Source of the DNA: Curtobacterium sp. VKM Ac-1395
Lineage (GTDB): Bacteria; Actinomycetota; Actinomycetes; Actinomycetales; Microbacteriaceae
DNA length: 64,000 nucleotides
Direction: 5' to 3'
NCBI RefSeq assembly: GCF_015350975.1
Contig: NZ_JADKRX010000001.1
Span: 434,001 to 498,000, forward strand
The first letter of the stretch is position 1. Each line of letters starts with the position of its first letter. The position numbers were made by a program, and so were the translations under genes. The notes beneath the pieces are model-generated. The model was not told the origin of the DNA. It did not search any database and saw only the letters and a list, made by a program, of their open reading frames with translations. Below, piece by piece: positions 1-64,000 of this stretch.

Positions 1-421
1 CACCGCGCCCGTCGGCGATGCGATAGGTGCCAGCTGCGTGCCAGGCCATCCGGATCATCTGCGGGCCGTAGTTGCCGTAGTCGGCGGGCCACCAGTTGAC
101 CGAGGTGGTCAGCAGGTGTTTGATGTCGGCCTTCAGCCCGTCGAGGTCGATCGTTGCGAAGGCGGCCGCGTAGTCGAAGTCTGCGCCGAGCGGATCCGCG
201 TCGATCCCGTTCCGGTGCAGCAGCTCCACACGGAGTCGCTGCGGGTACCAGCCGGACAGGGTCGGGGACTGCCCGAACGTGCCGCCCTGGTGGTCACCGC
301 CCGCGGGCAGTGCACCCCCCATGTGGAAGCTGCAGGTGTTCGTCCCGTCCGGGTCGGTCGTGGCACCGGGGGAGCCTCCGGTGGAGGTCCCGTCGGTCTC
401 GGCGGTGCGGTGATTGGTCAC
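1..421 (-). CDS. katG: Catalase-peroxidase KatG, N-terminal part (continues left of window)
   Basis: KatG is a cytoplasmic heme enzyme that removes hydrogen peroxide by catalase and peroxidase chemistry. The minus frame opens with a GTG at 421 and stays open to the window edge, giving the first 140 residues. They contain the family signature [11 protein letters not shown], with distal Arg124, Trp127 and His128 (R104, W107, H108 in the mycobacterial enzyme), plus the typical N-terminal segments NTCSFHMGG and [26 protein letters not shown] ribosome site lies a few bases upstream of the GTG. It follows the ApbE gene on the same strand after 147 bp, and an inverted repeat at 506-528 could be its operator. 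No fur-like gene is adjacent. The identity is very secure; only the downstream three quarters are missing. Confidence 0.95.
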
Positions 422-505
422 GGCTGCTCCTCGTCGTGCGGCGTGGACGCGTCAGGCGCCCCGGGGCGACGCATCCGGGCCTCACGCTTCGCCGTTGCCC
501 TGGGA

Positions 506-528
506 GATACGAGCCGGGAATGCGTATC
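506..528 (-). promoter_or_regulatory. Inverted repeat upstream of katG
   Basis: The arms GATACG (506-511) and CGTATC (523-528) are exact inverted repeats around an 11-base spacer, about 85 bases ahead of the katG start. Next to it are short direct repeats (CTCGAATG twice at 533-548). Position and symmetry fit a regulator binding site for katG. The arms are short, so chance is possible. Confidence 0.3.
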
Positions 529-568
529 GAGACTCGAATGCTCGAATGAAGTCGTCACTCATCATTCG

Positions 569-1378
569 TCACTCGTCACTCGACGGCGACGTCGCGGCGC
601 ACGTCTCCTCGTCCTCCGATAGGACGACCGACCGAGCGCCGGGAGTCGCCCACACCGTTCCGTCCGCGCCGAACGCGAGCACGTCGATGCCGGTGTCGCT
701 CGTGAGCCGTCGGAGGTCGTCCGCGTCGCCCGCGATGATCGCGGTGGCGAGCACATCGGCGGTGACGATGTCGTCGGCGATGACGGACGCCTGGACGAAG
801 GTCGGATCGGCACGTCGCCAAATGTGCTCGCCGCGCTCGGCTGTTCCAGAGGTCGCGACCGCCCGACGGGGAACGTCGAGCCGGACGACGCCGACGACAG
901 TGTCACGGCGGGCCGGGTCGACGATCCCGACGCTCCATGGGTCGTCTTCCCCGTGGTTCCCGCGGACCAGTACGTCGCCGCCTGCGCTGACCATCCAGTT
1001 TCCGGTCGGGCCGCCAGCGGTAGCGGCACCGTCTGCCGTGGCTCCGACGTCGAGCACTGCTCCCGCGTCACGGACTGCGAGCCCCTTGACGATGCCGGAG
1101 AGGTCGATGACGCCGTCCGGCCGGTGCGGGGTGAACGCTCCTCCAGTCCGGTCCCGCCACTCGAGCGCGAGCGCGTACGCGTCACGCACCTCAGTTGGCG
1201 TGTCAGCGAGCCGGAGCGATCCAGCGGCGACTCGGCTCATGACGGATGTGGGGTCGTAGAGGCTGTAACAGCAGTCGTAGCTCGCGAACACGGCGCGGAC
1301 CGCAGCCGCGTCCGCCGCGGTCGCACCACGAACGCTCACGACGGTGCCCATTGTCTCGAACGTGAGGACTCGACTCAC
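569..1378 (-). CDS. apbE: FAD:protein FMN transferase (ApbE family)
   Basis: ApbE-type enzymes use FAD to attach FMN covalently to a Thr/Ser of exported flavoproteins. The 269-aa product shows the family's early METMGTVVSV-like segment (FETMGTVVSVRG, residues 7-18), the central IDLSGIVKGLAVR and SAGGDVLVRG blocks, and a C-terminal ATSGTAERGEHIW/DIVTADVLAT metal-binding region. No signal peptide is evident, as in many actinobacterial ApbE proteins. It starts at a GTG that overlaps the stop of the FMN-binding gene by 4 nt (GTGA), so the two are translationally coupled. That neighbour is its obvious substrate. The family call is secure; the substrate is inferred from context. Confidence 0.92.
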   Translation of the reverse strand: MSRVLTFETMGTVVSVRGATAADAAAVRAVFASYDCCYSLYDPTSVMSRVAAGSLRLADTPTEVRDAYALALEWRDRTGGAFTPHRPDGVIDLSGIVKGLAVRDAGAVLDVGATADGAATAGGPTGNWMVSAGGDVLVRGNHGEDDPWSVGIVDPARRDTVVGVVRLDVPRRAVATSGTAERGEHIWRRADPTFVQASVIADDIVTADVLATAIIAGDADDLRRLTSDTGIDVLAFGADGTVWATPGARSVVLSEDEETCAATSPSSDE

Positions 1379-1869
1379 AGTCCAGCCTTGTCGATGGCTG
1401 ACTGCAGGGAAGTCGTGTAGCCCTCGCTGGTGAAGGTCGCACCACTGACCGACTGGATCTGTGCAGACTGCGCCTGGAGAGCCTCCTGGCGGAGAATCGG
1501 GGCGGCCTCCTGACTGATCTGCACCGACCGGCCTCCCTGATCGGTGAGCTGGAGTGCGGTGACGTCGGCGATCTTCCCGTTGGCGACGGTGACCTGCACC
1601 TGCACGGGGCCGTACTGGGTCTGGGTCGTGTCGCCGGCGAACGTGCCGGATACCCCGGTCCCTCCGCTGGAGCTCGTCCCAGCACCAGTGCTGCTGGTGC
1701 CGCCACCAGTCGTGCCGCTACCGGTGCCGGTGCCGCCGGTTGCCCCGGTGCCCGATGTCGTGCTCTGCTGCACTGGGGCGGTGGCCGCTGGCTCGCCACC
1801 GAGTTGCCACCCGATGACGAGGACCGCGACCGACGAGACGACTCCGCCGGCGATTGCGCGTGCTCTCAT
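1375..1869 (-). CDS. Membrane-anchored FMN-binding domain protein
   Basis: A 164-aa exported electron carrier. An N-terminal hydrophobic anchor (about residues 5-25) is followed by a Gly/Ser/Thr-rich tether (about 35-75) and then an FMN-binding domain (about 78-160). The domain ends with the SGATFTSEGYTTSLQSAIDKA segment, whose SGATFT motif is the typical site for covalent FMN attachment by ApbE. It sits between the ferric-reductase-like gene (4-nt ATGA overlap) and apbE (4-nt GTGA overlap). This matches actinobacterial units in which a membrane flavoprotein passes electrons to an extracytoplasmic flavin carrier. The final electron acceptor is not evident from the sequence. Confidence 0.88.
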   Translation of the reverse strand: MRARAIAGGVVSSVAVLVIGWQLGGEPAATAPVQQSTTSGTGATGGTGTGSGTTGGGTSSTGAGTSSSGGTGVSGTFAGDTTQTQYGPVQVQVTVANGKIADVTALQLTDQGGRSVQISQEAAPILRQEALQAQSAQIQSVSGATFTSEGYTTSLQSAIDKAGL

Positions 1870-3329
1870 GACTCAAACCGTTCTTGATGGATCTGGTGCT
1901 CGGGGATACCGGCAAGCCGTGCTTCGTGGACGACCAGGTCAGACCAGGCCTTCGGACCGCACACGTACAGGTCGGACTCGAGCAGTTGTGGGAACACTGA
2001 CCGAAGAGTCACCCCTCGTCGGACGTCCTCCTCTGTCATCCAGCTCTCGCGGGACCAGGCGCGGGGTCCGACCATCGTGTACAGCCGGCTGTCGGTGGCC
2101 TGGGCAAGCTCCGCCGTCTCGTCCCAGAGGTACTGCTGGTCGGTGTCGGTTCCGCGAAGGAGCACGGTGGCTTCGGCTGGGCGGAGGTCGGTGTCCTCAA
2201 GTAGCGATCGGACGGGTGTGATTCCGATTCCGGATGCGACGAGAGCCAGGTACGGGGCCGTGCGTGCCCGGCTCGTGAAGAGCCCGTACGGTCCCTCAAG
2301 GGAGACGAAGGCTCCCGGAGTGATGCGTCCAAGTCGCGCGGATCCGGCGCCGAGGTCGCGAACTGTGATCCGAGCATGATTCTGTCCCGGTATTGCGGAG
2401 AACGACACCGGGTGGGCGTGCCACCAGGTTCGCGTGGTCCAGAAGCGCCATATCCCGTACTGGCCACCCTGGGCGCCGAGTCGGTCGAGGTCACGTCCGG
2501 CGAGGTGGATCGACACCACGCCAGGCGCGATGCTCTGGACGTCGACGACGCGAATGCGGTGCCGGAGCGTCACCACGACCGGCACCGCGAACCGGTACAC
2601 GGCTATGAGTCCGAGTGACACGACGTACAGCGCGATCCAGTAGACGCGCTGCCAGGTGCCGTACGCGAGCACACTGCCGACGCTGAGCATGTGCGGCAGC
2701 GCAACGAGCACCGCGGCGTAGCTGAGCAGGTGGATGACATGCCATGCCTCGTACGGCAGCCGCCGCCGAACGGCGATCAGCGACGAGACAACCACCGCGA
2801 CGAACAGCCCGAGCGCGAGGTACGCGAGGGGCATGTCTGGCGTTGAGAACAGCGCGATCGTCTCGGCGATCGGCCCGGTTCCCGCGGATGCGCCGTAGCC
2901 CAGGGTGAGCAGCGCACCATGTGCAAGCAGCAGGTACAGGACCGGCTTGCCGAGTGAGCGGTGGACTGCGATGGCGGTGTCCTGACCGAAGGTGCGGTCG
3001 ATGAGCGGCACCCGTGCCGCGAGGATCAGCATGACGAGGACGAGGTCCGTCGCGATGAGCCCCGCGACGATCCCAGCATCGGTGAGCCATCCGCCGATTC
3101 CGATGACCGTGTGCGAGCTGGACGACGCGAGCCAGAGAGTGACGGCAAATGCGGCCGAGAACCAAGCGAGGATCCCGAGCAGATCGGTCGTCGCTCGGCG
3201 GCGGCGGCCGGCTCGACGCCGACGGCGGGCCGCGACGTCCAGGGTCTCGGCTGGCGGCACGGTGCCGCGCAAGCGGCCTTGACCGCGGTGGCTCGGAAGC
3301 GGGCGGGCGGGGCGAGCGGTGTCGATCAT
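1866..3329 (-). CDS. Ferric-reductase-like transmembrane flavoprotein (FAD/NAD(P)H binding)
   Basis: The 487-aa product has an Arg-rich cytoplasmic N-terminus (to about residue 65), then six or so membrane helices with paired histidines suited to heme ligation (HRSLGKPVLYLLLAHGALL and YEAWHVIHLLSYA). A cytoplasmic reductase module follows, with an FAD-binding HPVSFSAIPG, a GPYG loop, a nucleotide-binding LVASGIGITPVRSLLED and a C-terminal YVCGPKAW. It should move electrons from NAD(P)H through FAD and heme across the membrane, probably to the FMN-binding protein encoded next. The start at 3329 has a good GGAGAGGA ribosome site. A two-component system lies 125 bp upstream on the same strand and may control it. 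Confidence 0.88.
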   Translation of the reverse strand: MIDTARPARPLPSHRGQGRLRGTVPPAETLDVAARRRRRAGRRRRATTDLLGILAWFSAAFAVTLWLASSSSHTVIGIGGWLTDAGIVAGLIATDLVLVMLILAARVPLIDRTFGQDTAIAVHRSLGKPVLYLLLAHGALLTLGYGASAGTGPIAETIALFSTPDMPLAYLALGLFVAVVVSSLIAVRRRLPYEAWHVIHLLSYAAVLVALPHMLSVGSVLAYGTWQRVYWIALYVVSLGLIAVYRFAVPVVVTLRHRIRVVDVQSIAPGVVSIHLAGRDLDRLGAQGGQYGIWRFWTTRTWWHAHPVSFSAIPGQNHARITVRDLGAGSARLGRITPGAFVSLEGPYGLFTSRARTAPYLALVASGIGITPVRSLLEDTDLRPAEATVLLRGTDTDQQYLWDETAELAQATDSRLYTMVGPRAWSRESWMTEEDVRRGVTLRSVFPQLLESDLYVCGPKAWSDLVVHEARLAGIPEHQIHQERFES

Positions 3330-3454
3330 GACTCGTTCCTCTCCAGCATGTGATCGGGTGACTCACAGCATCGGATTCGGCCCTATGGAGGGGCCTGGAA
3401 CTGTGCGTGCGTATCGCTCGAGACTTCGAGTGATCAAGGACATCTGCGCAGTGG

Positions 3455-4819
3455 TCAGATCGGCGGGACGACGACGGTGGCGATCGCGCCGCCATGCTCG
3501 CCATTCCTCAGCGACGCTGTCCCGCCGGCCCGCTCAGCAATTCCGCGAACGAGGGCGAGACCGAGCCCGCTCCCACCGAGGGTCGCTCGCCGGGCGCTGT
3601 CGGCGCGGGCGAACCGTTCGAACGCTTTTGGAAGGAACTCGTGCGGGACGCCGTCACCGTCATCCGCGACCTGCAGTTCGAGAACACGCGAGGTGTCCTG
3701 CTCGAGCGTCACGCTGATCACTCCACCGTCGTCCCCGGCTGCGACGGCGTTCGCGACGAGGTTGTCCACGATCCGGGCGAACGCGACGGGTTCGAGCGCG
3801 TATCGCTCGTCCGGGGCATCGAGCGTCACAGTGAAGTCGATGTCTCGCGCCCCGGCGCCGCTGATCGCGCGAGCCCGGTCGATCGCATCCATCAGCTCGG
3901 TCACCAACTCGGAACCGGCGGTGGAGAGCGCCGGACTCGCCTCATCTAGCCGGTTGAGTTCGAGCAGCGTATTCGCGAGCGCGACGAGACGCGCAGCATC
4001 ACCTTCAGCGGCCCGCAGCTCGCGTTCGAGCGCCTCGGCATCGCCGGCGGACCGGTGTGCGAGCTCGAGCCTGGCGGTCAGCGCAGCGAGTGGTGTCCGC
4101 AGTTCGTGACTGGCATCGGAAACCATCCGCCGTTCCCGCTCGGCGTTCTCGCGCTGCCGGTCGATGAAGGCGTTGAGTGTCCGAGCGAGCGCGGCGAGTT
4201 CATCATCCGACTGTCCGACGGGCAGGTGCCCGGCAACCGTCCCTGCGCTGAGCTCCTCCGCGGTCCGCCGCATCCGGGCGACCGGCCGAAGCGCGAGGGT
4301 CGAAAGCAGCCAGGCCGTGGCTGCGAAAGCGAGAAGCGCTAGGGCAGCCCCGACGACGAGGGAGCGGTCGACACGGGCGACGGTCTCCTCACCCGCGCGG
4401 GCGTCTTGGGCCGCCCAGACGACGTCTGAGTTGGCATCGTTCGTGACGGGGATCCCGACAACCGTGACGCGTCGGTGCCCAGCGTGCAGGCGGAGTGTGA
4501 CGTCATCGTCGGGTACTGCGGAGGGTAACGATGCACGAACGTTGCGGGGGAGCGAGTCCAGAACCCACTTCCCTGTCGAAGACCGGATCCCGACCATGAC
4601 GCCCTCGGCGGGGCGGTCCGAGGCCTCGTCCGGGTTGTGCCGGAGGTCGGACACGAACGGTGCAGCATCAGCGGAGGCGAGTGACTCGTCCGTCGCGCGA
4701 GTGGCTTGCTCGATCTGGACGTGCAACCCGACCGCGACCCCGGAGAGTGCCACCGCCCCCACGGCCAGGCTCCCGAGGGTGATGCGGGCACGGATGGAGA
4801 GGTGGCGCAGGATCCTCAT
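3455..4819 (-). CDS. Sensor histidine kinase (OmpR-system type)
   Basis: A 454-aa membrane kinase. TM1 (about 10-32) and TM2 (about 154-176) flank an extracytoplasmic sensor region of roughly 120 residues, followed by a HAMP linker. The H-box SDASHELRTP has the phospho-acceptor at His238. The ATPase domain has N-box FARIVDNLVANAV, G1 VADDGDGVP and G2 GGSGLGLALV. Its start overlaps the response-regulator stop by 4 nt, so the pair is cotranslated. The ligand cannot be read from the sequence. The position between a VIT1-type metal transporter and a ferric-reductase operon suggests a metal or redox cue, which is inference only. Confidence 0.92.
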   Translation of the reverse strand: MRILRHLSIRARITLGSLAVGAVALSGVAVGLHVQIEQATRATDESLASADAAPFVSDLRHNPDEASDRPAEGVMVGIRSSTGKWVLDSLPRNVRASLPSAVPDDDVTLRLHAGHRRVTVVGIPVTNDANSDVVWAAQDARAGEETVARVDRSLVVGAALALLAFAATAWLLSTLALRPVARMRRTAEELSAGTVAGHLPVGQSDDELAALARTLNAFIDRQRENAERERRMVSDASHELRTPLAALTARLELAHRSAGDAEALERELRAAEGDAARLVALANTLLELNRLDEASPALSTAGSELVTELMDAIDRARAISGAGARDIDFTVTLDAPDERYALEPVAFARIVDNLVANAVAAGDDGGVISVTLEQDTSRVLELQVADDGDGVPHEFLPKAFERFARADSARRATLGGSGLGLALVRGIAERAGGTASLRNGEHGGAIATVVVPPI

Positions 4820-5499
4820 GCCGACGGCACGACCTGCAGGGCATACCCGACGCCCCGCACAGTCCGGATCACCACGTCAGCCTCGGCGGCGTGCAGCTTC
4901 TTCCGGACGTAGCTGACGTACTGGTCGACGATCGTCGGGTCGAAGTGCTCGGCGCTGCCCCAGACCTCCGCGAGCACCTCACTCCGGGTACGCGGTGTGG
5001 GCGAACCTTGGATGAGGAACCGCAGCAACGAGAACTCCTTGACGCTGAGTGGCAGGTTGCGGCCGCGCACGGAGGCTCGAACGGCGACGGTGTCGAGTCG
5101 AACTGTCCCAGCTTCGATGATCGTGGTGGCCCCTGCCGCCCGACGTCGCAGGTGTGCACGAATTCGCGCGTTGAGCTCGGCGATGGCGAAGGGTTTTGTC
5201 AGGTAGTCGTCGGCACCCGAGTCCAGACCGAACACGCGGTCGTCGACCGCGTCGCGTGCTGTGACGAGGATGACCGGAAAATCCTGACCCATTTCGCGGA
5301 GCCGTCGGCACACCTCGAAACCGGTCATCTCGGGGAGCATGACGTCGATCGCGGCTGCGTCGAACGCCTGCGTGTTCGCCTGGACCAGCGCGGCAACACC
5401 GTCGGTGACAACGGTCACCGCGTGGCCCTCGCCACTGAGTCCCCGTTCGACGAGCTCCCCCATCTGCGGGTCGTCCTCGACCACCAGGATGTTGGCCAC
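4816..5499 (-). CDS. OmpR/PhoB-family response regulator
   Basis: The 227-aa product has a receiver domain with acidic pocket VVEDD (residues 6-10), phospho-acceptor Asp52 in IDVMLPEMTG and conserved Lys102 in YLTKPF. A winged-helix DNA-binding domain follows, with the typical ends LLRFLIQ, DQYVSYVRKKL and VIRTVRGVGYAL. A longer frame starting at 5565 overlaps the upstream transporter. The GTG at 5499 is preferred because it begins directly with the receiver strand, lies 1 nt after the transporter stop, and has a GGGGTGG ribosome site. It is cotranscribed with the kinase downstream and may control the ferric-reductase operon. Confidence 0.93.
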   Translation of the reverse strand: MANILVVEDDPQMGELVERGLSGEGHAVTVVTDGVAALVQANTQAFDAAAIDVMLPEMTGFEVCRRLREMGQDFPVILVTARDAVDDRVFGLDSGADDYLTKPFAIAELNARIRAHLRRRAAGATTIIEAGTVRLDTVAVRASVRGRNLPLSVKEFSLLRFLIQGSPTPRTRSEVLAEVWGSAEHFDPTIVDQYVSYVRKKLHAAEADVVIRTVRGVGYALQVVPSA

Positions 5500-5500
5500 G

Positions 5501-6220
5501 TCACACCACCCCGCTCGTACCGAGGAGGGACCCGATTGCGAATGTCGCTGCGAGGGCGAGTGCACCCCCTACGACGACGCGGATGGTTGCTCTCTGAGTT
5601 GAATCGCCGCCAATCCGCGCACTGGTCGCTCCAGTCACCGCAAGGGCGACCAGCACAACGACAAAGGTCACCGGGACACGGAGCGACTGGGGCGGCAGCA
5701 GGATCGCGAGCAACGGCAGGATCGCTCCAATCGCGAACGCAGCCGCCGAGGCGAACGCAGCGTGCCATGGGCTGACGACCTCATCCTCGTCGATCCCCAG
5801 TTCCGTGGTGAGATGCGCTCGGAGGGCGTTCCGTTCCGTCAGCTCGGACGCGACCGACTCCGCGGTCGCCCGCCGTAGCCCGCGTTCCTCCCACAGCTGC
5901 GTGAGTTCCTCCAGCTCGGCCGCTGGGTCGTCTTGAAGTTCGCGGCGTTCCTTCTCGATCAGTGCTTGCTGACTGTCCTTCTGGCTGCTCACCGAGACGT
6001 ACTCCCCAAGTGCCATCGAGATCGCGCCGCCGACGAGCGCGGCAAGGCCAGCGGTCGCGATGGCGGGCACCGAGGTCGATGCCCCAGCGACACCGACGAC
6101 AATCGAGGCAGTGGACACGATGCCATCATTCGCGCCGAGCACCCCGGCGCGTAACCAGTTCAGACGAGCGGCGAGGCCACCGTTATGGGCTTCGCCGGGG
6201 TGAGGCTCAGGAGTGGTCAT
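5501..6220 (-). CDS. VIT1/CCC1-family membrane transporter (iron/manganese)
   Basis: VIT1/CCC1 proteins move Fe2+ or Mn2+ across membranes. The 239-aa product opens with the family signature LRAGVLGANDGIVSTASIVVGVAGA (residues about 21-45) and continues with GGAISMALGEYVSVSSQKD. A charged, Glu-rich cytoplasmic segment follows (about 95-155), then three hydrophobic helices at the C-terminus. Frames extending upstream to 6406 lack such character. The ATG at 6220 begins the conserved region with a short tail, although its ribosome site is weak. It ends 1 nt before the response-regulator start, so it appears to lead the transporter/two-component transcript. It is divergent from a DUF2231 gene. 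Confidence 0.9.
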   Translation of the reverse strand: MTTPEPHPGEAHNGGLAARLNWLRAGVLGANDGIVSTASIVVGVAGASTSVPAIATAGLAALVGGAISMALGEYVSVSSQKDSQQALIEKERRELQDDPAAELEELTQLWEERGLRRATAESVASELTERNALRAHLTTELGIDEDEVVSPWHAAFASAAAFAIGAILPLLAILLPPQSLRVPVTFVVVLVALAVTGATSARIGGDSTQRATIRVVVGGALALAATFAIGSLLGTSGVV

Positions 6221-6378
6221 GTGCCCAGCGAACCAGGTGACGGCTGCCCCGTTCGTAGGAGATTTCGAGTACTTTCCTGACGCGGCACGCGGATGACAAC
6301 CGTGACGTGGGAGACGGCATCCTGTTGTCTGAGCTGACTGCGTAGGCGCTGATCTGCGCACAAACAGGAAAGGCCAAC

Positions 6379-6843
6379 ATGGACTGGCAGTTCGGTGGGA
6401 TTCCACTGCACCCTCTCTTCATCCACCTCACCTCCGTCGCGGTCCCGATTGCGGCTCTCACCGCGATCGTCGTCGCCGTGTGGCCAGCAGCACGGCGATG
6501 GCTCGCCGTTGGTGCGCCAGTCATCGGTCTGGTCGCGCTGGTATCTGTCCCGCTGGCCACCTCGTCGGGTGAGTGGCTGGAACACCGTGAGAAGGAGACC
6601 GCCCTGCTTGAGCGGCACACGGAGCTCGCCGATGGCATGCTCCCGTGGTCGATCGCCGTGTTCGTGCTCCTTGTGCTTTGGTGGGGGTGGCACCGTTTCG
6701 GTACCGCCCGCGTGGTGAATCACGGTGCGGTGCGCGCCATCAGCATCGTTGGCTCAGTACTGCTCATCGCAGTGGCCGTCGTCTCGATCATCGAGGTCGT
6801 CATCATCGGCCATGCGGGAGCCGAATCTGTCTGGAAGGGCTAG
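6379..6843 (+). CDS. DUF2231-type four-helix membrane protein
   Basis: The 154-aa protein has four predicted membrane helices (about 15-35, 43-62, 88-105, 120-145). It carries the conserved histidines of DUF2231-like proteins: GGIPLHPLFIHL near the start and a final IIGHAGAESVW. These proteins have been suggested to bind heme or metal within the membrane, but no reaction is established. An AGGAAAGG ribosome site precedes the ATG. It is divergent from the VIT1-type gene and 111 bp ahead of a PAP2 phosphatase. Confidence 0.75.
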   Translation: MDWQFGGIPLHPLFIHLTSVAVPIAALTAIVVAVWPAARRWLAVGAPVIGLVALVSVPLATSSGEWLEHREKETALLERHTELADGMLPWSIAVFVLLVLWWGWHRFGTARVVNHGAVRAISIVGSVLLIAVAVVSIIEVVIIGHAGAESVWKG

Positions 6844-6954
6844 CCAGACAGCTCCGAGTCTCGCGTCTCTGGTTGACAGCGTGCGCTCCTCCTGGTGCTG
6901 GGGGGCCTTGAAGTTCTTCGTCGTTTCTTGGACGGCACTCGCTGAGGTCATGGG

Positions 6955-7680
6955 GTGTCCTCCGATCATCCGTATGACCACCCGTCGATCTTCACTCGCC
7001 CGGCCGCCCCTCGACGTATTTACGAGCGTGCCGGTGTCTCAATCGTGCTGCTCCTCTTGGCGGGGCTGTTGTTGCGGTTCCACCCCGTGGATCGAGAGCT
7101 CGCGTCAGCGTTGAACTCCTGGCACGTGGGCACGGTCGGGGTGCTTGGTGATGTGGTCTATGTCCTCTTCGAACCGGTGACGGCGATCGCGCTGACCGTC
7201 GTCGTCACAGCCGTGGTCTGGCTGGGAATGAGGCAATGGTCGGTCGCGGTGGCGTTCGCCGGGGTCGTGGCGTTGACGTGGATCCCCTCGGATGTGGTGA
7301 AGCTCATCGTGCACCGGCCCCGACCTGATGGTGCATGGCTCTCACACCCGTTCTCGCCGGCGCAGGTCGACCCCTCCTTCCCGAGCGGGCACATGGTGTT
7401 CGTCACGTCGTTGGTACTGGGGCTGCTGATGGTTCTTCGCGGTACCCGATGGCGGTACCTGGTGGCGGCGGCTGGCCTGATCGTCGTCGCCGTCGTTGCG
7501 TTCGCCTTGTGTGTCGATGCGGTGCACTGGCCGAGTGATGTCGCAGCATCGATTCTCTGGTCGGTAGCGGTTGCACCGGCGGCTCGCATCATCTGGGTCG
7601 ACGTCGTTCTCGGACGGGTCCTCCGGCGGGTGGAGCACACTAGGCGGCATCGTGTAGCCGACGGAGAGGACCTGTTGTGA
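6955..7680 (+). CDS. PAP2-family membrane phosphatase
   Basis: A 241-aa integral membrane protein with the lipid-phosphatase signature: KLIVHRPRP (Lys116, Arg-Pro 121-124), PSFPSGH (141-146) and a C-terminal VHWPSDV with the second catalytic His and Asp. Around six helices surround the motifs. Such enzymes remove phosphate from undecaprenyl pyrophosphate or phosphatidic acid on the outer face of the membrane. The usual SR of the third motif is not obvious. The start is a GTG with GAGG about 8 nt upstream. The stop overlaps the next gene by 4 nt (GTGA), linking it to the aberrant histidine kinase. Confidence 0.87.
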   Translation: MSSDHPYDHPSIFTRPAAPRRIYERAGVSIVLLLLAGLLLRFHPVDRELASALNSWHVGTVGVLGDVVYVLFEPVTAIALTVVVTAVVWLGMRQWSVAVAFAGVVALTWIPSDVVKLIVHRPRPDGAWLSHPFSPAQVDPSFPSGHMVFVTSLVLGLLMVLRGTRWRYLVAAAGLIVVAVVAFALCVDAVHWPSDVAASILWSVAVAPAARIIWVDVVLGRVLRRVEHTRRHRVADGEDLL

Positions 7681-8936
7681 AGCGGTGGGTGTCCGCAAGT
7701 GTGGCGGCGGTCCGCGGCCTTCGTGACCGTGATCCCGATCGTCGCGCGTACCGGCGATCGGCTGTGCGAATCGGGCTTCGCGTGGCGTTCGTCTCCGCAG
7801 CACTGGTGTTCTCAGTGATAGTGCTCGTGGTGGCGTACCTGGTGTGGCAGTTGACACCGGCACAGCAGCACGAACCGCACGGGCCGGAGGACATCCACGT
7901 GTACCTCGACACGGTTGACCTCCTCATCGCCGTCATCGGAGTCGGCGTCATCGCGGTGCTGATGGCTGGCGCTGCTACATGGGTCATCGCCCGACGGGCG
8001 GTGCGGCCACTCGCCGAGGCGTACCGGCTGCAGCGCACGTTCGTTGCTGACGCAAGCCACGAACTGCGGACGCCGCTGACGGTGTTGAGCGCCCGGGTGC
8101 AGGAGCTCCAGTCGCTGCTCCCGCCCGGTACCGGGCCGCGCGTGGTGGCCGATGAGCTGCGGACGGACACGAAAGCCTTGGTCGACGTGGTAGACGATCT
8201 TCTCGCGACCGCTGCTGGCCGACTGGACGAGCATGCCGTCGCGTCGCTTGAGGATGCGTTGCACGGGGCGGCGGCCGACCTGCAGGTCTTGGCGCAGGAG
8301 CGCGACGTTCAACTGTTCGTCGCTCCAGGAACGGCGCTCGTGCACGTGACTCCGACGCAATTGCGTCGGTGCTTGGTTGCGCTGATTGACAACGCCATCG
8401 GGCACAGCCGAACCGGTGGTGCGGTCTGGGTGGAGAACGAGCGCAGCGGCGACGACGTTGACAGGGGCACCCTCATCATCGAGGGCGGCAACCTCCTCGC
8501 CGCGAGCCCCGATGAACTCACCCAGATCGGCTTCCTAACCCCAGAAAGAACCGTCGCCGACGTTGCCCCAGGAGTCGACCTGCACCTACCAGTCGGCTTT
8601 ACCACAGTCGCCGAAATCGGCATGGTCACGATCGACGCCTTCGCGCACGCAACCGAACCACCCCTTCCCGACGGAGCCTGGACCGATGTCGTCGACGTCA
8701 CATTCGACGTTGACGGCATCGACTCCGGGCTCACCGTTGTCAGCCTCTTCGACGGCCCCGACTTCGACACGCCCCCACTCACCCCAGCCCCGGGCCTCTA
8801 CCGCCTCCGCATCATCGGTCGCGGCCGCGAACGCGTCTGGATCGACACGGTTCACGAGCAGTACCGCTTCGACGCCTGGCCGATCGCCGCCCCCATATCT
8901 CCCACGATCCATCGCGCACACAACAACCCAGCCTGA
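7677..8936 (+). CDS. Chimeric histidine kinase: ATPase domain replaced by an unrelated C-terminal domain
   Basis: Residues 1-250 are an ordinary sensor kinase: two membrane helices (about 35-58 and 82-104), a linker, the H-box VADASHELRTPLTVLSARVQ (His128) and an N-box LRRCLVALIDNAIGHS. From about residue 252 (nt 8430-8465) homology to kinases stops. No G1 (DxGxG) or G2 (GxGLGL) box follows. Instead about 160 residues end in a pattern typical of an uncharacterised actinobacterial family: WTDVVDVTFDVDG, PGLYRLRIIGRGRERVWID and YRFDAWPIAAP. The nucleotide-binding site is therefore incomplete and kinase activity is unlikely. Rarer codons such as CTA and AGA appear after the junction. No response regulator is adjacent. 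It reads as a recombination fusion of two genes. Confidence 0.8.
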   Translation: MKRWVSASVAAVRGLRDRDPDRRAYRRSAVRIGLRVAFVSAALVFSVIVLVVAYLVWQLTPAQQHEPHGPEDIHVYLDTVDLLIAVIGVGVIAVLMAGAATWVIARRAVRPLAEAYRLQRTFVADASHELRTPLTVLSARVQELQSLLPPGTGPRVVADELRTDTKALVDVVDDLLATAAGRLDEHAVASLEDALHGAAADLQVLAQERDVQLFVAPGTALVHVTPTQLRRCLVALIDNAIGHSRTGGAVWVENERSGDDVDRGTLIIEGGNLLAASPDELTQIGFLTPERTVADVAPGVDLHLPVGFTTVAEIGMVTIDAFAHATEPPLPDGAWTDVVDVTFDVDGIDSGLTVVSLFDGPDFDTPPLTPAPGLYRLRIIGRGRERVWIDTVHEQYRFDAWPIAAPISPTIHRAHNNPA

Positions 8937-9088
8937 CTCTCGCATCGAGGATCTCGACCGCGATGACCGGCATCGACATGGACGGTTACGCGAACTCAAC
9001 GCCCTGTGCCCCGGCCGGCTGCCAGCTATGACAGCGGAGCCGCACCGCTGAAGCAACCGGTCTCGAGCGTGTTGGCCGCACGGTATCT

Positions 9089-9108
9089 CGGTAGGCGATG
9101 GCCTACCG
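9089..9108 (-). terminator. Hairpin terminator between convergent genes
   Basis: CGGTAGGC (9089-9096) and GCCTACCG (9101-9108) form an 8-bp stem with a 4-base loop. It lies just past the stop of the minus-strand esterase at 9117 and 150 bases after the plus-strand chimeric kinase, so it could end both transcripts. Confidence 0.55.
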
Positions 9109-9116
9109 GGCGCGGT

Positions 9117-10076
9117 TCAGCTCACTGGTGAGTTTCGAACGTGGACCGTTCGGAGGGCTTGTAGTGCCTCTTCTCGCCAGGCTCTGGCGGAGGCCATGAC
9201 TTTCGTGAAGGCGCTGGAGCCGTGGATGTGCCCGAGTTGTAGGGAGAACGTGGCGGGCACTCCGGCGCCGGTGAGGCGTTCGGCGTAGCGTGCGCCGTCG
9301 TCGGCGATGGGGTCGTATTCCGCGGACATGATGTGCGCGGGTGGCAAGTCGCTGAGGTTCTCGGCAAGCAGCGGTGATGCGTAGGGGTTTGTTGCATCTG
9401 TTTCTGACCTGAGGTACAGGCGTCGGCACGAGTGCAAGGTCTGCTCGGTGAGTCCGTAGCCGGTGCCCTTCGAGCGGATGGATGGGCTGCTGAAGGTGAA
9501 GTCGAGCGCGGGGATTTCCAGCAGCTGGAAGGCGATTGCGGGGCCGTTGTCGTCTCGGGCTTTCAAGCAGAGAGCGGCGGCGAGATTGGCGCCCGCCGAT
9601 CCTCCGCCGACGGTGATCACGTCGGCGCGGGCGCCGAGGGCCTGGACATTCTCGGCGACCCAGAGCAGCGCGGCGTAGCCGTCGTTGAGGGCGGCGGGGA
9701 AAGGGTGTTCGGGAGCTTTGCGGTACTCGACGGCGACGACGATGCAGTCAGCTCCGGCGGCGCGTTCCTGGCACAGGACGTCGATGAGGGCCGAGTGGAT
9801 GGTGCCGCCGATCCATCCGCCGCCGTGGAAGTAGAGGTGCACGGGGTGGGGGCCGTGGCTGTCGGGGTGAAAGACATTGAGGGTGATGACCCCGTCGTGG
9901 ACGGGGATGGTTACGGTTCGCTTGCTGCGGACGGGTGGGGCCGGCTCGAGCAGCTGCTGGGCGAGGGCGGCGGCGCCTGCGTTCTCCTGCGCGCGGAAGA
10001 GGGCGATGTCCTCGATCTCGGCGGGGACGGTTGGCAGGGTCTCGAGCAGTGGAACGAGGAACGGGTCGAGCGGCAT
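9117..10076 (-). CDS. Alpha/beta hydrolase, hormone-sensitive-lipase type esterase
   Basis: The 319-aa esterase has the oxyanion-hole motif YFHGGGWIGG (about residues 95-104), the nucleophile elbow VGGGSAGANLA (Ser about 164), the acidic residue in SAEYDPIADDG and the final catalytic His in LGHIHGS. These define the HSL (bacterial family IV) carboxylesterases, which cleave short acyl esters in the cytoplasm. The ATG at 10076 follows a GGAG site, and longer in-frame extensions run antisense through the next gene. It is last in an apparent three-gene minus operon with a serine hydrolase and an MFS transporter, probably for uptake and hydrolysis of an ester compound. Confidence 0.9.
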   Translation of the reverse strand: MPLDPFLVPLLETLPTVPAEIEDIALFRAQENAGAAALAQQLLEPAPPVRSKRTVTIPVHDGVITLNVFHPDSHGPHPVHLYFHGGGWIGGTIHSALIDVLCQERAAGADCIVVAVEYRKAPEHPFPAALNDGYAALLWVAENVQALGARADVITVGGGSAGANLAAALCLKARDDNGPAIAFQLLEIPALDFTFSSPSIRSKGTGYGLTEQTLHSCRRLYLRSETDATNPYASPLLAENLSDLPPAHIMSAEYDPIADDGARYAERLTGAGVPATFSLQLGHIHGSSAFTKVMASARAWREEALQALRTVHVRNSPVS

Positions 10077-10108
10077 CGGGTCTTCTCCTTCGAAGAAAAG
10101 GTGAGGTG

Positions 10109-11251
10109 TCAGAGGCTGTCGCGCAGTGCGCGGCAGAGCGCTTCGGCGCGGTCGTCGGGGTAGCCGCCGGGGCGGATGGTGGTGTATCCGAAGGAGACAC
10201 CGGATTCGGGGTGCGCGAACCCGAGCTGGCCGCCGGCTCCGTCGTGGCCGAAGCTGCCGGGGCCGGCCATGCGTCGGGGGATGGAGTCGAGCATGAATCC
10301 TGTGCCCCAGCGCAGACCCGCGTCGGGGCCGAAGAACGGTGCGCCGACCGATTGAGGGAGGCGGGCGTTTCGGGTGGTGTCGGGCTCGAGCAAGCGGATC
10401 CCGTCGACCTCGCCGATGGTCGCTGCGTAGAGGCGGGCGATGTCGTGGGCGGTGCCGACGATGTTCGCGGCGGGAATCTCGAAGCCGAGGAGGTCGGGGG
10501 TGTTCGCGGAGGCGAACAGGTTGAGGCCGTCGATGGCTCCGTTCATCCCCATCACGCGTGCCATCATGTCCAGGTTCGGGCTCTTCCACGGCGGTGCGGC
10601 GGTGTCCGGGAGTGGCTGCTCCTGCAGCGCGAAGTTCGAGTCGGTGTCGGGGTCGGTCCCGAAGGTGAGTCCGAGGCCGAGCGGGCCGGCTATGTGCTCG
10701 TGGAGCCAGTCCGCGGGGCGCAGTCCGGTGGCGCGGCGGAGGACCTCGCCGGCGAGCCAGCCGAAGGTGAGCGCATGGTACGAGTGCGCGGTCCCAGGTT
10801 CCCAGAGCGGGCTTTGCGAGGCGAGGGCATCGGTGACCGGATGCCACGCGCGCAGGTCCTCCACGGTGAGGGGCTCGTCGGGGGCGATGAGTCCGGCGCG
10901 GTGGGCGAGGAGCTGCCGGACGGTCAATGCGCTCTTGCCGCGGTCGGCGAACGCCGGCCAGTAGGTGGCGACGGGCTCGTCGAGGGCGAGATGGCCGGCT
11001 TCGACGGCCATGAGCAGGCAGATGGTGGTGACACCCTTGCTGACCGAGAAGAGGATGCTGCGGGTGTCGGCCGTCCACGAGCCATTGCGGAAGTCGCCGC
11101 CGTGGAGGTCGACGACGGGGACGCCGTGGAGGTAGACGGTGCAGGCGGCCCCGGTGTCGCCACGTTCGGCGAAGTTCTGCGTGAACGCGTCGGCGACGCG
11201 TTGGAATCCGGGCTCGACGTGTCCGTCGATGGTGGGGGCGAGGATGCTCAT
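10109..11251 (-). CDS. Serine hydrolase of the beta-lactamase / EstB esterase family
   Basis: The 380-aa protein has the class C-like active-site motifs: FSVSKGV (Ser-x-x-Lys), a Tyr motif in HSYHALTFGWLAGE and a late GHDGAGGQ in place of KTG, as in EstB-type esterases. The opening PGFQRVADAFTQNF is characteristic of this group. No signal peptide is seen, so it likely acts inside the cell. The ATG at 11251 puts this motif at the N-terminus. A GTG at 11287 overlapping the MFS stop (GTGA) is an alternative start adding 12 residues. Gene order MFS-hydrolase-esterase suggests a shared ester substrate. Confidence 0.87.
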   Translation of the reverse strand: MSILAPTIDGHVEPGFQRVADAFTQNFAERGDTGAACTVYLHGVPVVDLHGGDFRNGSWTADTRSILFSVSKGVTTICLLMAVEAGHLALDEPVATYWPAFADRGKSALTVRQLLAHRAGLIAPDEPLTVEDLRAWHPVTDALASQSPLWEPGTAHSYHALTFGWLAGEVLRRATGLRPADWLHEHIAGPLGLGLTFGTDPDTDSNFALQEQPLPDTAAPPWKSPNLDMMARVMGMNGAIDGLNLFASANTPDLLGFEIPAANIVGTAHDIARLYAATIGEVDGIRLLEPDTTRNARLPQSVGAPFFGPDAGLRWGTGFMLDSIPRRMAGPGSFGHDGAGGQLGFAHPESGVSFGYTTIRPGGYPDDRAEALCRALRDSL

Positions 11252-11283
11252 GGCTGGTGTGGAGGCTTTCTGGGTGGAGGCGG

Positions 11284-12585
11284 TCACGATGCTGAGGACG
11301 CGGTGGTGGCGGTGATGTCGATGCTTTCGGTCTCGTGGTGGAACTCGTTGATGAGGCGTCCGCTGCGGACCCCCCACCAGCCGACGGCGATCCCGGCAGC
11401 GGCGAGGACGGAGAGCGCGATCAGGAAGCCGTTGATCGAGTTCGCGAGAAGGACCGGCACCGGGGCCAGGAGCAGTGCAGGCACCAGGCGGGCGATGGCG
11501 AAGATGACGCCTTGACCGGTGGAGCGGAGCATGGTCGGGAACGCTTCGTTCACCCAGACGCGGAAGATGGGCTCTCCGCAGAAGACGGTGCCCATGCCGG
11601 ATACGAGCACCGTGGTGACGAGTGTGGCGAGGTTCATCCCGAAGACGACAGGAACGAGGTACGCCGTGACGTACAGGATTCCACCGAGGATGAAGAAGGT
11701 GAGGCGGAAGCGGGTGTCGACCGCCCGCATGAAGATGACCTGCACGATGATCGCGAGCGGTACGAGGAACAGCACGAACACCGAGAATTTGGACACGGGC
11801 GTGCCGGTGAAGTTCGCTCCGATGTAGGCCGCGTAGGAGCCGAACACCGTGATCGGGATGCTCACCAGGGTGAAGAACCCAACGAGGATGAGGAACGGGA
11901 AGCGCAGCGGCGGCGTGATCAGGTCTCGCAGCTTCGAGCGGTCAGCGCGCACGGTGTGCACACCCTGTGTCTGTTCCAGCCGGGCAGCGCGCCAGCTCGT
12001 GGACTCGGGGATCGTGAGCCGCAGCGCAAGCACAATGACCGCGACGACGGCGATGAGGCCGAAGATCGCCTGCGCGGCGAAGATCCCGGTTCCGCCGGTG
12101 AGGGTGGCGACGAGAACGACTGCGCCGATGCCGACTCCAGCGAGGAGGTTGGACATCACGAGGATCTTGCCGCGGTTCTGATCGGTCGCCGCTTCTGAGA
12201 TCGTCGCGAGGGAGACGGGAATGTCGGCCCCGATCGCTACACCGAGCACACCCAGACCCAGCAGCAGCAGCAGGAACCCGGTGGCGAAGATCGAGACCGA
12301 TGCGCCGAGGGCGATGAAGACCATCGTGACCACAAACACCCGCCGTCGCCCGAACCGGTCGCCGAGGCGACCGCCGACCAGAGCGCCGACCGCCACCCCG
12401 AAGGTGAGCGCGCTGGTGAGCACCCCGATCTGGCCGGGGGTGAGCCCGATCGTCTGCTGGAGGATCACCAACGCGAAACCGACACCGTTCAAGGCTGCTC
12501 CATCCACGAAGGACGCCATGCCGGCCACGGTCCCCACCCACCAGGCGTTCACCGTGCGAGGGGGCACCGGATTCGCTTCGGTCAT
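11284..12585 (-). CDS. MFS transporter (sugar-porter-like)
   Basis: A 433-aa, 12-helix major facilitator. It carries the loop 2-3 signature GGRLGDRFGRRRVF (about residues 72-85), an acidic residue in TM1 (GMASFVDGAALN), and a central loop with PESTSWRAARLEQ as in sugar and aromatic-acid porters. It should import or export a small organic molecule by proton coupling. It heads the minus-strand unit with a serine hydrolase and an esterase and is divergent from a TetR regulator 178 bp away, the usual arrangement for a locally regulated catabolic or efflux unit. Confidence 0.88.
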   Translation of the reverse strand: MTEANPVPPRTVNAWWVGTVAGMASFVDGAALNGVGFALVILQQTIGLTPGQIGVLTSALTFGVAVGALVGGRLGDRFGRRRVFVVTMVFIALGASVSIFATGFLLLLLGLGVLGVAIGADIPVSLATISEAATDQNRGKILVMSNLLAGVGIGAVVLVATLTGGTGIFAAQAIFGLIAVVAVIVLALRLTIPESTSWRAARLEQTQGVHTVRADRSKLRDLITPPLRFPFLILVGFFTLVSIPITVFGSYAAYIGANFTGTPVSKFSVFVLFLVPLAIIVQVIFMRAVDTRFRLTFFILGGILYVTAYLVPVVFGMNLATLVTTVLVSGMGTVFCGEPIFRVWVNEAFPTMLRSTGQGVIFAIARLVPALLLAPVPVLLANSINGFLIALSVLAAAGIAVGWWGVRSGRLINEFHHETESIDITATTASSAS

Positions 12586-12762
12586 GACCTTCTCCTTCGA
12601 AGACGTCGAGGCCCGGCCTCGTCGTGGGTGCCGGCGGACCCGGCTGCGGCCGACAGTAGGTCAAACTTGTCCACCATGGCAAGGATTCGCAGAGAAAACC
12701 TTCGGATTGGCAAAAATTCGTGCGAAGATGAGGTGTCAGGCGTGGGGATCGAAGGAGAGCCG

Positions 12763-13374
12763 ATGACGGTGGAGACGACGGAGCAGCAAGCGTCGGTAAA
12801 GCGGCGTGGTCGGTACGCGAACGGTCGGCAGCGGCGAGACGAATTCATCGACCGCGCGTTCGAGATCTTCGCGACGCACGGCTTCCAGCGCCTGTCGTTG
12901 CGGAAGATCGCGGAGGAGCTCGGGGTCAGCCACGCCGCCCTCAGCTACCACTTCCCCTCGAAGGAGGATCTGTTGCAGGCCGTCTTCGATCGCCAGGCGG
13001 AGCAGGATCGACCCCTACTGGAGCAGTCGCTCTCCGAGCGGGGGTTGCTGGCAGCACTCCCTGAGCTTGTACGACAGAACGAGGTTTTCCCGGGGCTGGT
13101 CCAACTCGACGCCACGATGCAGGCGGAGGCAATTCGCAAGGACCATCCGGGGCACGAGTTCACCCACCGCCGGATCGATCTGTTCAATGCCGACGTTCGT
13201 CGGGAGCTCGAGCGCGAGCAGGAAAAGGGTCGTCTGCGCGCAGACCTGGACCTCGACCTCACCGCGCGTCAACTCACTGCCATGGCGCGAGGGCTTCAGA
13301 TGCAGTGGCTCTACGACCCTACGGTCGACGTCGCCGCGCACCTCGATGGATTCCTGGAATTCCTGCGCGCCTGA
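12763..13374 (+). CDS. TetR/AcrR-family transcriptional regulator
   Basis: The 203-aa regulator has an N-terminal helix-turn-helix (about residues 22-75: IDRAFEIFATHGFQRLSL, then IAEELGVSHAALSYHFPSKE), followed by a helical ligand-binding domain. The ATG at 12763 has GGAGAG 6 nt upstream. Frames starting earlier lack a ribosome site. It is transcribed away from the MFS/hydrolase/esterase operon, so it most likely represses that operon and itself. The shared upstream region holds an AT-rich stretch (12690-12730) with a TTCGTGCGAA near-palindrome. Confidence 0.9.
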   Translation: MTVETTEQQASVKRRGRYANGRQRRDEFIDRAFEIFATHGFQRLSLRKIAEELGVSHAALSYHFPSKEDLLQAVFDRQAEQDRPLLEQSLSERGLLAALPELVRQNEVFPGLVQLDATMQAEAIRKDHPGHEFTHRRIDLFNADVRRELEREQEKGRLRADLDLDLTARQLTAMARGLQMQWLYDPTVDVAAHLDGFLEFLRA

Positions 13375-13409
13375 GCGAGCGATCGGCCCGAGGGCGGGGC
13401 GAGCTGTCA

Positions 13410-14012
13410 TCAGTCCGATGAATGGCTGCTTCGCCTGACCGCGTCGACGGCGCCAGAGAGGGCATCGTGAATGAGTACCAGGGTCTCTTCGTCCTCGCGG
13501 TGTGATCCGAACAGCAGCTCAACGCGCACGACGATCCCCGCGACGATGCCCAGCGCGATCTGCACCCCCGGGTGATCCGGCGGGATGTCGAGGTCTTCCG
13601 CGATCGCGTCCGCCGCGATGGCGAGGAGGGGAGGGGAGTCCTCCGGTCCGGACCCCTGCAGCACCGGATTCCGCTCGAGCATCGCAGCTCTCAGTCGCCA
13701 CTCCTCCTCGGGAACGAAAGCCGGTTCTTCGCGGAGCCACTGCACGACCCGATCGACGACCGACTCACCCTCGTCGCGTGAGCGCAACGCGAGGATCAGG
13801 CGATCAGCCGCAGCGGACGAGGATGCCGTGGCGATGTGGAGTTTCGTCGGGAAGTACGCCGAGACGGAGCGGGTCGACACCTCCGCCTCCTCAGCGATCT
13901 GCGCCACTGTCGTCACGTCATAGCCCTGTTCGGCGAACAGCCGCATGCCAGCGAGGAGAACGGCTCGGTACCGGCGCTCCTTTGAGCGCTCTCGAAGCGA
14001 AGTTGCTGCCAT
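13410..14012 (-). CDS. TetR/AcrR-family transcriptional regulator
   Basis: A 200-aa regulator with the helix-turn-helix YRAVLLAGMRLFAEQGYDVTTVAQIAEEAEVSTRSVSAYFPTK-like region in its first 60 residues and a helical effector domain. It is divergent from a membrane-anchored alpha/beta hydrolase (starts 73 bp apart), so that gene is the probable target. An inverted repeat at 14056-14073 in the gap may be the operator. It is convergent with the other TetR gene ending at 13374. Confidence 0.9.
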   Translation of the reverse strand: MAATSLRERSKERRYRAVLLAGMRLFAEQGYDVTTVAQIAEEAEVSTRSVSAYFPTKLHIATASSSAAADRLILALRSRDEGESVVDRVVQWLREEPAFVPEEEWRLRAAMLERNPVLQGSGPEDSPPLLAIAADAIAEDLDIPPDHPGVQIALGIVAGIVVRVELLFGSHREDEETLVLIHDALSGAVDAVRRSSHSSD

Positions 14013-14055
14013 ACAGCAAGCTTACCTCTTCTGCATGTCTGCGTCGCAGTGTATT

Positions 14056-14073
14056 GTTGCAGTCAACCGCAAC
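14056..14073. promoter_or_regulatory. Inverted repeat between divergent TetR and hydrolase genes
   Basis: GTTGC (14056-14060) and GCAAC (14069-14073) flank AGTCAACC. The site is 13 bases before the hydrolase ATG and 44 before the TetR start. On the minus strand it overlaps a TTGACT that could serve as a -35 box for the TetR gene. This is the usual place for a TetR autoregulatory operator. Confidence 0.4.
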
Positions 14074-14085
14074 TTTGGAGGACTC

Positions 14086-15462
14086 ATGGTCGACCCGACC
14101 CCCACCCGATTCGAACGCCCACGATGGACGCGCTGGGCGCTGCTCGTCGTCGGTCTCTACGTGCTCCTCGTTGCCTGGGCCGAGCCGTTCTTCGTGCGCT
14201 ACCCCGCGGCGGGATCCTTCCTGCTCGTGGGCCTGCTCGCCGCAGGCGTGGCCTGGCGCCGCCCGCGGGGTAGTAAGGCGGCGTGGGTGACGATCCTCTC
14301 GGTGATCATCAGCGCCGGCGCGCAGCTCGCGTGGCTCGTGACCGCTTGGTACCCCGCGTGGGCGCTGGCCCTGGGGTTTGCACTGGTGGTTGCCTTCTCC
14401 TGCTTCGCCGGTTTCTGGACGCTGAGCAGGACGCGTCGCCGCGTCCTGAGGCAGGAGCATTTGACTTCGTCTGGCCGACCGCCCCTTCTCAGCATCCTGC
14501 GGAGCGTCGCGAACAGCCTCCTCGTCGTCATCGCCGTGGTGACCTCCGCTGTCGTGCTCCTGGTCGCCGCGGTCCCCGCGGCGGTGGCCATCCCGATCCA
14601 AGCCGCCGCCGGTCAGACACCGTCATTCCAGCCCCGAGGACCCGAGGGAGCTGTCAAAGTGACAGCGAACGGCGATCGGCTCACGAGCGACGTCCGATAC
14701 GGGGACAAGTACCCCAGCAGCTATCTCGACATCTACATTGCCGATGACGACGCATCGGTCACCCGACCCACCTACATCTACATCCACGGTGGAGGCTGGA
14801 TCGGCGGGACCAAATCCGATGGTGATCCGAACGCACCCGGCGGGGGTTTCGCCGTCACCACAGACCCGGTCCTGGACGGTGGATTCAACTTTGTCAGTCT
14901 CGACTACGGCCTCGCCCCGACCGTCAAGTACCCCACGCAGGTGAGACAAGTCTCGCAGGCAGTCTCCTTCCTTCGGCAGAATGCCAAGCAGTACGGCCTC
15001 GACATGTCCGACGTCGTCATCGCAGGAGGAAGCGCCGGCGGACAGCTCGCCGGCCAGTTCGCCAACATCCAGACCAACCCGACTTACGCGGCGCAGATCG
15101 GAGTGAAACCGGTCATAGGTGACGCTCTGCGAGCAGTCGTGCTCGACAGCCCTGCGCTCGAGCTGGAGAAGACCGGCGAGACGCAGTCGCCGCAAGCGCT
15201 CAAGGACCTCATCTTCGGACTGTCTGCACGCAGCTACGTCGGCACCTCCGTGGCCCTAAACAAGGAGGCATCCGTCACCAACCACGTGACCGCAGATTTC
15301 CCGGCAACGTTCGTCGCGGACGGGAACACCGGCACGTTCCCGGATCAGGCCGAGAGCCTGCACAAACGCCTCGACCAGCTCGGAGTGACGAACGCCGTCG
15401 ACGTCCCGCCCGCGAGCTCCGCTATCCTGGGCCACGGGTATATGGCGATGCCGGGCACATGA
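14086..15462 (+). CDS. Membrane-anchored alpha/beta hydrolase, cut by an in-frame stop near its C-terminus
   Basis: The frame encodes four N-terminal membrane helices (within residues 15-160), then an HSL-type hydrolase domain with YIHGGGWIGG, IAGGSAGGQLA (nucleophile Ser), VADGNTGTFPDQAE (acid) and LGHGYMAM (His). All catalytic elements precede the TGA at 15460. After that stop the same frame continues for 17 codons, TDAYNEKKLAFLSALGL, to a second TGA at 15514-15516. That segment looks like the normal end of such enzymes (a helix with KLAFLxALGL). A nonsense change therefore seems to have removed the last helix. Function may be reduced rather than lost. The start ATG has a GGAGGA site. Confidence 0.82.
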   Translation: MVDPTPTRFERPRWTRWALLVVGLYVLLVAWAEPFFVRYPAAGSFLLVGLLAAGVAWRRPRGSKAAWVTILSVIISAGAQLAWLVTAWYPAWALALGFALVVAFSCFAGFWTLSRTRRRVLRQEHLTSSGRPPLLSILRSVANSLLVVIAVVTSAVVLLVAAVPAAVAIPIQAAAGQTPSFQPRGPEGAVKVTANGDRLTSDVRYGDKYPSSYLDIYIADDDASVTRPTYIYIHGGGWIGGTKSDGDPNAPGGGFAVTTDPVLDGGFNFVSLDYGLAPTVKYPTQVRQVSQAVSFLRQNAKQYGLDMSDVVIAGGSAGGQLAGQFANIQTNPTYAAQIGVKPVIGDALRAVVLDSPALELEKTGETQSPQALKDLIFGLSARSYVGTSVALNKEASVTNHVTADFPATFVADGNTGTFPDQAESLHKRLDQLGVTNAVDVPPASSAILGHGYMAMPGT

Positions 15463-15550
15463 ACCGACGCCTACAACGAGAAGAAGCTCGCGTTCTTGTC
15501 AGCACTCGGCCTTTGACCACTCACCCCGCACCGTCGTGCACCAGAATGCG

Positions 15551-15596
15551 CCCATGTGGGATACCCCGGTCCGATGACCAGGGCTTCCCACATGGG
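15551..15596. terminator. Bidirectional terminator hairpin
   Basis: CCCATGTGGGA (15551-15561) and TCCCACATGGG (15586-15596) are perfect 11-bp inverted repeats, with further partial pairing inside (ACCCCGG and CCAGGG). The site lies between the hydrolase (plus) and the DUF3533 gene (minus, ending at 15614), which converge here. Confidence 0.7.
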
Positions 15597-15613
15597 GGTC
15601 CGTCATTGCGGAG

Positions 15614-16711
15614 TCACGATGCCGGAGTTCCGCCAGCATCCGAGCTCGCTCCAGGCGCGCGGTCAGACCTGGCCTGAAACTCATGCACCAGCACGAAGAC
15701 AGCGGCCGGGATGATGATCCACAACGCCAAGCCGACGAACGCACTTGCGACGCCATCATTTTCGAAGTACGCACCACCGCGCAGTGCGCGCACCGCGATG
15801 CCAACGGGCAGCACATGGGTGAACGGCTCGAGCCAATCCGGCAAGAACTGTGCCGGCAGGACACCTGTGCTCGTAGCGTTACCCAAAGCCAGCAGGGCGA
15901 TCGACGCCACGAATGTTCCGGCGCCGCCGAACACCCGCAGCAGTGTGGCGGTCGACACCGCAATCGCGAGTCCGAGCATGGCGATGATGCTGGCCGCCAG
16001 CAGGAACGGCGCGGGAAGGGCGCCGAAAACGGTGTCCACCAACCACGCCACGACGAGCCCGGCAAGCACCGCGAACGCCACCGCACTCGCTGCGCGCCAG
16101 GCGTGGGGCAGTTCGCGGCCGACGCCCATGATCGTCAACCCGAATAGGAACGCACCTAGCACGATACCGAATGCAGCGTAGAAGACCGACAGGCCCCGGG
16201 TGTCGCCGGCGGGTAGCGGCTTCAGGTCTGTCGTTGAGAGTTCGGTGTGCAGCGCCGTCGCCACGGGGGTGAGCGCGCCGACCAAGGTCTGCGTTACCGC
16301 GGGGCCGTTTGCACCGGCGACGAACAGGTGCGCCCGTCCATCGTCAACGATGAGTGCACCGTCGACGGTGTGATCGGTGACCCCGTCGCGTGCATCGCGC
16401 TCGGTGGGGAACGTCGTGACCGCGAATACGTCGCCATGATCAGCGGAGTGCTGCTCGATTGAAGTGACCACCTGCTCAGGCGCGACCACGCCGATCGGCA
16501 AGTGGTGCGGAACCGGTGCATGGAACGCAGCGAGGTACAGCGCGACGAAGACCGGACCGATTACCAGACCGACCACCAGCGGAATGAAGGCCCCGGGGAG
16601 ATGACGCCGGTGCCCCCGACGGGGTAGTTGCTGCGGGACGTGGCGGCCATGGTGGCGCTCGCGTGGTGTCTGCTCGCCCGATGTGGCGGACGAGTCGGGT
16701 ACGCTGCTCAA
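15614..16711 (-). CDS. ABC-2/DUF3533-type membrane protein
   Basis: The 365-aa product has a basic N-terminus, one membrane helix (about 42-62), an extracytoplasmic domain of about 110 residues (PIGVVAPEQVVTSIEQ to LTPVATALH), and then five or six helices at the C-terminus. This is the layout of YhgE/Pip and DUF3533 ABC-2-like permeases. No ATPase is next to it. The start is a TTG (TTGAGCAGC) with AGGA 5 nt upstream; no in-frame ATG is available before the first helix. It is divergent from a MarR regulator 40 bp away, a pairing common for drug-tolerance membrane proteins. Confidence 0.75.
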   Translation of the reverse strand: MSSVPDSSATSGEQTPRERHHGRHVPQQLPRRGHRRHLPGAFIPLVVGLVIGPVFVALYLAAFHAPVPHHLPIGVVAPEQVVTSIEQHSADHGDVFAVTTFPTERDARDGVTDHTVDGALIVDDGRAHLFVAGANGPAVTQTLVGALTPVATALHTELSTTDLKPLPAGDTRGLSVFYAAFGIVLGAFLFGLTIMGVGRELPHAWRAASAVAFAVLAGLVVAWLVDTVFGALPAPFLLAASIIAMLGLAIAVSTATLLRVFGGAGTFVASIALLALGNATSTGVLPAQFLPDWLEPFTHVLPVGIAVRALRGGAYFENDGVASAFVGLALWIIIPAAVFVLVHEFQARSDRAPGASSDAGGTPAS

Positions 16712-16734
16712 ATCATCCTCAATCTGTGATCATG

Positions 16735-16746
16735 TCAGGTGACTGA
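16735..16746. promoter_or_regulatory. Small palindrome in the DUF3533/MarR gap
   Basis: TCAG-GTGA-CTGA (16735-16746) is a 4+4 inverted repeat that overlaps the ribosome site of the MarR gene. The whole gap between the two divergent starts is about 40 bases, so any MarR operator must lie here. The arms are short, so the assignment is tentative. Confidence 0.3.
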
Positions 16747-16750
16747 TAAA

Positions 16751-17242
16751 ATGTACCATGAGCTTCCCGACCCGACCGGTCGTTTCGGCTACCTGCTGTG
16801 GCAGGCGGCGCACCTTGTGGGGCGCGTGATGGTCGAGGCACTGCAGCCCGTCGAGTTGACGGTCGCGCAGCTCGGCGTACTGTCGTACACCGCCCAGGAA
16901 CCCGGTATCTCCTCCGCGGAACTCGCCCGGCGGCTGTTCATCACACCGCAGTCGGTGCACACCGCGGTGAAGCCCCTGGTAGAACGCGCGCTACTGGAGC
17001 GCCGCCCCCATCCGGTGAACAGAAAGGTCATCGGCGTTTTCCTCACCCCTGACGGCATTGACGTCGCGGATCAAGCGACCGAGTTGCTCGACATTGCCAA
17101 CAAACAGCTGCTCGCAGACTTCACGCCCGATGCCGCGGCGGACCTCCGGCAGGCGCTTCGCCGCGTGATGGTCACGGCGAACCCGACTGCGCTCGACCGC
17201 AGCTCCGTGCGTTCCGTGCCCGCGGCGCCGATCGAACGCTGA
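16751..17242 (+). CDS. MarR-family transcriptional regulator
   Basis: A 163-aa winged-helix regulator: dimerisation helix LLWQAAHLVGRVMVEAL, HTH ISSAELARRLFITPQSVHTAVKPLVERALLER (about residues 50-82) with wing HPVNRKVIGVFLTPDG, then a C-terminal helix. The ATG at 16751 has AGGTG 7 nt upstream. A GTG at 16739 would add four residues. Divergent placement beside the DUF3533 permease makes that gene the likely target, with derepression by a hydrophobic or phenolic ligand as usual for the family. Confidence 0.9.
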   Translation: MYHELPDPTGRFGYLLWQAAHLVGRVMVEALQPVELTVAQLGVLSYTAQEPGISSAELARRLFITPQSVHTAVKPLVERALLERRPHPVNRKVIGVFLTPDGIDVADQATELLDIANKQLLADFTPDAAADLRQALRRVMVTANPTALDRSSVRSVPAAPIER

Positions 17243-17427
17243 ACCCCAATTCGAGTGAAGCCGCCCCGCGGTCAGTATGGGGATCGGCGAACGGACTCAC
17301 CGAAGCGTGTGCCGAGCACGCAGCTAACGACGATCGTCGCAGCAGGAGTTTGGGCGCGATGGCGCGAACAGAAGGTACCGAATTCGTTCCAAGCGCCTTA
17401 CGCTCATGCCGACGGAGGGCGAACACC

Positions 17428-17727
17428 ATGACGAAGCTGGCTGATTGGGAAGCCGAGGGCGCTCGGGCGCGACCCAGCACACCAAGGGACCACATGCAAG
17501 CACCGCTCACGCTCCGTGTAGCGACCTGGGTTGGCACGGTCCTGCTCGTCGCCGCAGCCATCGTGTTGATGAGCACGACGATGATCAGTCAACACCCCGA
17601 CGAATCGGCAACGCACGCCCTACTGCGCGCCCTGATCCTGGTCGTGATCGGCGCCGCCATCGCGGTCATTGGTGCGGTCACCCTCATGCTCCGTTTCATC
17701 GCGAACACACTGTTCCCGAGCTCCTAA
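17428..17727 (+). CDS. Small two-helix membrane protein, unknown function
   Basis: The 99-aa product has a hydrophilic N-terminus and two hydrophobic helices (about 31-50 and 66-95). GGAGGG lies 8 nt before the ATG at 17428. A second ATG at 17494 would give 77 aa starting just before the first helix. I recognise no family. A terminator stem follows 9 nt after the stop. It may be island cargo, since it sits about 650 bp from the tRNA-fragment scar. Confidence 0.6.
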   Translation: MTKLADWEAEGARARPSTPRDHMQAPLTLRVATWVGTVLLVAAAIVLMSTTMISQHPDESATHALLRALILVVIGAAIAVIGAVTLMLRFIANTLFPSS

Positions 17728-17735
17728 CGCCCGGA

Positions 17736-17756
17736 TCAAACGCCCTACGCGTTTGA
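17736..17756 (+). terminator. Terminator stem after the small membrane protein
   Basis: TCAAACGC (17736-17743) and GCGTTTGA (17749-17756) form an 8-bp stem with loop CCTAC, starting 9 nt after the stop at 17727. Confidence 0.55.
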
Positions 17757-17834
17757 GTTCGTTTCGATAGCCGATCCCTCACCGAGACACGGGCGCTGAC
17801 CCCGGTCCGCAAATCGGTGGGTCGGTGGTTCAGT

Positions 17835-18179
17835 TCACGTTGGGAGTGCGCCGGCGGTCTGAGTTGCGACGTCGTAGTACTCGGCCTGGTAGTCGATGAT
17901 GCGGACGTTCTTGAGGACAGCACTGGCGGCTTCGAGGAAGCGCTCGTCGGTCATGTGCGCGTCGATGGCATCTTGGTCACGCCAGCCCTCGGTGAGGTGG
18001 ATGGTGTTTGGGTCGGTGAGGTCTTCGGCGAAGACGTAGTAGGTGCATCCGTCTTGCTGCGCGGTGGTGCTCAGGTGAGGGATCACGGCGTCGTTGAACG
18101 TCTGGCGGTCCTCCGGATGGACCGTGTAGTACGCGCTGATGACCTTGCTGGTGGGGGTGTGCTTGGTGTGCGGAATCAT
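17835..18179 (-). CDS. Antibiotic-biosynthesis-monooxygenase (ABM) domain protein
   Basis: A 114-aa protein of one ABM/YgiN-like ferredoxin-fold domain: VISAYYTVHPEDRQTFNDAV, a central GCTYYVFAEDLTDPNTIHL and EGWRDQDAIDAHMTDERF. Members act as cofactor-free quinol monooxygenases or heme-degrading enzymes. Nothing here decides between these. The ATG at 18179 has GAAGGA upstream. It is the last gene before the tRNA-fragment scar. Two AGCAGTAAC repeats 11 bp apart lie 66-85 bases upstream. Confidence 0.85.
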   Translation of the reverse strand: MIPHTKHTPTSKVISAYYTVHPEDRQTFNDAVIPHLSTTAQQDGCTYYVFAEDLTDPNTIHLTEGWRDQDAIDAHMTDERFLEAASAVLKNVRIIDYQAEYYDVATQTAGALPT

Positions 18180-18244
18180 GTCGTTTCCTTCTCGGGTGAT
18201 GGTCTGTTCCTGTGGGAGCGAAGATGCAACGGATAGGTGCGTCC

Positions 18245-18264
18245 AGCAGTAACCGAGCAGTAAC
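18245..18264 (-). promoter_or_regulatory. Tandem 9-bp repeat with 11-bp period upstream of the ABM gene
   Basis: AGCAGTAAC occurs at 18245-18253 and again at 18256-18264, exactly one helical turn apart. This spacing is typical of tandem winged-helix (OmpR- or SARP-type) regulator sites. The repeats lie about 66 bases upstream of the ABM start. Confidence 0.35.
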
Positions 18265-18367
18265 AGAGAAGCTGCGGAGAGGTGTGAGCAGGTGCGAGGA
18301 ACCGCATCGTAGATCTGTTCAAATCCGGGGCGGTCCGCCGCGAAGTACTGGTCGTGCCGCGACGCAG

Positions 18368-18395
18368 GTGGGTTCAAATCCCACCGGTACCGCCA
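18368..18395 (+). other. 3' fragment of a tRNA gene (probably tRNA-Ser), likely attachment-site scar
   Basis: GTGGG-TTCAAAT-CCCAC (18368-18384) is a perfect T-arm. It is followed by CGGTACC, discriminator G and encoded CCA. The matching 5' acceptor strand GGTACCG, the D-arm and the anticodon arm are absent upstream, so this is only the last 28 nt of a tRNA. G73 and the T-arm sequence fit serine tRNAs best. A tRNA 3' end directly followed by its terminator, with no 5' part, is the expected right-hand attachment site left by a tyrosine-recombinase element integrated in a tRNA gene. Confidence 0.7.
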
Positions 18396-18398
18396 TGG

Positions 18399-18424
18399 AA
18401 AACCCCCGTTGACGCGGGGGTTTT
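18399..18424 (+). terminator. Rho-independent terminator following the tRNA fragment
   Basis: AAAACCCCC (18399-18407) and GGGGGTTTT (18416-18424) form a strong stem, extended by one more G-C pair, ending in a T-rich tail (TTTTCTTCTTT). Its position just after the CCA end suggests it was the terminator of the original tRNA gene. Confidence 0.85.
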
Positions 18425-18548
18425 CTTCTTTCTGCGAGTTCGTCTGCGTCGGTGCTCCCGGCACCGTCGTCCAGCCAACGCGGAGTCGGCGCGTCGCGAA
18501 GCGCGAGTGGAGAGCCGTCTTATGATGCGCTTGACCCGGGGAGGGGCC

Positions 18549-18839
18549 ATGGACAGAGCGTCGCTCCACACCGACATCCCGACCCTCCGTGCACCCGACA
18601 TGCGCTCCGTCGTCCTGACGCGCGGGCCCCGGGGCGCGCTCGTGTCGAAGGGGAACGACCAGCTCGCAGCGCGGCTCGGCGCGGGCGACACCCTGCTCGA
18701 GGCTGCCCGTCAGGCCGTCCGGTCCGGAACGTTCGCCGTGCAGTCCGCCGGGACGCAGCCGTCGTGCCGGACGATCTCCGAGGTCCTGCCGGAGATCGCG
18801 CCAGACGGCGTCACCACCACGACGGGAGTCGCTGCATGA
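18549..18839 (+). pseudogene. rbsK: Ribokinase (rbsK) remnant with internal deletion
   Basis: The 96-aa frame joins two pieces of a ribokinase C-terminus. Residues 18-35 (MRSVVLTRGPRGALVSKG) match the strand-and-loop segment before the substrate lid. Residues 36-75 (NDQLAARLGAGDTLLEAARQAVRSGTFAVQSAGTQPS) match the region after the catalytic site. The block that should lie between, with the DTTGAGD anion hole and catalytic Asp, is missing, as is the N-terminal two thirds of the usual roughly 300-aa enzyme. It cannot phosphorylate ribose. It keeps a GGGAGGGG ribosome site, an upstream TATGAT box and a 4-nt overlap with rbsD, so it probably persists as a translated leader. Confidence 0.75.
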
Positions 18840-19219
18840 AGAAGACAGGCATCCTCAACGCGGAGCTCAATGCCGGGCTCAGCCGACTCGGGCACGGCGA
18901 CCTCGTGGTCGTCGCTGACTGTGGACTGCCGATCCCGCCCGGGGTCCAGGTCGTCGACCTCGCGCTCGTGCACGGGGTTCCGCGGTTCGTCGACGTGCTC
19001 GATGCCCTGCTCGGCGACGCAGTGTTCCAGGAGTGCGTCGTCGCGACCGAGGCGGATGGCACCGACGCCGGTGCGTGGCTCGCGGAGCGGTTCCCCGAGC
19101 GACGTGCCGTGTCGCACGAGGCACTCAAGGCGATGTCCGCCGACGCCCGGCTGTTCGTGCGGACGGGAGAAGCGACGGCCTTCGCCAACGCGGTGTTGGT
19201 GTGCGGCGTGCCGTTCTGA
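18836..19219 (+). CDS. rbsD: D-ribose pyranase
   Basis: RbsD interconverts the pyran forms of D-ribose so that it can be phosphorylated. The 127-aa product matches the family over its whole length: MKKTGILNAELNAGLSRLGH (with the catalytic His20), VADCGLPIPPG, DLALVHGVPRF, and the C-terminal FVRTGEATAFANAVLVCGV, including the conserved FANAxL segment. It starts at an ATG overlapping the rbsK remnant stop (ATGA). With ribokinase broken here, it can only work if another kinase exists elsewhere in the genome. Confidence 0.93.
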   Translation: MKKTGILNAELNAGLSRLGHGDLVVVADCGLPIPPGVQVVDLALVHGVPRFVDVLDALLGDAVFQECVVATEADGTDAGAWLAERFPERRAVSHEALKAMSADARLFVRTGEATAFANAVLVCGVPF

Positions 19220-19452
19220 GGGGTCAGCGGCGGGAGCTTGCCGTCGCGGGATGACCATGCCCGAGCCTCCGCCGGCGACGAGCCGTGCATGGGTACCCGG
19301 CGGCTGGTGCCTTCCACATCGCCGACGATGGCCTGAAGGAGGAGCCGACTGGACGGGAAGTCCGGTGGGAGCACGGATGCCTGAGATCGTCAGCTCCCAC
19401 CAAGCTCGATGACCGAGCTGGCATCCGGAGGCTCCCGAACGAACGGCCCCCA

Positions 19453-20271
19453 GTGTCACTGCGAACGCTTCCCATCGCCGACGTCCAGTTGATCGAGCAG
19501 GCGGAGGGTGCGTACTTCCGCCGCTTCCTCGCCGGAGCATCGGCGCCGGACCGTGAGGTGCTCGGCATCCGCACGACGACGTTCGGCGGCGGCATGGCCG
19601 CAGCGATGGCCGACGACCCGTCGGGCTACTGGAGCAAGAGCCTCGGCGTCGGTTTCGACGTCCCGCTCGACCGCGCCGGTGTGGGCGAGGTGGTCTCGTT
19701 CTTCCGCGCGTCCGGTGTGGAGTCCGCGCTCATCGCGGTCGCGCCCCAGGTGATCCCGGACGACTGGGACGCCATCTGCGCGGACGACGGTCTGACGGCG
19801 ACCTCGGCGTGGGCGAAGTTCGCGTGTCCCGTCGACGACTTCGTGTCGGGCGGGACGGACCTCGACGTGCGGGAGCTGACGGAGCGGGACACGTCGGCGT
19901 GGGCGCGGATCATCCGGGAGGCCTTCGGGATGACGGAGCCCGATCTCACGCCGATGCTCCGTGGGGTGTTCGACGACCCGGAGGCACGGGTGTTCGGTGC
20001 GTGGGACGGAGACGAGCTCGTGGGGGCCGGCGCCGTGCACGTCGTCGGCGAGGTCGCTTCGATCAACACCGGCGGCACGCTGCCGTCCCACCGGAACCGC
20101 GGCGTGCAGTCCGCGATCCTCACTGCTCGCCACGAGGCCGCCGCGAGCGCCGGATGTCGTCTCCTGACCGCGGAGACCGGTCTGTCCACCAGCAGCCCGT
20201 CGTACCGCAACCTCGTCCGTGCCGGCTTCGCACACCACTACGACCGGGTCAACTGGCTCTGGACGGCATGA
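19453..20271 (+). CDS. GNAT-family N-acetyltransferase
   Basis: The 272-aa protein has an N-terminal half of unclear role and a C-terminal GNAT domain (about 140-272). It ends with the acetyl-CoA site TLPSHRNRGVQSAILTARHE (the R-x-x-G-x-Q/A loop) and YRNLVRAGFAHHYDRVNW. It should transfer an acyl group to an amine; the substrate is unknown. The start is uncertain. The GTG at 19453 begins the conserved region but has a weak ribosome site, and an upstream GTG at 19285 would add 56 poorly conserved residues. Forty bases of this gene (19758-19797) recur at 30878-30917. Its stop codon lies inside a terminator stem. Confidence 0.82.
   Translation: MSLRTLPIADVQLIEQAEGAYFRRFLAGASAPDREVLGIRTTTFGGGMAAAMADDPSGYWSKSLGVGFDVPLDRAGVGEVVSFFRASGVESALIAVAPQVIPDDWDAICADDGLTATSAWAKFACPVDDFVSGGTDLDVRELTERDTSAWARIIREAFGMTEPDLTPMLRGVFDDPEARVFGAWDGDELVGAGAVHVVGEVASINTGGTLPSHRNRGVQSAILTARHEAAASAGCRLLTAETGLSTSSPSYRNLVRAGFAHHYDRVNWLWTA
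19758..19797 (+). repeat. 40-bp segment of the GNAT gene repeated at 30878-30917
   Basis: The segment encodes DDWDAICADDGLT within the acetyltransferase. The same 40 bases, without mismatch, occur in a gene-free gap at 30878-30917. An exact match of this length is unlikely by chance even in GC-rich DNA. Confidence 0.85.
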
Positions 20272-20302
20272 CCGCCCGGCCCCGTGGAGGGCCGGGCGGT
20301 CA
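20269..20302. terminator. Strong terminator hairpin between GNAT and MFS genes
   Basis: TGACCGCCCGGCCC (20269-20282) pairs perfectly with GGGCCGGGCGGTCA (20289-20302) across a 6-base loop. It serves the plus-strand GNAT gene, whose TGA stop is the first base triplet of the stem, and the convergent MFS gene ending at 20335. Confidence 0.75.
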
Positions 20303-20334
20303 GCCGCGCACCAGGCGGACGTGCCGACCGTGCG

Positions 20335-21528
20335 TCAGCGGTCCGCGGTCGCCGCACGGCCACGAGCAGGCGTGGCCGAGCGCAGGCTGAGCACGACGAG
20401 GGTGGCAGTGCCGAGCAGCGCGATGACCGCGGCGAGCTGGAAGTCGACGGCGATGCCGGAAGCGGCCACGGCGATGCCGCCGATGCTGGAGCCGATGGCG
20501 AGGGCGACCTGGATCGTGGTGACGAACATCGCCAGTCCCGCCTCGGCACCCTGTGGTGTCGCCTGCACCATCCAGGTCTGCAGGCCGAGCGGGAGCCCGC
20601 CCCACACGAGCCCCCACACGACCAGGAGCACGAAGACGGCCACGGGGAGGTGTGCGACCAGCGGCAGCAGGGCCACGGCGGCGGCGAGGGCGACGCCGAG
20701 GGCCGTGAGGGTGCCGAGGACGGACCGGTCGAGGGCCGCGCTCGTGGCGAAGTTCCCGATGATGCCGGAGACGCCGAACACCAGCAGCGCGACCGAGACG
20801 ACGTCCGGGCTGACCTTCGCGACGTCCTGCAGGAACGGACTGACGTAGGTGTAGGCGGCGAACTGCGCGGCGAAGAGGAACGCGGCGACGAGCAGCCCGA
20901 TGCGGGCACGTGGCACGCGGAACAGGCCCATGAGCTCGGTCGGACGCACTCGCTGCTGTGCGGGGATCGCGGGGAGGGTGAGCAGTTGCAGGACGAGGGC
21001 GACGGCGCCGATCACCGCGCCGATGACGAATGCGAGCCGCCATGTCGAGGTCGCTGCGACGAACGCTCCGAGGGGGAGGCTGACGACCGTCGCGATCGAG
21101 ATCCCGGCAGTGATCAGTGAGGTCGCGCGGATCGCCTGGGACTCCTCGACGAGGCGGCCTGCGATGCCGGCACCGATTGCCCAGAACCCGCCGAGCGCGA
21201 CGCCGAGGAGGAGCCGCGCGACCAGGAGCACCGCGAACGCGGCTGCGGTGGCGGCGACGACGTCCGAGACGACGAGGACGGCGCTGAGGCCGATGAGGAC
21301 GACCCGCCGGTCGAGTCGGGAGGTCGCGACGGTGACCGCGGGTGCCGCGACCGCGGCTGCGAGCCCGGTGACGACGACCATGAGACCGGCGGTCGCGACC
21401 CGGACGCCGAGGTCCGAGGAGATCGACGGGAGGAGCCCGATGGGGAGGAACTCCGAGAGGACGGTTCCGAACGACCCGACCGCGACGGCCGAGACGCTGA
21501 GCCAACCGTTGTGTTGCAAGCGTGACAT
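20335..21528 (-). CDS. MFS efflux transporter (DHA1/AraJ-like)
   Basis: A 397-aa, 12-helix major facilitator of the drug:H+ antiporter-1 type. It opens with AVGSFGTVLSEFLPIGLLPSI, has the motif-C-like TM5 region and RLDRRVVLIG after TM2, and AQFAAYTYVSPFLQ in the second half. It should export small hydrophobic compounds. It is last in a minus-strand set with two SDR oxidoreductases under a divergent TetR gene. The 409-aa protein at 56285-57514 is a close paralogue across its whole length. Confidence 0.88.
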   Translation of the reverse strand: MSRLQHNGWLSVSAVAVGSFGTVLSEFLPIGLLPSISSDLGVRVATAGLMVVVTGLAAAVAAPAVTVATSRLDRRVVLIGLSAVLVVSDVVAATAAAFAVLLVARLLLGVALGGFWAIGAGIAGRLVEESQAIRATSLITAGISIATVVSLPLGAFVAATSTWRLAFVIGAVIGAVALVLQLLTLPAIPAQQRVRPTELMGLFRVPRARIGLLVAAFLFAAQFAAYTYVSPFLQDVAKVSPDVVSVALLVFGVSGIIGNFATSAALDRSVLGTLTALGVALAAAVALLPLVAHLPVAVFVLLVVWGLVWGGLPLGLQTWMVQATPQGAEAGLAMFVTTIQVALAIGSSIGGIAVAASGIAVDFQLAAVIALLGTATLVVLSLRSATPARGRAATADR

Positions 21529-21639
21529 GGTCTTCCACTTCTCTCTCTTGCGATGGCGGCGAGGGCCCCGTCGTCGATGTGTGCGCGGAGTCGGCAGGCC
21601 GCACTGCCGCCGTTGTCGGCGAGCAGCGCGACCTGACGC

Positions 21640-22341
21640 TCAGCTCAGCCGTCCACCACCGTCGACGTGGAGGGTGGTGCCGGTGATGAAGGTGTTGTCG
21701 ACGGCGAGGAGCACCGCCCCGACGACGTCGGCCGGGGTGCCGACGCGCCGTGCGGGGTTCGCGGCGGCCGTCGACGAGAAGAAGTCGCGCTTGCCGTCCT
21801 CGCCCATGAAGTCCCACAGGCCGGAGTCGATGATGCCGGGCGACACCGCGACCGCTCGGACCGGGGCGAGCTCCACCGCGAGGGCCTCCGCCATGAACGA
21901 CACGGCGCCGTTGACGGTCGCCATCACGCTCATGCTCGGGGCGGGCTTCCACGCGGCGACGCCGGAGAAGAACACGAACGCTCCGCCGGGACGCATCGAG
22001 GCCGCGAGGTGCTTCGCGAGCAGCATCGGACCGATCACCTTGGCGTCGAACGCGGCGTGGATCACCGCCCGGTCGAACTCGGCTGCCGGCCCGTTCGCCG
22101 AGGCAGCGGCGAGCGAGACGACCGCGTCGAAGGGCCCCGACGCCGTGAGCGCCCCGATGGTGCCCTCGTCGGCGAGGTCTGCGTGGAGCACCGGCACGTC
22201 GCGGAGCGGTGCCGGGAGGGTCGACACCGTGCGCTCCGGGTCGCGTGCACCGATGACGGGCTGGTCGCCGCGTTCGAGCAGGGCCGAAGCGATGGCCTGG
22301 CCGATGCCGGAGCCGCCACCGATGAGGAGGATGCGCTTCAT
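21640..22341 (-). CDS. SDR-family oxidoreductase
   Basis: The 233-aa protein has a classical short-chain dehydrogenase core: the nucleotide-binding GGGSGIGQAIASAL (residues 8-21), Asp in HADLAD, and a C-terminal FITGTTLHVDGGG. The usual active-site YxxxK is not clear; the expected place reads SVMATVNGAVSFMAEAL. It may therefore be an atypical or weakly active member. GAAGGGA precedes the ATG. It lies 28 bp downstream of another SDR gene and ahead of the MFS gene, suggesting one transcript. Confidence 0.85.
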   Translation of the reverse strand: MKRILLIGGGSGIGQAIASALLERGDQPVIGARDPERTVSTLPAPLRDVPVLHADLADEGTIGALTASGPFDAVVSLAAASANGPAAEFDRAVIHAAFDAKVIGPMLLAKHLAASMRPGGAFVFFSGVAAWKPAPSMSVMATVNGAVSFMAEALAVELAPVRAVAVSPGIIDSGLWDFMGEDGKRDFFSSTAAANPARRVGTPADVVGAVLLAVDNTFITGTTLHVDGGGRLS

Positions 22342-22369
22342 GATGAGTTCCCTTCGTGGGCGTCGGTGC

Positions 22370-23116
22370 TCAGACGAGCGTGCTGCCGCCGTCGACGGCG
22401 AGTTCGCTGCCGGTCATGCCCGAGCTCTCGTCCGAGACCAGGAACAGCACGGCCGCGGCGACCTCCTCGGGGAGCAGGACGCGGCCGAAGGGGAGCTTGC
22501 TGGCGATCGCGGCCAGGAGCGCGTCCGGGTCATGCGGCGCGAGGCCCTTGAGCCCGGGGGTCTCGGTGGGGCCGGGCACGACGGTGTTGATCCGGATGCC
22601 CCGCGGCGCGAGTTCGGCCGCCCAGGTCCGGGTGAGGGTGGCGACGGCGGCCTTCGAGGCGCCGTACAGGCCGAACGCCGGTTCGGTCCCGGACGCCGAC
22701 GACGAGCCCGTCACGACGATCGCCGACCCCGTGCCGAGGAACGGCAGCGCGCCCTGGACCGTCAGGGTGGTGGCGCGGACGTTCGTGCCGAAGGTCTCGT
22801 CGATGTCCTCTGCCGTGACCTCGGCGAGCGGCTTGAACTCGCCGATGCCCGCGTTGACGTGCACCGCGTCCAGGCCGGCACCGCGCGCTGCGACGGCCCT
22901 GAACACGGTCTCGATGCCCGCGGGCTCCGTCGCGTCGGCCTGCACCGGCGTGACGTCGTCGCCGAACTCCTCGCGGAGGGCGTCGAGTGCCTGCTGGCGT
23001 CGTCCGGTGACGAAGACGTGCGCTCCCTCGGCGACGAACCGACGGACGACCGCGAGACCGATCCCCGAGGTGCCGCCCGAGACGAGTGCGGTCTTGCCGT
23101 TCAATGTTCCGACCAT
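22370..23116 (-). CDS. SDR-family NAD(P)-dependent oxidoreductase
   Basis: A 248-aa classical SDR: ALVSGGTSGIGLAVVRRF (about residues 10-27) for nucleotide binding, Asp in VQADATEP, HVNAGIGEF in place of NNAG, active-site Ser in VTGSSSASG, Tyr/Lys in YGASKAAV, and the closing LFLVSDESSGMTGSELAVDGG. It reduces or oxidises an alcohol/carbonyl of unknown identity. It leads the SDR-SDR-MFS operon and starts 24 bases from a long inverted repeat that should be the TetR operator. Confidence 0.92.
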   Translation of the reverse strand: MVGTLNGKTALVSGGTSGIGLAVVRRFVAEGAHVFVTGRRQQALDALREEFGDDVTPVQADATEPAGIETVFRAVAARGAGLDAVHVNAGIGEFKPLAEVTAEDIDETFGTNVRATTLTVQGALPFLGTGSAIVVTGSSSASGTEPAFGLYGASKAAVATLTRTWAAELAPRGIRINTVVPGPTETPGLKGLAPHDPDALLAAIASKLPFGRVLLPEEVAAAVLFLVSDESSGMTGSELAVDGGSTLV

Positions 23117-23140
23117 GATGTGCTTCCGTTTCCTCGTTGT

Positions 23141-23187
23141 TGACTGCTTGGTCCAGAACGGTAGGGCATAATGGACACTTCAGTCAA
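23141..23187. promoter_or_regulatory. Long inverted repeat, candidate TetR operator
   Basis: TTGACTGCTTGGTCCA (23141-23156) and TGGACACTTCAGTCAA (23172-23187) are inverted copies with 13 of 16 matches around a 15-base spacer. The site fills the gap between the divergent SDR operon (start 23116) and TetR gene (start 23212). Each arm contains GAC-N6-GTC, so two regulator dimers could bind. Confidence 0.6.
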
Positions 23188-23211
23188 GAACCGGTTCGAG
23201 GAGGATCGCGA

Positions 23212-23841
23212 ATGCCACGACCACGCATGTTCGACGAGGCAGAGGTCATCGACCGCGCACGGCGCACCTTCGCCGAGACAGGCTTCGCCGGCACGTCCCT
23301 CGACGACCTGCTCGAAGCGACGGGCCTCGCACGCCAGAGCCTCTACAACGCCTTCGGCGGCAAGAAGGAGCTCTTCATGCGCGCCTTCCTCAGCGACACC
23401 ACCGAGGCCGTGGACGCGGTCAGGGCGAGCCTGCAGAGCGCGGAACACCCGATCGTCCGCATCCGGACGGTGCTGGTGTCCGCCGCGGTCGAGCACGGCG
23501 CGGGCCAGGCACCGCCCTCCCTGTTCCTGCGTGCGGCGGTCGAGCTCTCCAGCCGCGAGGTCGAGGTCGCCGCGGCCGTCGCGAGCGCGTTCGACGCCAT
23601 CCGGGCCGACTACGTCGCGTGCATCGTCGACGCGCAGGCCGCGGGCGAGATCGAGGCCGACGCCGATGCCGAGGCCCTGGGGATCTACTTCTGCGCGGTC
23701 ATCGAGGGCATGTCCACGCTCGGCCGCGTCGGCGTCTCACGTGCGACGCTGCTCCAGATCGGCCTCACCAGTCTCGCGACGGTCCCGATCACGACCGTCG
23801 GACGTGAGCACCTGGGTACCGACGACGGCGACTGGACCTGA
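23212..23841 (+). CDS. TetR/AcrR-family transcriptional regulator
   Basis: The 209-aa regulator has the HTH DRARRTFAETGFAGTSLDDLLEATGLARQSLYNAFGGKK-like region in its first 50 residues, where the LYNAFGGKKELF form is typical of the subgroup controlling SDR/redox genes. A long helical effector domain follows. The ATG at 23212 is preceded by GGAGGA. It is divergent from the SDR-SDR-MFS operon across a strong inverted repeat and most likely represses both directions until a substrate of those enzymes is bound. Confidence 0.92.
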   Translation: MPRPRMFDEAEVIDRARRTFAETGFAGTSLDDLLEATGLARQSLYNAFGGKKELFMRAFLSDTTEAVDAVRASLQSAEHPIVRIRTVLVSAAVEHGAGQAPPSLFLRAAVELSSREVEVAAAVASAFDAIRADYVACIVDAQAAGEIEADADAEALGIYFCAVIEGMSTLGRVGVSRATLLQIGLTSLATVPITTVGREHLGTDDGDWT

Positions 23842-23885
23842 CCGTCGGCTCGCCGACGGACAGCACCGCTGACAGCCGGAACCGC

Positions 23886-23935
23886 TGACGGACGGGAGGC
23901 GCGGGGCGGGCCCGCACCGCGCCTCCCGTCCGTCA
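23886..23935. terminator. Long terminator hairpin of the GGACGGGAGGC family
   Basis: A 19-bp perfect stem (23886-23904 pairing with 23917-23935) built on GACGGACGGGAGGCGCGG lies between the TetR gene and a convergent SDR gene. Similar stems occur at 41189-41235 and 58757-58796. Confidence 0.8.
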
Positions 23936-23964
23936 CCCCCTCGGTTCAGACTCGGGTCCTCGGC

Positions 23965-24693
23965 TCAGAGGAGTCCGAGATGCTCGAGCTCGGGGTACGC
24001 CTGTCCGAGCGGCAGCGCCAGCGTCTGCCGGACCGTGTGACTGCGTTCGTCGGCGAGCACCTCGAGTGCGCCCGCTTCGATCTGGTCGTACGCCGACCGG
24101 ACCACGTCGACGGCCTCGCCCATCGGCGGCATCGGGACGTCGTACTTCGTGAGCATCGGCGTGCGGGTGAACCCGAGGTGCAACCCGACCACGCGGACGC
24201 CGCTCGGCGCGAGTTCCAGACGCAGGACGTTCGTCGCCGCCCAGAGCGCGGCCTTCGACACGCTGTACGCCCCCAGCCGGTGCGCCCAGCTCGCCGCCGA
24301 CAGCACGTTGACGAGTGTGCCGCCGCCGTTCGTCGCCATCACCGGTGCGAATGCCCGCGCGACGCCGAGGGCACCCCACAGGTTGGTCTCGACGACCCGG
24401 CGCAGCACGTCGACGTCCCCCGTCGCCAGGGGTTCCAGGGAAGCGATCCCCGCGTTGTTCACGGTGATCGTGACGTCGTGCGCCACGTCGGCGGCTCGTT
24501 CGACGGCCCGGGGGTCGTCGACGTCGAGCTCGATCGGCACGACACGGTCGTCGTCCCAGTCACGGTGCGTGCGTGTGGTCGCGTAGACCCGCTCCGCACC
24601 GCGCGCGAGCGCCTGGTCGACGAACTCGACCCCGAGTCCGCCGTTTGCTCCGGTCACCAGGATCCGGGAGCCGTCGATGCGAGGCAGGTCCAT
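23965..24693 (-). CDS. SDR-family oxidoreductase
   Basis: The 242-aa protein has ILVTGANGGLGVEFVDQAL (residues 11-29), Asp in ELDVDD, NNAG in TVNNAGIAS, Ser in NVLSAASWA, active-site YSVSK and a final HLGFTRTPM substrate loop. It is a classical NAD(P)-dependent short-chain dehydrogenase of unknown substrate. The ATG at 24693 has GAGAGGAAG upstream, and earlier in-frame starts lack one. It is divergent from the MBL-fold gene. Confidence 0.9.
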   Translation of the reverse strand: MDLPRIDGSRILVTGANGGLGVEFVDQALARGAERVYATTRTHRDWDDDRVVPIELDVDDPRAVERAADVAHDVTITVNNAGIASLEPLATGDVDVLRRVVETNLWGALGVARAFAPVMATNGGGTLVNVLSAASWAHRLGAYSVSKAALWAATNVLRLELAPSGVRVVGLHLGFTRTPMLTKYDVPMPPMGEAVDVVRSAYDQIEAGALEVLADERSHTVRQTLALPLGQAYPELEHLGLL

Positions 24694-24885
24694 CGGTCTT
24701 CCTCTCCGGCGCTCCACCACCGGAGTGCCTTCCGAGGGCATCGTCGCGCGCCCGCTCCGGCTGGGCATCGGTGGTCACACGGGTCGTCGGTGTGTGTCGA
24801 ACTCGGTGAGAGCACGGAGGTGACACCGGCAACCGACCGCGCACACTGTCACCGTCCTCACCCCGACCACGGACTGGAGCCTCCT

Positions 24886-25758
24886 GTGCCCGCATCCCCA
24901 GCTGCCGTCACGAGCCTCGACCTCGGCGGCATCACCCTCACGTACGTCCCGGACGGCGAGTTCCGTGCCGAACCCGCGCTCGCCTACCCCCGTGGGCACG
25001 ACGCCGTGCTGTCCGACGGCCTCGACGTGCTCGACGACGACGGGATGCTCGTCCTGAGCGTCGGCGCGATCCTCATCTCGACGCAGGGACGGAGCATCCT
25101 CGTCGACGCGGGCATCGGCAGGCGGACCATCCCGCTCGTCCGACCCGGGACGACGCGCGACGCCTTCATGCGCGGCGGCCAGCTCCTCGACAACCTCCGC
25201 ACGATCGGCGTCGAACCCGGCGACGTCGACACGGTCCTGCTGACGCACCTGCACGCCGACCACGTCGGGTGGATCGGGGACGAGGACGTCGACGGGGTCC
25301 ACACCTTCCCAGAGGCGGAGTACTGGCTCGACGACGCCGAGTGGGCGTTCTGGAACCGACCTGAGCACCGCTCCGACGCAGTCGCCCCGCGACCGAACGA
25401 GCTGGCCCTGATCGACGAGCGTCGGCACCGCCTCACCGAGGGCGCCCGACCTGTCGAGGGCGTCACCGCCGTCGCGACGGCCGGGCACACCCCGGGCCAT
25501 CACGCGTTCGCCGTGCAGGGGAGCCGCTCGAGCGCCTTCATCGTCGGCGATGCGGTGCACTGCCCGGGAGAGGTGCTGCACCCCGACCTGGTCTGGGTCG
25601 GCGACCACGACGCCGAGGAAGCCGTCCGGACGCGCCGGGCCATCGCGCGTCGTGTCGGCGACCAGGACGTGGTCCTCGTCGGCCCGCACTTCCCGGACGC
25701 GGTGTTCCGCCGGTTCGACCCGGACGCCGCACGACCGGTCACCGACGCGCTGCGGTAG
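24886..25758 (+). CDS. MBL-fold metallo-hydrolase
   Basis: A 290-aa metallo-beta-lactamase-fold hydrolase. The metal site THLHADHVGW (about residues 120-129) supplies the HxHxDH ligands, GHTPGHHAF the next His, VGDAVH the bridging Asp and GPHF the last His. The group resembles quorum-quenching lactonases and other hydrolases of small esters. Which substrate is cut is not evident. It starts with GTG, a GGAG lying 6-10 nt upstream. It is divergent from an SDR gene. Confidence 0.88.
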   Translation: MPASPAAVTSLDLGGITLTYVPDGEFRAEPALAYPRGHDAVLSDGLDVLDDDGMLVLSVGAILISTQGRSILVDAGIGRRTIPLVRPGTTRDAFMRGGQLLDNLRTIGVEPGDVDTVLLTHLHADHVGWIGDEDVDGVHTFPEAEYWLDDAEWAFWNRPEHRSDAVAPRPNELALIDERRHRLTEGARPVEGVTAVATAGHTPGHHAFAVQGSRSSAFIVGDAVHCPGEVLHPDLVWVGDHDAEEAVRTRRAIARRVGDQDVVLVGPHFPDAVFRRFDPDAARPVTDALR

Positions 25759-25905
25759 CGGACGGGGCGGGGCCGGTGTCCGGCCACGGTCACGGTGCGT
25801 TCGCGCGCGGTCGTCGAGCGCTGCGACCAGCGAACGGCCCCCTCCGCGTCGGCGGAAGCCGTCCGTGACGGGCGATGCCGAGGGGCTGCGACCGGTGGCG
25901 CTGTG

Positions 25906-28746
25906 TCACGGGGACTCCGTTCGGTCGTCATGCCGACCGGTGTCCCGGTTCCGCCCCGGGGCGGAACCGGAGCCGGAGCCAGGGCCTCGGCCACGACCAG
26001 GGTCGTCCTGGCCGAGGTCGTTCAGGGCGAGTGCGAGCTGGGTGCGCGTGCGGACGCCCATCTTGCGGTAGGCGTTGCCGAGGTGCGTCTCGACCGTCCT
26101 GACGCTCACGAACAGCTGGGCTGCGATCTCACGGTTCGTCCGTCCGGCGGCCGCCGACTGCGCGACCCGGGTCTCGGCGGCTGTCAGCAGCGCTCGACCA
26201 TCGACGGTGTCAGCCGCCTCGGTCAGACGCAGGGTCCGGGCCGCGATCCGCGGGTCGTCGGCGTGGATCCGGCTCGCCGCGACGTCGGCGAGCACCTGCC
26301 GTGCCCGTCCGCTGCGGCCGGCGTCCAGGAGGAGCTGCGCGCGGTCGAGTTGTGCGCGCGCCGCCTCGGGTGCGAAGCCGCCGCGGCGGAGTTCCTCCAC
26401 GGCGTCCTCGGCGAGCCGGAGCGACTCCTCCTGCTGGCCCCGCTGCATCGCGACCATCGCCCTGATCCTGAGCGACTGGCCGTGGGCATGGGGTCGCCGG
26501 TGCGACTCGTCGAGTGCGGCGAGTCGCCGGGCGAGGTGTTCGGCGCCGTCGAGGTCGCCGAGGTGGACACGCGCACGGGCGAGCTCGATGTCGATCCACA
26601 GCCGTCGTCCCGGCTCGACGATGCCCTTCGCCTCGGCCAGCTCCAGGGCCAGCTCGAGCTCGGTCCGCGCCTCCGTCCAGTTCTCGGACCAGGCCGCGTC
26701 GATCCCGGCGAGTCCGTGGACGAGCAGGCTGCCGCGGATCGTCGCCGCCGGACTCGACCAACCGGTCAGGATCTCCTCGAGCGTCTCGCGGTCGTTCCGG
26801 GTGAGTGCGAAGAGGCCGCGGGCGCGGGTGAGCGGAGCCGGCGGGTCGACCAGGCGGAGCGCGTGCTGTTCGGCCTCGTGGAGGAGCGACGCCGCCTGGA
26901 CGACGCGTCCGGCGAGGACCTCGACGATGGCCGCGTGCGCGAGTGCACGGGTGGTGGTGGGGTGCGCACCGAGCAGTTCCGCGGTCCGGACGAAGGCGGT
27001 GAGTGCGGGACGCGAACGCCCGAGGTCGTCTGCCTGGTAGGCGCCCGTCGCCTCGATGGAGGCCGCGCTCAAGGTCAGGTCCAGCGTGCCGCTGGCAGAC
27101 TCGACGGCCCGTGACCTCGCGATGATCTCCGACGAGAGCCCTTCACCCGCGTCGAGGAGCCGGAACGCGAGGTCCTCCAGCGCTGCTCGCAACGTGTTCG
27201 GAGCGACCTCGGGCGGGAGTTCGGCGGCGCGGTCTTCGAGCTCCCGCGCGACGTCGCTCGCCCCACCGGAGGACCAGAGGATCCGGAGCACGTCGATGAT
27301 CGACGCGCGCACGTCTGCCGACTCGAACGACCGTCTCGCGTTCGCGAGGCGACGGTCGAGTGCATCGACGCCGAGGTCCTGCGCGATCGCCTCGGCGCTG
27401 ACGACGGCGATCCGGTCGAACTGCTCCGGCGCCAGGACGGCGGGGTCGAGGGTCGCCGACAACCGCCTGACGAGCGCGGCATCGCCGTGCGCTCCCGCGA
27501 GTTCCGCGGCGTGCAGGACGCGGTCCACGTGCGCGTCGGAGCGTCCGTCGGAGCGCGCCACCGAGCGCATCGCCAGACGAAGCGCGTTCGAGGTCGTCCC
27601 GATCCGGCGGGCGCGGCCCGAGGCGGCCCGCAGCTCCTCCGCGAGGTCCGGTCGCGGCCCCGGCAGGACGGCATCGTCGCGGTGCTCGAGTCGCCGTTCA
27701 GCGGGCAGGGGGGACTCGGCGAGCCCGGCGTGCAGCGTTCGCCGCTCCTGGGCGGACAGCATCGCGGACATCGCGGCACGCAGGAGCGGCGTCCGCACCG
27801 CGACCTCGTGCCCCTTGACGCTGAGGACGCCGAGGGCGACGCCCTCGGCGAGTGCGTCCTCAGCGTGACCGACCACGTGGAAGAGCGCCTCGACGGTGCC
27901 CCCACGCATCAACGCCGTGACCGCGAGGACTTCTCGGACGGCCGGGGGGAGTCGCTCGATCCGACGGATCGTCGACGCGACGGCACGTGACGCCGACGCG
28001 GCCGTCCGGTCGTCCCCGGAGAGCCGCGTGATCGCCAGGTCGATCGCCCACGACGGGTTGCCGCCGCTCTCCGTCGCGATCTCGTTGAGGTCCGTCGCGG
28101 AGAGGCCCCCGAGCTCGGAGTCCTTCAGGACGCCGGCGACCGCGGCGGGGCTGAGGGGCGCCAGGAAGGCGAGCTGCGACGCCGTGAACACGACCTTCCA
28201 CGAGGTGATCGGGCCACCGGCGTCCAGCTCCCGCGCGACGATCAGGACCGTCCCGGCGGCCTCGTGCGGCGGCCGGAACATCGGAGCCATCAGGTCGACG
28301 GACTCCCGGTCCGCCAGGTGCGCGTCGTCCAGGATCAGCACCGTGTGCGCCGCAGCGAGGACGTTGCAGAGGTACCGCAACGCCGCTTCGAGCATCCGGT
28401 GGTCGGCGAACCCGGGGGGAGCGGTCTGGAGCACCTGCTCCAGAACCGCCCGGTAGCCGACGGGCAGGGTGCGGAAGACGCGGTCGGGAACGAGTCGCAG
28501 GAGGGCCCTGACGGCCGCGTACGGGCCCGTCGTCCCCTCGTCGAAGCGCAGCATCAGCACGATGCGGTCCTGGGCCAGGCGACCGGCGAGCGCCTCGAGC
28601 ATGGTGGTCTTCCCAACGCCGGGTTCCCCGACGACGGCCAGGCGGCCGCCGCGTTCGCCGGCGACGCGGACCATGCGCTCCAAGAGGTCTCGACGCTCGA
28701 GCGGGATGCGGTTGTGCGACGGCTGCTCCTCGCGTTGTCGGGGCAT
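25906..28746 (-). CDS. Large ATP-binding LuxR-family regulator (LAL/MalT type)
   Basis: The 946-aa regulator begins with an AAA/NTPase domain (VVGEPGVGKTT, about residues 38-48; Walker B TVLILDDAH at about 136-144). A long helical TPR-like middle follows, then a LuxR HTH (about 868-925: LLTAAETRVAQSAAAGRTNREIAAQLFVSVRTVETHLGNAYRKMGV). LAL proteins are pathway-specific activators, frequent in actinobacterial secondary metabolism. Its ATG overlaps the stop of the acyl-CoA-dehydrogenase-like gene (TGATG), so the two are coupled, and their promoter carries a SARP-like operator at 29857-29883. Confidence 0.92.
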   Translation of the reverse strand: MPRQREEQPSHNRIPLERRDLLERMVRVAGERGGRLAVVGEPGVGKTTMLEALAGRLAQDRIVLMLRFDEGTTGPYAAVRALLRLVPDRVFRTLPVGYRAVLEQVLQTAPPGFADHRMLEAALRYLCNVLAAAHTVLILDDAHLADRESVDLMAPMFRPPHEAAGTVLIVARELDAGGPITSWKVVFTASQLAFLAPLSPAAVAGVLKDSELGGLSATDLNEIATESGGNPSWAIDLAITRLSGDDRTAASASRAVASTIRRIERLPPAVREVLAVTALMRGGTVEALFHVVGHAEDALAEGVALGVLSVKGHEVAVRTPLLRAAMSAMLSAQERRTLHAGLAESPLPAERRLEHRDDAVLPGPRPDLAEELRAASGRARRIGTTSNALRLAMRSVARSDGRSDAHVDRVLHAAELAGAHGDAALVRRLSATLDPAVLAPEQFDRIAVVSAEAIAQDLGVDALDRRLANARRSFESADVRASIIDVLRILWSSGGASDVARELEDRAAELPPEVAPNTLRAALEDLAFRLLDAGEGLSSEIIARSRAVESASGTLDLTLSAASIEATGAYQADDLGRSRPALTAFVRTAELLGAHPTTTRALAHAAIVEVLAGRVVQAASLLHEAEQHALRLVDPPAPLTRARGLFALTRNDRETLEEILTGWSSPAATIRGSLLVHGLAGIDAAWSENWTEARTELELALELAEAKGIVEPGRRLWIDIELARARVHLGDLDGAEHLARRLAALDESHRRPHAHGQSLRIRAMVAMQRGQQEESLRLAEDAVEELRRGGFAPEAARAQLDRAQLLLDAGRSGRARQVLADVAASRIHADDPRIAARTLRLTEAADTVDGRALLTAAETRVAQSAAAGRTNREIAAQLFVSVRTVETHLGNAYRKMGVRTRTQLALALNDLGQDDPGRGRGPGSGSGSAPGRNRDTGRHDDRTESP

Positions 28747-29777
28747 CAGGAGCGACCCCCGAACAGTGCGTCGGTGTGGGCGAGCGCCGACTTGGTCGGC
28801 GAGAGCGCCGTGTGCCGCGCGCCGACGGCGACGTCGCGGACCGTCCGCGCGAGCGGGTGCCCGGTGTGCAGTGCCGCCGCTCCGGTCCCGCTCACGAGGA
28901 GTGGAAGCGCATGCTCGGCCGCGGCGAGTGCCTGGACGGCGAGGTCGGCCGAGGTGGCACGTGCCACGGCGGACAGCGCGTCCACCTCGTCGCGGGTCCC
29001 GAGGGCGGCCGATGCAGCGGCGTGCAGACCCGCTGCACGGGCCACTTCCCGGGCGGCCGCACCGACCGCTGCCCGCACGTCGGGCCGGGCGGACCGTTCC
29101 CCGTGGCCCCCGACGTCGTCGAGGACCCGGTCGAGCGCGGACTCGACGGCGCCGATCAACGGGGATGCGAAGAAGATCGTGGCGAAGAACGTCAGCGGAG
29201 CCGCCGACGGCGCCGGAGCGAGGGTCCGGGTCCTCCGAGCGGGCACGACGACGTCGTCGAGGTGCGCGGTGTCACCACCGGAGCCCTGCAGACCCGTGGC
29301 GTCCCAGGTCGTCTCCACGCGGACGTCCGCCACGGGGACGAGGACCCGCACCAGCGCCCCGGAGTCGACGTCGCGGACGGTCGCCATGACCCAGTCCGCC
29401 CAGGGCAGCCCGCTCGCCGGTGTCGAGACCGCGCGCACGTGGAACGCGCCGTCGGTCCAGGTGCCGGTGCCCTGTGGGGCGAGGGTGCCGGCCACGAGCG
29501 TGTCGCCGTCCGGCCCCCAGACCTCGAGCAGCGTCTCGCCGGGGAACTCCGCCACCGCGAGGTTCGTCACCGCGGCGACGGCGCCGATCCACCCGAGGTC
29601 GGCGTCCGCCGCGCCGAGGTGGCGCAGGCGATCGGCGATGTCGGCGACGGTCCACGGGGCCGGACGCCCGCGGTCAGGGCGCCAGGCGTCGAGCACCCCC
29701 GAGCGCGCGAGGTGCTCGCGGACCGCGTCGCGGTCGTGCTGGTCGGTCGGCTTCGAGATGGAGGGGGACATGGGCAT
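28746..29777 (-). CDS. Acyl-CoA-dehydrogenase-like flavoprotein
   Basis: The 343-aa protein follows the acyl-CoA dehydrogenase fold but is shorter than the usual 380-400 aa: an N-terminal helical part with LRHLGAADADLGWIGAVAAVTNL, a middle beta part with PASGLPWADWVMATVRD and VRVETTWDATGLQGSGG, and a C-terminal helical part. This resembles flavin-dependent monooxygenase or dehydrogenase branches acting on carrier- or CoA-bound substrates. AGGA precedes the ATG by 8 nt. It is cotranscribed with the LAL regulator and preceded by TCGAC repeats of 11-bp period. Confidence 0.8.
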   Translation of the reverse strand: MPMSPSISKPTDQHDRDAVREHLARSGVLDAWRPDRGRPAPWTVADIADRLRHLGAADADLGWIGAVAAVTNLAVAEFPGETLLEVWGPDGDTLVAGTLAPQGTGTWTDGAFHVRAVSTPASGLPWADWVMATVRDVDSGALVRVLVPVADVRVETTWDATGLQGSGGDTAHLDDVVVPARRTRTLAPAPSAAPLTFFATIFFASPLIGAVESALDRVLDDVGGHGERSARPDVRAAVGAAAREVARAAGLHAAASAALGTRDEVDALSAVARATSADLAVQALAAAEHALPLLVSGTGAAALHTGHPLARTVRDVAVGARHTALSPTKSALAHTDALFGGRS

Positions 29778-29856
29778 CGGGCATCCTCAGGGCGATCGGT
29801 CGGTGCGGACGGCTCGCGGGGAGCCGGCACCGGGGGTTCATCATCGGTCGGCGGTG

Positions 29857-29883
29857 TCGACGTCGTGTCGACGTCGCGTCACC
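29857..29883 (-). promoter_or_regulatory. Candidate SARP operator (TCGAC repeats, 11-bp period)
   Basis: On the plus strand, elements at 29857 (TCGAC), 29868 (TCGAC) and 29879 (TCACC) are exactly 11 bp apart. Read on the minus strand they give GTCGACAC twice in phase, 80-105 bases ahead of the dehydrogenase start, followed by a possible -10 region (GATGATGA). It matches the sites at 35747 and 52962. Confidence 0.55.
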
Positions 29884-29937
29884 GGACGGGTCAGGAGCAC
29901 CAGGTCCGCCTGCCTCGGGGTCTGACGACCGGTACTG

Positions 29938-29949
29938 GACCGATCGGTC
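29938..29949. promoter_or_regulatory. Perfect 12-bp palindrome
   Basis: GACCGATCGGTC is self-complementary and is followed 20 bases later by TCGAACGGTCAA. It lies in the divergent gap near 29.9 kb and could be bound by a TetR-like or other dimeric regulator. Confidence 0.35.
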
Positions 29950-30206
29950 TCGAACTGTACGCTTCGTGGATCGAACGGTCAATAATCGTGGCCAGAGGGT
30001 GCTCGATCTGGGCGGATCCTCAGGGCGGCCACTGGTCGGGATGGCCGGGAGATGCCTACTCTACATAGGTCGATCAAATCCCCCGAGCGGCCGACCAGTC
30101 CGTCGCGGCCGCTCCGGAGGTCGGCGTCCCGCGCAGGGCCATCGGGCTCGGGATGACCACGATCGCTGCCTTCCACCGCTCCGCCCACCCCCGACCAGGA
30201 GGTTCG

Positions 30207-30806
30207 ATGAACCCGTCCCGTCCCGCGCTCGCTCGCTCCGCCCGGCTCCTCATCGCTGCCGCCGTCCTGTCCGTCGTCGCAGCGTCCGTCCTCGACCAGA
30301 CGGTGTTCTTCGTCGTGTCCAGCACCGCGCAGCACCGCGTGGGCGAGGCGTTCGACGTCGTCCTCGGCTTCCTCGTCCCGCTGGCCCTGGTGCTCGTCGC
30401 ACTGTCCCGCGTGACCACGAGCCGCCGACGGTGGGCCGCGGCCGCGGTCACGGCAGCCGGTGGCTCCTGCGCGGTCGCGGTCGGCCTGGTCCTCGGTGGA
30501 GCGGTCTGGTCCGTCGCCGCGAGCATCGGGTTCGCCGCTCTGCTGGCCGCGTGGTTCCTCGCGAACGCCGTGCGGCCTCGCGCCTGGTTCCTCGTCGTGT
30601 CGCCGGCCGTGGTGCTCGTCGGCATCGGCCTGGCCGCCGTCGTCGCTCGTGCCGCAGTCGACGCGTCGACGTCGACCCGCCCGGTGCTGTGGCAGGTGGA
30701 GGGCGTGGTCACGCTCGCGGCTCCGCTCGCCGTCTCCGTCGTCGTCGCCGTGCTGCTGCCGCTCCGGACCGTCGACCGCACCGTCGGACGGCAGACGACC
30801 GCCTGA
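30207..30806 (+). CDS. Multi-pass membrane protein, unknown function
   Basis: The 199-aa protein has about six hydrophobic helices spread along its length (starting LLIAAAVLSVVAASVLDQTVFF). The layout resembles the four-to-six-helix DUF6069-like proteins common beside TetR and SARP genes in actinobacteria. AGGAGG precedes the ATG at 30207. No catalytic motif is visible. It faces away from the dehydrogenase/LAL operon. Confidence 0.65.
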   Translation: MNPSRPALARSARLLIAAAVLSVVAASVLDQTVFFVVSSTAQHRVGEAFDVVLGFLVPLALVLVALSRVTTSRRRWAAAAVTAAGGSCAVAVGLVLGGAVWSVAASIGFAALLAAWFLANAVRPRAWFLVVSPAVVLVGIGLAAVVARAAVDASTSTRPVLWQVEGVVTLAAPLAVSVVVAVLLPLRTVDRTVGRQTTA

Positions 30807-30877
30807 CGCGACCGCGCACCCGCGCCACGACATCGCGGTCCTGCCCGGCGAACGCGGCCCGACACGCTGCTGTTCGA

Positions 30878-30917
30878 GGACGACTGGGACGCCATCTGCG
30901 CGGACGACGGTCTGACG
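30878..30917 (+). repeat. Second copy of the 40-bp GNAT segment, in a gene-free gap
   Basis: These bases are identical to 19758-19797 inside the acetyltransferase gene. The flanks do not match and no frame continues, so this is a fragment, not a gene. It lies 16 bases before the end of the SARP gene. Confidence 0.85.
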
Positions 30918-30932
30918 CCGCTCGTGCGGTCG

Positions 30933-32780
30933 TCAGGCCACGCGCTCCCGCACCGGCTGCCGTCGCGCGAACGCGCGGACCAGGGCGAAGAAGCCGTACC
31001 GCCCGCCGGGCTCGGCGACGATCAGGTGCGCGTCGAGCAGGTCCTCGACCACCGCCCGCGTCGACTTCGTGTCGCGGCGGAGCGCCCGTGCCGCCTCCTC
31101 CACGGAGAACGGCCCTCCCGGCAGGTGCGACAGCCGGTGGAAGGCATCGCGCTGGTCCTCGCGCAGCCCGGCGGACGCACGTCGGAACGGCGCGTCGACG
31201 ATCCGGCAGTCGGCGTGCATCACGACCGGCTGGTCGAGGTCGTCGTAGAGCTGCTGCTCGATCTCCGCGACGGTCCAGGTCGGCCGGTCCGCCAGACGGG
31301 CAGCCGCGACGCGGACGGCGAGGGGTTGGTGGGAGCAGGCAGCCGCGAGCCGGGCCGTCGGGCCCGGCTCGGCCGCGAGCCGCTCGTGACCGACCAGTCG
31401 ACCCATCAGGTCCGTCGACTCCTCCGGCGCGAGGGGGAGCAGGGTCGTCCACCGCGTACCCGGCAGGTCGACGAACCGTCGGACCGACGTCAGGAGGGTC
31501 AGCGAGCCCGGCCCGGACGGCAGCAGCGGACGCACCTGGGCGCTGCTCGCCGCGTCGTCGAGGACGAGCAGCACCCGACGGTCGGCGACCAGGGACCGCC
31601 ACGTCGTGGAGCGTTCCTCCACACCGTCCGGGATCGTCGACCGTGGCACGCCGGCGCTCCGGAGCAGCACCAGCAGGGCGTCCGAGGCGGTCAGCGGGTG
31701 CCCGCCGCCGGCGCGGAGGTCGACGAAGAACTGCCCGTCCGGGAAGGCCGTGCGTACCCGGTGGGCCGCGTGCACCGCGAACGCCGTCTTGCCCATGCCG
31801 CCGAGTCCGGTGATCCCGAGGACGCCGCCGGACGAGTCCTCGGCGACGACGCGTCGGACGCGCTGGAGCTCGTCGGCACGGCCGACGAAGTCGGCGAGGT
31901 CCGGGGGCAGCTGAGCAGGTGCCGCGGCTGCGGGCGGTCGGACCGGCGGGCCGGGAGGCACGGTGACGGACGCTGGGGGCGCCTCCAGTCCGACGGTCGG
32001 TTCCGTGACGTCGTCCTGCAGCAACCGTTGGTGCACCTGCCGCAGCGCGCTGCCGGGGGAGACCCCGAGCTGGTCGGCGAGCCGGTGCCGGAAGTCGTCG
32101 TACGTGCCGAGCGCCTCGTTGCGGAGGCCGAGCGCGAGGAGCGTCTCGAGCAGGAGCGCCGCGACGCGCTCGTCGAGCGGACGGTCCTCGGCCACACGTC
32201 GGAGCTCCGGCAGGGCTTCCTCGTACCGACCGAGCCGGACCTCGAGCGTCGCGCGCCCGAGAGCCACCTCGTCGTGGAGCTCGCCGAGCCGGAAGCGCTG
32301 GGCATCGGCCCACGAGCCGGGCAGCCCTCCCAGTGCGGTCCCGGTCCAGCGGGCGGCTGCGGCCGCGAGCTCGTCGGCGGCTCCGGCGACGTCGCCGGTA
32401 CGGACCAGCTCGCGGGCGCGACGCCGGGCCGTCTCGACGACCGCGACGTCGAACTCGGCCGAGCCACGGTCGAGGTGGTACGCCCCGCCGTCCGTCCCGA
32501 TCGCCAGCCCGGTGGCCTCCGCATGGGGCGCGAGGACCCGCCGCAGGCGGTACACGTACGTGCGCAGGACGCTGGCGGCGCTCCGGGGTGGGGTGTCGCC
32601 CCAGATCCGGTCCACGACCGTGTCGACGTCCACCGGGTGTCCCTCGGCCAGCAGCAGCATCGCCAGCACGGCTCGCTGCTGTGGCGACCCGATGTCGAGG
32701 TCGACGCCGTGCGCGACGGCGGTGACCGGCCCGAGGACGGCGAACCGGACGATGGGGGGCGCGGATGGGCGCATGGGCAT
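30933..32780 (-). CDS. SARP-family transcriptional regulator with NB-ARC ATPase domain
   Basis: A 615-aa AfsR-like activator. The N-terminal OmpR-like winged helix (about 12-103, FAVLGPVTAV to GAYHLDR) is followed by a bacterial transcriptional activation domain (about 108-255, with EVALGRATLEVRLGRYEEAL and RPLDERVAALLLETL), a Pro-rich linker, and an NB-ARC domain with P-loop GITGLGGMGKT (about 322-332) and RRVLLVLDDA. A winged-helix end follows and there are no TPRs. SARPs bind direct repeats spaced 11 bp. Three such sites occur in this window, at 29.86, 35.75 and 52.96 kb. The ATG at 32780 has AGGAAG upstream. Confidence 0.93.
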   Translation of the reverse strand: MPMRPSAPPIVRFAVLGPVTAVAHGVDLDIGSPQQRAVLAMLLLAEGHPVDVDTVVDRIWGDTPPRSAASVLRTYVYRLRRVLAPHAEATGLAIGTDGGAYHLDRGSAEFDVAVVETARRRARELVRTGDVAGAADELAAAAARWTGTALGGLPGSWADAQRFRLGELHDEVALGRATLEVRLGRYEEALPELRRVAEDRPLDERVAALLLETLLALGLRNEALGTYDDFRHRLADQLGVSPGSALRQVHQRLLQDDVTEPTVGLEAPPASVTVPPGPPVRPPAAAAPAQLPPDLADFVGRADELQRVRRVVAEDSSGGVLGITGLGGMGKTAFAVHAAHRVRTAFPDGQFFVDLRAGGGHPLTASDALLVLLRSAGVPRSTIPDGVEERSTTWRSLVADRRVLLVLDDAASSAQVRPLLPSGPGSLTLLTSVRRFVDLPGTRWTTLLPLAPEESTDLMGRLVGHERLAAEPGPTARLAAACSHQPLAVRVAAARLADRPTWTVAEIEQQLYDDLDQPVVMHADCRIVDAPFRRASAGLREDQRDAFHRLSHLPGGPFSVEEAARALRRDTKSTRAVVEDLLDAHLIVAEPGGRYGFFALVRAFARRQPVRERVA

Positions 32781-33091
32781 GCTTCCTGTGCAGTTCGGTC
32801 CCGTTGACCGGGACACGAGCGCCCGCGTCAGGACGACGTGAGCGCGGTGGTGGTGGCGGAGCACCCGGTCGGCAGCACCGTGAGCGTCACGATCGCGATG
32901 GTCGGCGGGAAGAGCCGTGCACGGGCAGCCGTCATCGTCTCAGCGTGCGACTCCTGGAGGGTCCGGGCCACGGCTGTCAGGATGACCCGCATCACCCTGG
33001 AGGATGACTGTTCCGGGTCGGTACCACCGGACCGGACGAGGTCGGTGGTTGTACGGATGCAGGCGCGCCCGGTCGCGACGACCCTTGCCCC
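32781..33091. other. 311-bp divergent region between SARP and menA-like genes
   Basis: It contains a possible very short lipoprotein frame on the minus strand (32828-32935) and an inverted repeat ACCACCG/CGGTGGT (33023-33029 and 33043-33049) about 43 bases ahead of the menA-like start. No TCGAC repeat is seen, so neither SARP autoregulation nor control of menA is indicated here. Confidence 0.5.
32828..32935 (-). CDS. Possible 35-aa lipoprotein-like peptide
   Basis: The frame reads as a short lipoprotein signal: basic start, hydrophobic TIAIVTLTVLP, lipobox LPTGC, then only ten residues to the stop. The ribosome site is poor, and an upstream ATG at 32992 would make 54 aa. It ends 48 bases before the SARP start. 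It may be a leader peptide, a truncated lipoprotein or chance. Confidence 0.25.
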   Translation of the reverse strand: MTAARARLFPPTIAIVTLTVLPTGCSATTTALTSS

Positions 33092-34027
33092 ATGCCGGAA
33101 CCCGAAGTCATGGCCGCTCGCCCCACGACCCGTCAGTGGATCAGCGGTGCCCGGCCGCGCACGCTGCCGCTGAGCATCGTCTCGGTGCTGCTCGGGACGG
33201 GCGTCGCCGTCGCCGGCACGGACGGCGGCGCGGCAGCGTGGGCCGGTCACGGTCCGCACGTCGGCATCGCAGTGCTCTGCCTCGTCGTCGCCCTCAGCCT
33301 GCAGATCGGTGTCAACTACAGCAACGACTACTCGGACGGTGTGCGCGGTACGGACCGCTTCCGCCGTGGTCCGGCGCGGCTGACCGGCGCCGGCACCGCG
33401 ACGCCACGGGCCGTCCTCCGCGTCGGTCTGACGTTCTTCGGGATCGCGGCGGTGGCCGGACTGGTCATCGTGCTGCTCACCGGACTCTGGTGGATGCTCG
33501 TCGTCGGGGCGGTGACGATCGTCGCCGCCTGGTACTACACGGGCGGCAGACGACCGTACGGGTACCGGGCGCTCGGCGAGGTCTCGGTGTTCGTGTTCTT
33601 CGGGCTCGTCGCCGTCCTCGGCACCCAGGTCGCGCAACTCGGGCACGTCACCGGGCAGGGGTGGGCAGCGGGCACCGCCGCCGGGCTGTTCGCCTGCGGC
33701 GTCCTCATGGTCAACAACATCCGTGACCTGGAGGTCGACCGGCTCGCAGAGAAGCGCACCCTCGCGGTCGTCGTCGGCGAGCGGGGCGCGCGCTCGCTGT
33801 ACGCGCTCTTCATGCTCGCGCCCTTCCTCGTCCTGCTGGTCTTCGTCGTCGCCGCTCCGCTGACCCTCGTCGCGGCTGCGGCGCTCGCCCTGGCCCTCCC
33901 GGCGTTGGCCATCGGCTCCCGGCCGGCGGAGGCGCCCCGGCTCATCGCGGCGCTCCAGCTGTCGTCGTTCGCCTCGTTGGCGTTCGGCGTGCTCCTCACG
34001 GCGGCGCTGGTCGCCAGCGCCGCCTGA
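33092..34027 (+). CDS. menA: MenA-type 1,4-dihydroxy-2-naphthoate prenyltransferase (UbiA superfamily)
   Basis: MenA attaches a polyprenyl chain to dihydroxynaphthoate in menaquinone synthesis, inside the membrane. The 311-aa product has the first Asp-rich site NYSNDYSDGVRGTD (about residues 76-89), the second NNIRDLEVDRLAEKRTLAV (about 211-229), and eight or nine helices. ARPRTLPLSI near the start is typical. The ATG at 33092 lacks a clear ribosome site; the ATG at 33110 is an alternative. No other menaquinone gene is nearby. Its neighbours are a glycosyltransferase and an FAD oxidase, so a related role in a specialised prenylated metabolite is possible. Confidence 0.87.
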   Translation: MPEPEVMAARPTTRQWISGARPRTLPLSIVSVLLGTGVAVAGTDGGAAAWAGHGPHVGIAVLCLVVALSLQIGVNYSNDYSDGVRGTDRFRRGPARLTGAGTATPRAVLRVGLTFFGIAAVAGLVIVLLTGLWWMLVVGAVTIVAAWYYTGGRRPYGYRALGEVSVFVFFGLVAVLGTQVAQLGHVTGQGWAAGTAAGLFACGVLMVNNIRDLEVDRLAEKRTLAVVVGERGARSLYALFMLAPFLVLLVFVVAAPLTLVAAAALALALPALAIGSRPAEAPRLIAALQLSSFASLAFGVLLTAALVASAA

Positions 34028-34071
34028 ACGACGCCCCCACTCTCGTAGTCCCACCCAGACGGAGGTCCACC

Positions 34072-35229
34072 ATGCGCATCGCCTTCACCGCCAACCCGCT
34101 CCCGGGGCACATCGTGCCGATGGTCCCGCTGATGCGTGCCGCCCTCGCGGCCGGCCACCGCGTCGCCGTCGTCACCGGTGCCGACGCGGCGGACTTCGTG
34201 CGCGCACAGGGCAGCCCCGACATCGAGGTCCTGCCCGCCGGCCCGCCCACCCTCGTCGCGATGGCCGAGATGCAGCGGGAGACCGGGACCAGCCCGGCGA
34301 CCGCGCCGCGGCCCGACACCGTCGCCGAGTACTTCGCCGTCCGACGGGTCGCAGCGGCGGTCGACGACGCCGTCGAGGCGGCACGGGCCTGGCACCCGGA
34401 CGTCGTCATCAGCGAGAGCCTCGACCACGTCGGGCCGTACGTCGCCGCGGCGCTGGACGTGCCGTTCCTCCGGCACGGCTTCGGCCCGGAGCGCCCGGAG
34501 CCCGTCCTCTCCGCGATGACCGCTGCGTCCGCGCGCTCCGCCGGGGCGCGCGGTGTCCAGCTGCCGCCGGTGGCGGCGTGGATCGACGTCTACCCGGCGT
34601 TCCTCGAGGCCGCCGGGACGGTCCGCGAGGGTCGTCGCATCGCCCTGCGCCCGTCGGCGCACGGAGCCGTCGGTGCGTCGGACGCCCCGGTGCCGGCACC
34701 GCCTCGGACCCGTCCGCGGGTGCTCGTGACGATGGGCACCGTGTTCACCGACCAGGCGCTCCTGGACCGCGCTGTGACATCGACGGAGCGGGAGGGACTC
34801 GCGGTCGACCTCGTCACGACCGCCGTCAACGGCGTGCAGGCCCGTGTGGGTTCTCCCGACTCCTCCGTGCGGGTCGTCAACGTCCCGTTCCGTCCGCTCG
34901 CCGAGCTGCTCGCCGACGTCGACGCGGTCGTCACCGTCGGTGGTGCCGGTACCGTGCTCGGGGCGCTCGTCGCCGGGGTCCCGCTCGTGGTGATGCCCCT
35001 GGGTGCCGACCACTCCGTGAACGCCCTGCGAGCGACGGCAGCCGGTGCCGCCGTGACCGTCGACTCCCCGGAGGCCGTCGGTCCGGCACTCCGCCGCGTC
35101 CTCGAGGACGCGGACCTACGGCGATCGGCCAGGGACGTCGCAGACCGGGTCCGTGCGTTGCCGTCGGTGGAGTCCGCGCTCGCCGAGGTCGAGCAGGTCG
35201 TGGCGGCGGCGACCCGGGAGCGCGTGTGA
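34072..35229 (+). CDS. GT-B glycosyltransferase of the macrolide/UGT type
   Basis: The 385-aa enzyme opens with IAFTANPLPGHIVPMVPLMRAA, the acceptor-domain signature of natural-product glycosyltransferases (family GT1). Its C-terminal half has VRVVNVPFRPLAELLADVDAVVTVGGAGTVLGALVAGVPLVVMPLGADH, the nucleotide-sugar site, with VGG replacing the usual HGG. It should glycosylate a small hydrophobic acceptor using an NDP-sugar. It follows menA by 44 bp and overlaps the next gene by 4 nt (GTGA). Confidence 0.9.
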   Translation: MRIAFTANPLPGHIVPMVPLMRAALAAGHRVAVVTGADAADFVRAQGSPDIEVLPAGPPTLVAMAEMQRETGTSPATAPRPDTVAEYFAVRRVAAAVDDAVEAARAWHPDVVISESLDHVGPYVAAALDVPFLRHGFGPERPEPVLSAMTAASARSAGARGVQLPPVAAWIDVYPAFLEAAGTVREGRRIALRPSAHGAVGASDAPVPAPPRTRPRVLVTMGTVFTDQALLDRAVTSTEREGLAVDLVTTAVNGVQARVGSPDSSVRVVNVPFRPLAELLADVDAVVTVGGAGTVLGALVAGVPLVVMPLGADHSVNALRATAAGAAVTVDSPEAVGPALRRVLEDADLRRSARDVADRVRALPSVESALAEVEQVVAAATRERV

Positions 35230-35720
35230 CCGCCGACCAGCCGGTCGCGGACGGTCGGGCTCCCGCGTTGGTGCCGATGCCCGCGCTGACCCTCGCCGTG
35301 ACCTCCGGCAGGAGCGCCGGGTTCCGCCCGGCCGCGACGCACCGACGTGCCGACGAACTCCTCGGGGACCTCGTCTCGGAGCTCGCCGACCAGGGCGTCA
35401 GCAGCACGGGCTGTGCGTCGATGACGGTCGTCGCGGCGGACGACGCCGGGATCGGCATCGAGGTCGGTGTGGTCGTGCACGGGCCCGTCGTCCCGACCGA
35501 GACGATCCGGGTCGTCGAGCGTCCGAGCCACGAGGCCGTGACCATCCTGGTCCCGGGGGACCAGACCGACCGTGACTGGGGCCGGTTGCGGGTGTTCCTC
35601 GCCGAACTCGACGTCGTGGCGCACCGACGGTCCTACGTCTCGTTCCACCACCCACCAGGCGCCGACCGGGCATCGCGCTCCACGCTGCTCGTGCAACCGG
35701 TCGTGCCCCGCCACGACTGA
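35226..35720 (+). CDS. Small protein resembling GyrI-like effector-binding domains, function unknown
   Basis: The 164-aa frame starts at a GTG overlapping the glycosyltransferase stop (GTGA), so it is translationally coupled to it. The tail (VERPSHEAVTILVPGDQTDRDWGRLRVFLAEL, then YVSFHHP and LLVQPV) is laid out like GyrI/SOUL small-molecule-binding domains, but the match is loose. No catalytic motif is apparent. A candidate SARP operator begins 27 bases after its stop. Confidence 0.6.
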   Translation: MTADQPVADGRAPALVPMPALTLAVTSGRSAGFRPAATHRRADELLGDLVSELADQGVSSTGCASMTVVAADDAGIGIEVGVVVHGPVVPTETIRVVERPSHEAVTILVPGDQTDRDWGRLRVFLAELDVVAHRRSYVSFHHPPGADRASRSTLLVQPVVPRHD

Positions 35721-35746
35721 CCCAGCGGCACGCTGCCGGACGGGCG

Positions 35747-35791
35747 TCGACGGCGCGTCGACCCGACGTCGACGCTGCACTGGTGTGCTCG
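35747..35791 (+). promoter_or_regulatory. Candidate SARP operator and promoter of the FAD oxidase gene
   Basis: TCGAC occurs at 35747, 35758 and 35769, exactly 11 bp apart, and CTGGTGTGCTCG (35780-35791) starts a further 11 bp on. The same sequence and phasing recur at 52962-53006. Three heptamer-like repeats at one-turn spacing just upstream of a -10 region is the known SARP layout. The target start is at 35838. Confidence 0.7.
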
Positions 35792-35837
35792 ATCCCGACC
35801 AGCCCCGTGCGGGGCATGACCCCTCCTGGAGGACCCC

Positions 35838-37250
35838 GTGTCCCAGACCATCCCAGACGACACCATCGACCACGGCGCGCACGCCGCGTTCCGCGAGGCA
35901 GTGGAGACACTCGACGCGACCCTCGACGGTGCCGCGCTCACCCCGGAGGACGCCGGCTACCCGGCCGCGTGCGCCGGGTACAACCTCGCCGGCCAGCGAC
36001 ACCCGGACGTCGTGGTGACCGCGCACAGCGCGAGCGACGTCGTCGAGGCAGTGTCCTTCGCCGCCGCGCACGGCCTGCCCGTCGCCGTCGTCGCGACCGG
36101 CCACCACGGCACACGCCCGCTCCGGGGCGGACTGCTCGTCGCGACCGCGGCGATGAACGAGGTGCACGTCGACGCTGCCGCTCGACGAGCCGTGGTCGCC
36201 GCCGGCGCACGGTGGAGCGACGTCGTGTCCCGCACTGCGGCGCACCACCTCGCGCCGGTCCACGGCTCGTCCGGGCAGGTGGGCGCGGTCGGCTTCACGT
36301 TGGGCGGCGGGCTGAGCCCCGTGCTGGGGCGCAAGTACGGGTGGGGGTCCGACCACGTCGTCTCGCTCGACGTCGTGACGGCCTCGGGCGAGCTGGTGCG
36401 CGCGTCTGCCGAGGACGACGCGGACCTGTTCTGGGCCCTGCGCGGTGGACGGAGCAACCTCGGCATCGTCACGTCGATGGAGATCGAGCTGTTCCCGGTC
36501 GAGCGGTTCATCGGCGGCGGCCTCTTCTACGACGGCGAGCACGCCGCTGCGGTCCTGGACGCCTTCGCCACGGCGACGGCGACCGCCCCGGACGACCTCA
36601 CACTGTCGCTCGCGTTCCTCCGCCTGCCTCCGGTGCCCGGGATCCCACCGCTGCTCGCCGGGCGCTTCGTCCTCCACCTGCGGGTGGCGCACCTCGGGGA
36701 CGCCGCCGGTGCCGACGCACTGCTCGCGCCGCTCCGTGCCGCCGCTCCGGTCCTCCTCGACACGGTCGAGGAGACCAGGGTCGAGGACTTCGAACGGATC
36801 CACAACGACCCGGTCGATCCGGCCCCGTTCTCGGAGGAGACGGCGATGCTCGCCGACCTCGACCCATCCGCGCAGCGCACGCTGCTGGACGTCGTCGGAC
36901 CGTCGACCGACACCGGTCTCCACATCGTCGAGCTGCGGCACCTCGGCGGAGCCTTCGACGTCACCCGCCCCGGTGCCGGCGCGATCGTCGCACCGTCCGC
37001 CTCCTACGTGCTCTGGGCGCTCTCGATCGGCATGCCCGAGTCCGACGCACAGGGGATCGCGCAGGCCCGGGCGCTCGTCGAGGCCATGCGGCCGTCCAGC
37101 ACCGGGACGCGGTACCTGAACTTCGCGCCCGACGACGGGCACCCCGAGCGGTCGTTCTCCGACGGCGACTGGGACCGGTTGCTCAGCGTGAAGGCGGCCG
37201 TCGACCCCCGGAACCTCTTCCGCACGCAGCAGCCGCTCATCGAGTCCTGA
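35838..37250 (+). CDS. FAD-linked oxidase of the berberine-bridge (BBE) type
   Basis: A 470-aa flavin oxidase. The PCMH-type FAD domain has VVATGHHGTRP, whose His (89/90) is placed for 8-alpha-histidyl FAD, and HGSSGQVGAVGFTLGGG (about 142-158). In bicovalent members a Cys occupies the position held here by Ser145, so the flavin is probably attached once. The C-terminal BBE motif YLNFAPDDG...DPRNLFRTQQ is complete. Such enzymes oxidise sugars, alcohols or ring-closing precursors in natural-product pathways. A phased TCGAC operator precedes it. Confidence 0.92.
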   Translation: MSQTIPDDTIDHGAHAAFREAVETLDATLDGAALTPEDAGYPAACAGYNLAGQRHPDVVVTAHSASDVVEAVSFAAAHGLPVAVVATGHHGTRPLRGGLLVATAAMNEVHVDAAARRAVVAAGARWSDVVSRTAAHHLAPVHGSSGQVGAVGFTLGGGLSPVLGRKYGWGSDHVVSLDVVTASGELVRASAEDDADLFWALRGGRSNLGIVTSMEIELFPVERFIGGGLFYDGEHAAAVLDAFATATATAPDDLTLSLAFLRLPPVPGIPPLLAGRFVLHLRVAHLGDAAGADALLAPLRAAAPVLLDTVEETRVEDFERIHNDPVDPAPFSEETAMLADLDPSAQRTLLDVVGPSTDTGLHIVELRHLGGAFDVTRPGAGAIVAPSASYVLWALSIGMPESDAQGIAQARALVEAMRPSSTGTRYLNFAPDDGHPERSFSDGDWDRLLSVKAAVDPRNLFRTQQPLIES

Positions 37251-37289
37251 CCATCCGACCCGGGCTCGGGTGCCCGCGTGCGCTCGAGC

Positions 37290-37862
37290 TCAGCGCGCCC
37301 GCGTGCAGACCACGAGGCGGAGTGCGGACGTTCCGAGGGCGGCGAGCAGGACGGTGACGGCGCCCAGCTGACGAGCCAGCCCACGCATCCGTGGTCCCCG
37401 TGACCCGTCCGACGCGATCGCCCGGATCGCCTGCCCGACCTCGGCCGCCGATCGCACCACGACACCGGCGCCGACGGAGGCGAGTGCCTCGCCGACAGCG
37501 ACCTGTGCGTCACTCGCGGGGAAGACCACGACGGGGACCCGGTGCTGTGCGGCAGCGAGGGCGGTGAGCGCGTCGCCGGACACGACGGCGACGTCCACGC
37601 CCTCGAGCAGTTCCGGGAGCGCCTCGTCCACCGCGTAGACGAGGTTCCGCGACGGCTCGGTCGCCGGTGTCCTCGAGCCCGCACTGAGTTGGACCACGGT
37701 GTTCGCCTGCGATGCCCCGACGGAGGCGAGCACGGCGTCGAGCATCGCCGGATGACAGTCGGGGAGCGCCACGAGCACGTTCCACCGGTACTCCCAACCG
37801 TCGGTCAGCGGGTTCGTCCAGCGGTGCCGGCCCTCGTTCCCACTCGCGTGCTGCGCATGCAT
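37290..37862 (-). CDS. Orphan C-terminal half of a GT-B glycosyltransferase, or degenerate gene
   Basis: The 190-aa frame resembles only the nucleotide-sugar half of a GT1 enzyme: an early ANTVVQLSAGS segment, then LPELLEGVDVAVVSGDALTALAAAQHRVPVVVFPASDAQ and VGAGVVVRSAAEVGQAI. The conserved HGG is replaced by VSGD, and no acceptor-binding half exists upstream in any frame. It ends with one hydrophobic helix. It may be a remnant of a transferase gene or a non-catalytic partner of the transferase at 34072. The ATG at 37862 is the best available start. Confidence 0.55.
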   Translation of the reverse strand: MHAQHASGNEGRHRWTNPLTDGWEYRWNVLVALPDCHPAMLDAVLASVGASQANTVVQLSAGSRTPATEPSRNLVYAVDEALPELLEGVDVAVVSGDALTALAAAQHRVPVVVFPASDAQVAVGEALASVGAGVVVRSAAEVGQAIRAIASDGSRGPRMRGLARQLGAVTVLLAALGTSALRLVVCTRAR

Positions 37863-38082
37863 CGCACCATGCTGCGGATCGGGGTCCACGGGGCGCGTCC
37901 GTGCAACCACTGAACGGACCGCGCACCCGCGGGACCCGTGACGACCCGGAAGTACCGCGATGGAACGATCAACCTGCGGGGGGACCGGCGTCATCCGCAC
38001 GGCCGTCGAACCTGTCCGGCCGCGAGCGCACGCTGGTCTCGACGGACGCCGCGGGGCGTCCGACGTCACCGAAGGAGACACC

Positions 38083-38346
38083 ATGTCCACGCTCGACCAG
38101 CACACCGCAGCCCCGACCCCCACCGATCGCCTCAACACCCTGTCGATCGTCGGGTTCGTGCTGGCGTTCGTCGCGAACATCGTCGGCCTGGTGGTGTCGG
38201 TCATCGCGCTCGTCCAGATCGGCCGCACCGGCGAGCGGGGCCGAGGCCTGGCGATCGCGGGCATCGTCGTCGGCGGGTTCTGGTTCGTGGTCTTCGGTGG
38301 TGCGCTCCTGCTGCACGCGATCGTCGTGAGCACGCACGGCGCGTGA
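38083..38346 (+). CDS. DUF4190-like two-helix membrane protein
   Basis: The 87-aa product has a short Thr/Pro-rich head and two helices (about 20-45 and 56-80). These carry the typical LSIVGFVLAFVANIVGLVVSVIALVQI and GRGLAIAGIVVGGF pattern of DUF4190 proteins. GAAGGAG precedes the ATG. Function is unknown. A short GC hairpin (38043-38062) lies in its leader. Confidence 0.78.
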   Translation: MSTLDQHTAAPTPTDRLNTLSIVGFVLAFVANIVGLVVSVIALVQIGRTGERGRGLAIAGIVVGGFWFVVFGGALLLHAIVVSTHGA

Positions 38347-38409
38347 GGCGCGGGGATCGGCGGGGCGGAGGGGTCTCGTCGACCCGGGTACGCCCGGGAG
38401 GATGACGTC

Positions 38410-38877
38410 CTACGACAGGTCGAGGAGCCGCAGGACGTACCCGTCGGGGACGGTGCCGCTGTCGCCGATGTAGTGGAAGAAGAGGTCGGTGGCCTCGTCG
38501 GCGTCGAACACCTCTGCCGGGTGCACGGCGTGGTCGGTGCCGGCGACGTTGACGGCCTCGGTGAGGGGCTCGCCGAGGTCGTGCGGGCGCCCCACGACGT
38601 AGTGGCGCAGCTCGCCGTCCTCGACGCGCTGCAGCTCCACGCTCATGCGCTCGGCGCTGCCGCCGGCCTGCAGGTAGCGGCTGTTCCAGTCCTCGTTCGA
38701 GTACCCCGGACCGTCGGGCCAGCCAGCCTCGTCGGGGACGAACCAGAGCTGGTAGGCGAAGCGGCCGTCGCTCGTGCCGTCGAGCAGGCCGAGCATGCGC
38801 CGGATCTGGTCGCGGTGGGAGCGGAACGCGTTCGACAGCTTCGAGGTGCTGGCGCTGTTCACCGTGTGGACGAACAC
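38410..38877 (-). CDS. Candidate immunity protein, second copy
   Basis: The 155-aa acidic cytoplasmic protein has no recognised domain. From EDWNSRYLQ onward (about 93 residues) it differs from the preceding gene's product at three positions only, while the first 60 residues have diverged strongly. It starts at a GTG 19 bases after that gene's stop. Small acidic proteins encoded right after a secreted toxin are usually cognate immunity factors. The divergent head could neutralise a different toxin variant. Confidence 0.6.
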   Translation of the reverse strand: MFVHTVNSASTSKLSNAFRSHRDQIRRMLGLLDGTSDGRFAYQLWFVPDEAGWPDGPGYSNEDWNSRYLQAGGSAERMSVELQRVEDGELRHYVVGRPHDLGEPLTEAVNVAGTDHAVHPAEVFDADEATDLFFHYIGDSGTVPDGYVLRLLDLS

Positions 38878-38896
38878 GAGACGGCCGACCCGAGTC

Positions 38897-39358
38897 CTAC
38901 GACAGGTCGAGGAGCCGCAGGACGTACCCGTCGGGGACGGTGCCGCTGTCGCCGACGTAGTGGAAGAAGAGGTCGGTCGCTTCGTCGGCGTCGAACACCT
39001 CTGCCGGGTGGACGAGGTGGTCGGTACCCGCGACGTTGACGGCCTCGGTGAGGGGCTCGCCGAGGTCGTGCGGGCGCCCGACGACCCAGTGGCGCAGCTC
39101 GCCGTCCTCGACGCGCTGCAGCTCCACGCTCATGCGCTCGGCGCTGCCGCCGGCCTGCAGGTACCGGCTGTTCCAGTCCTCGTCGTCGTAGCCGGGCGCG
39201 TCGGGCCACCCGGCGCTGTCCGGGACGAACCAGAGCTGGTACGACCAGTCCTCGTCGTTGTCGAGCTGCCCGAGGTTGAAGCGGATCTGGTCGCGGAACG
39301 GCCGGATGCTGTCGATGAGCGGCATGCTCGACTCGGCGTTGGTGGTCATGATGAACAT
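38897..39358 (-). CDS. Candidate immunity protein, first copy
   Basis: The 153-aa acidic protein (YQLWFVPDSAGWPDAPGYDDED, then VELQRVEDGELRHWVVGRPHDLGEP) matches no family I know. Its ATG lies 5 nt after the toxin stop, so it should be translated together with the toxin, as expected for a protein that must block the toxin at once. An internal ATG three codons later is an alternative. It is tandemly duplicated in the next gene. Confidence 0.65.
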   Translation of the reverse strand: MFIMTTNAESSMPLIDSIRPFRDQIRFNLGQLDNDEDWSYQLWFVPDSAGWPDAPGYDDEDWNSRYLQAGGSAERMSVELQRVEDGELRHWVVGRPHDLGEPLTEAVNVAGTDHLVHPAEVFDADEATDLFFHYVGDSGTVPDGYVLRLLDLS

Positions 39359-39363
39359 CGGTG

Positions 39364-40785
39364 TCAGGGTACTTTCCGCTCGATGAACTCGGTGATCTTG
39401 ATGACCTTGCCGTTGAGCGTGGCGGAGGCCGGGTTCTCGGGGCTGATGGCCGCGTCGAACTCCCGCTGCGCAGGGGAGCGGACGGCGGTGCCGCTCTTGA
39501 TCTCGACGCCGATGTAGGTGCCGTCGGCCTTCTGCACCAAGCCGTCGTAGATGCGACCGTTCGGCACGCCGTCGACGGTGGCCTTGACCTTGGTGGTGTC
39601 GACCGTGGTCCCGAGCTGCTTCTCGACCTGCTTCAGGCCGTCGGCTTCCTTCTGCGCGGCGTCGACGCGGGCGGAGTCGTTGTTCTCCGACCGGTACGTC
39701 CCGTCGTTGTTCCGCCCCGGGTGCTGCTCGTTCGGCTCCTTGGCGTTCCTGGCGCGTTCGGCGTTGTCCGTCCGGTACGGGGTGCTCCGGTCGTCGGTCG
39801 CCGCGTGCACGCCGAGCCCGATGGCACCGGTGCCGGCGAGGGCGGCGCCGGCGGCGATGACGCCCGCACCGGAGACGTTCAGCGCGACACCCGCAGGGGC
39901 ACCGACGACGGTCAGGTCGAGGGCGACCCCGCCGCCCTCCATCGCGGTCCCGAGGGCCATGGTCGCCAGGCCGCCGAGGAGCTCGAGGACCTCGTCGGGG
40001 TGGTTCACCATCGCGTTCCCGAGGGAGGCGAAGACGTTGCCGGCGGTGGCTGCGGCGTCCTGCAGGTACGGGAGCCCGGCGGTGGCCTGCGCGCCCGCGA
40101 TCGTGACACCGAGCTCGGTGACGGTCTTGACCGTGTGCCAGGCGTCCTCGAACCAGTTGTCGTCGCCGCCACCGACCTGCGTGCTGGCGGCCGACGCGGT
40201 GGTGCTGACGGCGTGGGCGTCGACCGTCGACGGCGTGATCCCGTCGAGCTCGGTCGCGACGGCGTCGAGGGTCGCGGTGACGTCGTCGTTGTGGGCCTGC
40301 ACGCGCATCCGCAGCCCGAGTTCCTCGGTGACCAGCGCGGGGACCTGCTGCCAGTTGCTGACGACGGCCCCGACCGCGCCGAGGAGGTCCCCGGAGGACG
40401 CAGCCTTCGCGGCTTCGGCGGCGACCTGCCCGGGGGCCGAGGCGTGGAAGGCGTCGATCTGCCGCACGAGTGCGTCGTGGGCCAGGCCGAGTTCCTCGAT
40501 GCGGCTGGCGGCGCGGGTCGCGACCCGGAGGAACGCGTCCCCGGCGCTCTGCAGGTGCCTGGCCTTGTCGACCGCTGGCGCCATCAGCGGCGTCAGCGCC
40601 GGCTGCAGGGCGTCCGAGGTGAAGACGGCGGGGAGCCCGGACCAGGACCGCGACGCGGCGGTCGCGGCGGACAGGACGCCGTCGGTGGCGGTGGCGAACC
40701 GCTGGGCGGCCGAACGGAGCGCGGCGGCGTCGTCGGTGACGTCCGTGACGTCGGCGGCGGTCAGCGCGCCGGCGAGGACGCTCAC
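39364..40785 (-). CDS. Secreted polymorphic toxin with PD-(D/E)XK-like nuclease C-terminus
   Basis: The 473-aa protein has an N-terminal helical region (about 1-210) like LXG/WXG type VII secretion substrates, with a WSG turn at about 48-50. A hydrophobic, Ala/Gly-rich middle (about 225-325) could span or enter a membrane, and a charged linker (RTDNAERARNAKEPNEQHPGRN) marks the toxin junction. The C-terminal domain holds IYDGL (Asp414), GVEIKSG (Glu428, Lys430) and SPAQREFD (Gln440), the layout of a PD-(D/E)XK nuclease. The GTG start overlaps its small partner by 4 nt. Two immunity candidates follow. Confidence 0.75.
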   Translation of the reverse strand: MSVLAGALTAADVTDVTDDAAALRSAAQRFATATDGVLSAATAASRSWSGLPAVFTSDALQPALTPLMAPAVDKARHLQSAGDAFLRVATRAASRIEELGLAHDALVRQIDAFHASAPGQVAAEAAKAASSGDLLGAVGAVVSNWQQVPALVTEELGLRMRVQAHNDDVTATLDAVATELDGITPSTVDAHAVSTTASAASTQVGGGDDNWFEDAWHTVKTVTELGVTIAGAQATAGLPYLQDAAATAGNVFASLGNAMVNHPDEVLELLGGLATMALGTAMEGGGVALDLTVVGAPAGVALNVSGAGVIAAGAALAGTGAIGLGVHAATDDRSTPYRTDNAERARNAKEPNEQHPGRNNDGTYRSENNDSARVDAAQKEADGLKQVEKQLGTTVDTTKVKATVDGVPNGRIYDGLVQKADGTYIGVEIKSGTAVRSPAQREFDAAISPENPASATLNGKVIKITEFIERKVP

Positions 40786-41087
40786 CGGCCCATGCCGCTG
40801 ACGTCGGCAGCGAGGTGGCTGTCGGTCGCGGTGATCGCGTCGTGCGCCGTGGTGAGCGACGCCGCGAGGCTCGTCATGCGGACACCGATGTCGTCGCTGC
40901 GCCCACGGAAGCGGCCGGCGAGCCGTCCGAGGGCACCGCTCAGCTGTGGCGAGGTGGCGGCGGCGACAGCCGTGCTCAGCGCGGCGTCGGCGGCGGCCGC
41001 CTGCTGCCCGGCACTCCCGCCGTGGACGTTCAGGTCGCCGACCAGCGACGACAGCCCGCTCGCATCGACCCGTAGTTCCCCAGCCAT
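40782..41087 (-). CDS. WXG100-like small helical partner of the toxin
   Basis: A 101-aa all-helical protein of ESAT-6-like size, encoded directly before the toxin with a 4-nt overlap. The Trp-x-Gly turn itself is absent, so it belongs to a divergent WXG/DUF-type chaperone group. In type VII toxin operons such proteins pair with the toxin's N-terminal helices for export. GGGGGG serves as ribosome site. No EssC/EccC secretion ATPase is in this window. Confidence 0.65.
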   Translation of the reverse strand: MAGELRVDASGLSSLVGDLNVHGGSAGQQAAAADAALSTAVAAATSPQLSGALGRLAGRFRGRSDDIGVRMTSLAASLTTAHDAITATDSHLAADVSGMGR

Positions 41088-41188
41088 GGTCCCCCCGATG
41101 ATCCCCGACAGCGTGGTGCAGCAGCCACCCTAGGGCGGCTGCGGCCGTCGCGCACCTCCGGCGTCGCCGGTGGCGGTGGTCAGCACTG

Positions 41189-41235
41189 CCGGACGGGAGG
41201 CTCGGTGGCGGTCGCGGGGCGAGCCTCCCGTCCGG
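41189..41235. terminator. Terminator hairpin of the GGACGGGAGGC family
   Basis: CCGGACGGGAGGCTCG (41189-41204) pairs perfectly with CGAGCCTCCCGTCCGG (41220-41235). It lies after the DUF4232 gene (ends 41248, minus) and upstream of the toxin operon. Confidence 0.75.
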
Positions 41236-41247
41236 TGGGTGGTGGCG

Positions 41248-41988
41248 TCAGAACGACGCGAGCGCGCTCGTGCTGAGCTGGTGGACCGCCGGCGCAGCGC
41301 AGGACTCGAACAGCGCCCCGGTGGCGGGCACGAAGAGCGACTGGCGCGACCCCGGCGGGATCACGCGGAAGCCGTCGGTCACGCGCGGGTGGCACGTGGC
41401 GGAGTCCCAGTCGCCGGCGTCCCTGACGGTCACGACCGCCTGGACCTCACCGGACGGGCGGAGGGTGAGGGTCTGGTGCGGCGTCGAGCGGTCGAGTGTC
41501 GCCGCGTTGCCGATCTGGGTTCCGTTGCCGCCCCCGACGAAGGAGACGCCGGGCCAGCCCTGCAGGGTGCAGGACCGCGCGCCGGTGTTGCGCAGGATGA
41601 TCGCGACCCTTGTGGCGCCCGCGCTGCTGCCACCGCCGTCCGCGACCGACCCGGTGAGCTGGGAGGTGGCGCACCGTGTGCTCGCCGTGTCGCCGGAGGT
41701 GGTGCTGGCGGGTGCGGGAGCGGCGGCCGTCCCGGAGCCGCGGGAGGGCGCCGGGGCCGCGGCTCCGGCAGCGGTGGACGGCGTCGCGGCGGCGGGCGTG
41801 GACCTGCTCGGAGCGGTGGTGGGGCCGGTGGTGGGACTGGCGGACGTCGAGGTGCCGGTCGAGGCCCCGGTCGACGGGTGGGCGGCGGTCGCGGCTCCGG
41901 TGCCGCCGCCGGAGCAGGCGGTCAGCAGGAGCGCCATCGCGGTGACGCCGATGATCGGCAGGATGGTCCGTACGCGTGCTGTGGTCAT
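41248..41988 (-). CDS. DUF4232 lipoprotein
   Basis: A 246-aa exported lipoprotein: signal peptide with lipobox LLLTAC (Cys about residue 24), a long Thr/Ser/Pro/Ala tether (to about 100), and a DUF4232 beta-sandwich domain (about 105-246, STRCATSQLTGSV, NTGARSCTLQGWPGVSFV, CHPRVTDGF). DUF4232 domains are common on actinobacterial surfaces; no activity is established. The ATG at 41988 lies 23-62 bases after a 40-bp element shared with the gene at 44484, which points to common control by the adjacent two-component system. Confidence 0.85.
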   Translation of the reverse strand: MTTARVRTILPIIGVTAMALLLTACSGGGTGAATAAHPSTGASTGTSTSASPTTGPTTAPSRSTPAAATPSTAAGAAAPAPSRGSGTAAAPAPASTTSGDTASTRCATSQLTGSVADGGGSSAGATRVAIILRNTGARSCTLQGWPGVSFVGGGNGTQIGNAATLDRSTPHQTLTLRPSGEVQAVVTVRDAGDWDSATCHPRVTDGFRVIPPGSRQSLFVPATGALFESCAAPAVHQLSTSALASF

Positions 41989-42010
41989 GGGACCAGCGTG
42001 CGTCCGGGAC

Positions 42011-42050
42011 GTGGCTCGGCTGCGGCAGGCGTGTGTCAGTCCGGTGACAG
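42011..42050 (-). promoter_or_regulatory. Candidate response-regulator site, copy 1 (overlaps kinase 3' end)
   Basis: On the minus strand CTGTCACCGGACTGACACAC holds two TGTCAC-like elements 11 bp apart, followed by CGCCTGCCGC and CGAGCCACG. About 36 of 40 bases match 44528-44567. The first bases are also the last codons (LSPD and stop) of the kinase gene. It lies just upstream of the DUF4232 lipoprotein gene. Confidence 0.65.
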
Positions 42051-43295
42051 GGCGCGGTCGAAGGCCAGGCTCGCGCTCGCGCCCCGGTCGGTGTTGCGGA
42101 GCACGAGCCGCGCTCCCGTGGCGTCGGCGTGGTGCAGGGCGATCGCGAGGCCGATCCCGGTGCCGCCGGCGGTGCCGAGCGCGCCGAACCGCCGAGGTCC
42201 CTCCGCGAGGAGCGCCTCGGGGAACCCCGGCCCGCGGTCGGTGACGCGGACCTCGGTGCCGTCGACGACCACCTCGACGTCGCCGTCGCCGTGGCGCTCC
42301 GCGTTGCCGACCAGGTTCGTCAGGGCACGTGCCAGTCGGTCGGGGTCGAGCCCGACGGTGGCGTCCGCGAGCACTCGGACCGGGACGTGGCTCGACGGGG
42401 AGTCGGCGAGCACCCGTTCGACGGACCGCGCGAGGGACCGTGGCCGGACGTCGGAGGCCGGGGCGTCGTGCTGCGCGCGGGCGAGCCGGAGGAGGTCGTC
42501 GACCAGGTCGCGCAGCCGCCGCACGAGTCGTCGGATGCGGTCGGCGTCCTCGTCGTCCCCGAGCAGCGCGGCTGCGCTGCTGAGCGCCGTGAGGGGGGTC
42601 TTCAGGTCGTGGGCGACGTCGGCGCTGACGGCGCGCTCCTGTTCGAGCCGGACGGCGAGCGCGGCTGCGGTGTCCGCGATGCCGCGGGACAGCACGCCCA
42701 CCTCGTCGTCCTCGGCGGTCGGGCGGTCCGCCTGCCGACCCGCGATGGCGTCGTTGACGGTGCTGGCGGTGACGCGGAGACGACGGGTGAGCCGTCCGGC
42801 GACGAACCAGGACACCAGCGCGGCGATCAGCGCGGCACCGGCGCCGCTCACCGCGAAGGTGCGGACCAGGTCGGCCCACTGCTGTCGGACCGGTGCGCCG
42901 GAGACGCGCGTCGCGAGCAGGTCGGCGCCCTCGCCCCGGGCGGCCCACATCGAGGTGCCGTCGTCGTACGTCACGACGGCACGTGCGTCCAACGCCCCGC
43001 GGAGCTCCGCGGGCAGTGCGGCGGGGTCGCGGGTGGCGCGCGACGGCAGGGTGCCGCCGAACGCGTCGGTCGCGGCGATCTCGCGGAGCTGGGCGGTGGC
43101 CTGCGTGCGGAGCTGGTCGCGGGCACCCGTGATGGACGTGTGCGCGAAGACCGCCCCGGCGGCGAGGACGAGGGTGAGGGCGAGCAGGGCCATGGCGGCG
43201 GCGGTCCTGACCCGGAGCGAGCGGTGCCAGGGCACGTGCGTGGTGATGACCGGGCGCGGGGCCGTCGTCCCCGGCGTCGAGCTCCAGGTCGTCAC
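42036..43295 (-). CDS. Sensor histidine kinase
   Basis: The 419-aa kinase has TM1 (about 32-52), a sensor region of about 95 residues, TM2 (about 147-167), HAMP, H-box SADVAHDLKTPLTAL (His229), N-box LTNLVGNAERHGDG, G1 TDRGPGFP and G2 GGTGIGLAIA. The GTG at 43295 overlaps the response-regulator stop (GTGA). The H-box form AHDLKTP is common in actinobacterial stress kinases. The stimulus is unknown. It is flanked by two exported-protein genes with a shared promoter element. Confidence 0.92.
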   Translation of the reverse strand: MTTWSSTPGTTAPRPVITTHVPWHRSLRVRTAAAMALLALTLVLAAGAVFAHTSITGARDQLRTQATAQLREIAATDAFGGTLPSRATRDPAALPAELRGALDARAVVTYDDGTSMWAARGEGADLLATRVSGAPVRQQWADLVRTFAVSGAGAALIAALVSWFVAGRLTRRLRVTASTVNDAIAGRQADRPTAEDDEVGVLSRGIADTAAALAVRLEQERAVSADVAHDLKTPLTALSSAAALLGDDEDADRIRRLVRRLRDLVDDLLRLARAQHDAPASDVRPRSLARSVERVLADSPSSHVPVRVLADATVGLDPDRLARALTNLVGNAERHGDGDVEVVVDGTEVRVTDRGPGFPEALLAEGPRRFGALGTAGGTGIGLAIALHHADATGARLVLRNTDRGASASLAFDRALSPD

Positions 43296-43972
43296 GGGCC
43301 GGCCGCCGCGACCCGGTAGCCGAAGCCGCGGACCGTCTCGACGACGTCGACCCCGAGCTTCCGGCGGAGGCGCTGCACGTTCGTGTCCACGATCCGCGGG
43401 TCCTGCCACGTGGAGCCCCACACGATCGCGACCACCTGCTCGCGTGACAGCACGGCACCGCGGTTCGCGAGGAGGGCCTGCAGGACGCGGAACTCCGTCG
43501 CGCTGAGCGTGATCGGGGTCGCACCGCGCAGCACCCGCTTGGCGTCGTGCTCGACGACCAGGGCGCCGAGCCGTTCCGTCCGTGCCGGTCGTGCGCCGGT
43601 GCGACGGAGGACGGCGGTGAGCCGGGCCGCGAGGACGTCGGGGTCGAACGGCTTCGTGACGTAGTCGTCCGCGCCGGCGTGCAGACCGCCGGCGATGTCG
43701 GTGGGCAGGTCCCTGGCCGTGAGGAACACCACGGGGACGGCCAGCTCGGCGAGTTCCCGGGCGAGCGCGATGCCGTCCATCCGCGGCATGGCGACGTCGA
43801 CCAGGGCGATGTCGGGCAGGGCGGCCCGGGCGAGGTCCAGTGCGACGACGCCGTCACGGGCCTCCTGCACGCGGAACCCCCGTCGGAGGAGCAGCAGGCG
43901 CGTGGTCTCGCGGACGTCGTCGTCGTCCTCGGCGAGGAGCACCATCGCGCCGCCGTCGCCCGGGTCGGTCAC
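43292..43972 (-). CDS. OmpR/PhoB-family response regulator
   Basis: The 226-aa regulator has a receiver domain (LLAEDDDD, phospho-acceptor Asp59 in LVDVAMPRMDG, Lys in YVTKPF) and a winged-helix domain (LSATEFRVLQALLANRGAVLSREQ, IVDTNVQRLRRKLG, VRGFGYR). Its GTG overlaps the stop of the upstream exported-protein gene by 4 nt, so sensor target, regulator and kinase form one transcript. The 11-bp-phased TGTCAC repeats at 42011-42050 and 44528-44567 are its likely binding sites. Confidence 0.92.
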   Translation of the reverse strand: MTDPGDGGAMVLLAEDDDDVRETTRLLLLRRGFRVQEARDGVVALDLARAALPDIALVDVAMPRMDGIALARELAELAVPVVFLTARDLPTDIAGGLHAGADDYVTKPFDPDVLAARLTAVLRRTGARPARTERLGALVVEHDAKRVLRGATPITLSATEFRVLQALLANRGAVLSREQVVAIVWGSTWQDPRIVDTNVQRLRRKLGVDVVETVRGFGYRVAAAGP

Positions 43973-44484
43973 GAGAGCACCTGGTCGGTGACGAACCCCT
44001 GGTCGCTCCAGCGGAACGACATCGTCGGACGGCTGGCCCACGCGGGGCGGCCGTTCGCGAAGGTGATCCGGAGGCGCTCGTACCGGGTGGTGCCGGCGAC
44101 GTCGACCCGGTCGTGGAAGGCGACCGCGACCGCGTACCGGTGCAGCTCCCCGCTCGCGCAGTCGCAGGGGTTGTCGACGAAGCTGCCGACGCCGCGGGAC
44201 GTCTGCCCGCCCCACGAGGACCAGGTGAGGTCCTGCAGCACCTGGTCGGTCGACGCGCACCAGATCGGGATCGTGAGCGGCGAGGAGACGGCCTCGCGCC
44301 CACACCCGGCGAAGTACGCACTGGTGGCGGTCGTGGTCGTCGACACGGGCGTGCCGTCCTGGAGCGGGGCGCCGAGCGCGCTCATGCTCAGCGACGCTGC
44401 CACACAGGTCACGATCGCGGTGGCGACGGCAGCGGCGGTCGCGGTGATCCCGGTGCGGCGGGGGAGTCGGGCGGTTCTCAGCAT
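43969..44484 (-). CDS. Exported protein of unknown function
   Basis: The 171-aa protein has a signal peptide (basic LRTARLPRRT, then AAAVATAIVTCVAASLSMSALGAP) and a mature domain with four or five cysteines (FAGCGREA, IPIWCAST, NPCDCASG) that may form disulfides. I recognise no family. AGGAGG precedes the ATG. It is coupled to the response-regulator gene by GTGA overlap and has the 40-bp promoter element upstream, so it may be part of the signalling unit. Confidence 0.72.
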   Translation of the reverse strand: MLRTARLPRRTGITATAAAVATAIVTCVAASLSMSALGAPLQDGTPVSTTTTATSAYFAGCGREAVSSPLTIPIWCASTDQVLQDLTWSSWGGQTSRGVGSFVDNPCDCASGELHRYAVAVAFHDRVDVAGTTRYERLRITFANGRPAWASRPTMSFRWSDQGFVTDQVLS

Positions 44485-44527
44485 GGGGTCCTCCTGGTCC
44501 GGATGTCCATGAGTCTCCGGCGTCGGC

Positions 44528-44567
44528 GTGGCTCGACCGCGGCAGGCGTGTGACAGTCCGGTGACAG
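44528..44567 (-). promoter_or_regulatory. Candidate response-regulator site, copy 2
   Basis: On the minus strand CTGTCACCGGACTGTCACAC is a clean direct repeat of CTGTCAC with an 11-bp period, followed by CGCCTGCCGC and CGAGCCACG as in copy 1. It lies 44-83 bases ahead of the exported-protein gene that starts the two-component operon, fitting autoregulation. Confidence 0.7.
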
Positions 44568-44710
44568 CGTGAGCCGCGCGGGGCCGCGGGCGTCCGTGCC
44601 GTCGGTGCCATCCTGCCGGTACGACCGTCACGTCGTCGACACCGTGGCTCCGTAGGTTCGCCGACATCGGGAGCGGACACCCAGTCGTGCCCCACCAGGA
44701 GGAGGACCCC

Positions 44711-45382
44711 ATGGAACGGACGAGGACCACGGCGGGGGCCGTCGTCGCGGCGGTGCTGGTCGTGTCCGGCCTGCTCGCGGGCTGCGCGCAGTCGCCGGTC
44801 GAGACCGAGCCGGCGACGGGAGCCGGTGGCGCGGGGCCGTCTCGCACGGCCTCGTCGAGCGCGGAGCCGTCGTCGAGCACGGGGTCGTCATCGAGCACGG
44901 CGCCGTCCTCGACCTCGGCCACGGGCTCGGCGTCGCCCGCGGTCTTCCCGCCGGGACAACCGCCACGACCCGGCGAGCAGAGCCCGCTGCCGTGGACGGA
45001 CACCGTCCCCGGGCTCACCGAGGCCGTCCGCGCCGCCGACCACCCGGGGCTGCAGATCTGCGGCGACGACGTCAGGTCCGTGGTCATCAGCGCGAGTGAC
45101 CTGCGCGGCATCGGGACGACACAGTGGCTCGTCGACAGCACCTGCGACGGTGCGACGGCGACCTCACCCGACGAGGTGTCGATCTACGAGACGAGGGGGG
45201 CCGAGATCGTCAGGACGGACGTCGTCTACGAGTTCACCGCCAACCGGCCCCGGCTCACCGCGTCGCCGTACCTGTTCGGCCCGCACACGGTCGTGCTGAC
45301 GTTCGACGGGGGCGCGTCCTACCGCCTCGTCGCGATCCAGCCGCACGCCGTCGTGCCCGGTCTCGTTGCGCGGTTCTCGTGA
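44711..45382 (+). CDS. Lipoprotein of unknown function
   Basis: The 223-aa protein has a lipoprotein signal (VVSGLLAGC, Cys about residue 25), a Ser/Thr/Pro-rich tether (to about 90), and a beta-rich domain starting PGLTEAVRAADHPGLQICGDD with two further cysteines (ICGDD, STCDG). No family is recognised. GGAGGAGG precedes the ATG. It is divergent from the two-component operon and translationally coupled to a 55-aa membrane protein. Confidence 0.75.
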   Translation: MERTRTTAGAVVAAVLVVSGLLAGCAQSPVETEPATGAGGAGPSRTASSSAEPSSSTGSSSSTAPSSTSATGSASPAVFPPGQPPRPGEQSPLPWTDTVPGLTEAVRAADHPGLQICGDDVRSVVISASDLRGIGTTQWLVDSTCDGATATSPDEVSIYETRGAEIVRTDVVYEFTANRPRLTASPYLFGPHTVVLTFDGGASYRLVAIQPHAVVPGLVARFS

Positions 45383-45546
45383 ACGGGGACGGGTGGACCG
45401 GCCAGGTCGGACCGTACGGCGCTCGTCGGGCCGGCGAGGTCGACGCGGACGAGGTGCCGCAGGACGACGTCGTCGTCGCGGTGATCTGCAGCGCGATGGC
45501 GTTGACGATGTCCGGGCTCGTCGTGCTGCTGTTCCTCTGGCGCTGA
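45379..45546 (+). CDS. 55-aa single-pass membrane protein
   Basis: The frame starts at a GTG overlapping the lipoprotein stop (GTGA). It has an acidic first half (EVDADEVPQDD) and one C-terminal helix (VVVAVICSAMALTMSGLVVLLFL) ending WR. The coupling and a proper helix support a real small protein, perhaps a partner of the lipoprotein. It ends 12 bp from the convergent ABC operon. Confidence 0.6.
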   Translation: MNGDGWTGQVGPYGARRAGEVDADEVPQDDVVVAVICSAMALTMSGLVVLLFLWR

Positions 45547-45558
45547 CGGCAGCTGCCC

Positions 45559-46221
45559 TCAGCGCTCGATGTCGACGACCCGCGTCGCCCGGTCGAGGAA
45601 CGCGTCGTCCGACGTGGTGACCACCGCGGCGAGCCCGGTGTCGTGCACGAGGCCGGCGACCAGGTCGACGATCCCCGCGGCGGTCGCGCTGTCCAGCTGT
45701 GCCGTCGGTTCGTCGGCGAGCAGGAGTCCCGGTCGACCGACGACCGCTCGGGCGATGCCGACCCGCTGCTGCTGACCGCCGGAGAGCTCCTCGGGGCGCT
45801 GGTGCTCGTGTCCGGTCAGGCCGACGAGCGCGAGCGCCTCGGCCACCATCGCGTCCCGCTCGGCCGGCTCGGTGCGCCGGATGCGGAGCGGCACCTCGAC
45901 GTTCTCGGCCGCGGTCAGCACGGGCAGGAGCGAGAAGTCCTGGAAGACGATCGCCAGGCGGTCGCGGCGGAGTGCGCGGAGCTCGTCCTCGCTCCGGTCG
46001 GCCAGGGTCGTCCCGTCGACGGCGACCGTGCCGCGGTCCGGACGCTCGAGGCCGGCGAGCAGCCGCAGCAGCGAGGTCTTGCCGGACCCCGAGGCGCCGC
46101 GGACGACCACGAGTTCGCCGCGGTCCGCCCGCAGGTCCACGTCGTGCACGACCCGGAGCGGGCCGGCCGCGGTGGTCACGTCCCATCCGAGCCCGGAGGC
46201 CTCGAGCACGGGGCCGCTCAC
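45559..46221 (-). CDS. ABC transporter ATP-binding protein (LolD/MacB type)
   Basis: A 220-aa ATPase: Walker A GASGSGKTS (about 40-48), Q-loop FQDFSLLP, signature LSGGQQQR, Walker B LLLADEPT and switch His replaced in the final VVTTSDD (no canonical His). It pairs with FtsX-like permeases in MacB-type exporters. It is the last gene of a four-gene operon in which every junction is a 4-nt overlap. Loss of the switch His suggests that the partner ATPase may carry the intact catalytic site. Confidence 0.9.
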   Translation of the reverse strand: MSGPVLEASGLGWDVTTAAGPLRVVHDVDLRADRGELVVVRGASGSGKTSLLRLLAGLERPDRGTVAVDGTTLADRSEDELRALRRDRLAIVFQDFSLLPVLTAAENVEVPLRIRRTEPAERDAMVAEALALVGLTGHEHQRPEELSGGQQQRVGIARAVVGRPGLLLADEPTAQLDSATAAGIVDLVAGLVHDTGLAAVVTTSDDAFLDRATRVVDIER

Positions 46222-47084
46222 CGGTCCACCTCGTCGTCGCCGCGGCGCAGGACGACGTGGTCGTCCTGCAGGCTGAGCCGGACGCGGTCGCGCAGCCCGA
46301 GCGCCAGCTGGAAGGACTCGGGCAGCTGCAGGCGCCCCGCCTCGTCGATCACGGCGAACTCCTCTCCCGGGCTGTTCCCGAGGTCGTCGCGGATGGTCTC
46401 GGTCGAGGTGCGTCCGTCCCGGATCCGGACCGTCCGTCGCACCTGTTCGGCGACGGTCTGGTCGTGGGTGACGATGAGGACGGTGACGCCCTCGTGCTCG
46501 TTCACCGCCCGCATCGTCGCGAGCACGGCCCGGGCGGCGGCACGGTCGAGCGCACCCGTCGGCTCGTCGGCGAGCAGGACCCGCGGGCGGTTGGCCAGGG
46601 CCACGGCGATCGCGGCGAGCTGCTGCACACCACCGGGCAACGCCCCGGGCAGCTCGTGACCGTGGTCGCCGATGCCCACGAGGTCGAGCACCTCGCGGAC
46701 CCGTTCGTCACGCTGACGGCCGCGCACGCCCGCGACCGTGAGGACCGCTGCGACGTTCTCGCTGACCGTGAGGTACGGCACGAGGTTGCGCGCGGTCTGC
46801 TGCCAGACGAAGCCGACGCTGTGACGGTGGAAGCGGGTGCGACCGCGACGGTCGAGTGACCCGAGGTCGACGTCCGCCACGACGGCCTGCCCGGCCGAGG
46901 GGGCGTCGAGCCCGGAGAGGATCCCGAGCAGCGTCGACTTGCCGCTGCCCGAGGCACCGACGAGCGCGACCATCTCGCCCGCTCGGACCGTCAGGGTCAG
47001 GCCCTGGAGCGCCTGCACCTCGACGTCGCGGGACCGGTAGATCCGCACGAGGTCGCGGCAGACGATGTCGGGGGTGGTGCTCAT
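46218..47084 (-). CDS. ABC transporter ATP-binding protein
   Basis: The 288-aa ATPase has Walker A GASGSGKST (about 38-46), Q-loop WQQTARNL, a signature region reading LPGGVQQLAAIA instead of LSGGQ, Walker B VLLADEPTGALD and H-loop IVTHDQ. The degenerate signature beside an intact H-loop complements the other ATPase, which has a perfect LSGGQ but no H-loop. This hints at an asymmetric heterodimer. About 55 extra C-terminal residues (LPESFQLALGLRDRVRLSLQDDHVVL) resemble an AbrB-like swapped-hairpin tail. Confidence 0.88.
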   Translation of the reverse strand: MSTTPDIVCRDLVRIYRSRDVEVQALQGLTLTVRAGEMVALVGASGSGKSTLLGILSGLDAPSAGQAVVADVDLGSLDRRGRTRFHRHSVGFVWQQTARNLVPYLTVSENVAAVLTVAGVRGRQRDERVREVLDLVGIGDHGHELPGALPGGVQQLAAIAVALANRPRVLLADEPTGALDRAAARAVLATMRAVNEHEGVTVLIVTHDQTVAEQVRRTVRIRDGRTSTETIRDDLGNSPGEEFAVIDEAGRLQLPESFQLALGLRDRVRLSLQDDHVVLRRGDDEVDR

Positions 47085-49732
47085 CGGTTCCTCCTGGTCG
47101 GGCGGTGGTGCGCGGGGGCGCCGGCGCGGACGGTCAGGACGAGGACGCCCGTGAGCGCCACGAGCAGTCCACCGGCCACCCCGGCGAGCAGCCCGGGGTC
47201 GACCGAGACCACCGGTCGGACGACGGCTCCGGTGAACGAGCGCAGGTCAGCCGAGGGCAGCGTGGTCGCGACGACCCCGACGGCCACGGCGGTCCCCGTG
47301 ACCAGTGCGGCCACGAGGAGCGGGAGCGTCTCGGCCACGACGACGGCCCGCGCGTCACCCGGGGTCGTGCCGAACACCCCGAGCAGGCGGGTCCGAGCCC
47401 GACGCGACGACCCCGCCGTCACCCCCGCGACGACCAGCGTGCCGAGGCCGAGCGCACCACCGAGCACTGCTGCCGAGACCGCGACCGCACGTGTGCCCGG
47501 GACGCGCGGGTCGGCGTCGATGGACCGAGCCACCCCGACGGCCGTGTCGACGTCCCCGGACGGCACCAGGCGTCGCACGGCCGCGGCGACGCGGTCGGGT
47601 GATGCGCCGTCGGCCGTCCGGACGAGCACCCGGTCGACGCTGCCGGTCTCGGTGAGGGCCTCTGCGGTGCGGGTGTCGACGAGCACCCAGCGCTTCGCGA
47701 GGGTGAACGGGACCGCGTCCGGGGCGGTCGCCACCACGCGCGTGTCCGTCCCGAGGACGCTGGAGTCCCGCCCGGTGGCCTCGGCGAGCGACCGCGACGC
47801 GACGAGGGGCACACGCTCGCCCCGGGTCGTCCGGAGTGCCGCCGGTGCGGGGAGCGCTCCTGGGACGTCCCGCTGCACGGCGGCGAGTCGGTCCGCGTCG
47901 GCGACGAGGACCACGGCCTGGACGGCGCCGTCCGGGGTGTCGAAGGACACCTCGTCCGTGGTGGAGACACCGACCGCGGCAGCGACGCCGGGGACGCGGG
48001 CGACGCGGGCGACCTGGTCGGGGTCGAGGGCCACCGACGACACGGCGACGTCCGCCGCGACGCTCCGGCGGGCCGCCTGGGCGACCCCGTCCTCGAGCGT
48101 GCTGCCGACGACGGTCGCGAACAGGGCCACGGCGATGCCGATCACGGCGACGACGAGCGGGACGGCCTGCGCGACGGCGGAGCGCGCGGCGGTCACGACC
48201 CCGACGAGCATCGCGACGCCACGGCGACGTCGGGCGACGGCGACGAGCCGTCCGAGCACGACGGGCAGCAGGCGCAGGACGACCACGACGCCGGACCCGG
48301 CGAGCAGCAGCGGCAGCACCGCGGCCAGGGGGTCCACCGAGCCGCCGGGCGCGCTCGTCGTGACGCCGCTCCTGGTCGTGACGACGACCGCCGCCACGGT
48401 CGCGACGAGCACGGCGGCCTCGACGACCGGTCGGACGGCGCGACGACGTGCTCCGACCTGCACCGTGCGCGCGAGGACCGCCGCCGCGGCGCACGGCACG
48501 ACGGCGGCGAGCAGCGCAGCGACCATGGCCTGCAGCGGGGCGGGCACCGACCCACCCAGCGGCGTCAGCTGCACGAGGACCGCGAGGACCCCGCCCGCAG
48601 CGGCACCCGGGACCGCGGCGACGGCGACGAGCCCGGCGGCGACCGAGCGGACCACACGGTCGGAGGCGCCGCGCGCTCCCAGCAGCCGCAGGCCGGCCTC
48701 GGCACGGTCGAGCACGAGTCGGGCGAGCAGTGCACCGAGTGCGACGAGCGCACCGGCCGGCCCGGAGCCGAGTGCCGCCGCGAGCGTGCCGACCGTGGCG
48801 TCGCGGGCCACGGAGGCGTCGAGCAGCCCCGGCAGGCCCGTCGAGAAGGCCACCGACCCGGCCGCCGTGCTCGGCAGGGGCTGTCGGGTGGCGAGGAACC
48901 GACCGACGGCGTCCACCAGGCCCGGGCGTCCGGACGCGGTGACGGTGTCCGTGCGGACCGGGAACCACGCGTGGCCCTGGGTGGTGCGGCCGTCGTCGGC
49001 GACGTGGCCGAAGGACCCCGCCGCGGCGAACGCCGTGGCCGACACCGTCGTGCCGCCGTCACCGGTCCCCGCGGTCGCCGGCCGGAGCGTCGTGGGCACG
49101 TGTCCCCACGTCGGGTCGTGCCGGTCGAGCGGCCGGTAGACACCCACGAGCTCGAGCGACAGTTCGCCGGCGACGGTCCGGACCTGGCCCACCCGCCACC
49201 CGACGGCCGCGGCGACGGCGGGGGAGACGGCGACCTCGACCGTGGCGGAGTCCCGCGCCGGTCGTGGCGCCCGGCCCTCGGTGAAGCGCACCACGTCGGC
49301 GAACGCGGGGTCGGTCGCGACGGACACCGACGCCGGGACCTTCGACGGCAGTGCGTCGAGCCCCAGGTACCCGGTGGCCGCGTACCAGCCCGCTCGTCCG
49401 GTGGCGGTGCGCAGTGCTCCGGGCATCGACCGGTGCACCGCGTCGAGGTCGTCGCCGAGCCCGTCGAACACGGTCTGCGCCGTCGCGGGTGGTTCGGCGT
49501 CCCCGGCGACGACGGCGAAGGTCGCCTGCAGGTCCCGGTCGGTCGCGGTCGCCCGGTCGAGGTCGGCTCGGGTGCCGGCCGTCGCCAGCGCGCCGAGGAC
49601 CGACAGCACGGACCCGGCCAGCAGTGCGGCGAGCAGGGTCACGACCGCGATGGCCACGAGGGGTGCGCGGTGCTCCGCGACGATTCTCCCGAGGGGGGCG
49701 CCAGGACGTCGACGGGTGTGCCGGCCGCTCAT
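47081..49732 (-). CDS. FtsX-like ABC transporter permease
   Basis: An 883-aa permease: TM near the N-terminus (about 25-50), a large extracytoplasmic MacB-like domain (about 55-290), a cluster of helices (about 300-510), a second extracytoplasmic domain (about 530-740) and three C-terminal helices. This is the duplicated FtsX arrangement of MacB-type exporters that move peptides or lipids. The ATG overlaps the stop of the upstream permease (ATGA). Long open frames on the opposite strand are shadows of its Ala/Val/Arg-rich codons. Confidence 0.85.
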   Translation of the reverse strand: MSGRHTRRRPGAPLGRIVAEHRAPLVAIAVVTLLAALLAGSVLSVLGALATAGTRADLDRATATDRDLQATFAVVAGDAEPPATAQTVFDGLGDDLDAVHRSMPGALRTATGRAGWYAATGYLGLDALPSKVPASVSVATDPAFADVVRFTEGRAPRPARDSATVEVAVSPAVAAAVGWRVGQVRTVAGELSLELVGVYRPLDRHDPTWGHVPTTLRPATAGTGDGGTTVSATAFAAAGSFGHVADDGRTTQGHAWFPVRTDTVTASGRPGLVDAVGRFLATRQPLPSTAAGSVAFSTGLPGLLDASVARDATVGTLAAALGSGPAGALVALGALLARLVLDRAEAGLRLLGARGASDRVVRSVAAGLVAVAAVPGAAAGGVLAVLVQLTPLGGSVPAPLQAMVAALLAAVVPCAAAAVLARTVQVGARRRAVRPVVEAAVLVATVAAVVVTTRSGVTTSAPGGSVDPLAAVLPLLLAGSGVVVVLRLLPVVLGRLVAVARRRRGVAMLVGVVTAARSAVAQAVPLVVAVIGIAVALFATVVGSTLEDGVAQAARRSVAADVAVSSVALDPDQVARVARVPGVAAAVGVSTTDEVSFDTPDGAVQAVVLVADADRLAAVQRDVPGALPAPAALRTTRGERVPLVASRSLAEATGRDSSVLGTDTRVVATAPDAVPFTLAKRWVLVDTRTAEALTETGSVDRVLVRTADGASPDRVAAAVRRLVPSGDVDTAVGVARSIDADPRVPGTRAVAVSAAVLGGALGLGTLVVAGVTAGSSRRARTRLLGVFGTTPGDARAVVVAETLPLLVAALVTGTAVAVGVVATTLPSADLRSFTGAVVRPVVSVDPGLLAGVAGGLLVALTGVLVLTVRAGAPAHHRPTRRNR

Positions 49733-52700
49733 CGGTGTCCTCCCTCGGCCACGGCTCTGCGGGTCCGGCGGCCGGCGACGGCTGCCAGCAGGCCGGCCCC
49801 CGCCAGGACGACGACGGGCACGAGGAAGGTGCCGGCGGAGACCACGACGGGATCGGCCGTGACCAGGCCGGTCGCACCGGGGACGGCGGCGATCGCGAAC
49901 GGTGCGGCGACCGTCGCGACCGTCACGCCCCCGCCGACGAGCCCGCCGAGCGTGGCAGCGACGACCGGGGCGACGAGCTCCGCGACGCGGGCCCGTCCGG
50001 CTGCAGCGGGGGAGACGCCGAGCGCTCGGGAGGTCGCGGAGCGCTGCGGGTCGGCACTGCTGACGACACCCCCGACGAACGCCAGGAGCGCCAGCAGGGT
50101 GCCGAACGCCGCCACCCCCGCGAGGGCCCCCACCGCCGGGGCGAGCACGGGCGTCGACGACACGGCGGCCCGGGTGCTCACGGACCCGGACACCGTCAGG
50201 TGCCGAGCGGCCTGCGCGGCGAGCGTCGTCGGGTCGGGGCCGGCGATCCAGGTCTCGTCGGCCCGCGGGACCGCGCCCGCCGTGCCGTCCACCGCCGGGC
50301 CGCCGAGGACGGACGCGTCGACGAGTGCCGGCAGGTCGGCGGCGACGGCGGTCGTGGAGGCGCTGCCCGGTACCCGCTCGACCACACCGGTGACCCGGGT
50401 GTGCAGGGTGCGCGCCGTCGACGCCGCGTCGAGGTCGAGCGGCGACCCGGGCCGCAGTCCGAGTTCCGCCGCGAGCGCGGTGGTGACCACGACGGGCAGC
50501 GTCCGCCCCGACGCCGCCGCTCCGAGGGGGATCCGGGTGGGACCACCGAGGTCTTCGAGCACGCGGTCCCCAGCCGCTGCCGGCACGTCGGCCACGGCGA
50601 CGCCGACCGTCACCCGGAGCCGCGCGGGTGCGATCCCTGCGTCGACGTCGGCGGGACGGCTGCTGAAGGTCAGGGTGGGGTCGACGGCGAGCAGTCGCCA
50701 CGTCGTCCCCCGTGCCCCGGCGGCGGTGGGGAGCACCGCGTGCAGGCGGCCGGTCTCCCCGAGCGCCACGTCGGCGCCGTCGTCGGCGGTGAGCGGCAGC
50801 TCGGCGGCCACCCCGTCCTGGTCCACCACCCAGAGCGCGGACCGGACCGCGCCGCGTGCGTCGGACCTGGGCGTGCCGTCGAGCGTGGCCTGCCCGACGC
50901 GCACGGTGACCTCGACACGGCGGGTGCCGGCGGGCAGCGCGGTGCCCGCTCGGCCCGGCACGTCGACGTCCCGGAACGCTGCGGCACCCGCGCGTCCGAG
51001 CACGCCCGTCGCCGCGGCCGCCGGCATGGCCACGAGGGGGACGCGGCGGTCACCCGCGGTCACCTCGTCGGTGAGCACGGGCGTCGAGACGGTGTCCCGC
51101 CCGGAGACCCCTGCCGTCGGCGCGACGACCGTGGCCCCGTCCTCCACGGCGTCGTCACCGTCGGCGGTCACCCGCACCGCGGGTCCGACGACGGCGGAGG
51201 CGGTCGCGCCGTCCACGGCCGAGGTCGTCGCCGCGAGTCCGGCCGCGAGCCCGCCCACCGCGACCGCCATCGCGACGAGCACGACTACCGGGGCCGTCGA
51301 CGCCCAGGTCCTGGCGAGCCGGCGCACGACGAGACCGGGCAGGAAACCGCGCCACCGCGGGACGGCGCGGGCGACGAGCGCAGCGACCACGCCCACGAGG
51401 ACGACCGTGACCAGCGCACTCGCGAACACCGTCACGACCGGTGACACGGCGGCGATCGGGTCGGTCTCCACCTGTCCGCGGACGCGGGAGACCGGCACGC
51501 CGACGGTGAAGAGCCGCCAGGTCGCGAACGCCGCTGCCGCCACCACGGCGACGGTCAGCACGACCGCGACCCAGGTGCCGGTGGCTCCGACGGACGACGT
51601 CCGCCGCGCGGCGACGACACCGGCGGTGGCCACCGCGACGACGACCGCGATGACGGGTGTCAGGACGCCGACCCACACGGTCGGTGTGGCTCCGTGCCCG
51701 AGGAGACCGGCGAGGACGACCGCCACGACGGCGCCGACCACGGCTCCGGCACCTGCCACCACCAGGGTCTCCAGGCAGGTCCAGCGGACGAGCTGGGCGC
51801 GGGTCGCGCCGCGTGCGGTGAAGAGCGCGTCCTCGCGGGACCGCGCGTCGCGCAGGAGCACGAACAGCACGCTGACGGCGACGACGCCGAGGACCGCGGC
51901 GACCGCGACGCCGATCCGGACGAGGGCGCGGGCGGTCGCGATGCCGACATCGATCCGCGCCAGCGTCGCGGGGAGGGTGCCGGACACGTCCGCGCCCGCC
52001 AGCGCACCGGTGTCGCCGGAGGTCGCCGCGGTGACCGCGCTCAGTCCTCGACGCAGCCCGTCCGGCGCGACGAGTCGCCCCCGGTCGGTGGTCGGCGTGG
52101 TGGTCCAGGTCGCCGTGGCCGTGCCCGGGACGTCCGCGATCGACCGCGCGGGCACGACGAAGGGGCCGGCCACGCCGTCGTCCGTGCCCGACCCGATGTC
52201 CGAGGCACCCGACCAGACCGCAGCGCCGGCGTCGTGCGCCCGCCACGTCGCCGCGACGCGGAGCACCAGGGCCGAGCGGGGGCCGACGGCGACCGTGTCG
52301 CCGACCCGGAGACCGAGTCGCTGCGCTGCGTCCGCCTGGACGGCGGTGGGCACCGGACCGCTCGTGGTGGGCTCGGCCGGCCACGTGCCCGAGACGACGT
52401 GGGCGACGGACGGGAGGCTCGGGACGGCGGCGATCCGGGCCTCCTGTCCGGCGCTCCCCGCGTCGACGGCCGTGGTCACCGACGCGGACCAGGTCACGTC
52501 CGCGCTGTCGGCGGGCAGCCGGTCCGCGATGGCTGCGCGCACCCGGCGGGCCTGAGTGGTGGGCGCGTCGCCGAGCTGTTCGGTGACGACGGTGGCCGCG
52601 GCGCGCGCCGGCTGGGCGGCGAGGACGGTGGCGGCGCCCGACTCGGCTCCCGCGTCACCGAGCCCGATCGCCAGGAGCGGCAGCGCGACGGCCGCTGCGA

Positions 52701-52818
52701 CGACGGACGCGACCGGCACCAGGAGCGCGAGCCGCGCACGAGCACGCGCGACGAGCAGCCGTGGTCGCGTCACGAGCCCCCCGATCCCCGTCAGCGTGCG
52801 TGGTCCCTCACAGATCAT
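49729..52818 (-). CDS. FtsX-like ABC transporter permease (large)
   Basis: A 1029-aa permease of the same plan: N-terminal helix (about 27-50), a large periplasm-facing domain, several helices (about 310-500), a second external domain, and C-terminal helices ending in a basic tail. It probably forms a heterodimer with the next gene product, driven by the two ATPases. The ATG at 52818 has a weak ribosome site. A GTG at 52773 with a GGGGGG site would remove 15 residues and begins right before the basic/hydrophobic segment. First gene of the four-gene operon. Confidence 0.83.
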   Translation of the reverse strand: MICEGPRTLTGIGGLVTRPRLLVARARARLALLVPVASVVAAAVALPLLAIGLGDAGAESGAATVLAAQPARAAATVVTEQLGDAPTTQARRVRAAIADRLPADSADVTWSASVTTAVDAGSAGQEARIAAVPSLPSVAHVVSGTWPAEPTTSGPVPTAVQADAAQRLGLRVGDTVAVGPRSALVLRVAATWRAHDAGAAVWSGASDIGSGTDDGVAGPFVVPARSIADVPGTATATWTTTPTTDRGRLVAPDGLRRGLSAVTAATSGDTGALAGADVSGTLPATLARIDVGIATARALVRIGVAVAAVLGVVAVSVLFVLLRDARSREDALFTARGATRAQLVRWTCLETLVVAGAGAVVGAVVAVVLAGLLGHGATPTVWVGVLTPVIAVVVAVATAGVVAARRTSSVGATGTWVAVVLTVAVVAAAAFATWRLFTVGVPVSRVRGQVETDPIAAVSPVVTVFASALVTVVLVGVVAALVARAVPRWRGFLPGLVVRRLARTWASTAPVVVLVAMAVAVGGLAAGLAATTSAVDGATASAVVGPAVRVTADGDDAVEDGATVVAPTAGVSGRDTVSTPVLTDEVTAGDRRVPLVAMPAAAATGVLGRAGAAAFRDVDVPGRAGTALPAGTRRVEVTVRVGQATLDGTPRSDARGAVRSALWVVDQDGVAAELPLTADDGADVALGETGRLHAVLPTAAGARGTTWRLLAVDPTLTFSSRPADVDAGIAPARLRVTVGVAVADVPAAAGDRVLEDLGGPTRIPLGAAASGRTLPVVVTTALAAELGLRPGSPLDLDAASTARTLHTRVTGVVERVPGSASTTAVAADLPALVDASVLGGPAVDGTAGAVPRADETWIAGPDPTTLAAQAARHLTVSGSVSTRAAVSSTPVLAPAVGALAGVAAFGTLLALLAFVGGVVSSADPQRSATSRALGVSPAAAGRARVAELVAPVVAATLGGLVGGGVTVATVAAPFAIAAVPGATGLVTADPVVVSAGTFLVPVVVLAGAGLLAAVAGRRTRRAVAEGGHR

Positions 52819-52961
52819 GCAGCATCCGGGCCGGTGTCCGTCGCTGGCTGGGCAGGGCGTGACCGATGACCCGTGGTTCCACGGATGACGGCGCGGTCGG
52901 TCCCGGCGACGCTCCGGTGGTGCCGACAGCCTCCTGGCCACCTGACCGCGTTGACGAGTCG

Positions 52962-53006
52962 TCGATCGCGTGTCGACGGGACGTCGACACGCAGCTGGTG
53001 TGCTCG
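52962..53006 (+). promoter_or_regulatory. Candidate SARP operator and promoter of the SnoaL-like gene
   Basis: TCGAT at 52962 and TCGAC at 52973 and 52984 are 11 bp apart, and CTGGTGTGCTCG starts at 52995, again 11 bp on. Sequence and spacing match 35747-35791 almost base for base although the genes are 17 kb apart. The target start is at 53064. Confidence 0.7.
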
Positions 53007-53063
53007 TCCACATCCGCCCCAGCAGGGGCGCCACCACCACCACACGACCGGAGGAACACCACC

Positions 53064-53570
53064 GTGAGCAGCACCATGAGCAGCACCGAGACCACCACGC
53101 CCCTGCCGTTCGAGACCGAGTGGGAGCTCGGGCGTCTGCCGCTCCTCTGGGCCCGGGCGCTGGACACCGCCGACGCCGCCGTGCTCGACGGGCTCCTCAC
53201 CGAGGACGTCGTCGTCGACATGACGCCGGCCACGACGAAGATCGGCCTGGAGTTCCCCGTCCTGCGCCGCCGCGAGACGGTCATCCCGACGATGATCGGC
53301 GCCGTCGGCCCGCTCGACACGATGCACGCGGTCAGCAACGTCACCGCCCGCGGTCTCGGCGACGGGTACCTCGTCGAGGCCTACGCCCTCGCGCAGCACC
53401 ACCTGCCCGGCGAAGGTCCGGACACGACGTCGACCCGCCACGCCCTGATGGGCAACACCTGGACCTTCCACGTCCGCGTCACGCCCGAGGGGCCGCGCGT
53501 GGCTCGGTTCACGATGGACTGCCGCTGGATGGAGGGCGACCCGACGGTGCTGCTCGCGGCGATCAGCTGA
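53064..53570 (+). CDS. SnoaL/NTF2-like protein
   Basis: A 168-aa single-domain alpha+beta-barrel protein of the SnoaL-like type: ELGRLPLLWARALDTADAAVLDGLLTEDVVVDM, HAVSNVTARGLGDGYLVEAYALAQHH and FTMDCRWMEGDP. Members include polyketide cyclases, isomerases and hydroxylases. His and Asp residues line the presumed pocket, but the reaction is unknown. The GTG at 53064 has GGAGGA upstream; an ATG four codons later is an alternative. A candidate SARP operator precedes it, tying it to the metabolite region at 26-38 kb. Confidence 0.85.
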   Translation: MSSTMSSTETTTPLPFETEWELGRLPLLWARALDTADAAVLDGLLTEDVVVDMTPATTKIGLEFPVLRRRETVIPTMIGAVGPLDTMHAVSNVTARGLGDGYLVEAYALAQHHLPGEGPDTTSTRHALMGNTWTFHVRVTPEGPRVARFTMDCRWMEGDPTVLLAAIS

Positions 53571-53586
53571 GGGCGCGAGGGTGCGG

Positions 53587-53961
53587 TCAGTCCGCGCGTC
53601 CGACCAGGCGCCGGAGGAACTTCCCGACCGCGGTGCGCCGTGGCCGCCACCCGTGGGAGCGGAGCACCTCGTTCACCGGCTTCGAGATCCACAGGGAGTT
53701 GAACGCGTACGAGCCGGTCGAGCTCGACGACGTCCTGGTCGTCGACGTCGTCAGCCGCGTGTACTCGGCCGTCTCGGGCAGCAGCCGCACGGTGTACCGG
53801 TAGGTGAACCGCTCGCGGCCGGTTGCTCCTCCCCAGCCGGCGACGACGACACCGTCCTCGTCGACGACTGAGAAGGGGTGCTTCGTCGCGTGGTCCAGGG
53901 CCAGCAGCGCGGCGCGCACCTCGGCCTCGGAGGACGGTCGGTCGGCAGGCAGCGTCGTCAT
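53587..53961 (-). CDS. Conserved-looking protein of unknown function
   Basis: The 124-aa soluble protein starts with a helical region (EAEVRAALLALDHATKHPFSVV), then beta-rich VAGWGGATGRERFTYRYTVRL, and ends with a basic stretch WRPRRTAVGKFLRRLVG. No family is recognised. It is convergent with the SnoaL-like gene and divergent from a TetR gene. Confidence 0.55.
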   Translation of the reverse strand: MTTLPADRPSSEAEVRAALLALDHATKHPFSVVDEDGVVVAGWGGATGRERFTYRYTVRLLPETAEYTRLTTSTTRTSSSSTGSYAFNSLWISKPVNEVLRSHGWRPRRTAVGKFLRRLVGRAD

Positions 53962-54068
53962 GGGGGCACGCTACCAAGGGCCGGTGCCGGGTCTCCGGAC
54001 GGCCGGAAAGCGCGTTCCCCTCATTCTGGGGCTGGCTCGTCCGCGGTCCTGAGCGGTGGGATCGGTGT

Positions 54069-54707
54069 ATGCACACGCACGAACTTGACGCCCCCGCCGA
54101 CGACACGGAGTCGATGCGATCGCGCATCGTCGCCGGGATGATGCAGTCGCTGCGCACCCGACCGCTGCACGAGGTCACCGTCGAGAGCGTCGCGCGCGAG
54201 GCCGACACCACCGCTGCGACCGTCGAGGCCGTGTTCCCGAGCTGGGACGGCCTGCTCCTCGCCACGATCGACCAGTGGAACGAGCAGCGCACCGGCCCGC
54301 TCATGGGGATCGCCGAGCAGCACGGCACGATCCGGTTCCTGCGCGCCATCGTGACGTCGAACATCGCCGACCCGTCGCTGATGCGCTTCCTGACGTCGAC
54401 GCTCAACATCGCCGCCGCGCCCGACCACCCGCTCGCGCCGATGCTGCACATGCGGTGGCGTCGGTTCCACGCGTTCGTGCAGCGTGCCCTCGAGCGTGAC
54501 GTCCAGCTCGGCCGGGAGCCCGGCACGATGGAGCCGGCCCGCGGTTCCGAGCAGCTCCTCGCCACGTACGAAGGACTGCAGCTGCAGTCGATGGTCCGGC
54601 CGGAGATGGACCTGCTCGAGGCCTACGACCGCGCCGTCACCCGCCTGCGCGAGGGCTGGGCCCGCGAGTACGTCGCTCCCGTCTGGGACCTCGAGCTCGC
54701 GAGCTGA
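54069..54707 (+). CDS. TetR-family transcriptional regulator
   Basis: The 212-aa regulator has an HTH in its first 65 residues (SRIVAGMMQSLRTRPLHEVTVESVAREADTTAATVEAVFPSWDGL) and a helical effector domain containing GIAEQHGTIRFLRAIVTSNIADPSL. Its target is uncertain: a gene of unknown function lies divergently upstream and a Dabb gene converges downstream. No clear ribosome site precedes the ATG, but the HTH starts close to it. Confidence 0.85.
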   Translation: MHTHELDAPADDTESMRSRIVAGMMQSLRTRPLHEVTVESVAREADTTAATVEAVFPSWDGLLLATIDQWNEQRTGPLMGIAEQHGTIRFLRAIVTSNIADPSLMRFLTSTLNIAAAPDHPLAPMLHMRWRRFHAFVQRALERDVQLGREPGTMEPARGSEQLLATYEGLQLQSMVRPEMDLLEAYDRAVTRLREGWAREYVAPVWDLELAS

Positions 54708-54732
54708 GCCCGCCGGCGTCGACCAGCTCAGC

Positions 54733-55032
54733 TCAGCTCTGGTCGATGTCGAACACGACCACGTGCTGGCTGCCGGCCCCGATGAACTGTCCGACGGGCT
54801 GGTGCGACGGGTGCGGCAGGTAGGCCGCCAGGGACTCCCGGTCACGGAACTCGACCACGAGCATCCAGTCGAAGTCGCCCTCCTTGCCCTCGGTGCTCAC
54901 GCTCGACCCCGACTGCACGGAGAGCACCCCCTCGATCTTCGTCAGGTGTTCCCGTGCGAGGGAGTCGGCCTCGGCGGACCGGTCCCCGTCGGCGTTCCAC
55001 TGGACCAGGACCACGTGCGTCACTCCGGACAT
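54733..55032 (-). CDS. Dabb-family stress-response-like protein
   Basis: The 99-aa protein is one Dabb (dimeric alpha/beta barrel) domain: THVVLVQWNADGD, a central FDWMLVVEFRDRESLAAYLPHPSHQ and a closing HVVVFDID. Dabb proteins form small barrels; some act on polyketide-like substrates, others are stress-induced. GGAGGAG precedes the ATG. It is divergent from the DoxX-like gene. Confidence 0.85.
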   Translation of the reverse strand: MSGVTHVVLVQWNADGDRSAEADSLAREHLTKIEGVLSVQSGSSVSTEGKEGDFDWMLVVEFRDRESLAAYLPHPSHQPVGQFIGAGSQHVVVFDIDQS

Positions 55033-55149
55033 CGAGTTCTCCTCCACCGGCCGTCCGCCCTGGACGACGTGTTCGCAGCATGCCACTGCCACCGGTGGCG
55101 CCTGCCAGGGAGAATGAGCGAGCCTCGTCCGACCGACCCTGGAGTCCCC

Positions 55150-55497
55150 GTGCACATCGCCGCCGTCGCCCTCTCGCTGCTGCTCGCCGTCGCCATGCTC
55201 GGGTCCGGGGTGATGAAGCTCCTCGGCACCGCGCAGATGACCGAGAACATGCGCGTGGTCAACGTGTCCGTGCCCCAGATGCGCGTCCTCGGCGTGCTCG
55301 AGCTCCTCGCCACGATCGGACTGGTCGTCGGCCTGTGGGTCCCCGCGATCGGCATCGCCGCCGCGATCGGCGCGGTCGTCTACTTCGCCGGCGCGGTCGT
55401 CGCGCACGTGCGGGCACACGAGAAGAACGTGCAGCCCGCAGCGGTCCTGTTCGTGTTCGCGGTCGCGACCCTTGTCGTCCTGCTCCTCGCGCTCTGA
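55150..55497 (+). CDS. DoxX-like four-helix membrane protein
   Basis: The 115-aa protein has four helices and the DoxX-like start IAAVALSLLLAVAMLGSGVMKLLG, with LGVLELLATIGLVVGLWVPAIG in the second helix. Family members are linked to redox or thiosulfate metabolism, but this small form is uncharacterised. The GTG at 55150 follows GGAG by 6 nt and begins at the first helix. An ATG at 55114 (GGGAG site) would add 12 residues. Confidence 0.8.
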   Translation: MHIAAVALSLLLAVAMLGSGVMKLLGTAQMTENMRVVNVSVPQMRVLGVLELLATIGLVVGLWVPAIGIAAAIGAVVYFAGAVVAHVRAHEKNVQPAAVLFVFAVATLVVLLLAL

Positions 55498-55532
55498 ACG
55501 GGACAGCCCGGCATCCGTGTCAGGATCAATCA

Positions 55533-56288
55533 GTGAGCACCAGGGAGAACGACGCGGCTGCAGGACCGACAGGCCCGAGCCTCCCGTCGGTCGTGGTGAT
55601 CGCCGCCATGGCCGAGGAAGCCGCGGCGTTCGGCGCCTTCGCCACCGATCCTCCTGCGGAGCCGGTCGGCGGCGCGCCCTGGTTCGTCACCGTCAACGGG
55701 GCCCGCGTCGCCCTGGTGCGGAGCGGGATCGGGTTCACGAACGCGACGATCGCCGCCGCCCGCTGCTTCCACCTGTTCGGGGCGGCGGTCCCGATGATCA
55801 GCATCGGTTCCGCCGGCGGCCTCGCCACGGACGTGGAGCTCGGTGACGTCGTCGTCGGTCGGGACTACGTGAACCTCAACGCGGACGCCACGGTCTTCGG
55901 CTACCGGATCGGGCAGGTGCCCGGGATGCCCGAGCGCTACGCGGCCGACCCGCGGTTGGTCGAGCACGCCCTCGCCGCCGTGGTCCCGTTCCGCGTCCGC
56001 CCACACGTCATCGGCTCGAGCGAGGTCTTCGTGGCGGACCAGCGCGCTCGGGCCCTCCGGGAGGTCTTCCCGGACGTCGGCGCCGTCGACATGGAGTCGG
56101 CGGCGATCGCCCAGTTCGCGCACGTCCACGACGTCCCGTTCGTGTCGGTGCGGGGCATCAGCGACCTCTGCGCGCCGACGGGGGAGCAGTTCCGGGCCCA
56201 CCTGGACGATGCGTCCGACCGGGCGGCACGCGTGGCGGTCAGTCTTGTGACCGCACGACACCGAGCGCTCGGGGCGTCCGTCAGCTAG
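55533..56288 (+). CDS. mtnN: 5'-methylthioadenosine/S-adenosylhomocysteine nucleosidase
   Basis: The enzyme cleaves adenine from MTA and SAH in the methionine salvage/activated-methyl cycle. The 251-aa product has VVIAAMAEEAAAF at the start, the phosphorylase-fold ISIGSAGGLATDVELGDVVV, the substrate-binding VDMESAAIAQ and the catalytic Asp in SVRGISDLCA. It is slightly longer than the usual 230 aa because of an 18-residue head. The GTG at 55533 has AGGA upstream. Its TAG stop is shared, through the palindrome CTAG, with the convergent MFS gene. Confidence 0.9.
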   Translation: MSTRENDAAAGPTGPSLPSVVVIAAMAEEAAAFGAFATDPPAEPVGGAPWFVTVNGARVALVRSGIGFTNATIAAARCFHLFGAAVPMISIGSAGGLATDVELGDVVVGRDYVNLNADATVFGYRIGQVPGMPERYAADPRLVEHALAAVVPFRVRPHVIGSSEVFVADQRARALREVFPDVGAVDMESAAIAQFAHVHDVPFVSVRGISDLCAPTGEQFRAHLDDASDRAARVAVSLVTARHRALGASVS

Positions 56289-57514
56289 ACGACCGGCGTC
56301 GATGCCGTCGGCGTCGGGTCCCCGACCTCGGCGTCGGCGACCTGCGGCACGGCACTCGACCGCCGCAGGCCCAGCCCGACCAGCACGACCGCACCCACCA
56401 CGGCGATGCCGGCCGACAGCCAGAAGTCCCCGGCGATGCCGACGGTGCTGACGGCCACGCCGCCCAGGACCGATCCCGCGGCGATGGCGAGCTGGATCGT
56501 CGTGACGAACAGGGCGAGCCCGGTCTCGGAGCCGCCGGGGGACGCCGTCGACATCCACGTCTGCATCCCGAGCGGGAGCGCTCCCCAGACCAGGCCCCAC
56601 ACGACCAGCAGGGCGAAGACGCCGACGACCGAGTGCGCCAGGAGCGGGAGCGCGACGACGGCGGCGGCGAGGACGAACTTCGACGCCCCGATCGTCCCGA
56701 GCACGCTGCGGTTCAGGGTGAACCCCGCGGCGAAGTTGCCGACGATCCCGGCGACACCGAACACCAGCAGCGCGAGGGTCACCGTGTCCGGGCCGACCCC
56801 GACGAGCTCCTGGAGGAACGGTGCGACGTACGTGTAGGCGGCGAACTGCGCGGCGAAGACGAACGCGGCGGCGATGAGTCCCACGCGGGCCCGAGGGACC
56901 CGCAGCAGTGCGCCGAGCGTGCTGAAACGCACCCGCTGCACGGCCGGGATGCTCGGCAGCATCACCAGCTGCAGCACGAGGGCGATCAGGCCGAGCACCC
57001 CGCCGATGACGAACCCGAGACGCCAGCTGCCGATCGACGACACGAACGCGCCGAGCGGCAGGCTCACCACGGTGGCGACCGAGACGCCGGCGGTGATGAA
57101 GGACGTCGCGCGGATCGTGGCGGAGGGCTTGACGAGCCTCCCGGCGATGCCCGCGCCGATCGCCCAGAAGCCGCCGATGCCGACACCGAGGAGCATGCGT
57201 GCGACCAACAGGATGCCGAAGGACGGGGCGATGGCCGCCAGGCCGTCGGCGACCACGAGCAGCACGGTGAGGGCGACCAGGACGACCCGGCGGTCGAGCT
57301 GCGACGTGGCGACGGTGACGACCGGGGCGGCGACGGCGCCGACCAGTCCGGTCGCGACCACCATGAGGCCAGCCGTGCCGATCGGCACGTCGAGGTCGGT
57401 GGCGATGGCAGGCAGGAGCCCGATGGGCAGGAACTCGGAGAGCACCAGGACGAAGGACCCGAGTGCGACGGAGACCACGCTGAGCCACCCCCGGCGCTCT
57501 GCTGACGATGTCAT
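56285..57514 (-). CDS. MFS efflux transporter (DHA1/AraJ-like), paralogue of 20335-21528
   Basis: The 409-aa, 12-helix transporter opens with WLSVVSVALGSFVLVLSEF and IGLLPAIATDLDVP, has QLDRRVVLVAL after TM2, LLVARMLLGVGIGGFWAIGAG in TM4 and AQFAAYTYVAPFLQEL in the second half. It is similar along its whole length to the product of the gene at 20335 and should also export small compounds. No regulator is adjacent. It overlaps the nucleosidase gene tail to tail. Confidence 0.88.
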   Translation of the reverse strand: MTSSAERRGWLSVVSVALGSFVLVLSEFLPIGLLPAIATDLDVPIGTAGLMVVATGLVGAVAAPVVTVATSQLDRRVVLVALTVLLVVADGLAAIAPSFGILLVARMLLGVGIGGFWAIGAGIAGRLVKPSATIRATSFITAGVSVATVVSLPLGAFVSSIGSWRLGFVIGGVLGLIALVLQLVMLPSIPAVQRVRFSTLGALLRVPRARVGLIAAAFVFAAQFAAYTYVAPFLQELVGVGPDTVTLALLVFGVAGIVGNFAAGFTLNRSVLGTIGASKFVLAAAVVALPLLAHSVVGVFALLVVWGLVWGALPLGMQTWMSTASPGGSETGLALFVTTIQLAIAAGSVLGGVAVSTVGIAGDFWLSAGIAVVGAVVLVGLGLRRSSAVPQVADAEVGDPTPTASTPVV

Positions 57515-57680
57515 GGCCAGTGCAAAGCCGAGGGCGTCTCGTCCATTCCCACGTGTCGGCGGTGTCCTCCGGGACCGGTTCTCCGGGACGTGGGAGTTCG
57601 GATCTCGCCGTGACGGATCTGGTTCACGGTCCTCGGGTTCCGCCGACCGGATCCGTCAGCGCCCGTTTCGAATTCGGCCC

Positions 57681-57690
57681 GGGGGGGGGG
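57681..57690. repeat. Run of ten G residues
   Basis: An uninterrupted G10 tract preceded by CCC lies between the MFS start (57514) and the end of the RibD-like gene (57719), about 170 bases upstream of the MFS start. Such tracts slip easily in replication and in sequencing. Confidence 0.9.
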
Positions 57691-57718
57691 CGTGCGCCTG
57701 GGAGCCGTCCGGTGCGGA

Positions 57719-58285
57719 TCAGTGCCGCACCGCGTACCGCAGCGCCACCGCCCTCGTGCGGAACGTCCGCGTCGACAGCAGCTCGAGACCCACCTGGCGC
57801 TCGCCGCGGGGGAAGAACGGCCGGCCGCCGCCCACCAGCACCGGGCACACCCGCAGGCGGTACTCGTCGACCAGGTCGTGCTCCGCCGCCGAGGCCGCCA
57901 GGTCCGCGCCGCCGACGGCGATCTCGCCGTCGCCGGGCTCGGCGCGGAGGCGTGCGACCTCCTCGGGGACACCGTCCGTGGCCAGCCGCGTGTTCGTTCC
58001 GGTCACGCTCGACAGGGTCCGCGAGAACACGACCTTCGGCAGCTGCCTCCAGCGCTCGGCCCACTCCTGCTCGGCGGCGTCCCACGAGTCAGCCTGGTCC
58101 GGGTCCTCCCAGGAGGACATGGTCTCGTACAGCCGTCGGCCGAGCAGGTGCACGTCGACGCCGCGGAGCTCGTCGAGGAAGGCGCCGAACTCCTCCTCGT
58201 CCGGCGGTGCCCAGTCGAAGCCGCCGTCGGGCCCGACGATGAACCCGTCGAGCGAGACGCTCATGGAGACCGTCACCCGTTTCAT
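57719..58285 (-). CDS. RibD C-terminal / dihydrofolate-reductase-like protein
   Basis: The 188-aa protein has the DHFR/RibD-C fold: VTVSMSVSLDGFIVGPDGGFDW at the start, DVHLLGRRLYETMSSW in the middle, IAVGGADLAASAAEHDLVDEYRLRVCPVLVGGGRPFF for the nucleotide and substrate region. It probably reduces a pterin- or flavin-precursor-like compound with NADPH; the physiological substrate of this YyaP-like group is unknown. The ATG at 58285 begins the first strand. It is divergent from the VOC gene. Confidence 0.9.
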   Translation of the reverse strand: MKRVTVSMSVSLDGFIVGPDGGFDWAPPDEEEFGAFLDELRGVDVHLLGRRLYETMSSWEDPDQADSWDAAEQEWAERWRQLPKVVFSRTLSSVTGTNTRLATDGVPEEVARLRAEPGDGEIAVGGADLAASAAEHDLVDEYRLRVCPVLVGGGRPFFPRGERQVGLELLSTRTFRTRAVALRYAVRH

Positions 58286-58389
58286 GGGGCGCAACCTACG
58301 CCCGCAGCGCTCCCGGCGCATTCCTGAGCCGGCACGCACCGCCGCTGCCTACCGTTCCGGGCGTACCACCGACGAGAGGAAGCACCACC

Positions 58390-58746
58390 ATGGCAACTGG
58401 AGTTGCAGCAGTCTGGGTCCCGGTCACCGACATGGAGCGCGCGGTCGCGTTCTACCGCGACACCCTCGGTCTCACCGTCACCGACCAGTCCGAGGACTGG
58501 AGCGAGATCGACGCCAACGGCCTGCGCATCGGCCTGAACGCGCGCGAGTCCGCCGGCCCCTCGAAGGACGGCGGCGCGGTCGTGTCCTTCCAGCCGGACG
58601 GCAGCATCGAGGACGAGGTCGCCTCGCTCCGCGAGAAGGGCGCCGACATCCAGGGCGAGATCAGCGAGCACCCGTGGGGCAAGATCGTCCCCTTCAAGGA
58701 CAGCGAGGGCAACGACCTGCAGCTGTACGCACCGCCGGCCAACTGA
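58390..58746 (+). CDS. VOC-family (glyoxalase/dioxygenase-like) protein
   Basis: The 118-aa single vicinal-oxygen-chelate domain shows VWVPVTDMERAVAFYRDTLGL (residues 7-27), a central NGLRIGLNARES and the closing VPFKDSEGNDLQLYAPP. Several usual metal ligands are not obvious, so it may be a binding protein (for example drug-sequestering) and not an enzyme. A strong terminator follows 10 nt after the stop. Confidence 0.88.
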   Translation: MATGVAAVWVPVTDMERAVAFYRDTLGLTVTDQSEDWSEIDANGLRIGLNARESAGPSKDGGAVVSFQPDGSIEDEVASLREKGADIQGEISEHPWGKIVPFKDSEGNDLQLYAPPAN

Positions 58747-58756
58747 GCAGGTGACG

Positions 58757-58796
58757 GACGGGAGGCGCGGGGCCAGCTGGCACCGCGCCTCCCGTC
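58757..58796 (+). terminator. Terminator hairpin of the GGACGGGAGGC family
   Basis: GACGGGAGGCGCGG (58757-58770) pairs perfectly with CCGCGCCTCCCGTC (58783-58796), right after the VOC gene. Confidence 0.8.
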
Positions 58797-58902
58797 TGCG
58801 GTCGGACGCGTCCGCGCCCTGTCGGCGACCGCTCGGTCGCCCTCGCCGCCGGACCAGTACGAGATCTGCGGGCGCGACGGGGCAGCCGCTACCGTTGTCG
58901 GC

Positions 58903-60207
58903 ATGACGAGCGCGGGGGCGACGAGCGAGGACTGGTCCCGCCTGCCCGTCGGGCCTCGCGAACACCGGCAGGACGTGGTGCTCGCCCTCGTGCTGGCAGC
59001 GGGCATCGCGATCTCGACGGTGCTGTACGGCTCGTCCGGCATGTTCGACGACCCGGCGCCGTGGTGGGTGTGCGCCCTCATGGTCGTCGCGAACGCGGGG
59101 CCGATCGCGTTCCGTCGCCGGTACCCCATGACCGTGGCGGTGCTCGTCGCGCTGGCGTTCGCGGGCACGCAGCTCCTCCGCGTGCCCGAGGGGCTGTTCA
59201 TCAACTTCACGCTGTTCATCGGGCTGTACACGGTCGGTGCGTGGTGCTCCGACCGGGTGCGCGCGGAAGCGGTGCGGTGGATCGTCATCGTGGGCATGTT
59301 CGCGTGGGTGTTCCTGGCGATCGTGTTCCGCTGGTCCGTCCCCTCGGCGGTGTCCGGGGACAGCGACACCCTGATCCCGTCGTACGTCGCGAGCTCGCTC
59401 CTGTCGATCATCATCAACCTCGTCTACTTCGGCGCCGCCTGGTACTCGGGCAACCGTGCGTGGGCGTCGGCGGTCGCCAAGGACGCCCTCGACCAGCGGA
59501 CGCTCGAGCTCGCGGTCGAACGCGAGCGCACCGCTGCGCAGGCCGTCACGCTCGAGCGGGTCCGCATCGCGCGCGAGCTCCACGACGTCGTCGCGCACCA
59601 CGTGTCGCTGATGGGCGTCCAGGCCGGTGCTGCTCGACGCGTGCTCGAGCGCGACCCCGCCCAGGCCGCGGCGTCGCTCGGCGTGGTCGAGGAGAACGCC
59701 CGCACCGCCGTGGAGGAGCTCCGGCGGATGCTCGGCACGCTGCGCGAGAACGACGGCGACGGCACCCGCGCGCCCCTCGACGACGCCCCGAGCACCGAGG
59801 GCATCAGCCGTCTCGCCGAACTCGTGGACGCCGCGACGACCGCCGGGCACCCGTCGCGGTACTCGGTCGTCGGCGAGGAGCGCCCGGTCCCGCCGACCGT
59901 CGCCACGGTGGCCTACCGGATCGCGCAGGAGGCCGTGACGAACGTGCTCAAGCACGCCGGGCCGGACGCCCGTGCGGACCTGCGCCTGCGCTACCTGCCT
60001 GACGCGGTCGAGGTCGAGGTGACGGACACCGGGAACGGGGGCCGAGCCTCCCGGCCGTCCAGCGGGGACGAGGACGACCGCAGCCGGGGCAGCGGACTCG
60101 GCCACGTCGGGATGCGGGAACGGGTGGCCGCCGTCGGCGGGACCGTGGAGATCGGGCCGCGCGCCCGGGGAGGGTACCTGGTGCGCGCATGGCTGCCGAC
60201 ACCGTGA
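58903..60207 (+). CDS. NarL-type sensor histidine kinase (HisKA_3)
   Basis: The 434-aa kinase has five or six helices in its first 185 residues with almost no external domain, so it likely senses the membrane itself (DesK-like). A coiled segment leads to the HisKA_3 box RIARELHDVVAHHVSLMG (His227). The HATPase domain has TVAYRIAQEAVTNVLKHAG, VEVTDTGNGG and SGLGHVGMRERV. It overlaps the response regulator and precedes a NatAB-like ABC transporter, a frequent antibiotic- or membrane-stress arrangement. Confidence 0.92.
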   Translation: MTSAGATSEDWSRLPVGPREHRQDVVLALVLAAGIAISTVLYGSSGMFDDPAPWWVCALMVVANAGPIAFRRRYPMTVAVLVALAFAGTQLLRVPEGLFINFTLFIGLYTVGAWCSDRVRAEAVRWIVIVGMFAWVFLAIVFRWSVPSAVSGDSDTLIPSYVASSLLSIIINLVYFGAAWYSGNRAWASAVAKDALDQRTLELAVERERTAAQAVTLERVRIARELHDVVAHHVSLMGVQAGAARRVLERDPAQAAASLGVVEENARTAVEELRRMLGTLRENDGDGTRAPLDDAPSTEGISRLAELVDAATTAGHPSRYSVVGEERPVPPTVATVAYRIAQEAVTNVLKHAGPDARADLRLRYLPDAVEVEVTDTGNGGRASRPSSGDEDDRSRGSGLGHVGMRERVAAVGGTVEIGPRARGGYLVRAWLPTP

Positions 60208-60956
60208 ACGTCCGTGTGGTCCTGGCCGACGACCAGGTCCTGGTGCGGGCGGGGTTCCGGGTCATCCTCGAGTCGGAACCCGGTATCTCCGTCGTCGGTG
60301 AAGCGGCGGACGGGGCCGCTGCGGTCGACGCCGTGTTGACGCACCGGCCGGACGTGGTGTGCCTCGACGTGCAGATGCCGGGCGTCGACGGGATCGAGGC
60401 CGCCCGTCGGATCGCTGCACTGGAGGACCCACCGGCCGTCCTCGTCCTGACGACGTTCGACAACGACGACACGCTGTTCCAGGCCCTCGATGCCGGCGCG
60501 AGCGGGTTCCTGCTGAAGAACGCGTCGCCGGAGCAGCTCGTGGACGCCGTGCTGACCGTCGCGGCCGGGGACGCGTTGCTCGCACCGGACGTCACCAGGC
60601 GGGTCATCAGCCGCGCGACGGCGGGGGCGAGCGCCGGGTCCACGGCCGGGGCAGCGGCTGCGGCTGCGGCTGCGGCTGCGTCGTCCGCGTCCGCGTCCGC
60701 GTCCGTGTCTCCTGCGGCGTCCGCGCCGGACGTCGCCGAGCCGTGCGTGGTGCCGGGGCTGACCGAGCGCGAGACCGAGGTGCTCCAGCTGCTCGGTCGG
60801 GGCCTGAGCAACGCCGAGATCGCCGGACTGCTCTTCGTCGGTGACGCCACGGTGAAGACGCACGTGTCGAACGTGCTGCAGAAGCTCCAGCTCCGCGACC
60901 GGGTGCAGGCCGTCGTGTGGGCGTACGAGCACGGGGTGGTCCGCTCGCGCGGTTGA
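60189..60956 (+). CDS. NarL/LuxR-family response regulator
   Basis: A 255-aa regulator, longer than the usual 210-220 aa. The receiver has VVLADDQ, phospho-acceptor Asp60 in [13 protein letters not shown] and Lys in FLLKNAS. The LuxR HTH is at about 187-245 ([41 protein letters not shown]-like). The extra length is a low-complexity Ala then Ser/Ala linker (about 150-180), encoded by two hexanucleotide repeats. The ATG at 60189 overlaps the kinase; a GTG at 60204 overlapping the kinase stop is an alternative. Confidence 0.92.
   Translation: [255 protein letters not shown]
60655..60704 (+). repeat. Hexanucleotide microsatellites in the response-regulator linker
   Basis: CGGCTG is repeated four times (60655-60678) and GCGTCC three times (60687-60704), back to back. 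They encode an Ala run and a Ser-Ala run between the receiver and DNA-binding domains. Being in multiples of three, length changes would keep the frame. Confidence 0.85.
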
Positions 60957-61092
60957 CGCCGCTCGCGCGGCTGACCGGTCTCCTCCCAGCGGGGGAGGGC
61001 CAGGACCCGCCCCGGGAGGGAGGCGCGGTGTGGGCCCGCTCCGTAGCGTCGGACGTGCAGTGGGGGACCCCACCGCAGGAGGGGAAGACGCG

Positions 61093-61974
61093 ATGCTCAG
61101 TGTCGACGGGGTCACGAAGCAGTTCGGTGACCGCCGCGTGCTCGACGACGTGACGTTCACGGTCGGCCGAGGACGGCTCACCGGGTTCGTCGGCGGCAAC
61201 GGCGCCGGCAAGACGACCACCATGCGGATCATGCTCGGGGTGCTCGCCGCCGACAGCGGGACCGTGTCGATCGACGGCCAGGCCGTCGGGCCCACCGACC
61301 GTCGGCGCTTCGGCTACATGCCCGAGGAACGCGGGCTCTACCCGAAGATGCCCGTCGCCGAGCAGGTCACCTACCTGGCCCGACTGCACGGCGTCGAGCG
61401 CCGGACCGCAGCCGCCCGCACCGCGGAGCTGCTCGACCGGTTGGAGCTCGGCAAGCACGCCGGTGACCCGGTCGAGAAGCTGTCGCTCGGCAACCAGCAG
61501 CGCGTGCAGGTCGCCGCGGCGCTGGCGCACCGGCCCGAGGTGCTCGTGCTCGACGAACCGTTCTCCGGCCTCGACCCGATGGCCGTCGAGACCGTGCTCG
61601 GGGTGCTCCGCGAGACCGCGGCCGAGGGCGTCCCGGTGCTGTTCTCCAGCCACCAGCTCGACGTCGTCGAGCGGCTCTGCGACGACGTCGTGGTCATCGC
61701 CGACGGTCGCATCCGCGCCTCCGGCCCGCAGGAGGAACTCCGTCGCAGCGCCGGCCCGGCGGCGTGGGAGCTGCTGGTCGACGGCGACGCCGCGTGGATC
61801 CGCGACGAGCCCGGCGTGCACGTGCGCGACTTCGACGGCGGGTACGCCGTGTTCGAAGCCGACGACGCCGTCGCGCAACGCGTGCTCCAGCGCGCGGTCA
61901 CCACGGGGACGGTGGGGTCGTTCGGCCGCCGCGTGCCCCGTCTCAGCGAGGTCTTCCGGGAGGTCGTCAAGTGA
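61093..61974 (+). CDS. ABC transporter ATP-binding protein (NatA-like)
   Basis: The 293-aa ATPase has Walker A GGNGAGKTT (about 33-41), Q-loop-like MPEERGLYPKM, signature LSLGNQQR, Walker B VLVLDEPFSGLDP and H-loop FSSHQLD, followed by a C-terminal DUF4162-like domain. The LSLGNQQR/PEERGLY pair is typical of NatA-type exporters. GGAGGGGAAG precedes the ATG. It overlaps the permease by 4 nt and follows the two-component genes by 136 bp. Confidence 0.92.
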   Translation: MLSVDGVTKQFGDRRVLDDVTFTVGRGRLTGFVGGNGAGKTTTMRIMLGVLAADSGTVSIDGQAVGPTDRRRFGYMPEERGLYPKMPVAEQVTYLARLHGVERRTAAARTAELLDRLELGKHAGDPVEKLSLGNQQRVQVAAALAHRPEVLVLDEPFSGLDPMAVETVLGVLRETAAEGVPVLFSSHQLDVVERLCDDVVVIADGRIRASGPQEELRRSAGPAAWELLVDGDAAWIRDEPGVHVRDFDGGYAVFEADDAVAQRVLQRAVTTGTVGSFGRRVPRLSEVFREVVK

Positions 61975-63044
61975 ACAGCTCCAGCCAGGCGGTGCGGCTC
62001 GTCTCCGTCCGCGAGATCCAGGCGCGGCTCCGCAGCAAGGCCTTCGTCGTGTCGGCCGCCATCCTGCTCGTGATGGTCGTCGCCTCGATCGTCGTCGGTG
62101 GCCTCGTCGGGAAGGCCAGCTCCGACGACACCACCCCGGTCGCGGTCGTCGACGGTGTCTCGCTGCCCTCCACCGGCGGCCTCGACGTGACGCGCGTCGA
62201 CGACCGTGCCGCCGCCGAGCAGCTGGTCCGCAGCGGTGACGTCGACGCCGCGATCGTGCCCGAGTCGGGTCCGCTCGGCTTCGGCGTGGTCGGCCTCGAC
62301 CAGGCGCCGACGGACGTGGTGCAGGCGCTCGCCGTGTCGCCGCGCGTCGAGCTCCTCGACCCGGACGCCCTGCCGCCCGGGCTCGTGTCGCTCGTCGGGG
62401 TCGCGTTCGGGGTCGTGTTCTTCGCCGCCGCGGTCACGTTCGGGCAGTCAATCGCGCAGAGCGTGGTCGAGGAGAAGTCGACCAGGGTCGTCGAGATCCT
62501 GATGGCCGCGATCCCCGCCCGTGCACTGTTGGCGGGGAAGGTGCTCGGCAACAGCGTGATGGCGCTCGGGCAGATCGTCGCGATCGCGATCGCCGCGGCG
62601 GTGACGCTCGCCGTGACCGGGCAGGACAACCTGTTCACGCTGCTCGGGCCGAGCATGCTCTGGTTCGTGGTGTTCTTCGCGATCGGGTTCGTGCTCATCG
62701 CGGCGCTGTTCGCGGCGTCGGCAGCGCTGGTGTCCCGCCAGGAGGACGTCGGGAGCGTGACGACCCCGGTGATGATGCTCGTGATGATCCCGTACTTCCT
62801 GATCATCTTCGCCGCGGACGACCCCACGGTGCTCGGGATCATGTCCTACGTGCCGTTCAGCGCCCCGATCGGGATGCCGATGCGGATCTTCCTGGGGACC
62901 GCGGAGTGGTGGGAGCCGGTCGTGTCGCTGCTCGTCGTCATCGCGTCGGCCGCGCTCGTCGTGGTCATCGGCGCCCGGGTCTACGAGAACGCCCTGCTCC
63001 GGACGGGCGGTCGGGTCAAGCTGACCGAGGCACTGCAGCGCTGA
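61971..63044 (+). CDS. ABC-2 type permease (NatB-like)
   Basis: The 357-aa permease has TM1 (about 25-47), an external domain of about 110 residues (VAVVDGVSLPS to LLDPDALPPG), then five helices including FAAAVTFGQSIAQSVVEEKSTRVVEILMAAIPARALLAGKVLG, the conserved NatB/ABC-2 stretch. It forms the membrane part of an exporter for Na+ or, in many actinobacteria, a toxic compound. The GTG start overlaps the ATPase stop (GTGA). Confidence 0.9.
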   Translation: MNSSSQAVRLVSVREIQARLRSKAFVVSAAILLVMVVASIVVGGLVGKASSDDTTPVAVVDGVSLPSTGGLDVTRVDDRAAAEQLVRSGDVDAAIVPESGPLGFGVVGLDQAPTDVVQALAVSPRVELLDPDALPPGLVSLVGVAFGVVFFAAAVTFGQSIAQSVVEEKSTRVVEILMAAIPARALLAGKVLGNSVMALGQIVAIAIAAAVTLAVTGQDNLFTLLGPSMLWFVVFFAIGFVLIAALFAASAALVSRQEDVGSVTTPVMMLVMIPYFLIIFAADDPTVLGIMSYVPFSAPIGMPMRIFLGTAEWWEPVVSLLVVIASAALVVVIGARVYENALLRTGGRVKLTEALQR

Positions 63045-63075
63045 CGCGTCGGCGCTGCCGCGGGGCGTCGGCGAC

Positions 63076-64000
63076 TCACTCGCTGACCGCGACCGTCCGC
63101 CCCGTCCGCGCCGACTCCTGCGCTGCGAGCACGATCGACAGCGTCCGCAGCCCCACCCGCACGTCGGGCTGGGGCTGCACGCCGGTGCGGACCGCGTCGA
63201 GGAACGTGCGGAGCATCACGGCGTCGAGGTCGGCGCCGTAGCGTGCCTCGATCGGCAGCCCGGTCGCGGCCACGATCCCGTGCGCGGCCGGCCCGAAGAC
63301 GTCGAGCGACACCGTGCCACCGGTCCCCGCGACGTCGAGCGTCAGACCGCCCCACACCGCCGACGTGTCCGGCATGCTCCACGAGCAGTCGATCGCTGCG
63401 ATGAGGCCGTCCGCGTACGTGATCGTGACGAGCCCACCGGTCTCGGCGCTGGGCGGAGCGCCGCCCGCCGGATCGGCGCTGGCCCCACCGCCCACCCGCT
63501 CCGCGTGCAGCACCCGGTTGGTCACCGCCGTCACCGTCCGCGGCGCCGACCCCGTCAGCGCCTCGAGCAGGTCGGCGATGTGCACGACGTGGTCGGCCAG
63601 CGCACCGCCGCCCGACAGCGCCGGGTCGGTGAACCAGTCGCGGCTGAGCGGCAGCATCCCGTTGTTGGCTCCGCGCACGGAGAACAGCTGGCCGAGTGCC
63701 CCGGCCTCGTGCGTGGCCCGCAGCGTCGCGAACGCCGAGGCGAACCGCACGGGGAACGCCACCATGAGCAGCACGCCGGCACGCTCGACGGCGTCGCGGA
63801 TGGCCAGGCCGTCCTCCCACGTGGTGGCGAGCGGCTTCTCGCAGAGGACGTGCACACCGGCCGCCGCCGCGCGCTCCACCAGCTCCCGGTGTCGGGCGTT
63901 CTCGCTCGTGACGACGACCGCGTCCGGGCCCCAGGCGAAGAGGTCGGCGTACGAGTCCGCGTACTCGACCCCGAGCGCCTCGGCCAGCTCGCGTCCCCGC
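63076..64000 (-). CDS. Gfo/Idh/MocA-family oxidoreductase (5' end beyond window)
   Basis: The minus frame is open to the right edge, giving about 307 C-terminal residues. It shows the end of the Rossmann domain (DAVVVTSENARHRE), the catalytic VLCEKPLATT (EKP motif), then ALADHVVHIADLLEAL with the His typical of the active site, and the C-terminal beta-sheet domain. These NAD(P)-dependent enzymes oxidise sugars, inositols and related compounds. It is convergent with the NatB-like gene. The N-terminal GxGxxG site is off the window. Confidence 0.9.
   Translation of the reverse strand, partial: RGRELAEALGVEYADSYADLFAWGPDAVVVTSENARHRELVERAAAAGVHVLCEKPLATTWEDGLAIRDAVERAGVLLMVAFPVRFASAFATLRATHEAGALGQLFSVRGANNGMLPLSRDWFTDPALSGGGALADHVVHIADLLEALTGSAPRTVTAVTNRVLHAERVGGGASADPAGGAPPSAETGGLVTITYADGLIAAIDCSWSMPDTSAVWGGLTLDVAGTGGTVSLDVFGPAAHGIVAATGLPIEARYGADLDAVMLRTFLDAVRTGVQPQPDVRVGLRTLSIVLAAQESARTGRTVAVSE

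Follow-up and report, generated by a model that had tools for sequence, protein, structure and literature searches.

Two copies of a 40-bp element flank a two-component system of Curtobacterium sp. VKM Ac-1395, and the locus raises the question of which regulator binds them and which genes they control. The window analysed here is the whole 64,000-nucleotide stretch of DNA that contains them. We consider it highly likely that both elements are binding sites of the regulator encoded between them, which would activate the operon and the neighbouring DUF4232 gene in a PhoB-like manner. The best reading of the pair is that of PhoB-type activator promoters lacking a -35 element, which would make up the private regulon of an accessory system.

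The operon runs on the minus strand in the order EXP1, response regulator, kinase, with the DUF4232 gene next (Table 1). Both of its junctions overlap as GTGA, which joins the EXP1 stop to the regulator start and the regulator stop to the kinase start. The regulator scored above the Pfam cut-offs, with 90.1 bits against 30.2 for the receiver and 70.7 bits against 26.2 for Trans_reg_C. The kinase was 95-98% identical to that of three Curtobacterium sp. records. An initial, sequence-only reading of this DNA had claimed an exported-protein gene behind each element, and these are the genes of the DUF4232 lipoprotein and of the 171-aa EXP1, with export of both judged by eye from the lipobox and the N-terminal hydrophobic stretch. 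EXP1 is probably a secreted protein. It matched no family in Pfam or NCBIfam, and no convincing solved relative was found (best E 0.029, to designed proteins). Its structure model, of modest confidence (pLDDT 68.7), gave no significant fold match at E ≤ 0.001. The divergent lipoprotein-like gene is a conserved neighbour, which does not imply control by operator E.

Table 1 Features of the two-component locus, in window positions. Operators and -10-like elements are predicted.
Feature	Position	Strand	Remarks
DUF4232 lipoprotein	41248..41988	(-)	PF14016 7.7e-25; lipobox LLTAC by eye; ATG 41988
-10-like CACGCT of DUF4232	41995..42000	(-)	6 nt ahead of ATG; leaderless start predicted
Operator D, four 7-bp boxes	42011..42050	(-)	42050-42044, 42039-42033, 42028-42022, 42017-42011; precedes DUF4232
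Sensor histidine kinase	42036..43295	(-)	HisKA + HATPase_c domains
Response regulator, OmpR/PhoB type	43292..43972	(-)	receiver + winged helix; Pfam PF00072 1.3e-25, PF00486 1.1e-19
EXP1, 171 aa, first gene of the operon	43969..44484	(-)	N-terminal hydrophobic stretch; ATG 44484
-10-like GAGACT (pattern NANNNT) of EXP1	44512..44517	(-)	10 bp past box 4
Operator E, four 7-bp boxes	44528..44567	(-)	44567-44561, 44556-44550, 44545-44539, 44534-44528; precedes EXP1
Divergent lipoprotein-like gene	44711..45382	(+)	start codon by eye; Pfam family: none

About 36 shared bases had been claimed for the pair; the positions are exact and the count is 37 of 40. The second-best match to either 40-mer within the window was 24/40. 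Direct 40-bp pairs with at least 35 identities numbered 12 in the window, and eight of them, including the operator pair, reached at least 37. Of the other seven, five fell within a single pair of tandem genes at 38.4-39.1 kb; the inverted 40-bp pairs that were found were all at one place near 23.89 kb. In the genome scan that the sequence-only reading had suggested (3.9 Mb), the 14-mer CTGTCACCGGACTG was exact only at both operators, with three further places at one mismatch. The pattern CTGWCACN4CTGWCAC was likewise exact only at the two operators in the whole genome. With up to two mismatches it gave 49 matches, compared with 37 for a reversed-pattern control, so the weaker matches are mostly background, and a larger regulon built on them was rejected. 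No near match was found in plasmid records.

The CTGTCAC repeats had been noticed before at an 11-bp period. This period is real and goes further, because each operator consists of four 7-bp boxes with 4-bp spacers, two strong and two weak, which exactly fill the 40 bp. Direct repeats of about 7 bp at a period of 10-11 bp, as in OmpR/PhoB operators, are thus present. A box matrix was built on boxes 1 and 2, and its scores were averaged over 12 distinct operators. It scored 11.2 at offset 0 and 12.5 at offset 11, -1.4 at offset 22 and -2.7 at offset 33, and at most -8 at all other offsets from 0 to 61. Since offsets 22 and 33 stand out, boxes 3 and 4 are weak yet in register. Boxes 1 and 2 were best kept before the EXP1 orthologues and were the only ones well kept in the promoter of G040; the spacer is GC-rich.

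For the promoters, an ungapped alignment was made of 18 sequences (13 EXP1 and 5 DUF4232), which are related and not independent. A52 and T56 were invariant in all 18 and form a NANNNT element, which is separated from box 4 by 10 bp. The first base of this -10-like element was always C or G, never T, and the 10-bp spacing was fixed. No -35 element could be recognised; at the usual spacing, its position would be within the boxes. The start codon came exactly 6 nt past the -10 in 12 of the 18 promoters (7 EXP1, 5 DUF4232), so that the element starts 12 bp ahead of the start codon and leaderless mRNAs are predicted. A TANNNT about 12 bp ahead of the start codon is described as a mark of leaderless genes, common in Actinobacteria, in PMC3160421. 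Five promoters, including that of EXP1 in the window, have the start codon 27 nt past the -10, behind a Shine-Dalgarno-like sequence, and placement in G040 differs from both classes. Columns 19-57 of the alignment alone (boxes 3-4 and the -10 region) failed to single out the window sites in a matrix scan. Taken across genomes, the comparison shows each putative site as a four-box array of 11-bp period that is followed, at a constant distance of 10 bp, by a -10-like NANNNT.

Very probably, the sites allow the system to activate its own genes together with the gene of a neighbouring surface protein. An envelope signal would cause the kinase to phosphorylate the regulator, and tandem regulator dimers would occupy the boxes, which would substitute for a -35 element. 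The bound dimers would then recruit the housekeeping RNA polymerase, as in PhoB-like activation. The operon of secreted protein, regulator and kinase would be raised in positive autoregulation, and the DUF4232 lipoprotein would be raised separately, from a predicted leaderless mRNA. The direction of control is read from the promoter anatomy, and the role of the boxes as activating substitutes for a -35 element from the analogy with PhoB and PhoP. Alternatively, the regulator could bind both sites as a repressor, with phosphorylation relieving or strengthening the repression. The last box and the -10 are just 10 bp apart, so that a bound regulator adjoins the polymerase site, and PhoB can activate or repress depending on the position of its site, according to PMC10294691. 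However, the lack of a recognisable -35, a -10 that begins with a base other than T in every one of the 18 promoters and the fixed spacing are what an activator-dependent promoter is expected to show, and we regard repression as unlikely.

The regulator was found at E ≤ 1e-40 in 13 of 60 sampled genus genomes, with 90-100% identity in five, including the window's own, and 56-65% in eight that form a distant clade. EXP1 and the kinase were present at the loci of all 12 relatives, and the divergent lipoprotein-like gene at 11, the twelfth being interrupted by a contig end. The operator precedes the EXP1 operon in all 13 regulator-bearing genomes of the 60. Allowing up to one mismatch, CTGTSACNGRACTGWCAC was found in 13/13 regulator-bearing genomes and in 2/47 others; in G047, the match was the DUF4232 site, and the operon site has two mismatches. 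Both matches in non-bearing genomes had one mismatch, and none of the five locus proteins was within ~1.5 kb of them. Because this pattern had been derived from the bearing genomes, it is the absence from the others that carries the information; since most sites are also linked to the locus, it is in part a trivial result that operator and regulator occur together. An independent test used a 57-column matrix made solely from six distinct distant-clade promoters. It ranked the window's operators first and second (33.1 and 28.9), followed by 10.7, at a position overlapping operator D, and then 7.4. The recognition helix DPRIVDTNVQRLRRKL was nearly invariant in the 13 orthologous regulators. The earlier prediction that a single regulator would control the two surface proteins as well as itself has good support in this comparison of sequences.

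Searches for the locus were extended beyond the genus. The regulator (E ≤ 1e-50) occurred in 4 of 199 sampled family genomes, none of them outside Curtobacterium. EXP1 occurred in 5 of 249 family genomes at E ≤ 1e-5, one outside the genus, and its profile in 34 of 394 class genomes at E ≤ 1e-6, including the window's own. At 29 non-genus class loci (L096-L124, of the 34 matches), EXP1 was found again by tblastn in 26, and no regulator or kinase was found within ~1.5 kb (E ≤ 1e-4).

Comparison of DUF4232 genes gave the strongest evidence for assigning operator D to the promoter of DUF4232 instead of to the gene of the kinase. Close-type DUF4232 genes (at least 63% identity) occurred in 7 of the 60 genomes, all seven regulator-bearing. 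Four of these genes adjoin the kinase, with the operator. The gene in G047, although more than 50 kb away from the regulator, has kept the operator (23.5 bits); DNA similarity between G047 and the window spans this gene and stops at 42051, one base past the operator. In G052 and G056, both regulator-bearing, orthologues of 63-64% identity lie elsewhere in the genome without the operator (25 of 56 columns match), and retain the -10-like CACGCT and the 6-nt spacing. Distant DUF4232 paralogues reached at most 9.7 bits among 23 loci scanned for the operator. The comparison therefore places operator D, as a predicted site, with the DUF4232 gene behind it. The unlinked gene with the operator and the two orthologues without it are natural controls. 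Points that count against the proposed reading are these two orthologues, the failure of columns 19-57 by themselves, the reduced array of G040 and additional sites past the kinase in the distant clade.

The sequence-only reading had interpreted the copy at 42011 as reusing kinase codons. The overlap exists, in that operator D opens with 15 nt that also encode the end of the kinase (LSPD-stop), but as a meaningful feature it is incidental, since the operator lies past the kinase stop in two of the four linked genomes. The reuse is true in the window's genome and in G041, not in G013 and G029, where the kinase ends earlier and the operator follows 70 nt and 25 nt beyond the stop, respectively. 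A conserved device was rejected on this ground, and the DUF4232 operator of G047, more than 50 kb from the kinase, further disfavours it. The sequence-only reading was supported by comparison for operator/promoter elements linked to the local OmpR/PhoB-type regulator, and not for codon reuse.

To address the size of the regulon, a sequence profile was made from the 18 promoters and run against 60 whole genomes under stricter filters, by which weak sites may be missed. All 18 promoters were returned (E ≤ 3.6e-7), as they had to be by construction; what counts is the lack of further ones. A 19th strong match was a site beyond the kinase of G004 (7.9e-5). Below these 19, the best E was 0.0025, in a genome without the regulator, and other such matches also fell in genomes of this kind. 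The window's genome gave no further strong site in the profile search, its next match being at E 0.078, and its regulon appears to be just these two promoters. The best tandem candidate for a larger one, at C1:208259-208298 (L038 ~2260-2299), was left aside. It is a four-unit 11-bp array (CTCACAC, CTGACGC, CTGACAC, CCGACAG) between genes whose products resemble, by eye, a TetR-type regulator and an oxidoreductase. One weak match was common to G013 and G029. A tentative but quite possible extension is that of a minimal, mobile two-promoter regulon, in which the accessory system would activate only its own operon and one lipoprotein through often leaderless promoters without a -35, and the lipoprotein gene would move with its operator. 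If so, the two exported proteins would be the whole output of the system, perhaps feeding back on the kinase.

Operators of the PhoB/PhoP type have 7-bp direct repeats with a 4-bp spacer, several in tandem. According to PMC4832192 and PMC4415409, the E. coli pho box is CTGTCAT N4 CTGTCAT, the Streptomyces coelicolor PhoP motif is GTTCACC N4 GTTCACC, and Mycobacterium tuberculosis PhoP recognises TCACAGC repeats with a 4-bp spacer. The M. tuberculosis protein binds such 7+4 repeats as tandem dimers (PMC4832192). The window's operators share this arrangement, and their box is nearly identical to the E. coli box as given there. They differ in the GC-rich spacer, the predicted leaderless starts and the lack of further strong genome sites, and the regulator reached 163.3 bits against an NCBIfam cut-off of 296.2 for PhoB. 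The best NCBIfam models were CseB for the regulator and CseC for the kinase. CseA of Streptomyces is a lipoprotein. In PMC9739842, CseA-CseB-CseC has positive autoregulation and the gene order cseA-cseB-cseC, which resembles the order exported protein, regulator, kinase seen here. However, the scores are far below the curated cut-offs (209/350 bits for the regulator, 166.6/700 for the kinase), EXP1 matches no family, and immediately upstream there is no ECF sigma gene (sigE) but the divergent lipoprotein-like gene. The identities of the regulator as PhoB and of the system as CseABC were both rejected by the curated cut-offs. With a PhoB-type box and a regulator that is neither PhoB nor CseB, the system by analogy probably works like a PhoB-type activator circuit and is filed only as OmpR/PhoB-family. 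Literature searches found nothing linking DUF4232 with a two-component system, nor on DUF4232 alone. Judged by title, a search for Curtobacterium response regulator and histidine kinase gave no such system, and among the matches listed for CTGTCAC with regulator terms none dealt with the present one.

The likeness to the pho box would also fit sites of a different regulator, such as that of phosphate, with their placement around the system being incidental. This is improbable: under strict filters, and with pst genes not located, the two strong profile sites of the genome precede EXP1 and DUF4232 only, the element tracks the presence of the local regulator, and the unlinked DUF4232 copy with an operator occurs in a regulator-bearing genome. 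It is hardly credible that the identity is without function, either as a remnant of recent duplication or as a dispersed repeat, the latter named by the sequence-only reading: both promoters could share a duplicated ancestor within the window's clade, but the 30 bases ahead of the element show little conservation, whereas the element itself is kept from clade to clade, and the 14-mer, pattern and profile searches found no dispersed copies. Control by the local regulator would be a circuit of an ordinary and well-known kind, for which the support by comparison is unusually good. It is a compact case, with regulator, operator, promoter spacing and predicted start codon all readable from sequence, and it gives two exported proteins, both uncharacterised, a place in a defined signalling system.

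The surroundings of the locus may be variable. Window positions 37260-53065 are perhaps absent from the matching place in G052, where DNA 94.9% identical to 32852-37259 is followed by 20 bp and then by an 84-bp match (84.5%) to 53066-53149; the far end of the gap is defined by this 84-bp match alone, and G056 is not covered there. A variable segment would then contain the two-component system together with genes of an ABC transporter and a toxin-like cluster. In the cluster, near-identical tandem genes (38410-38877, 38897-39358) lie beside genes for a 473-aa (39364-40785) and a 101-aa (40782-41087) protein. Nothing convincing was found in Pfam for the proteins of 38410-41087, whose genes are arranged like those of a secreted polymorphic toxin and its duplicated immunity proteins.

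An extra site of 16.2-25.6 bits was found in seven of the eight distant-clade loci (L027-L033), which are related, on the strand of the kinase match and 251-430 bp beyond it; G040 and G047 had none. Scores of at least 16 occurred at only three of 365,062 background positions, including the window's two operators, and we infer that the third is a second copy of operator D from an overlapping fetch. The extra sites are near a small membrane-protein gene on the opposite strand, which by eye has its own TANNNT start signal, and the site in G010 precedes a DUF998 gene. In the window, positions 45442-45540, downstream of the divergent lipoprotein-like gene, encode a possible homologue of this membrane protein (44% over 34 residues, E 0.001).
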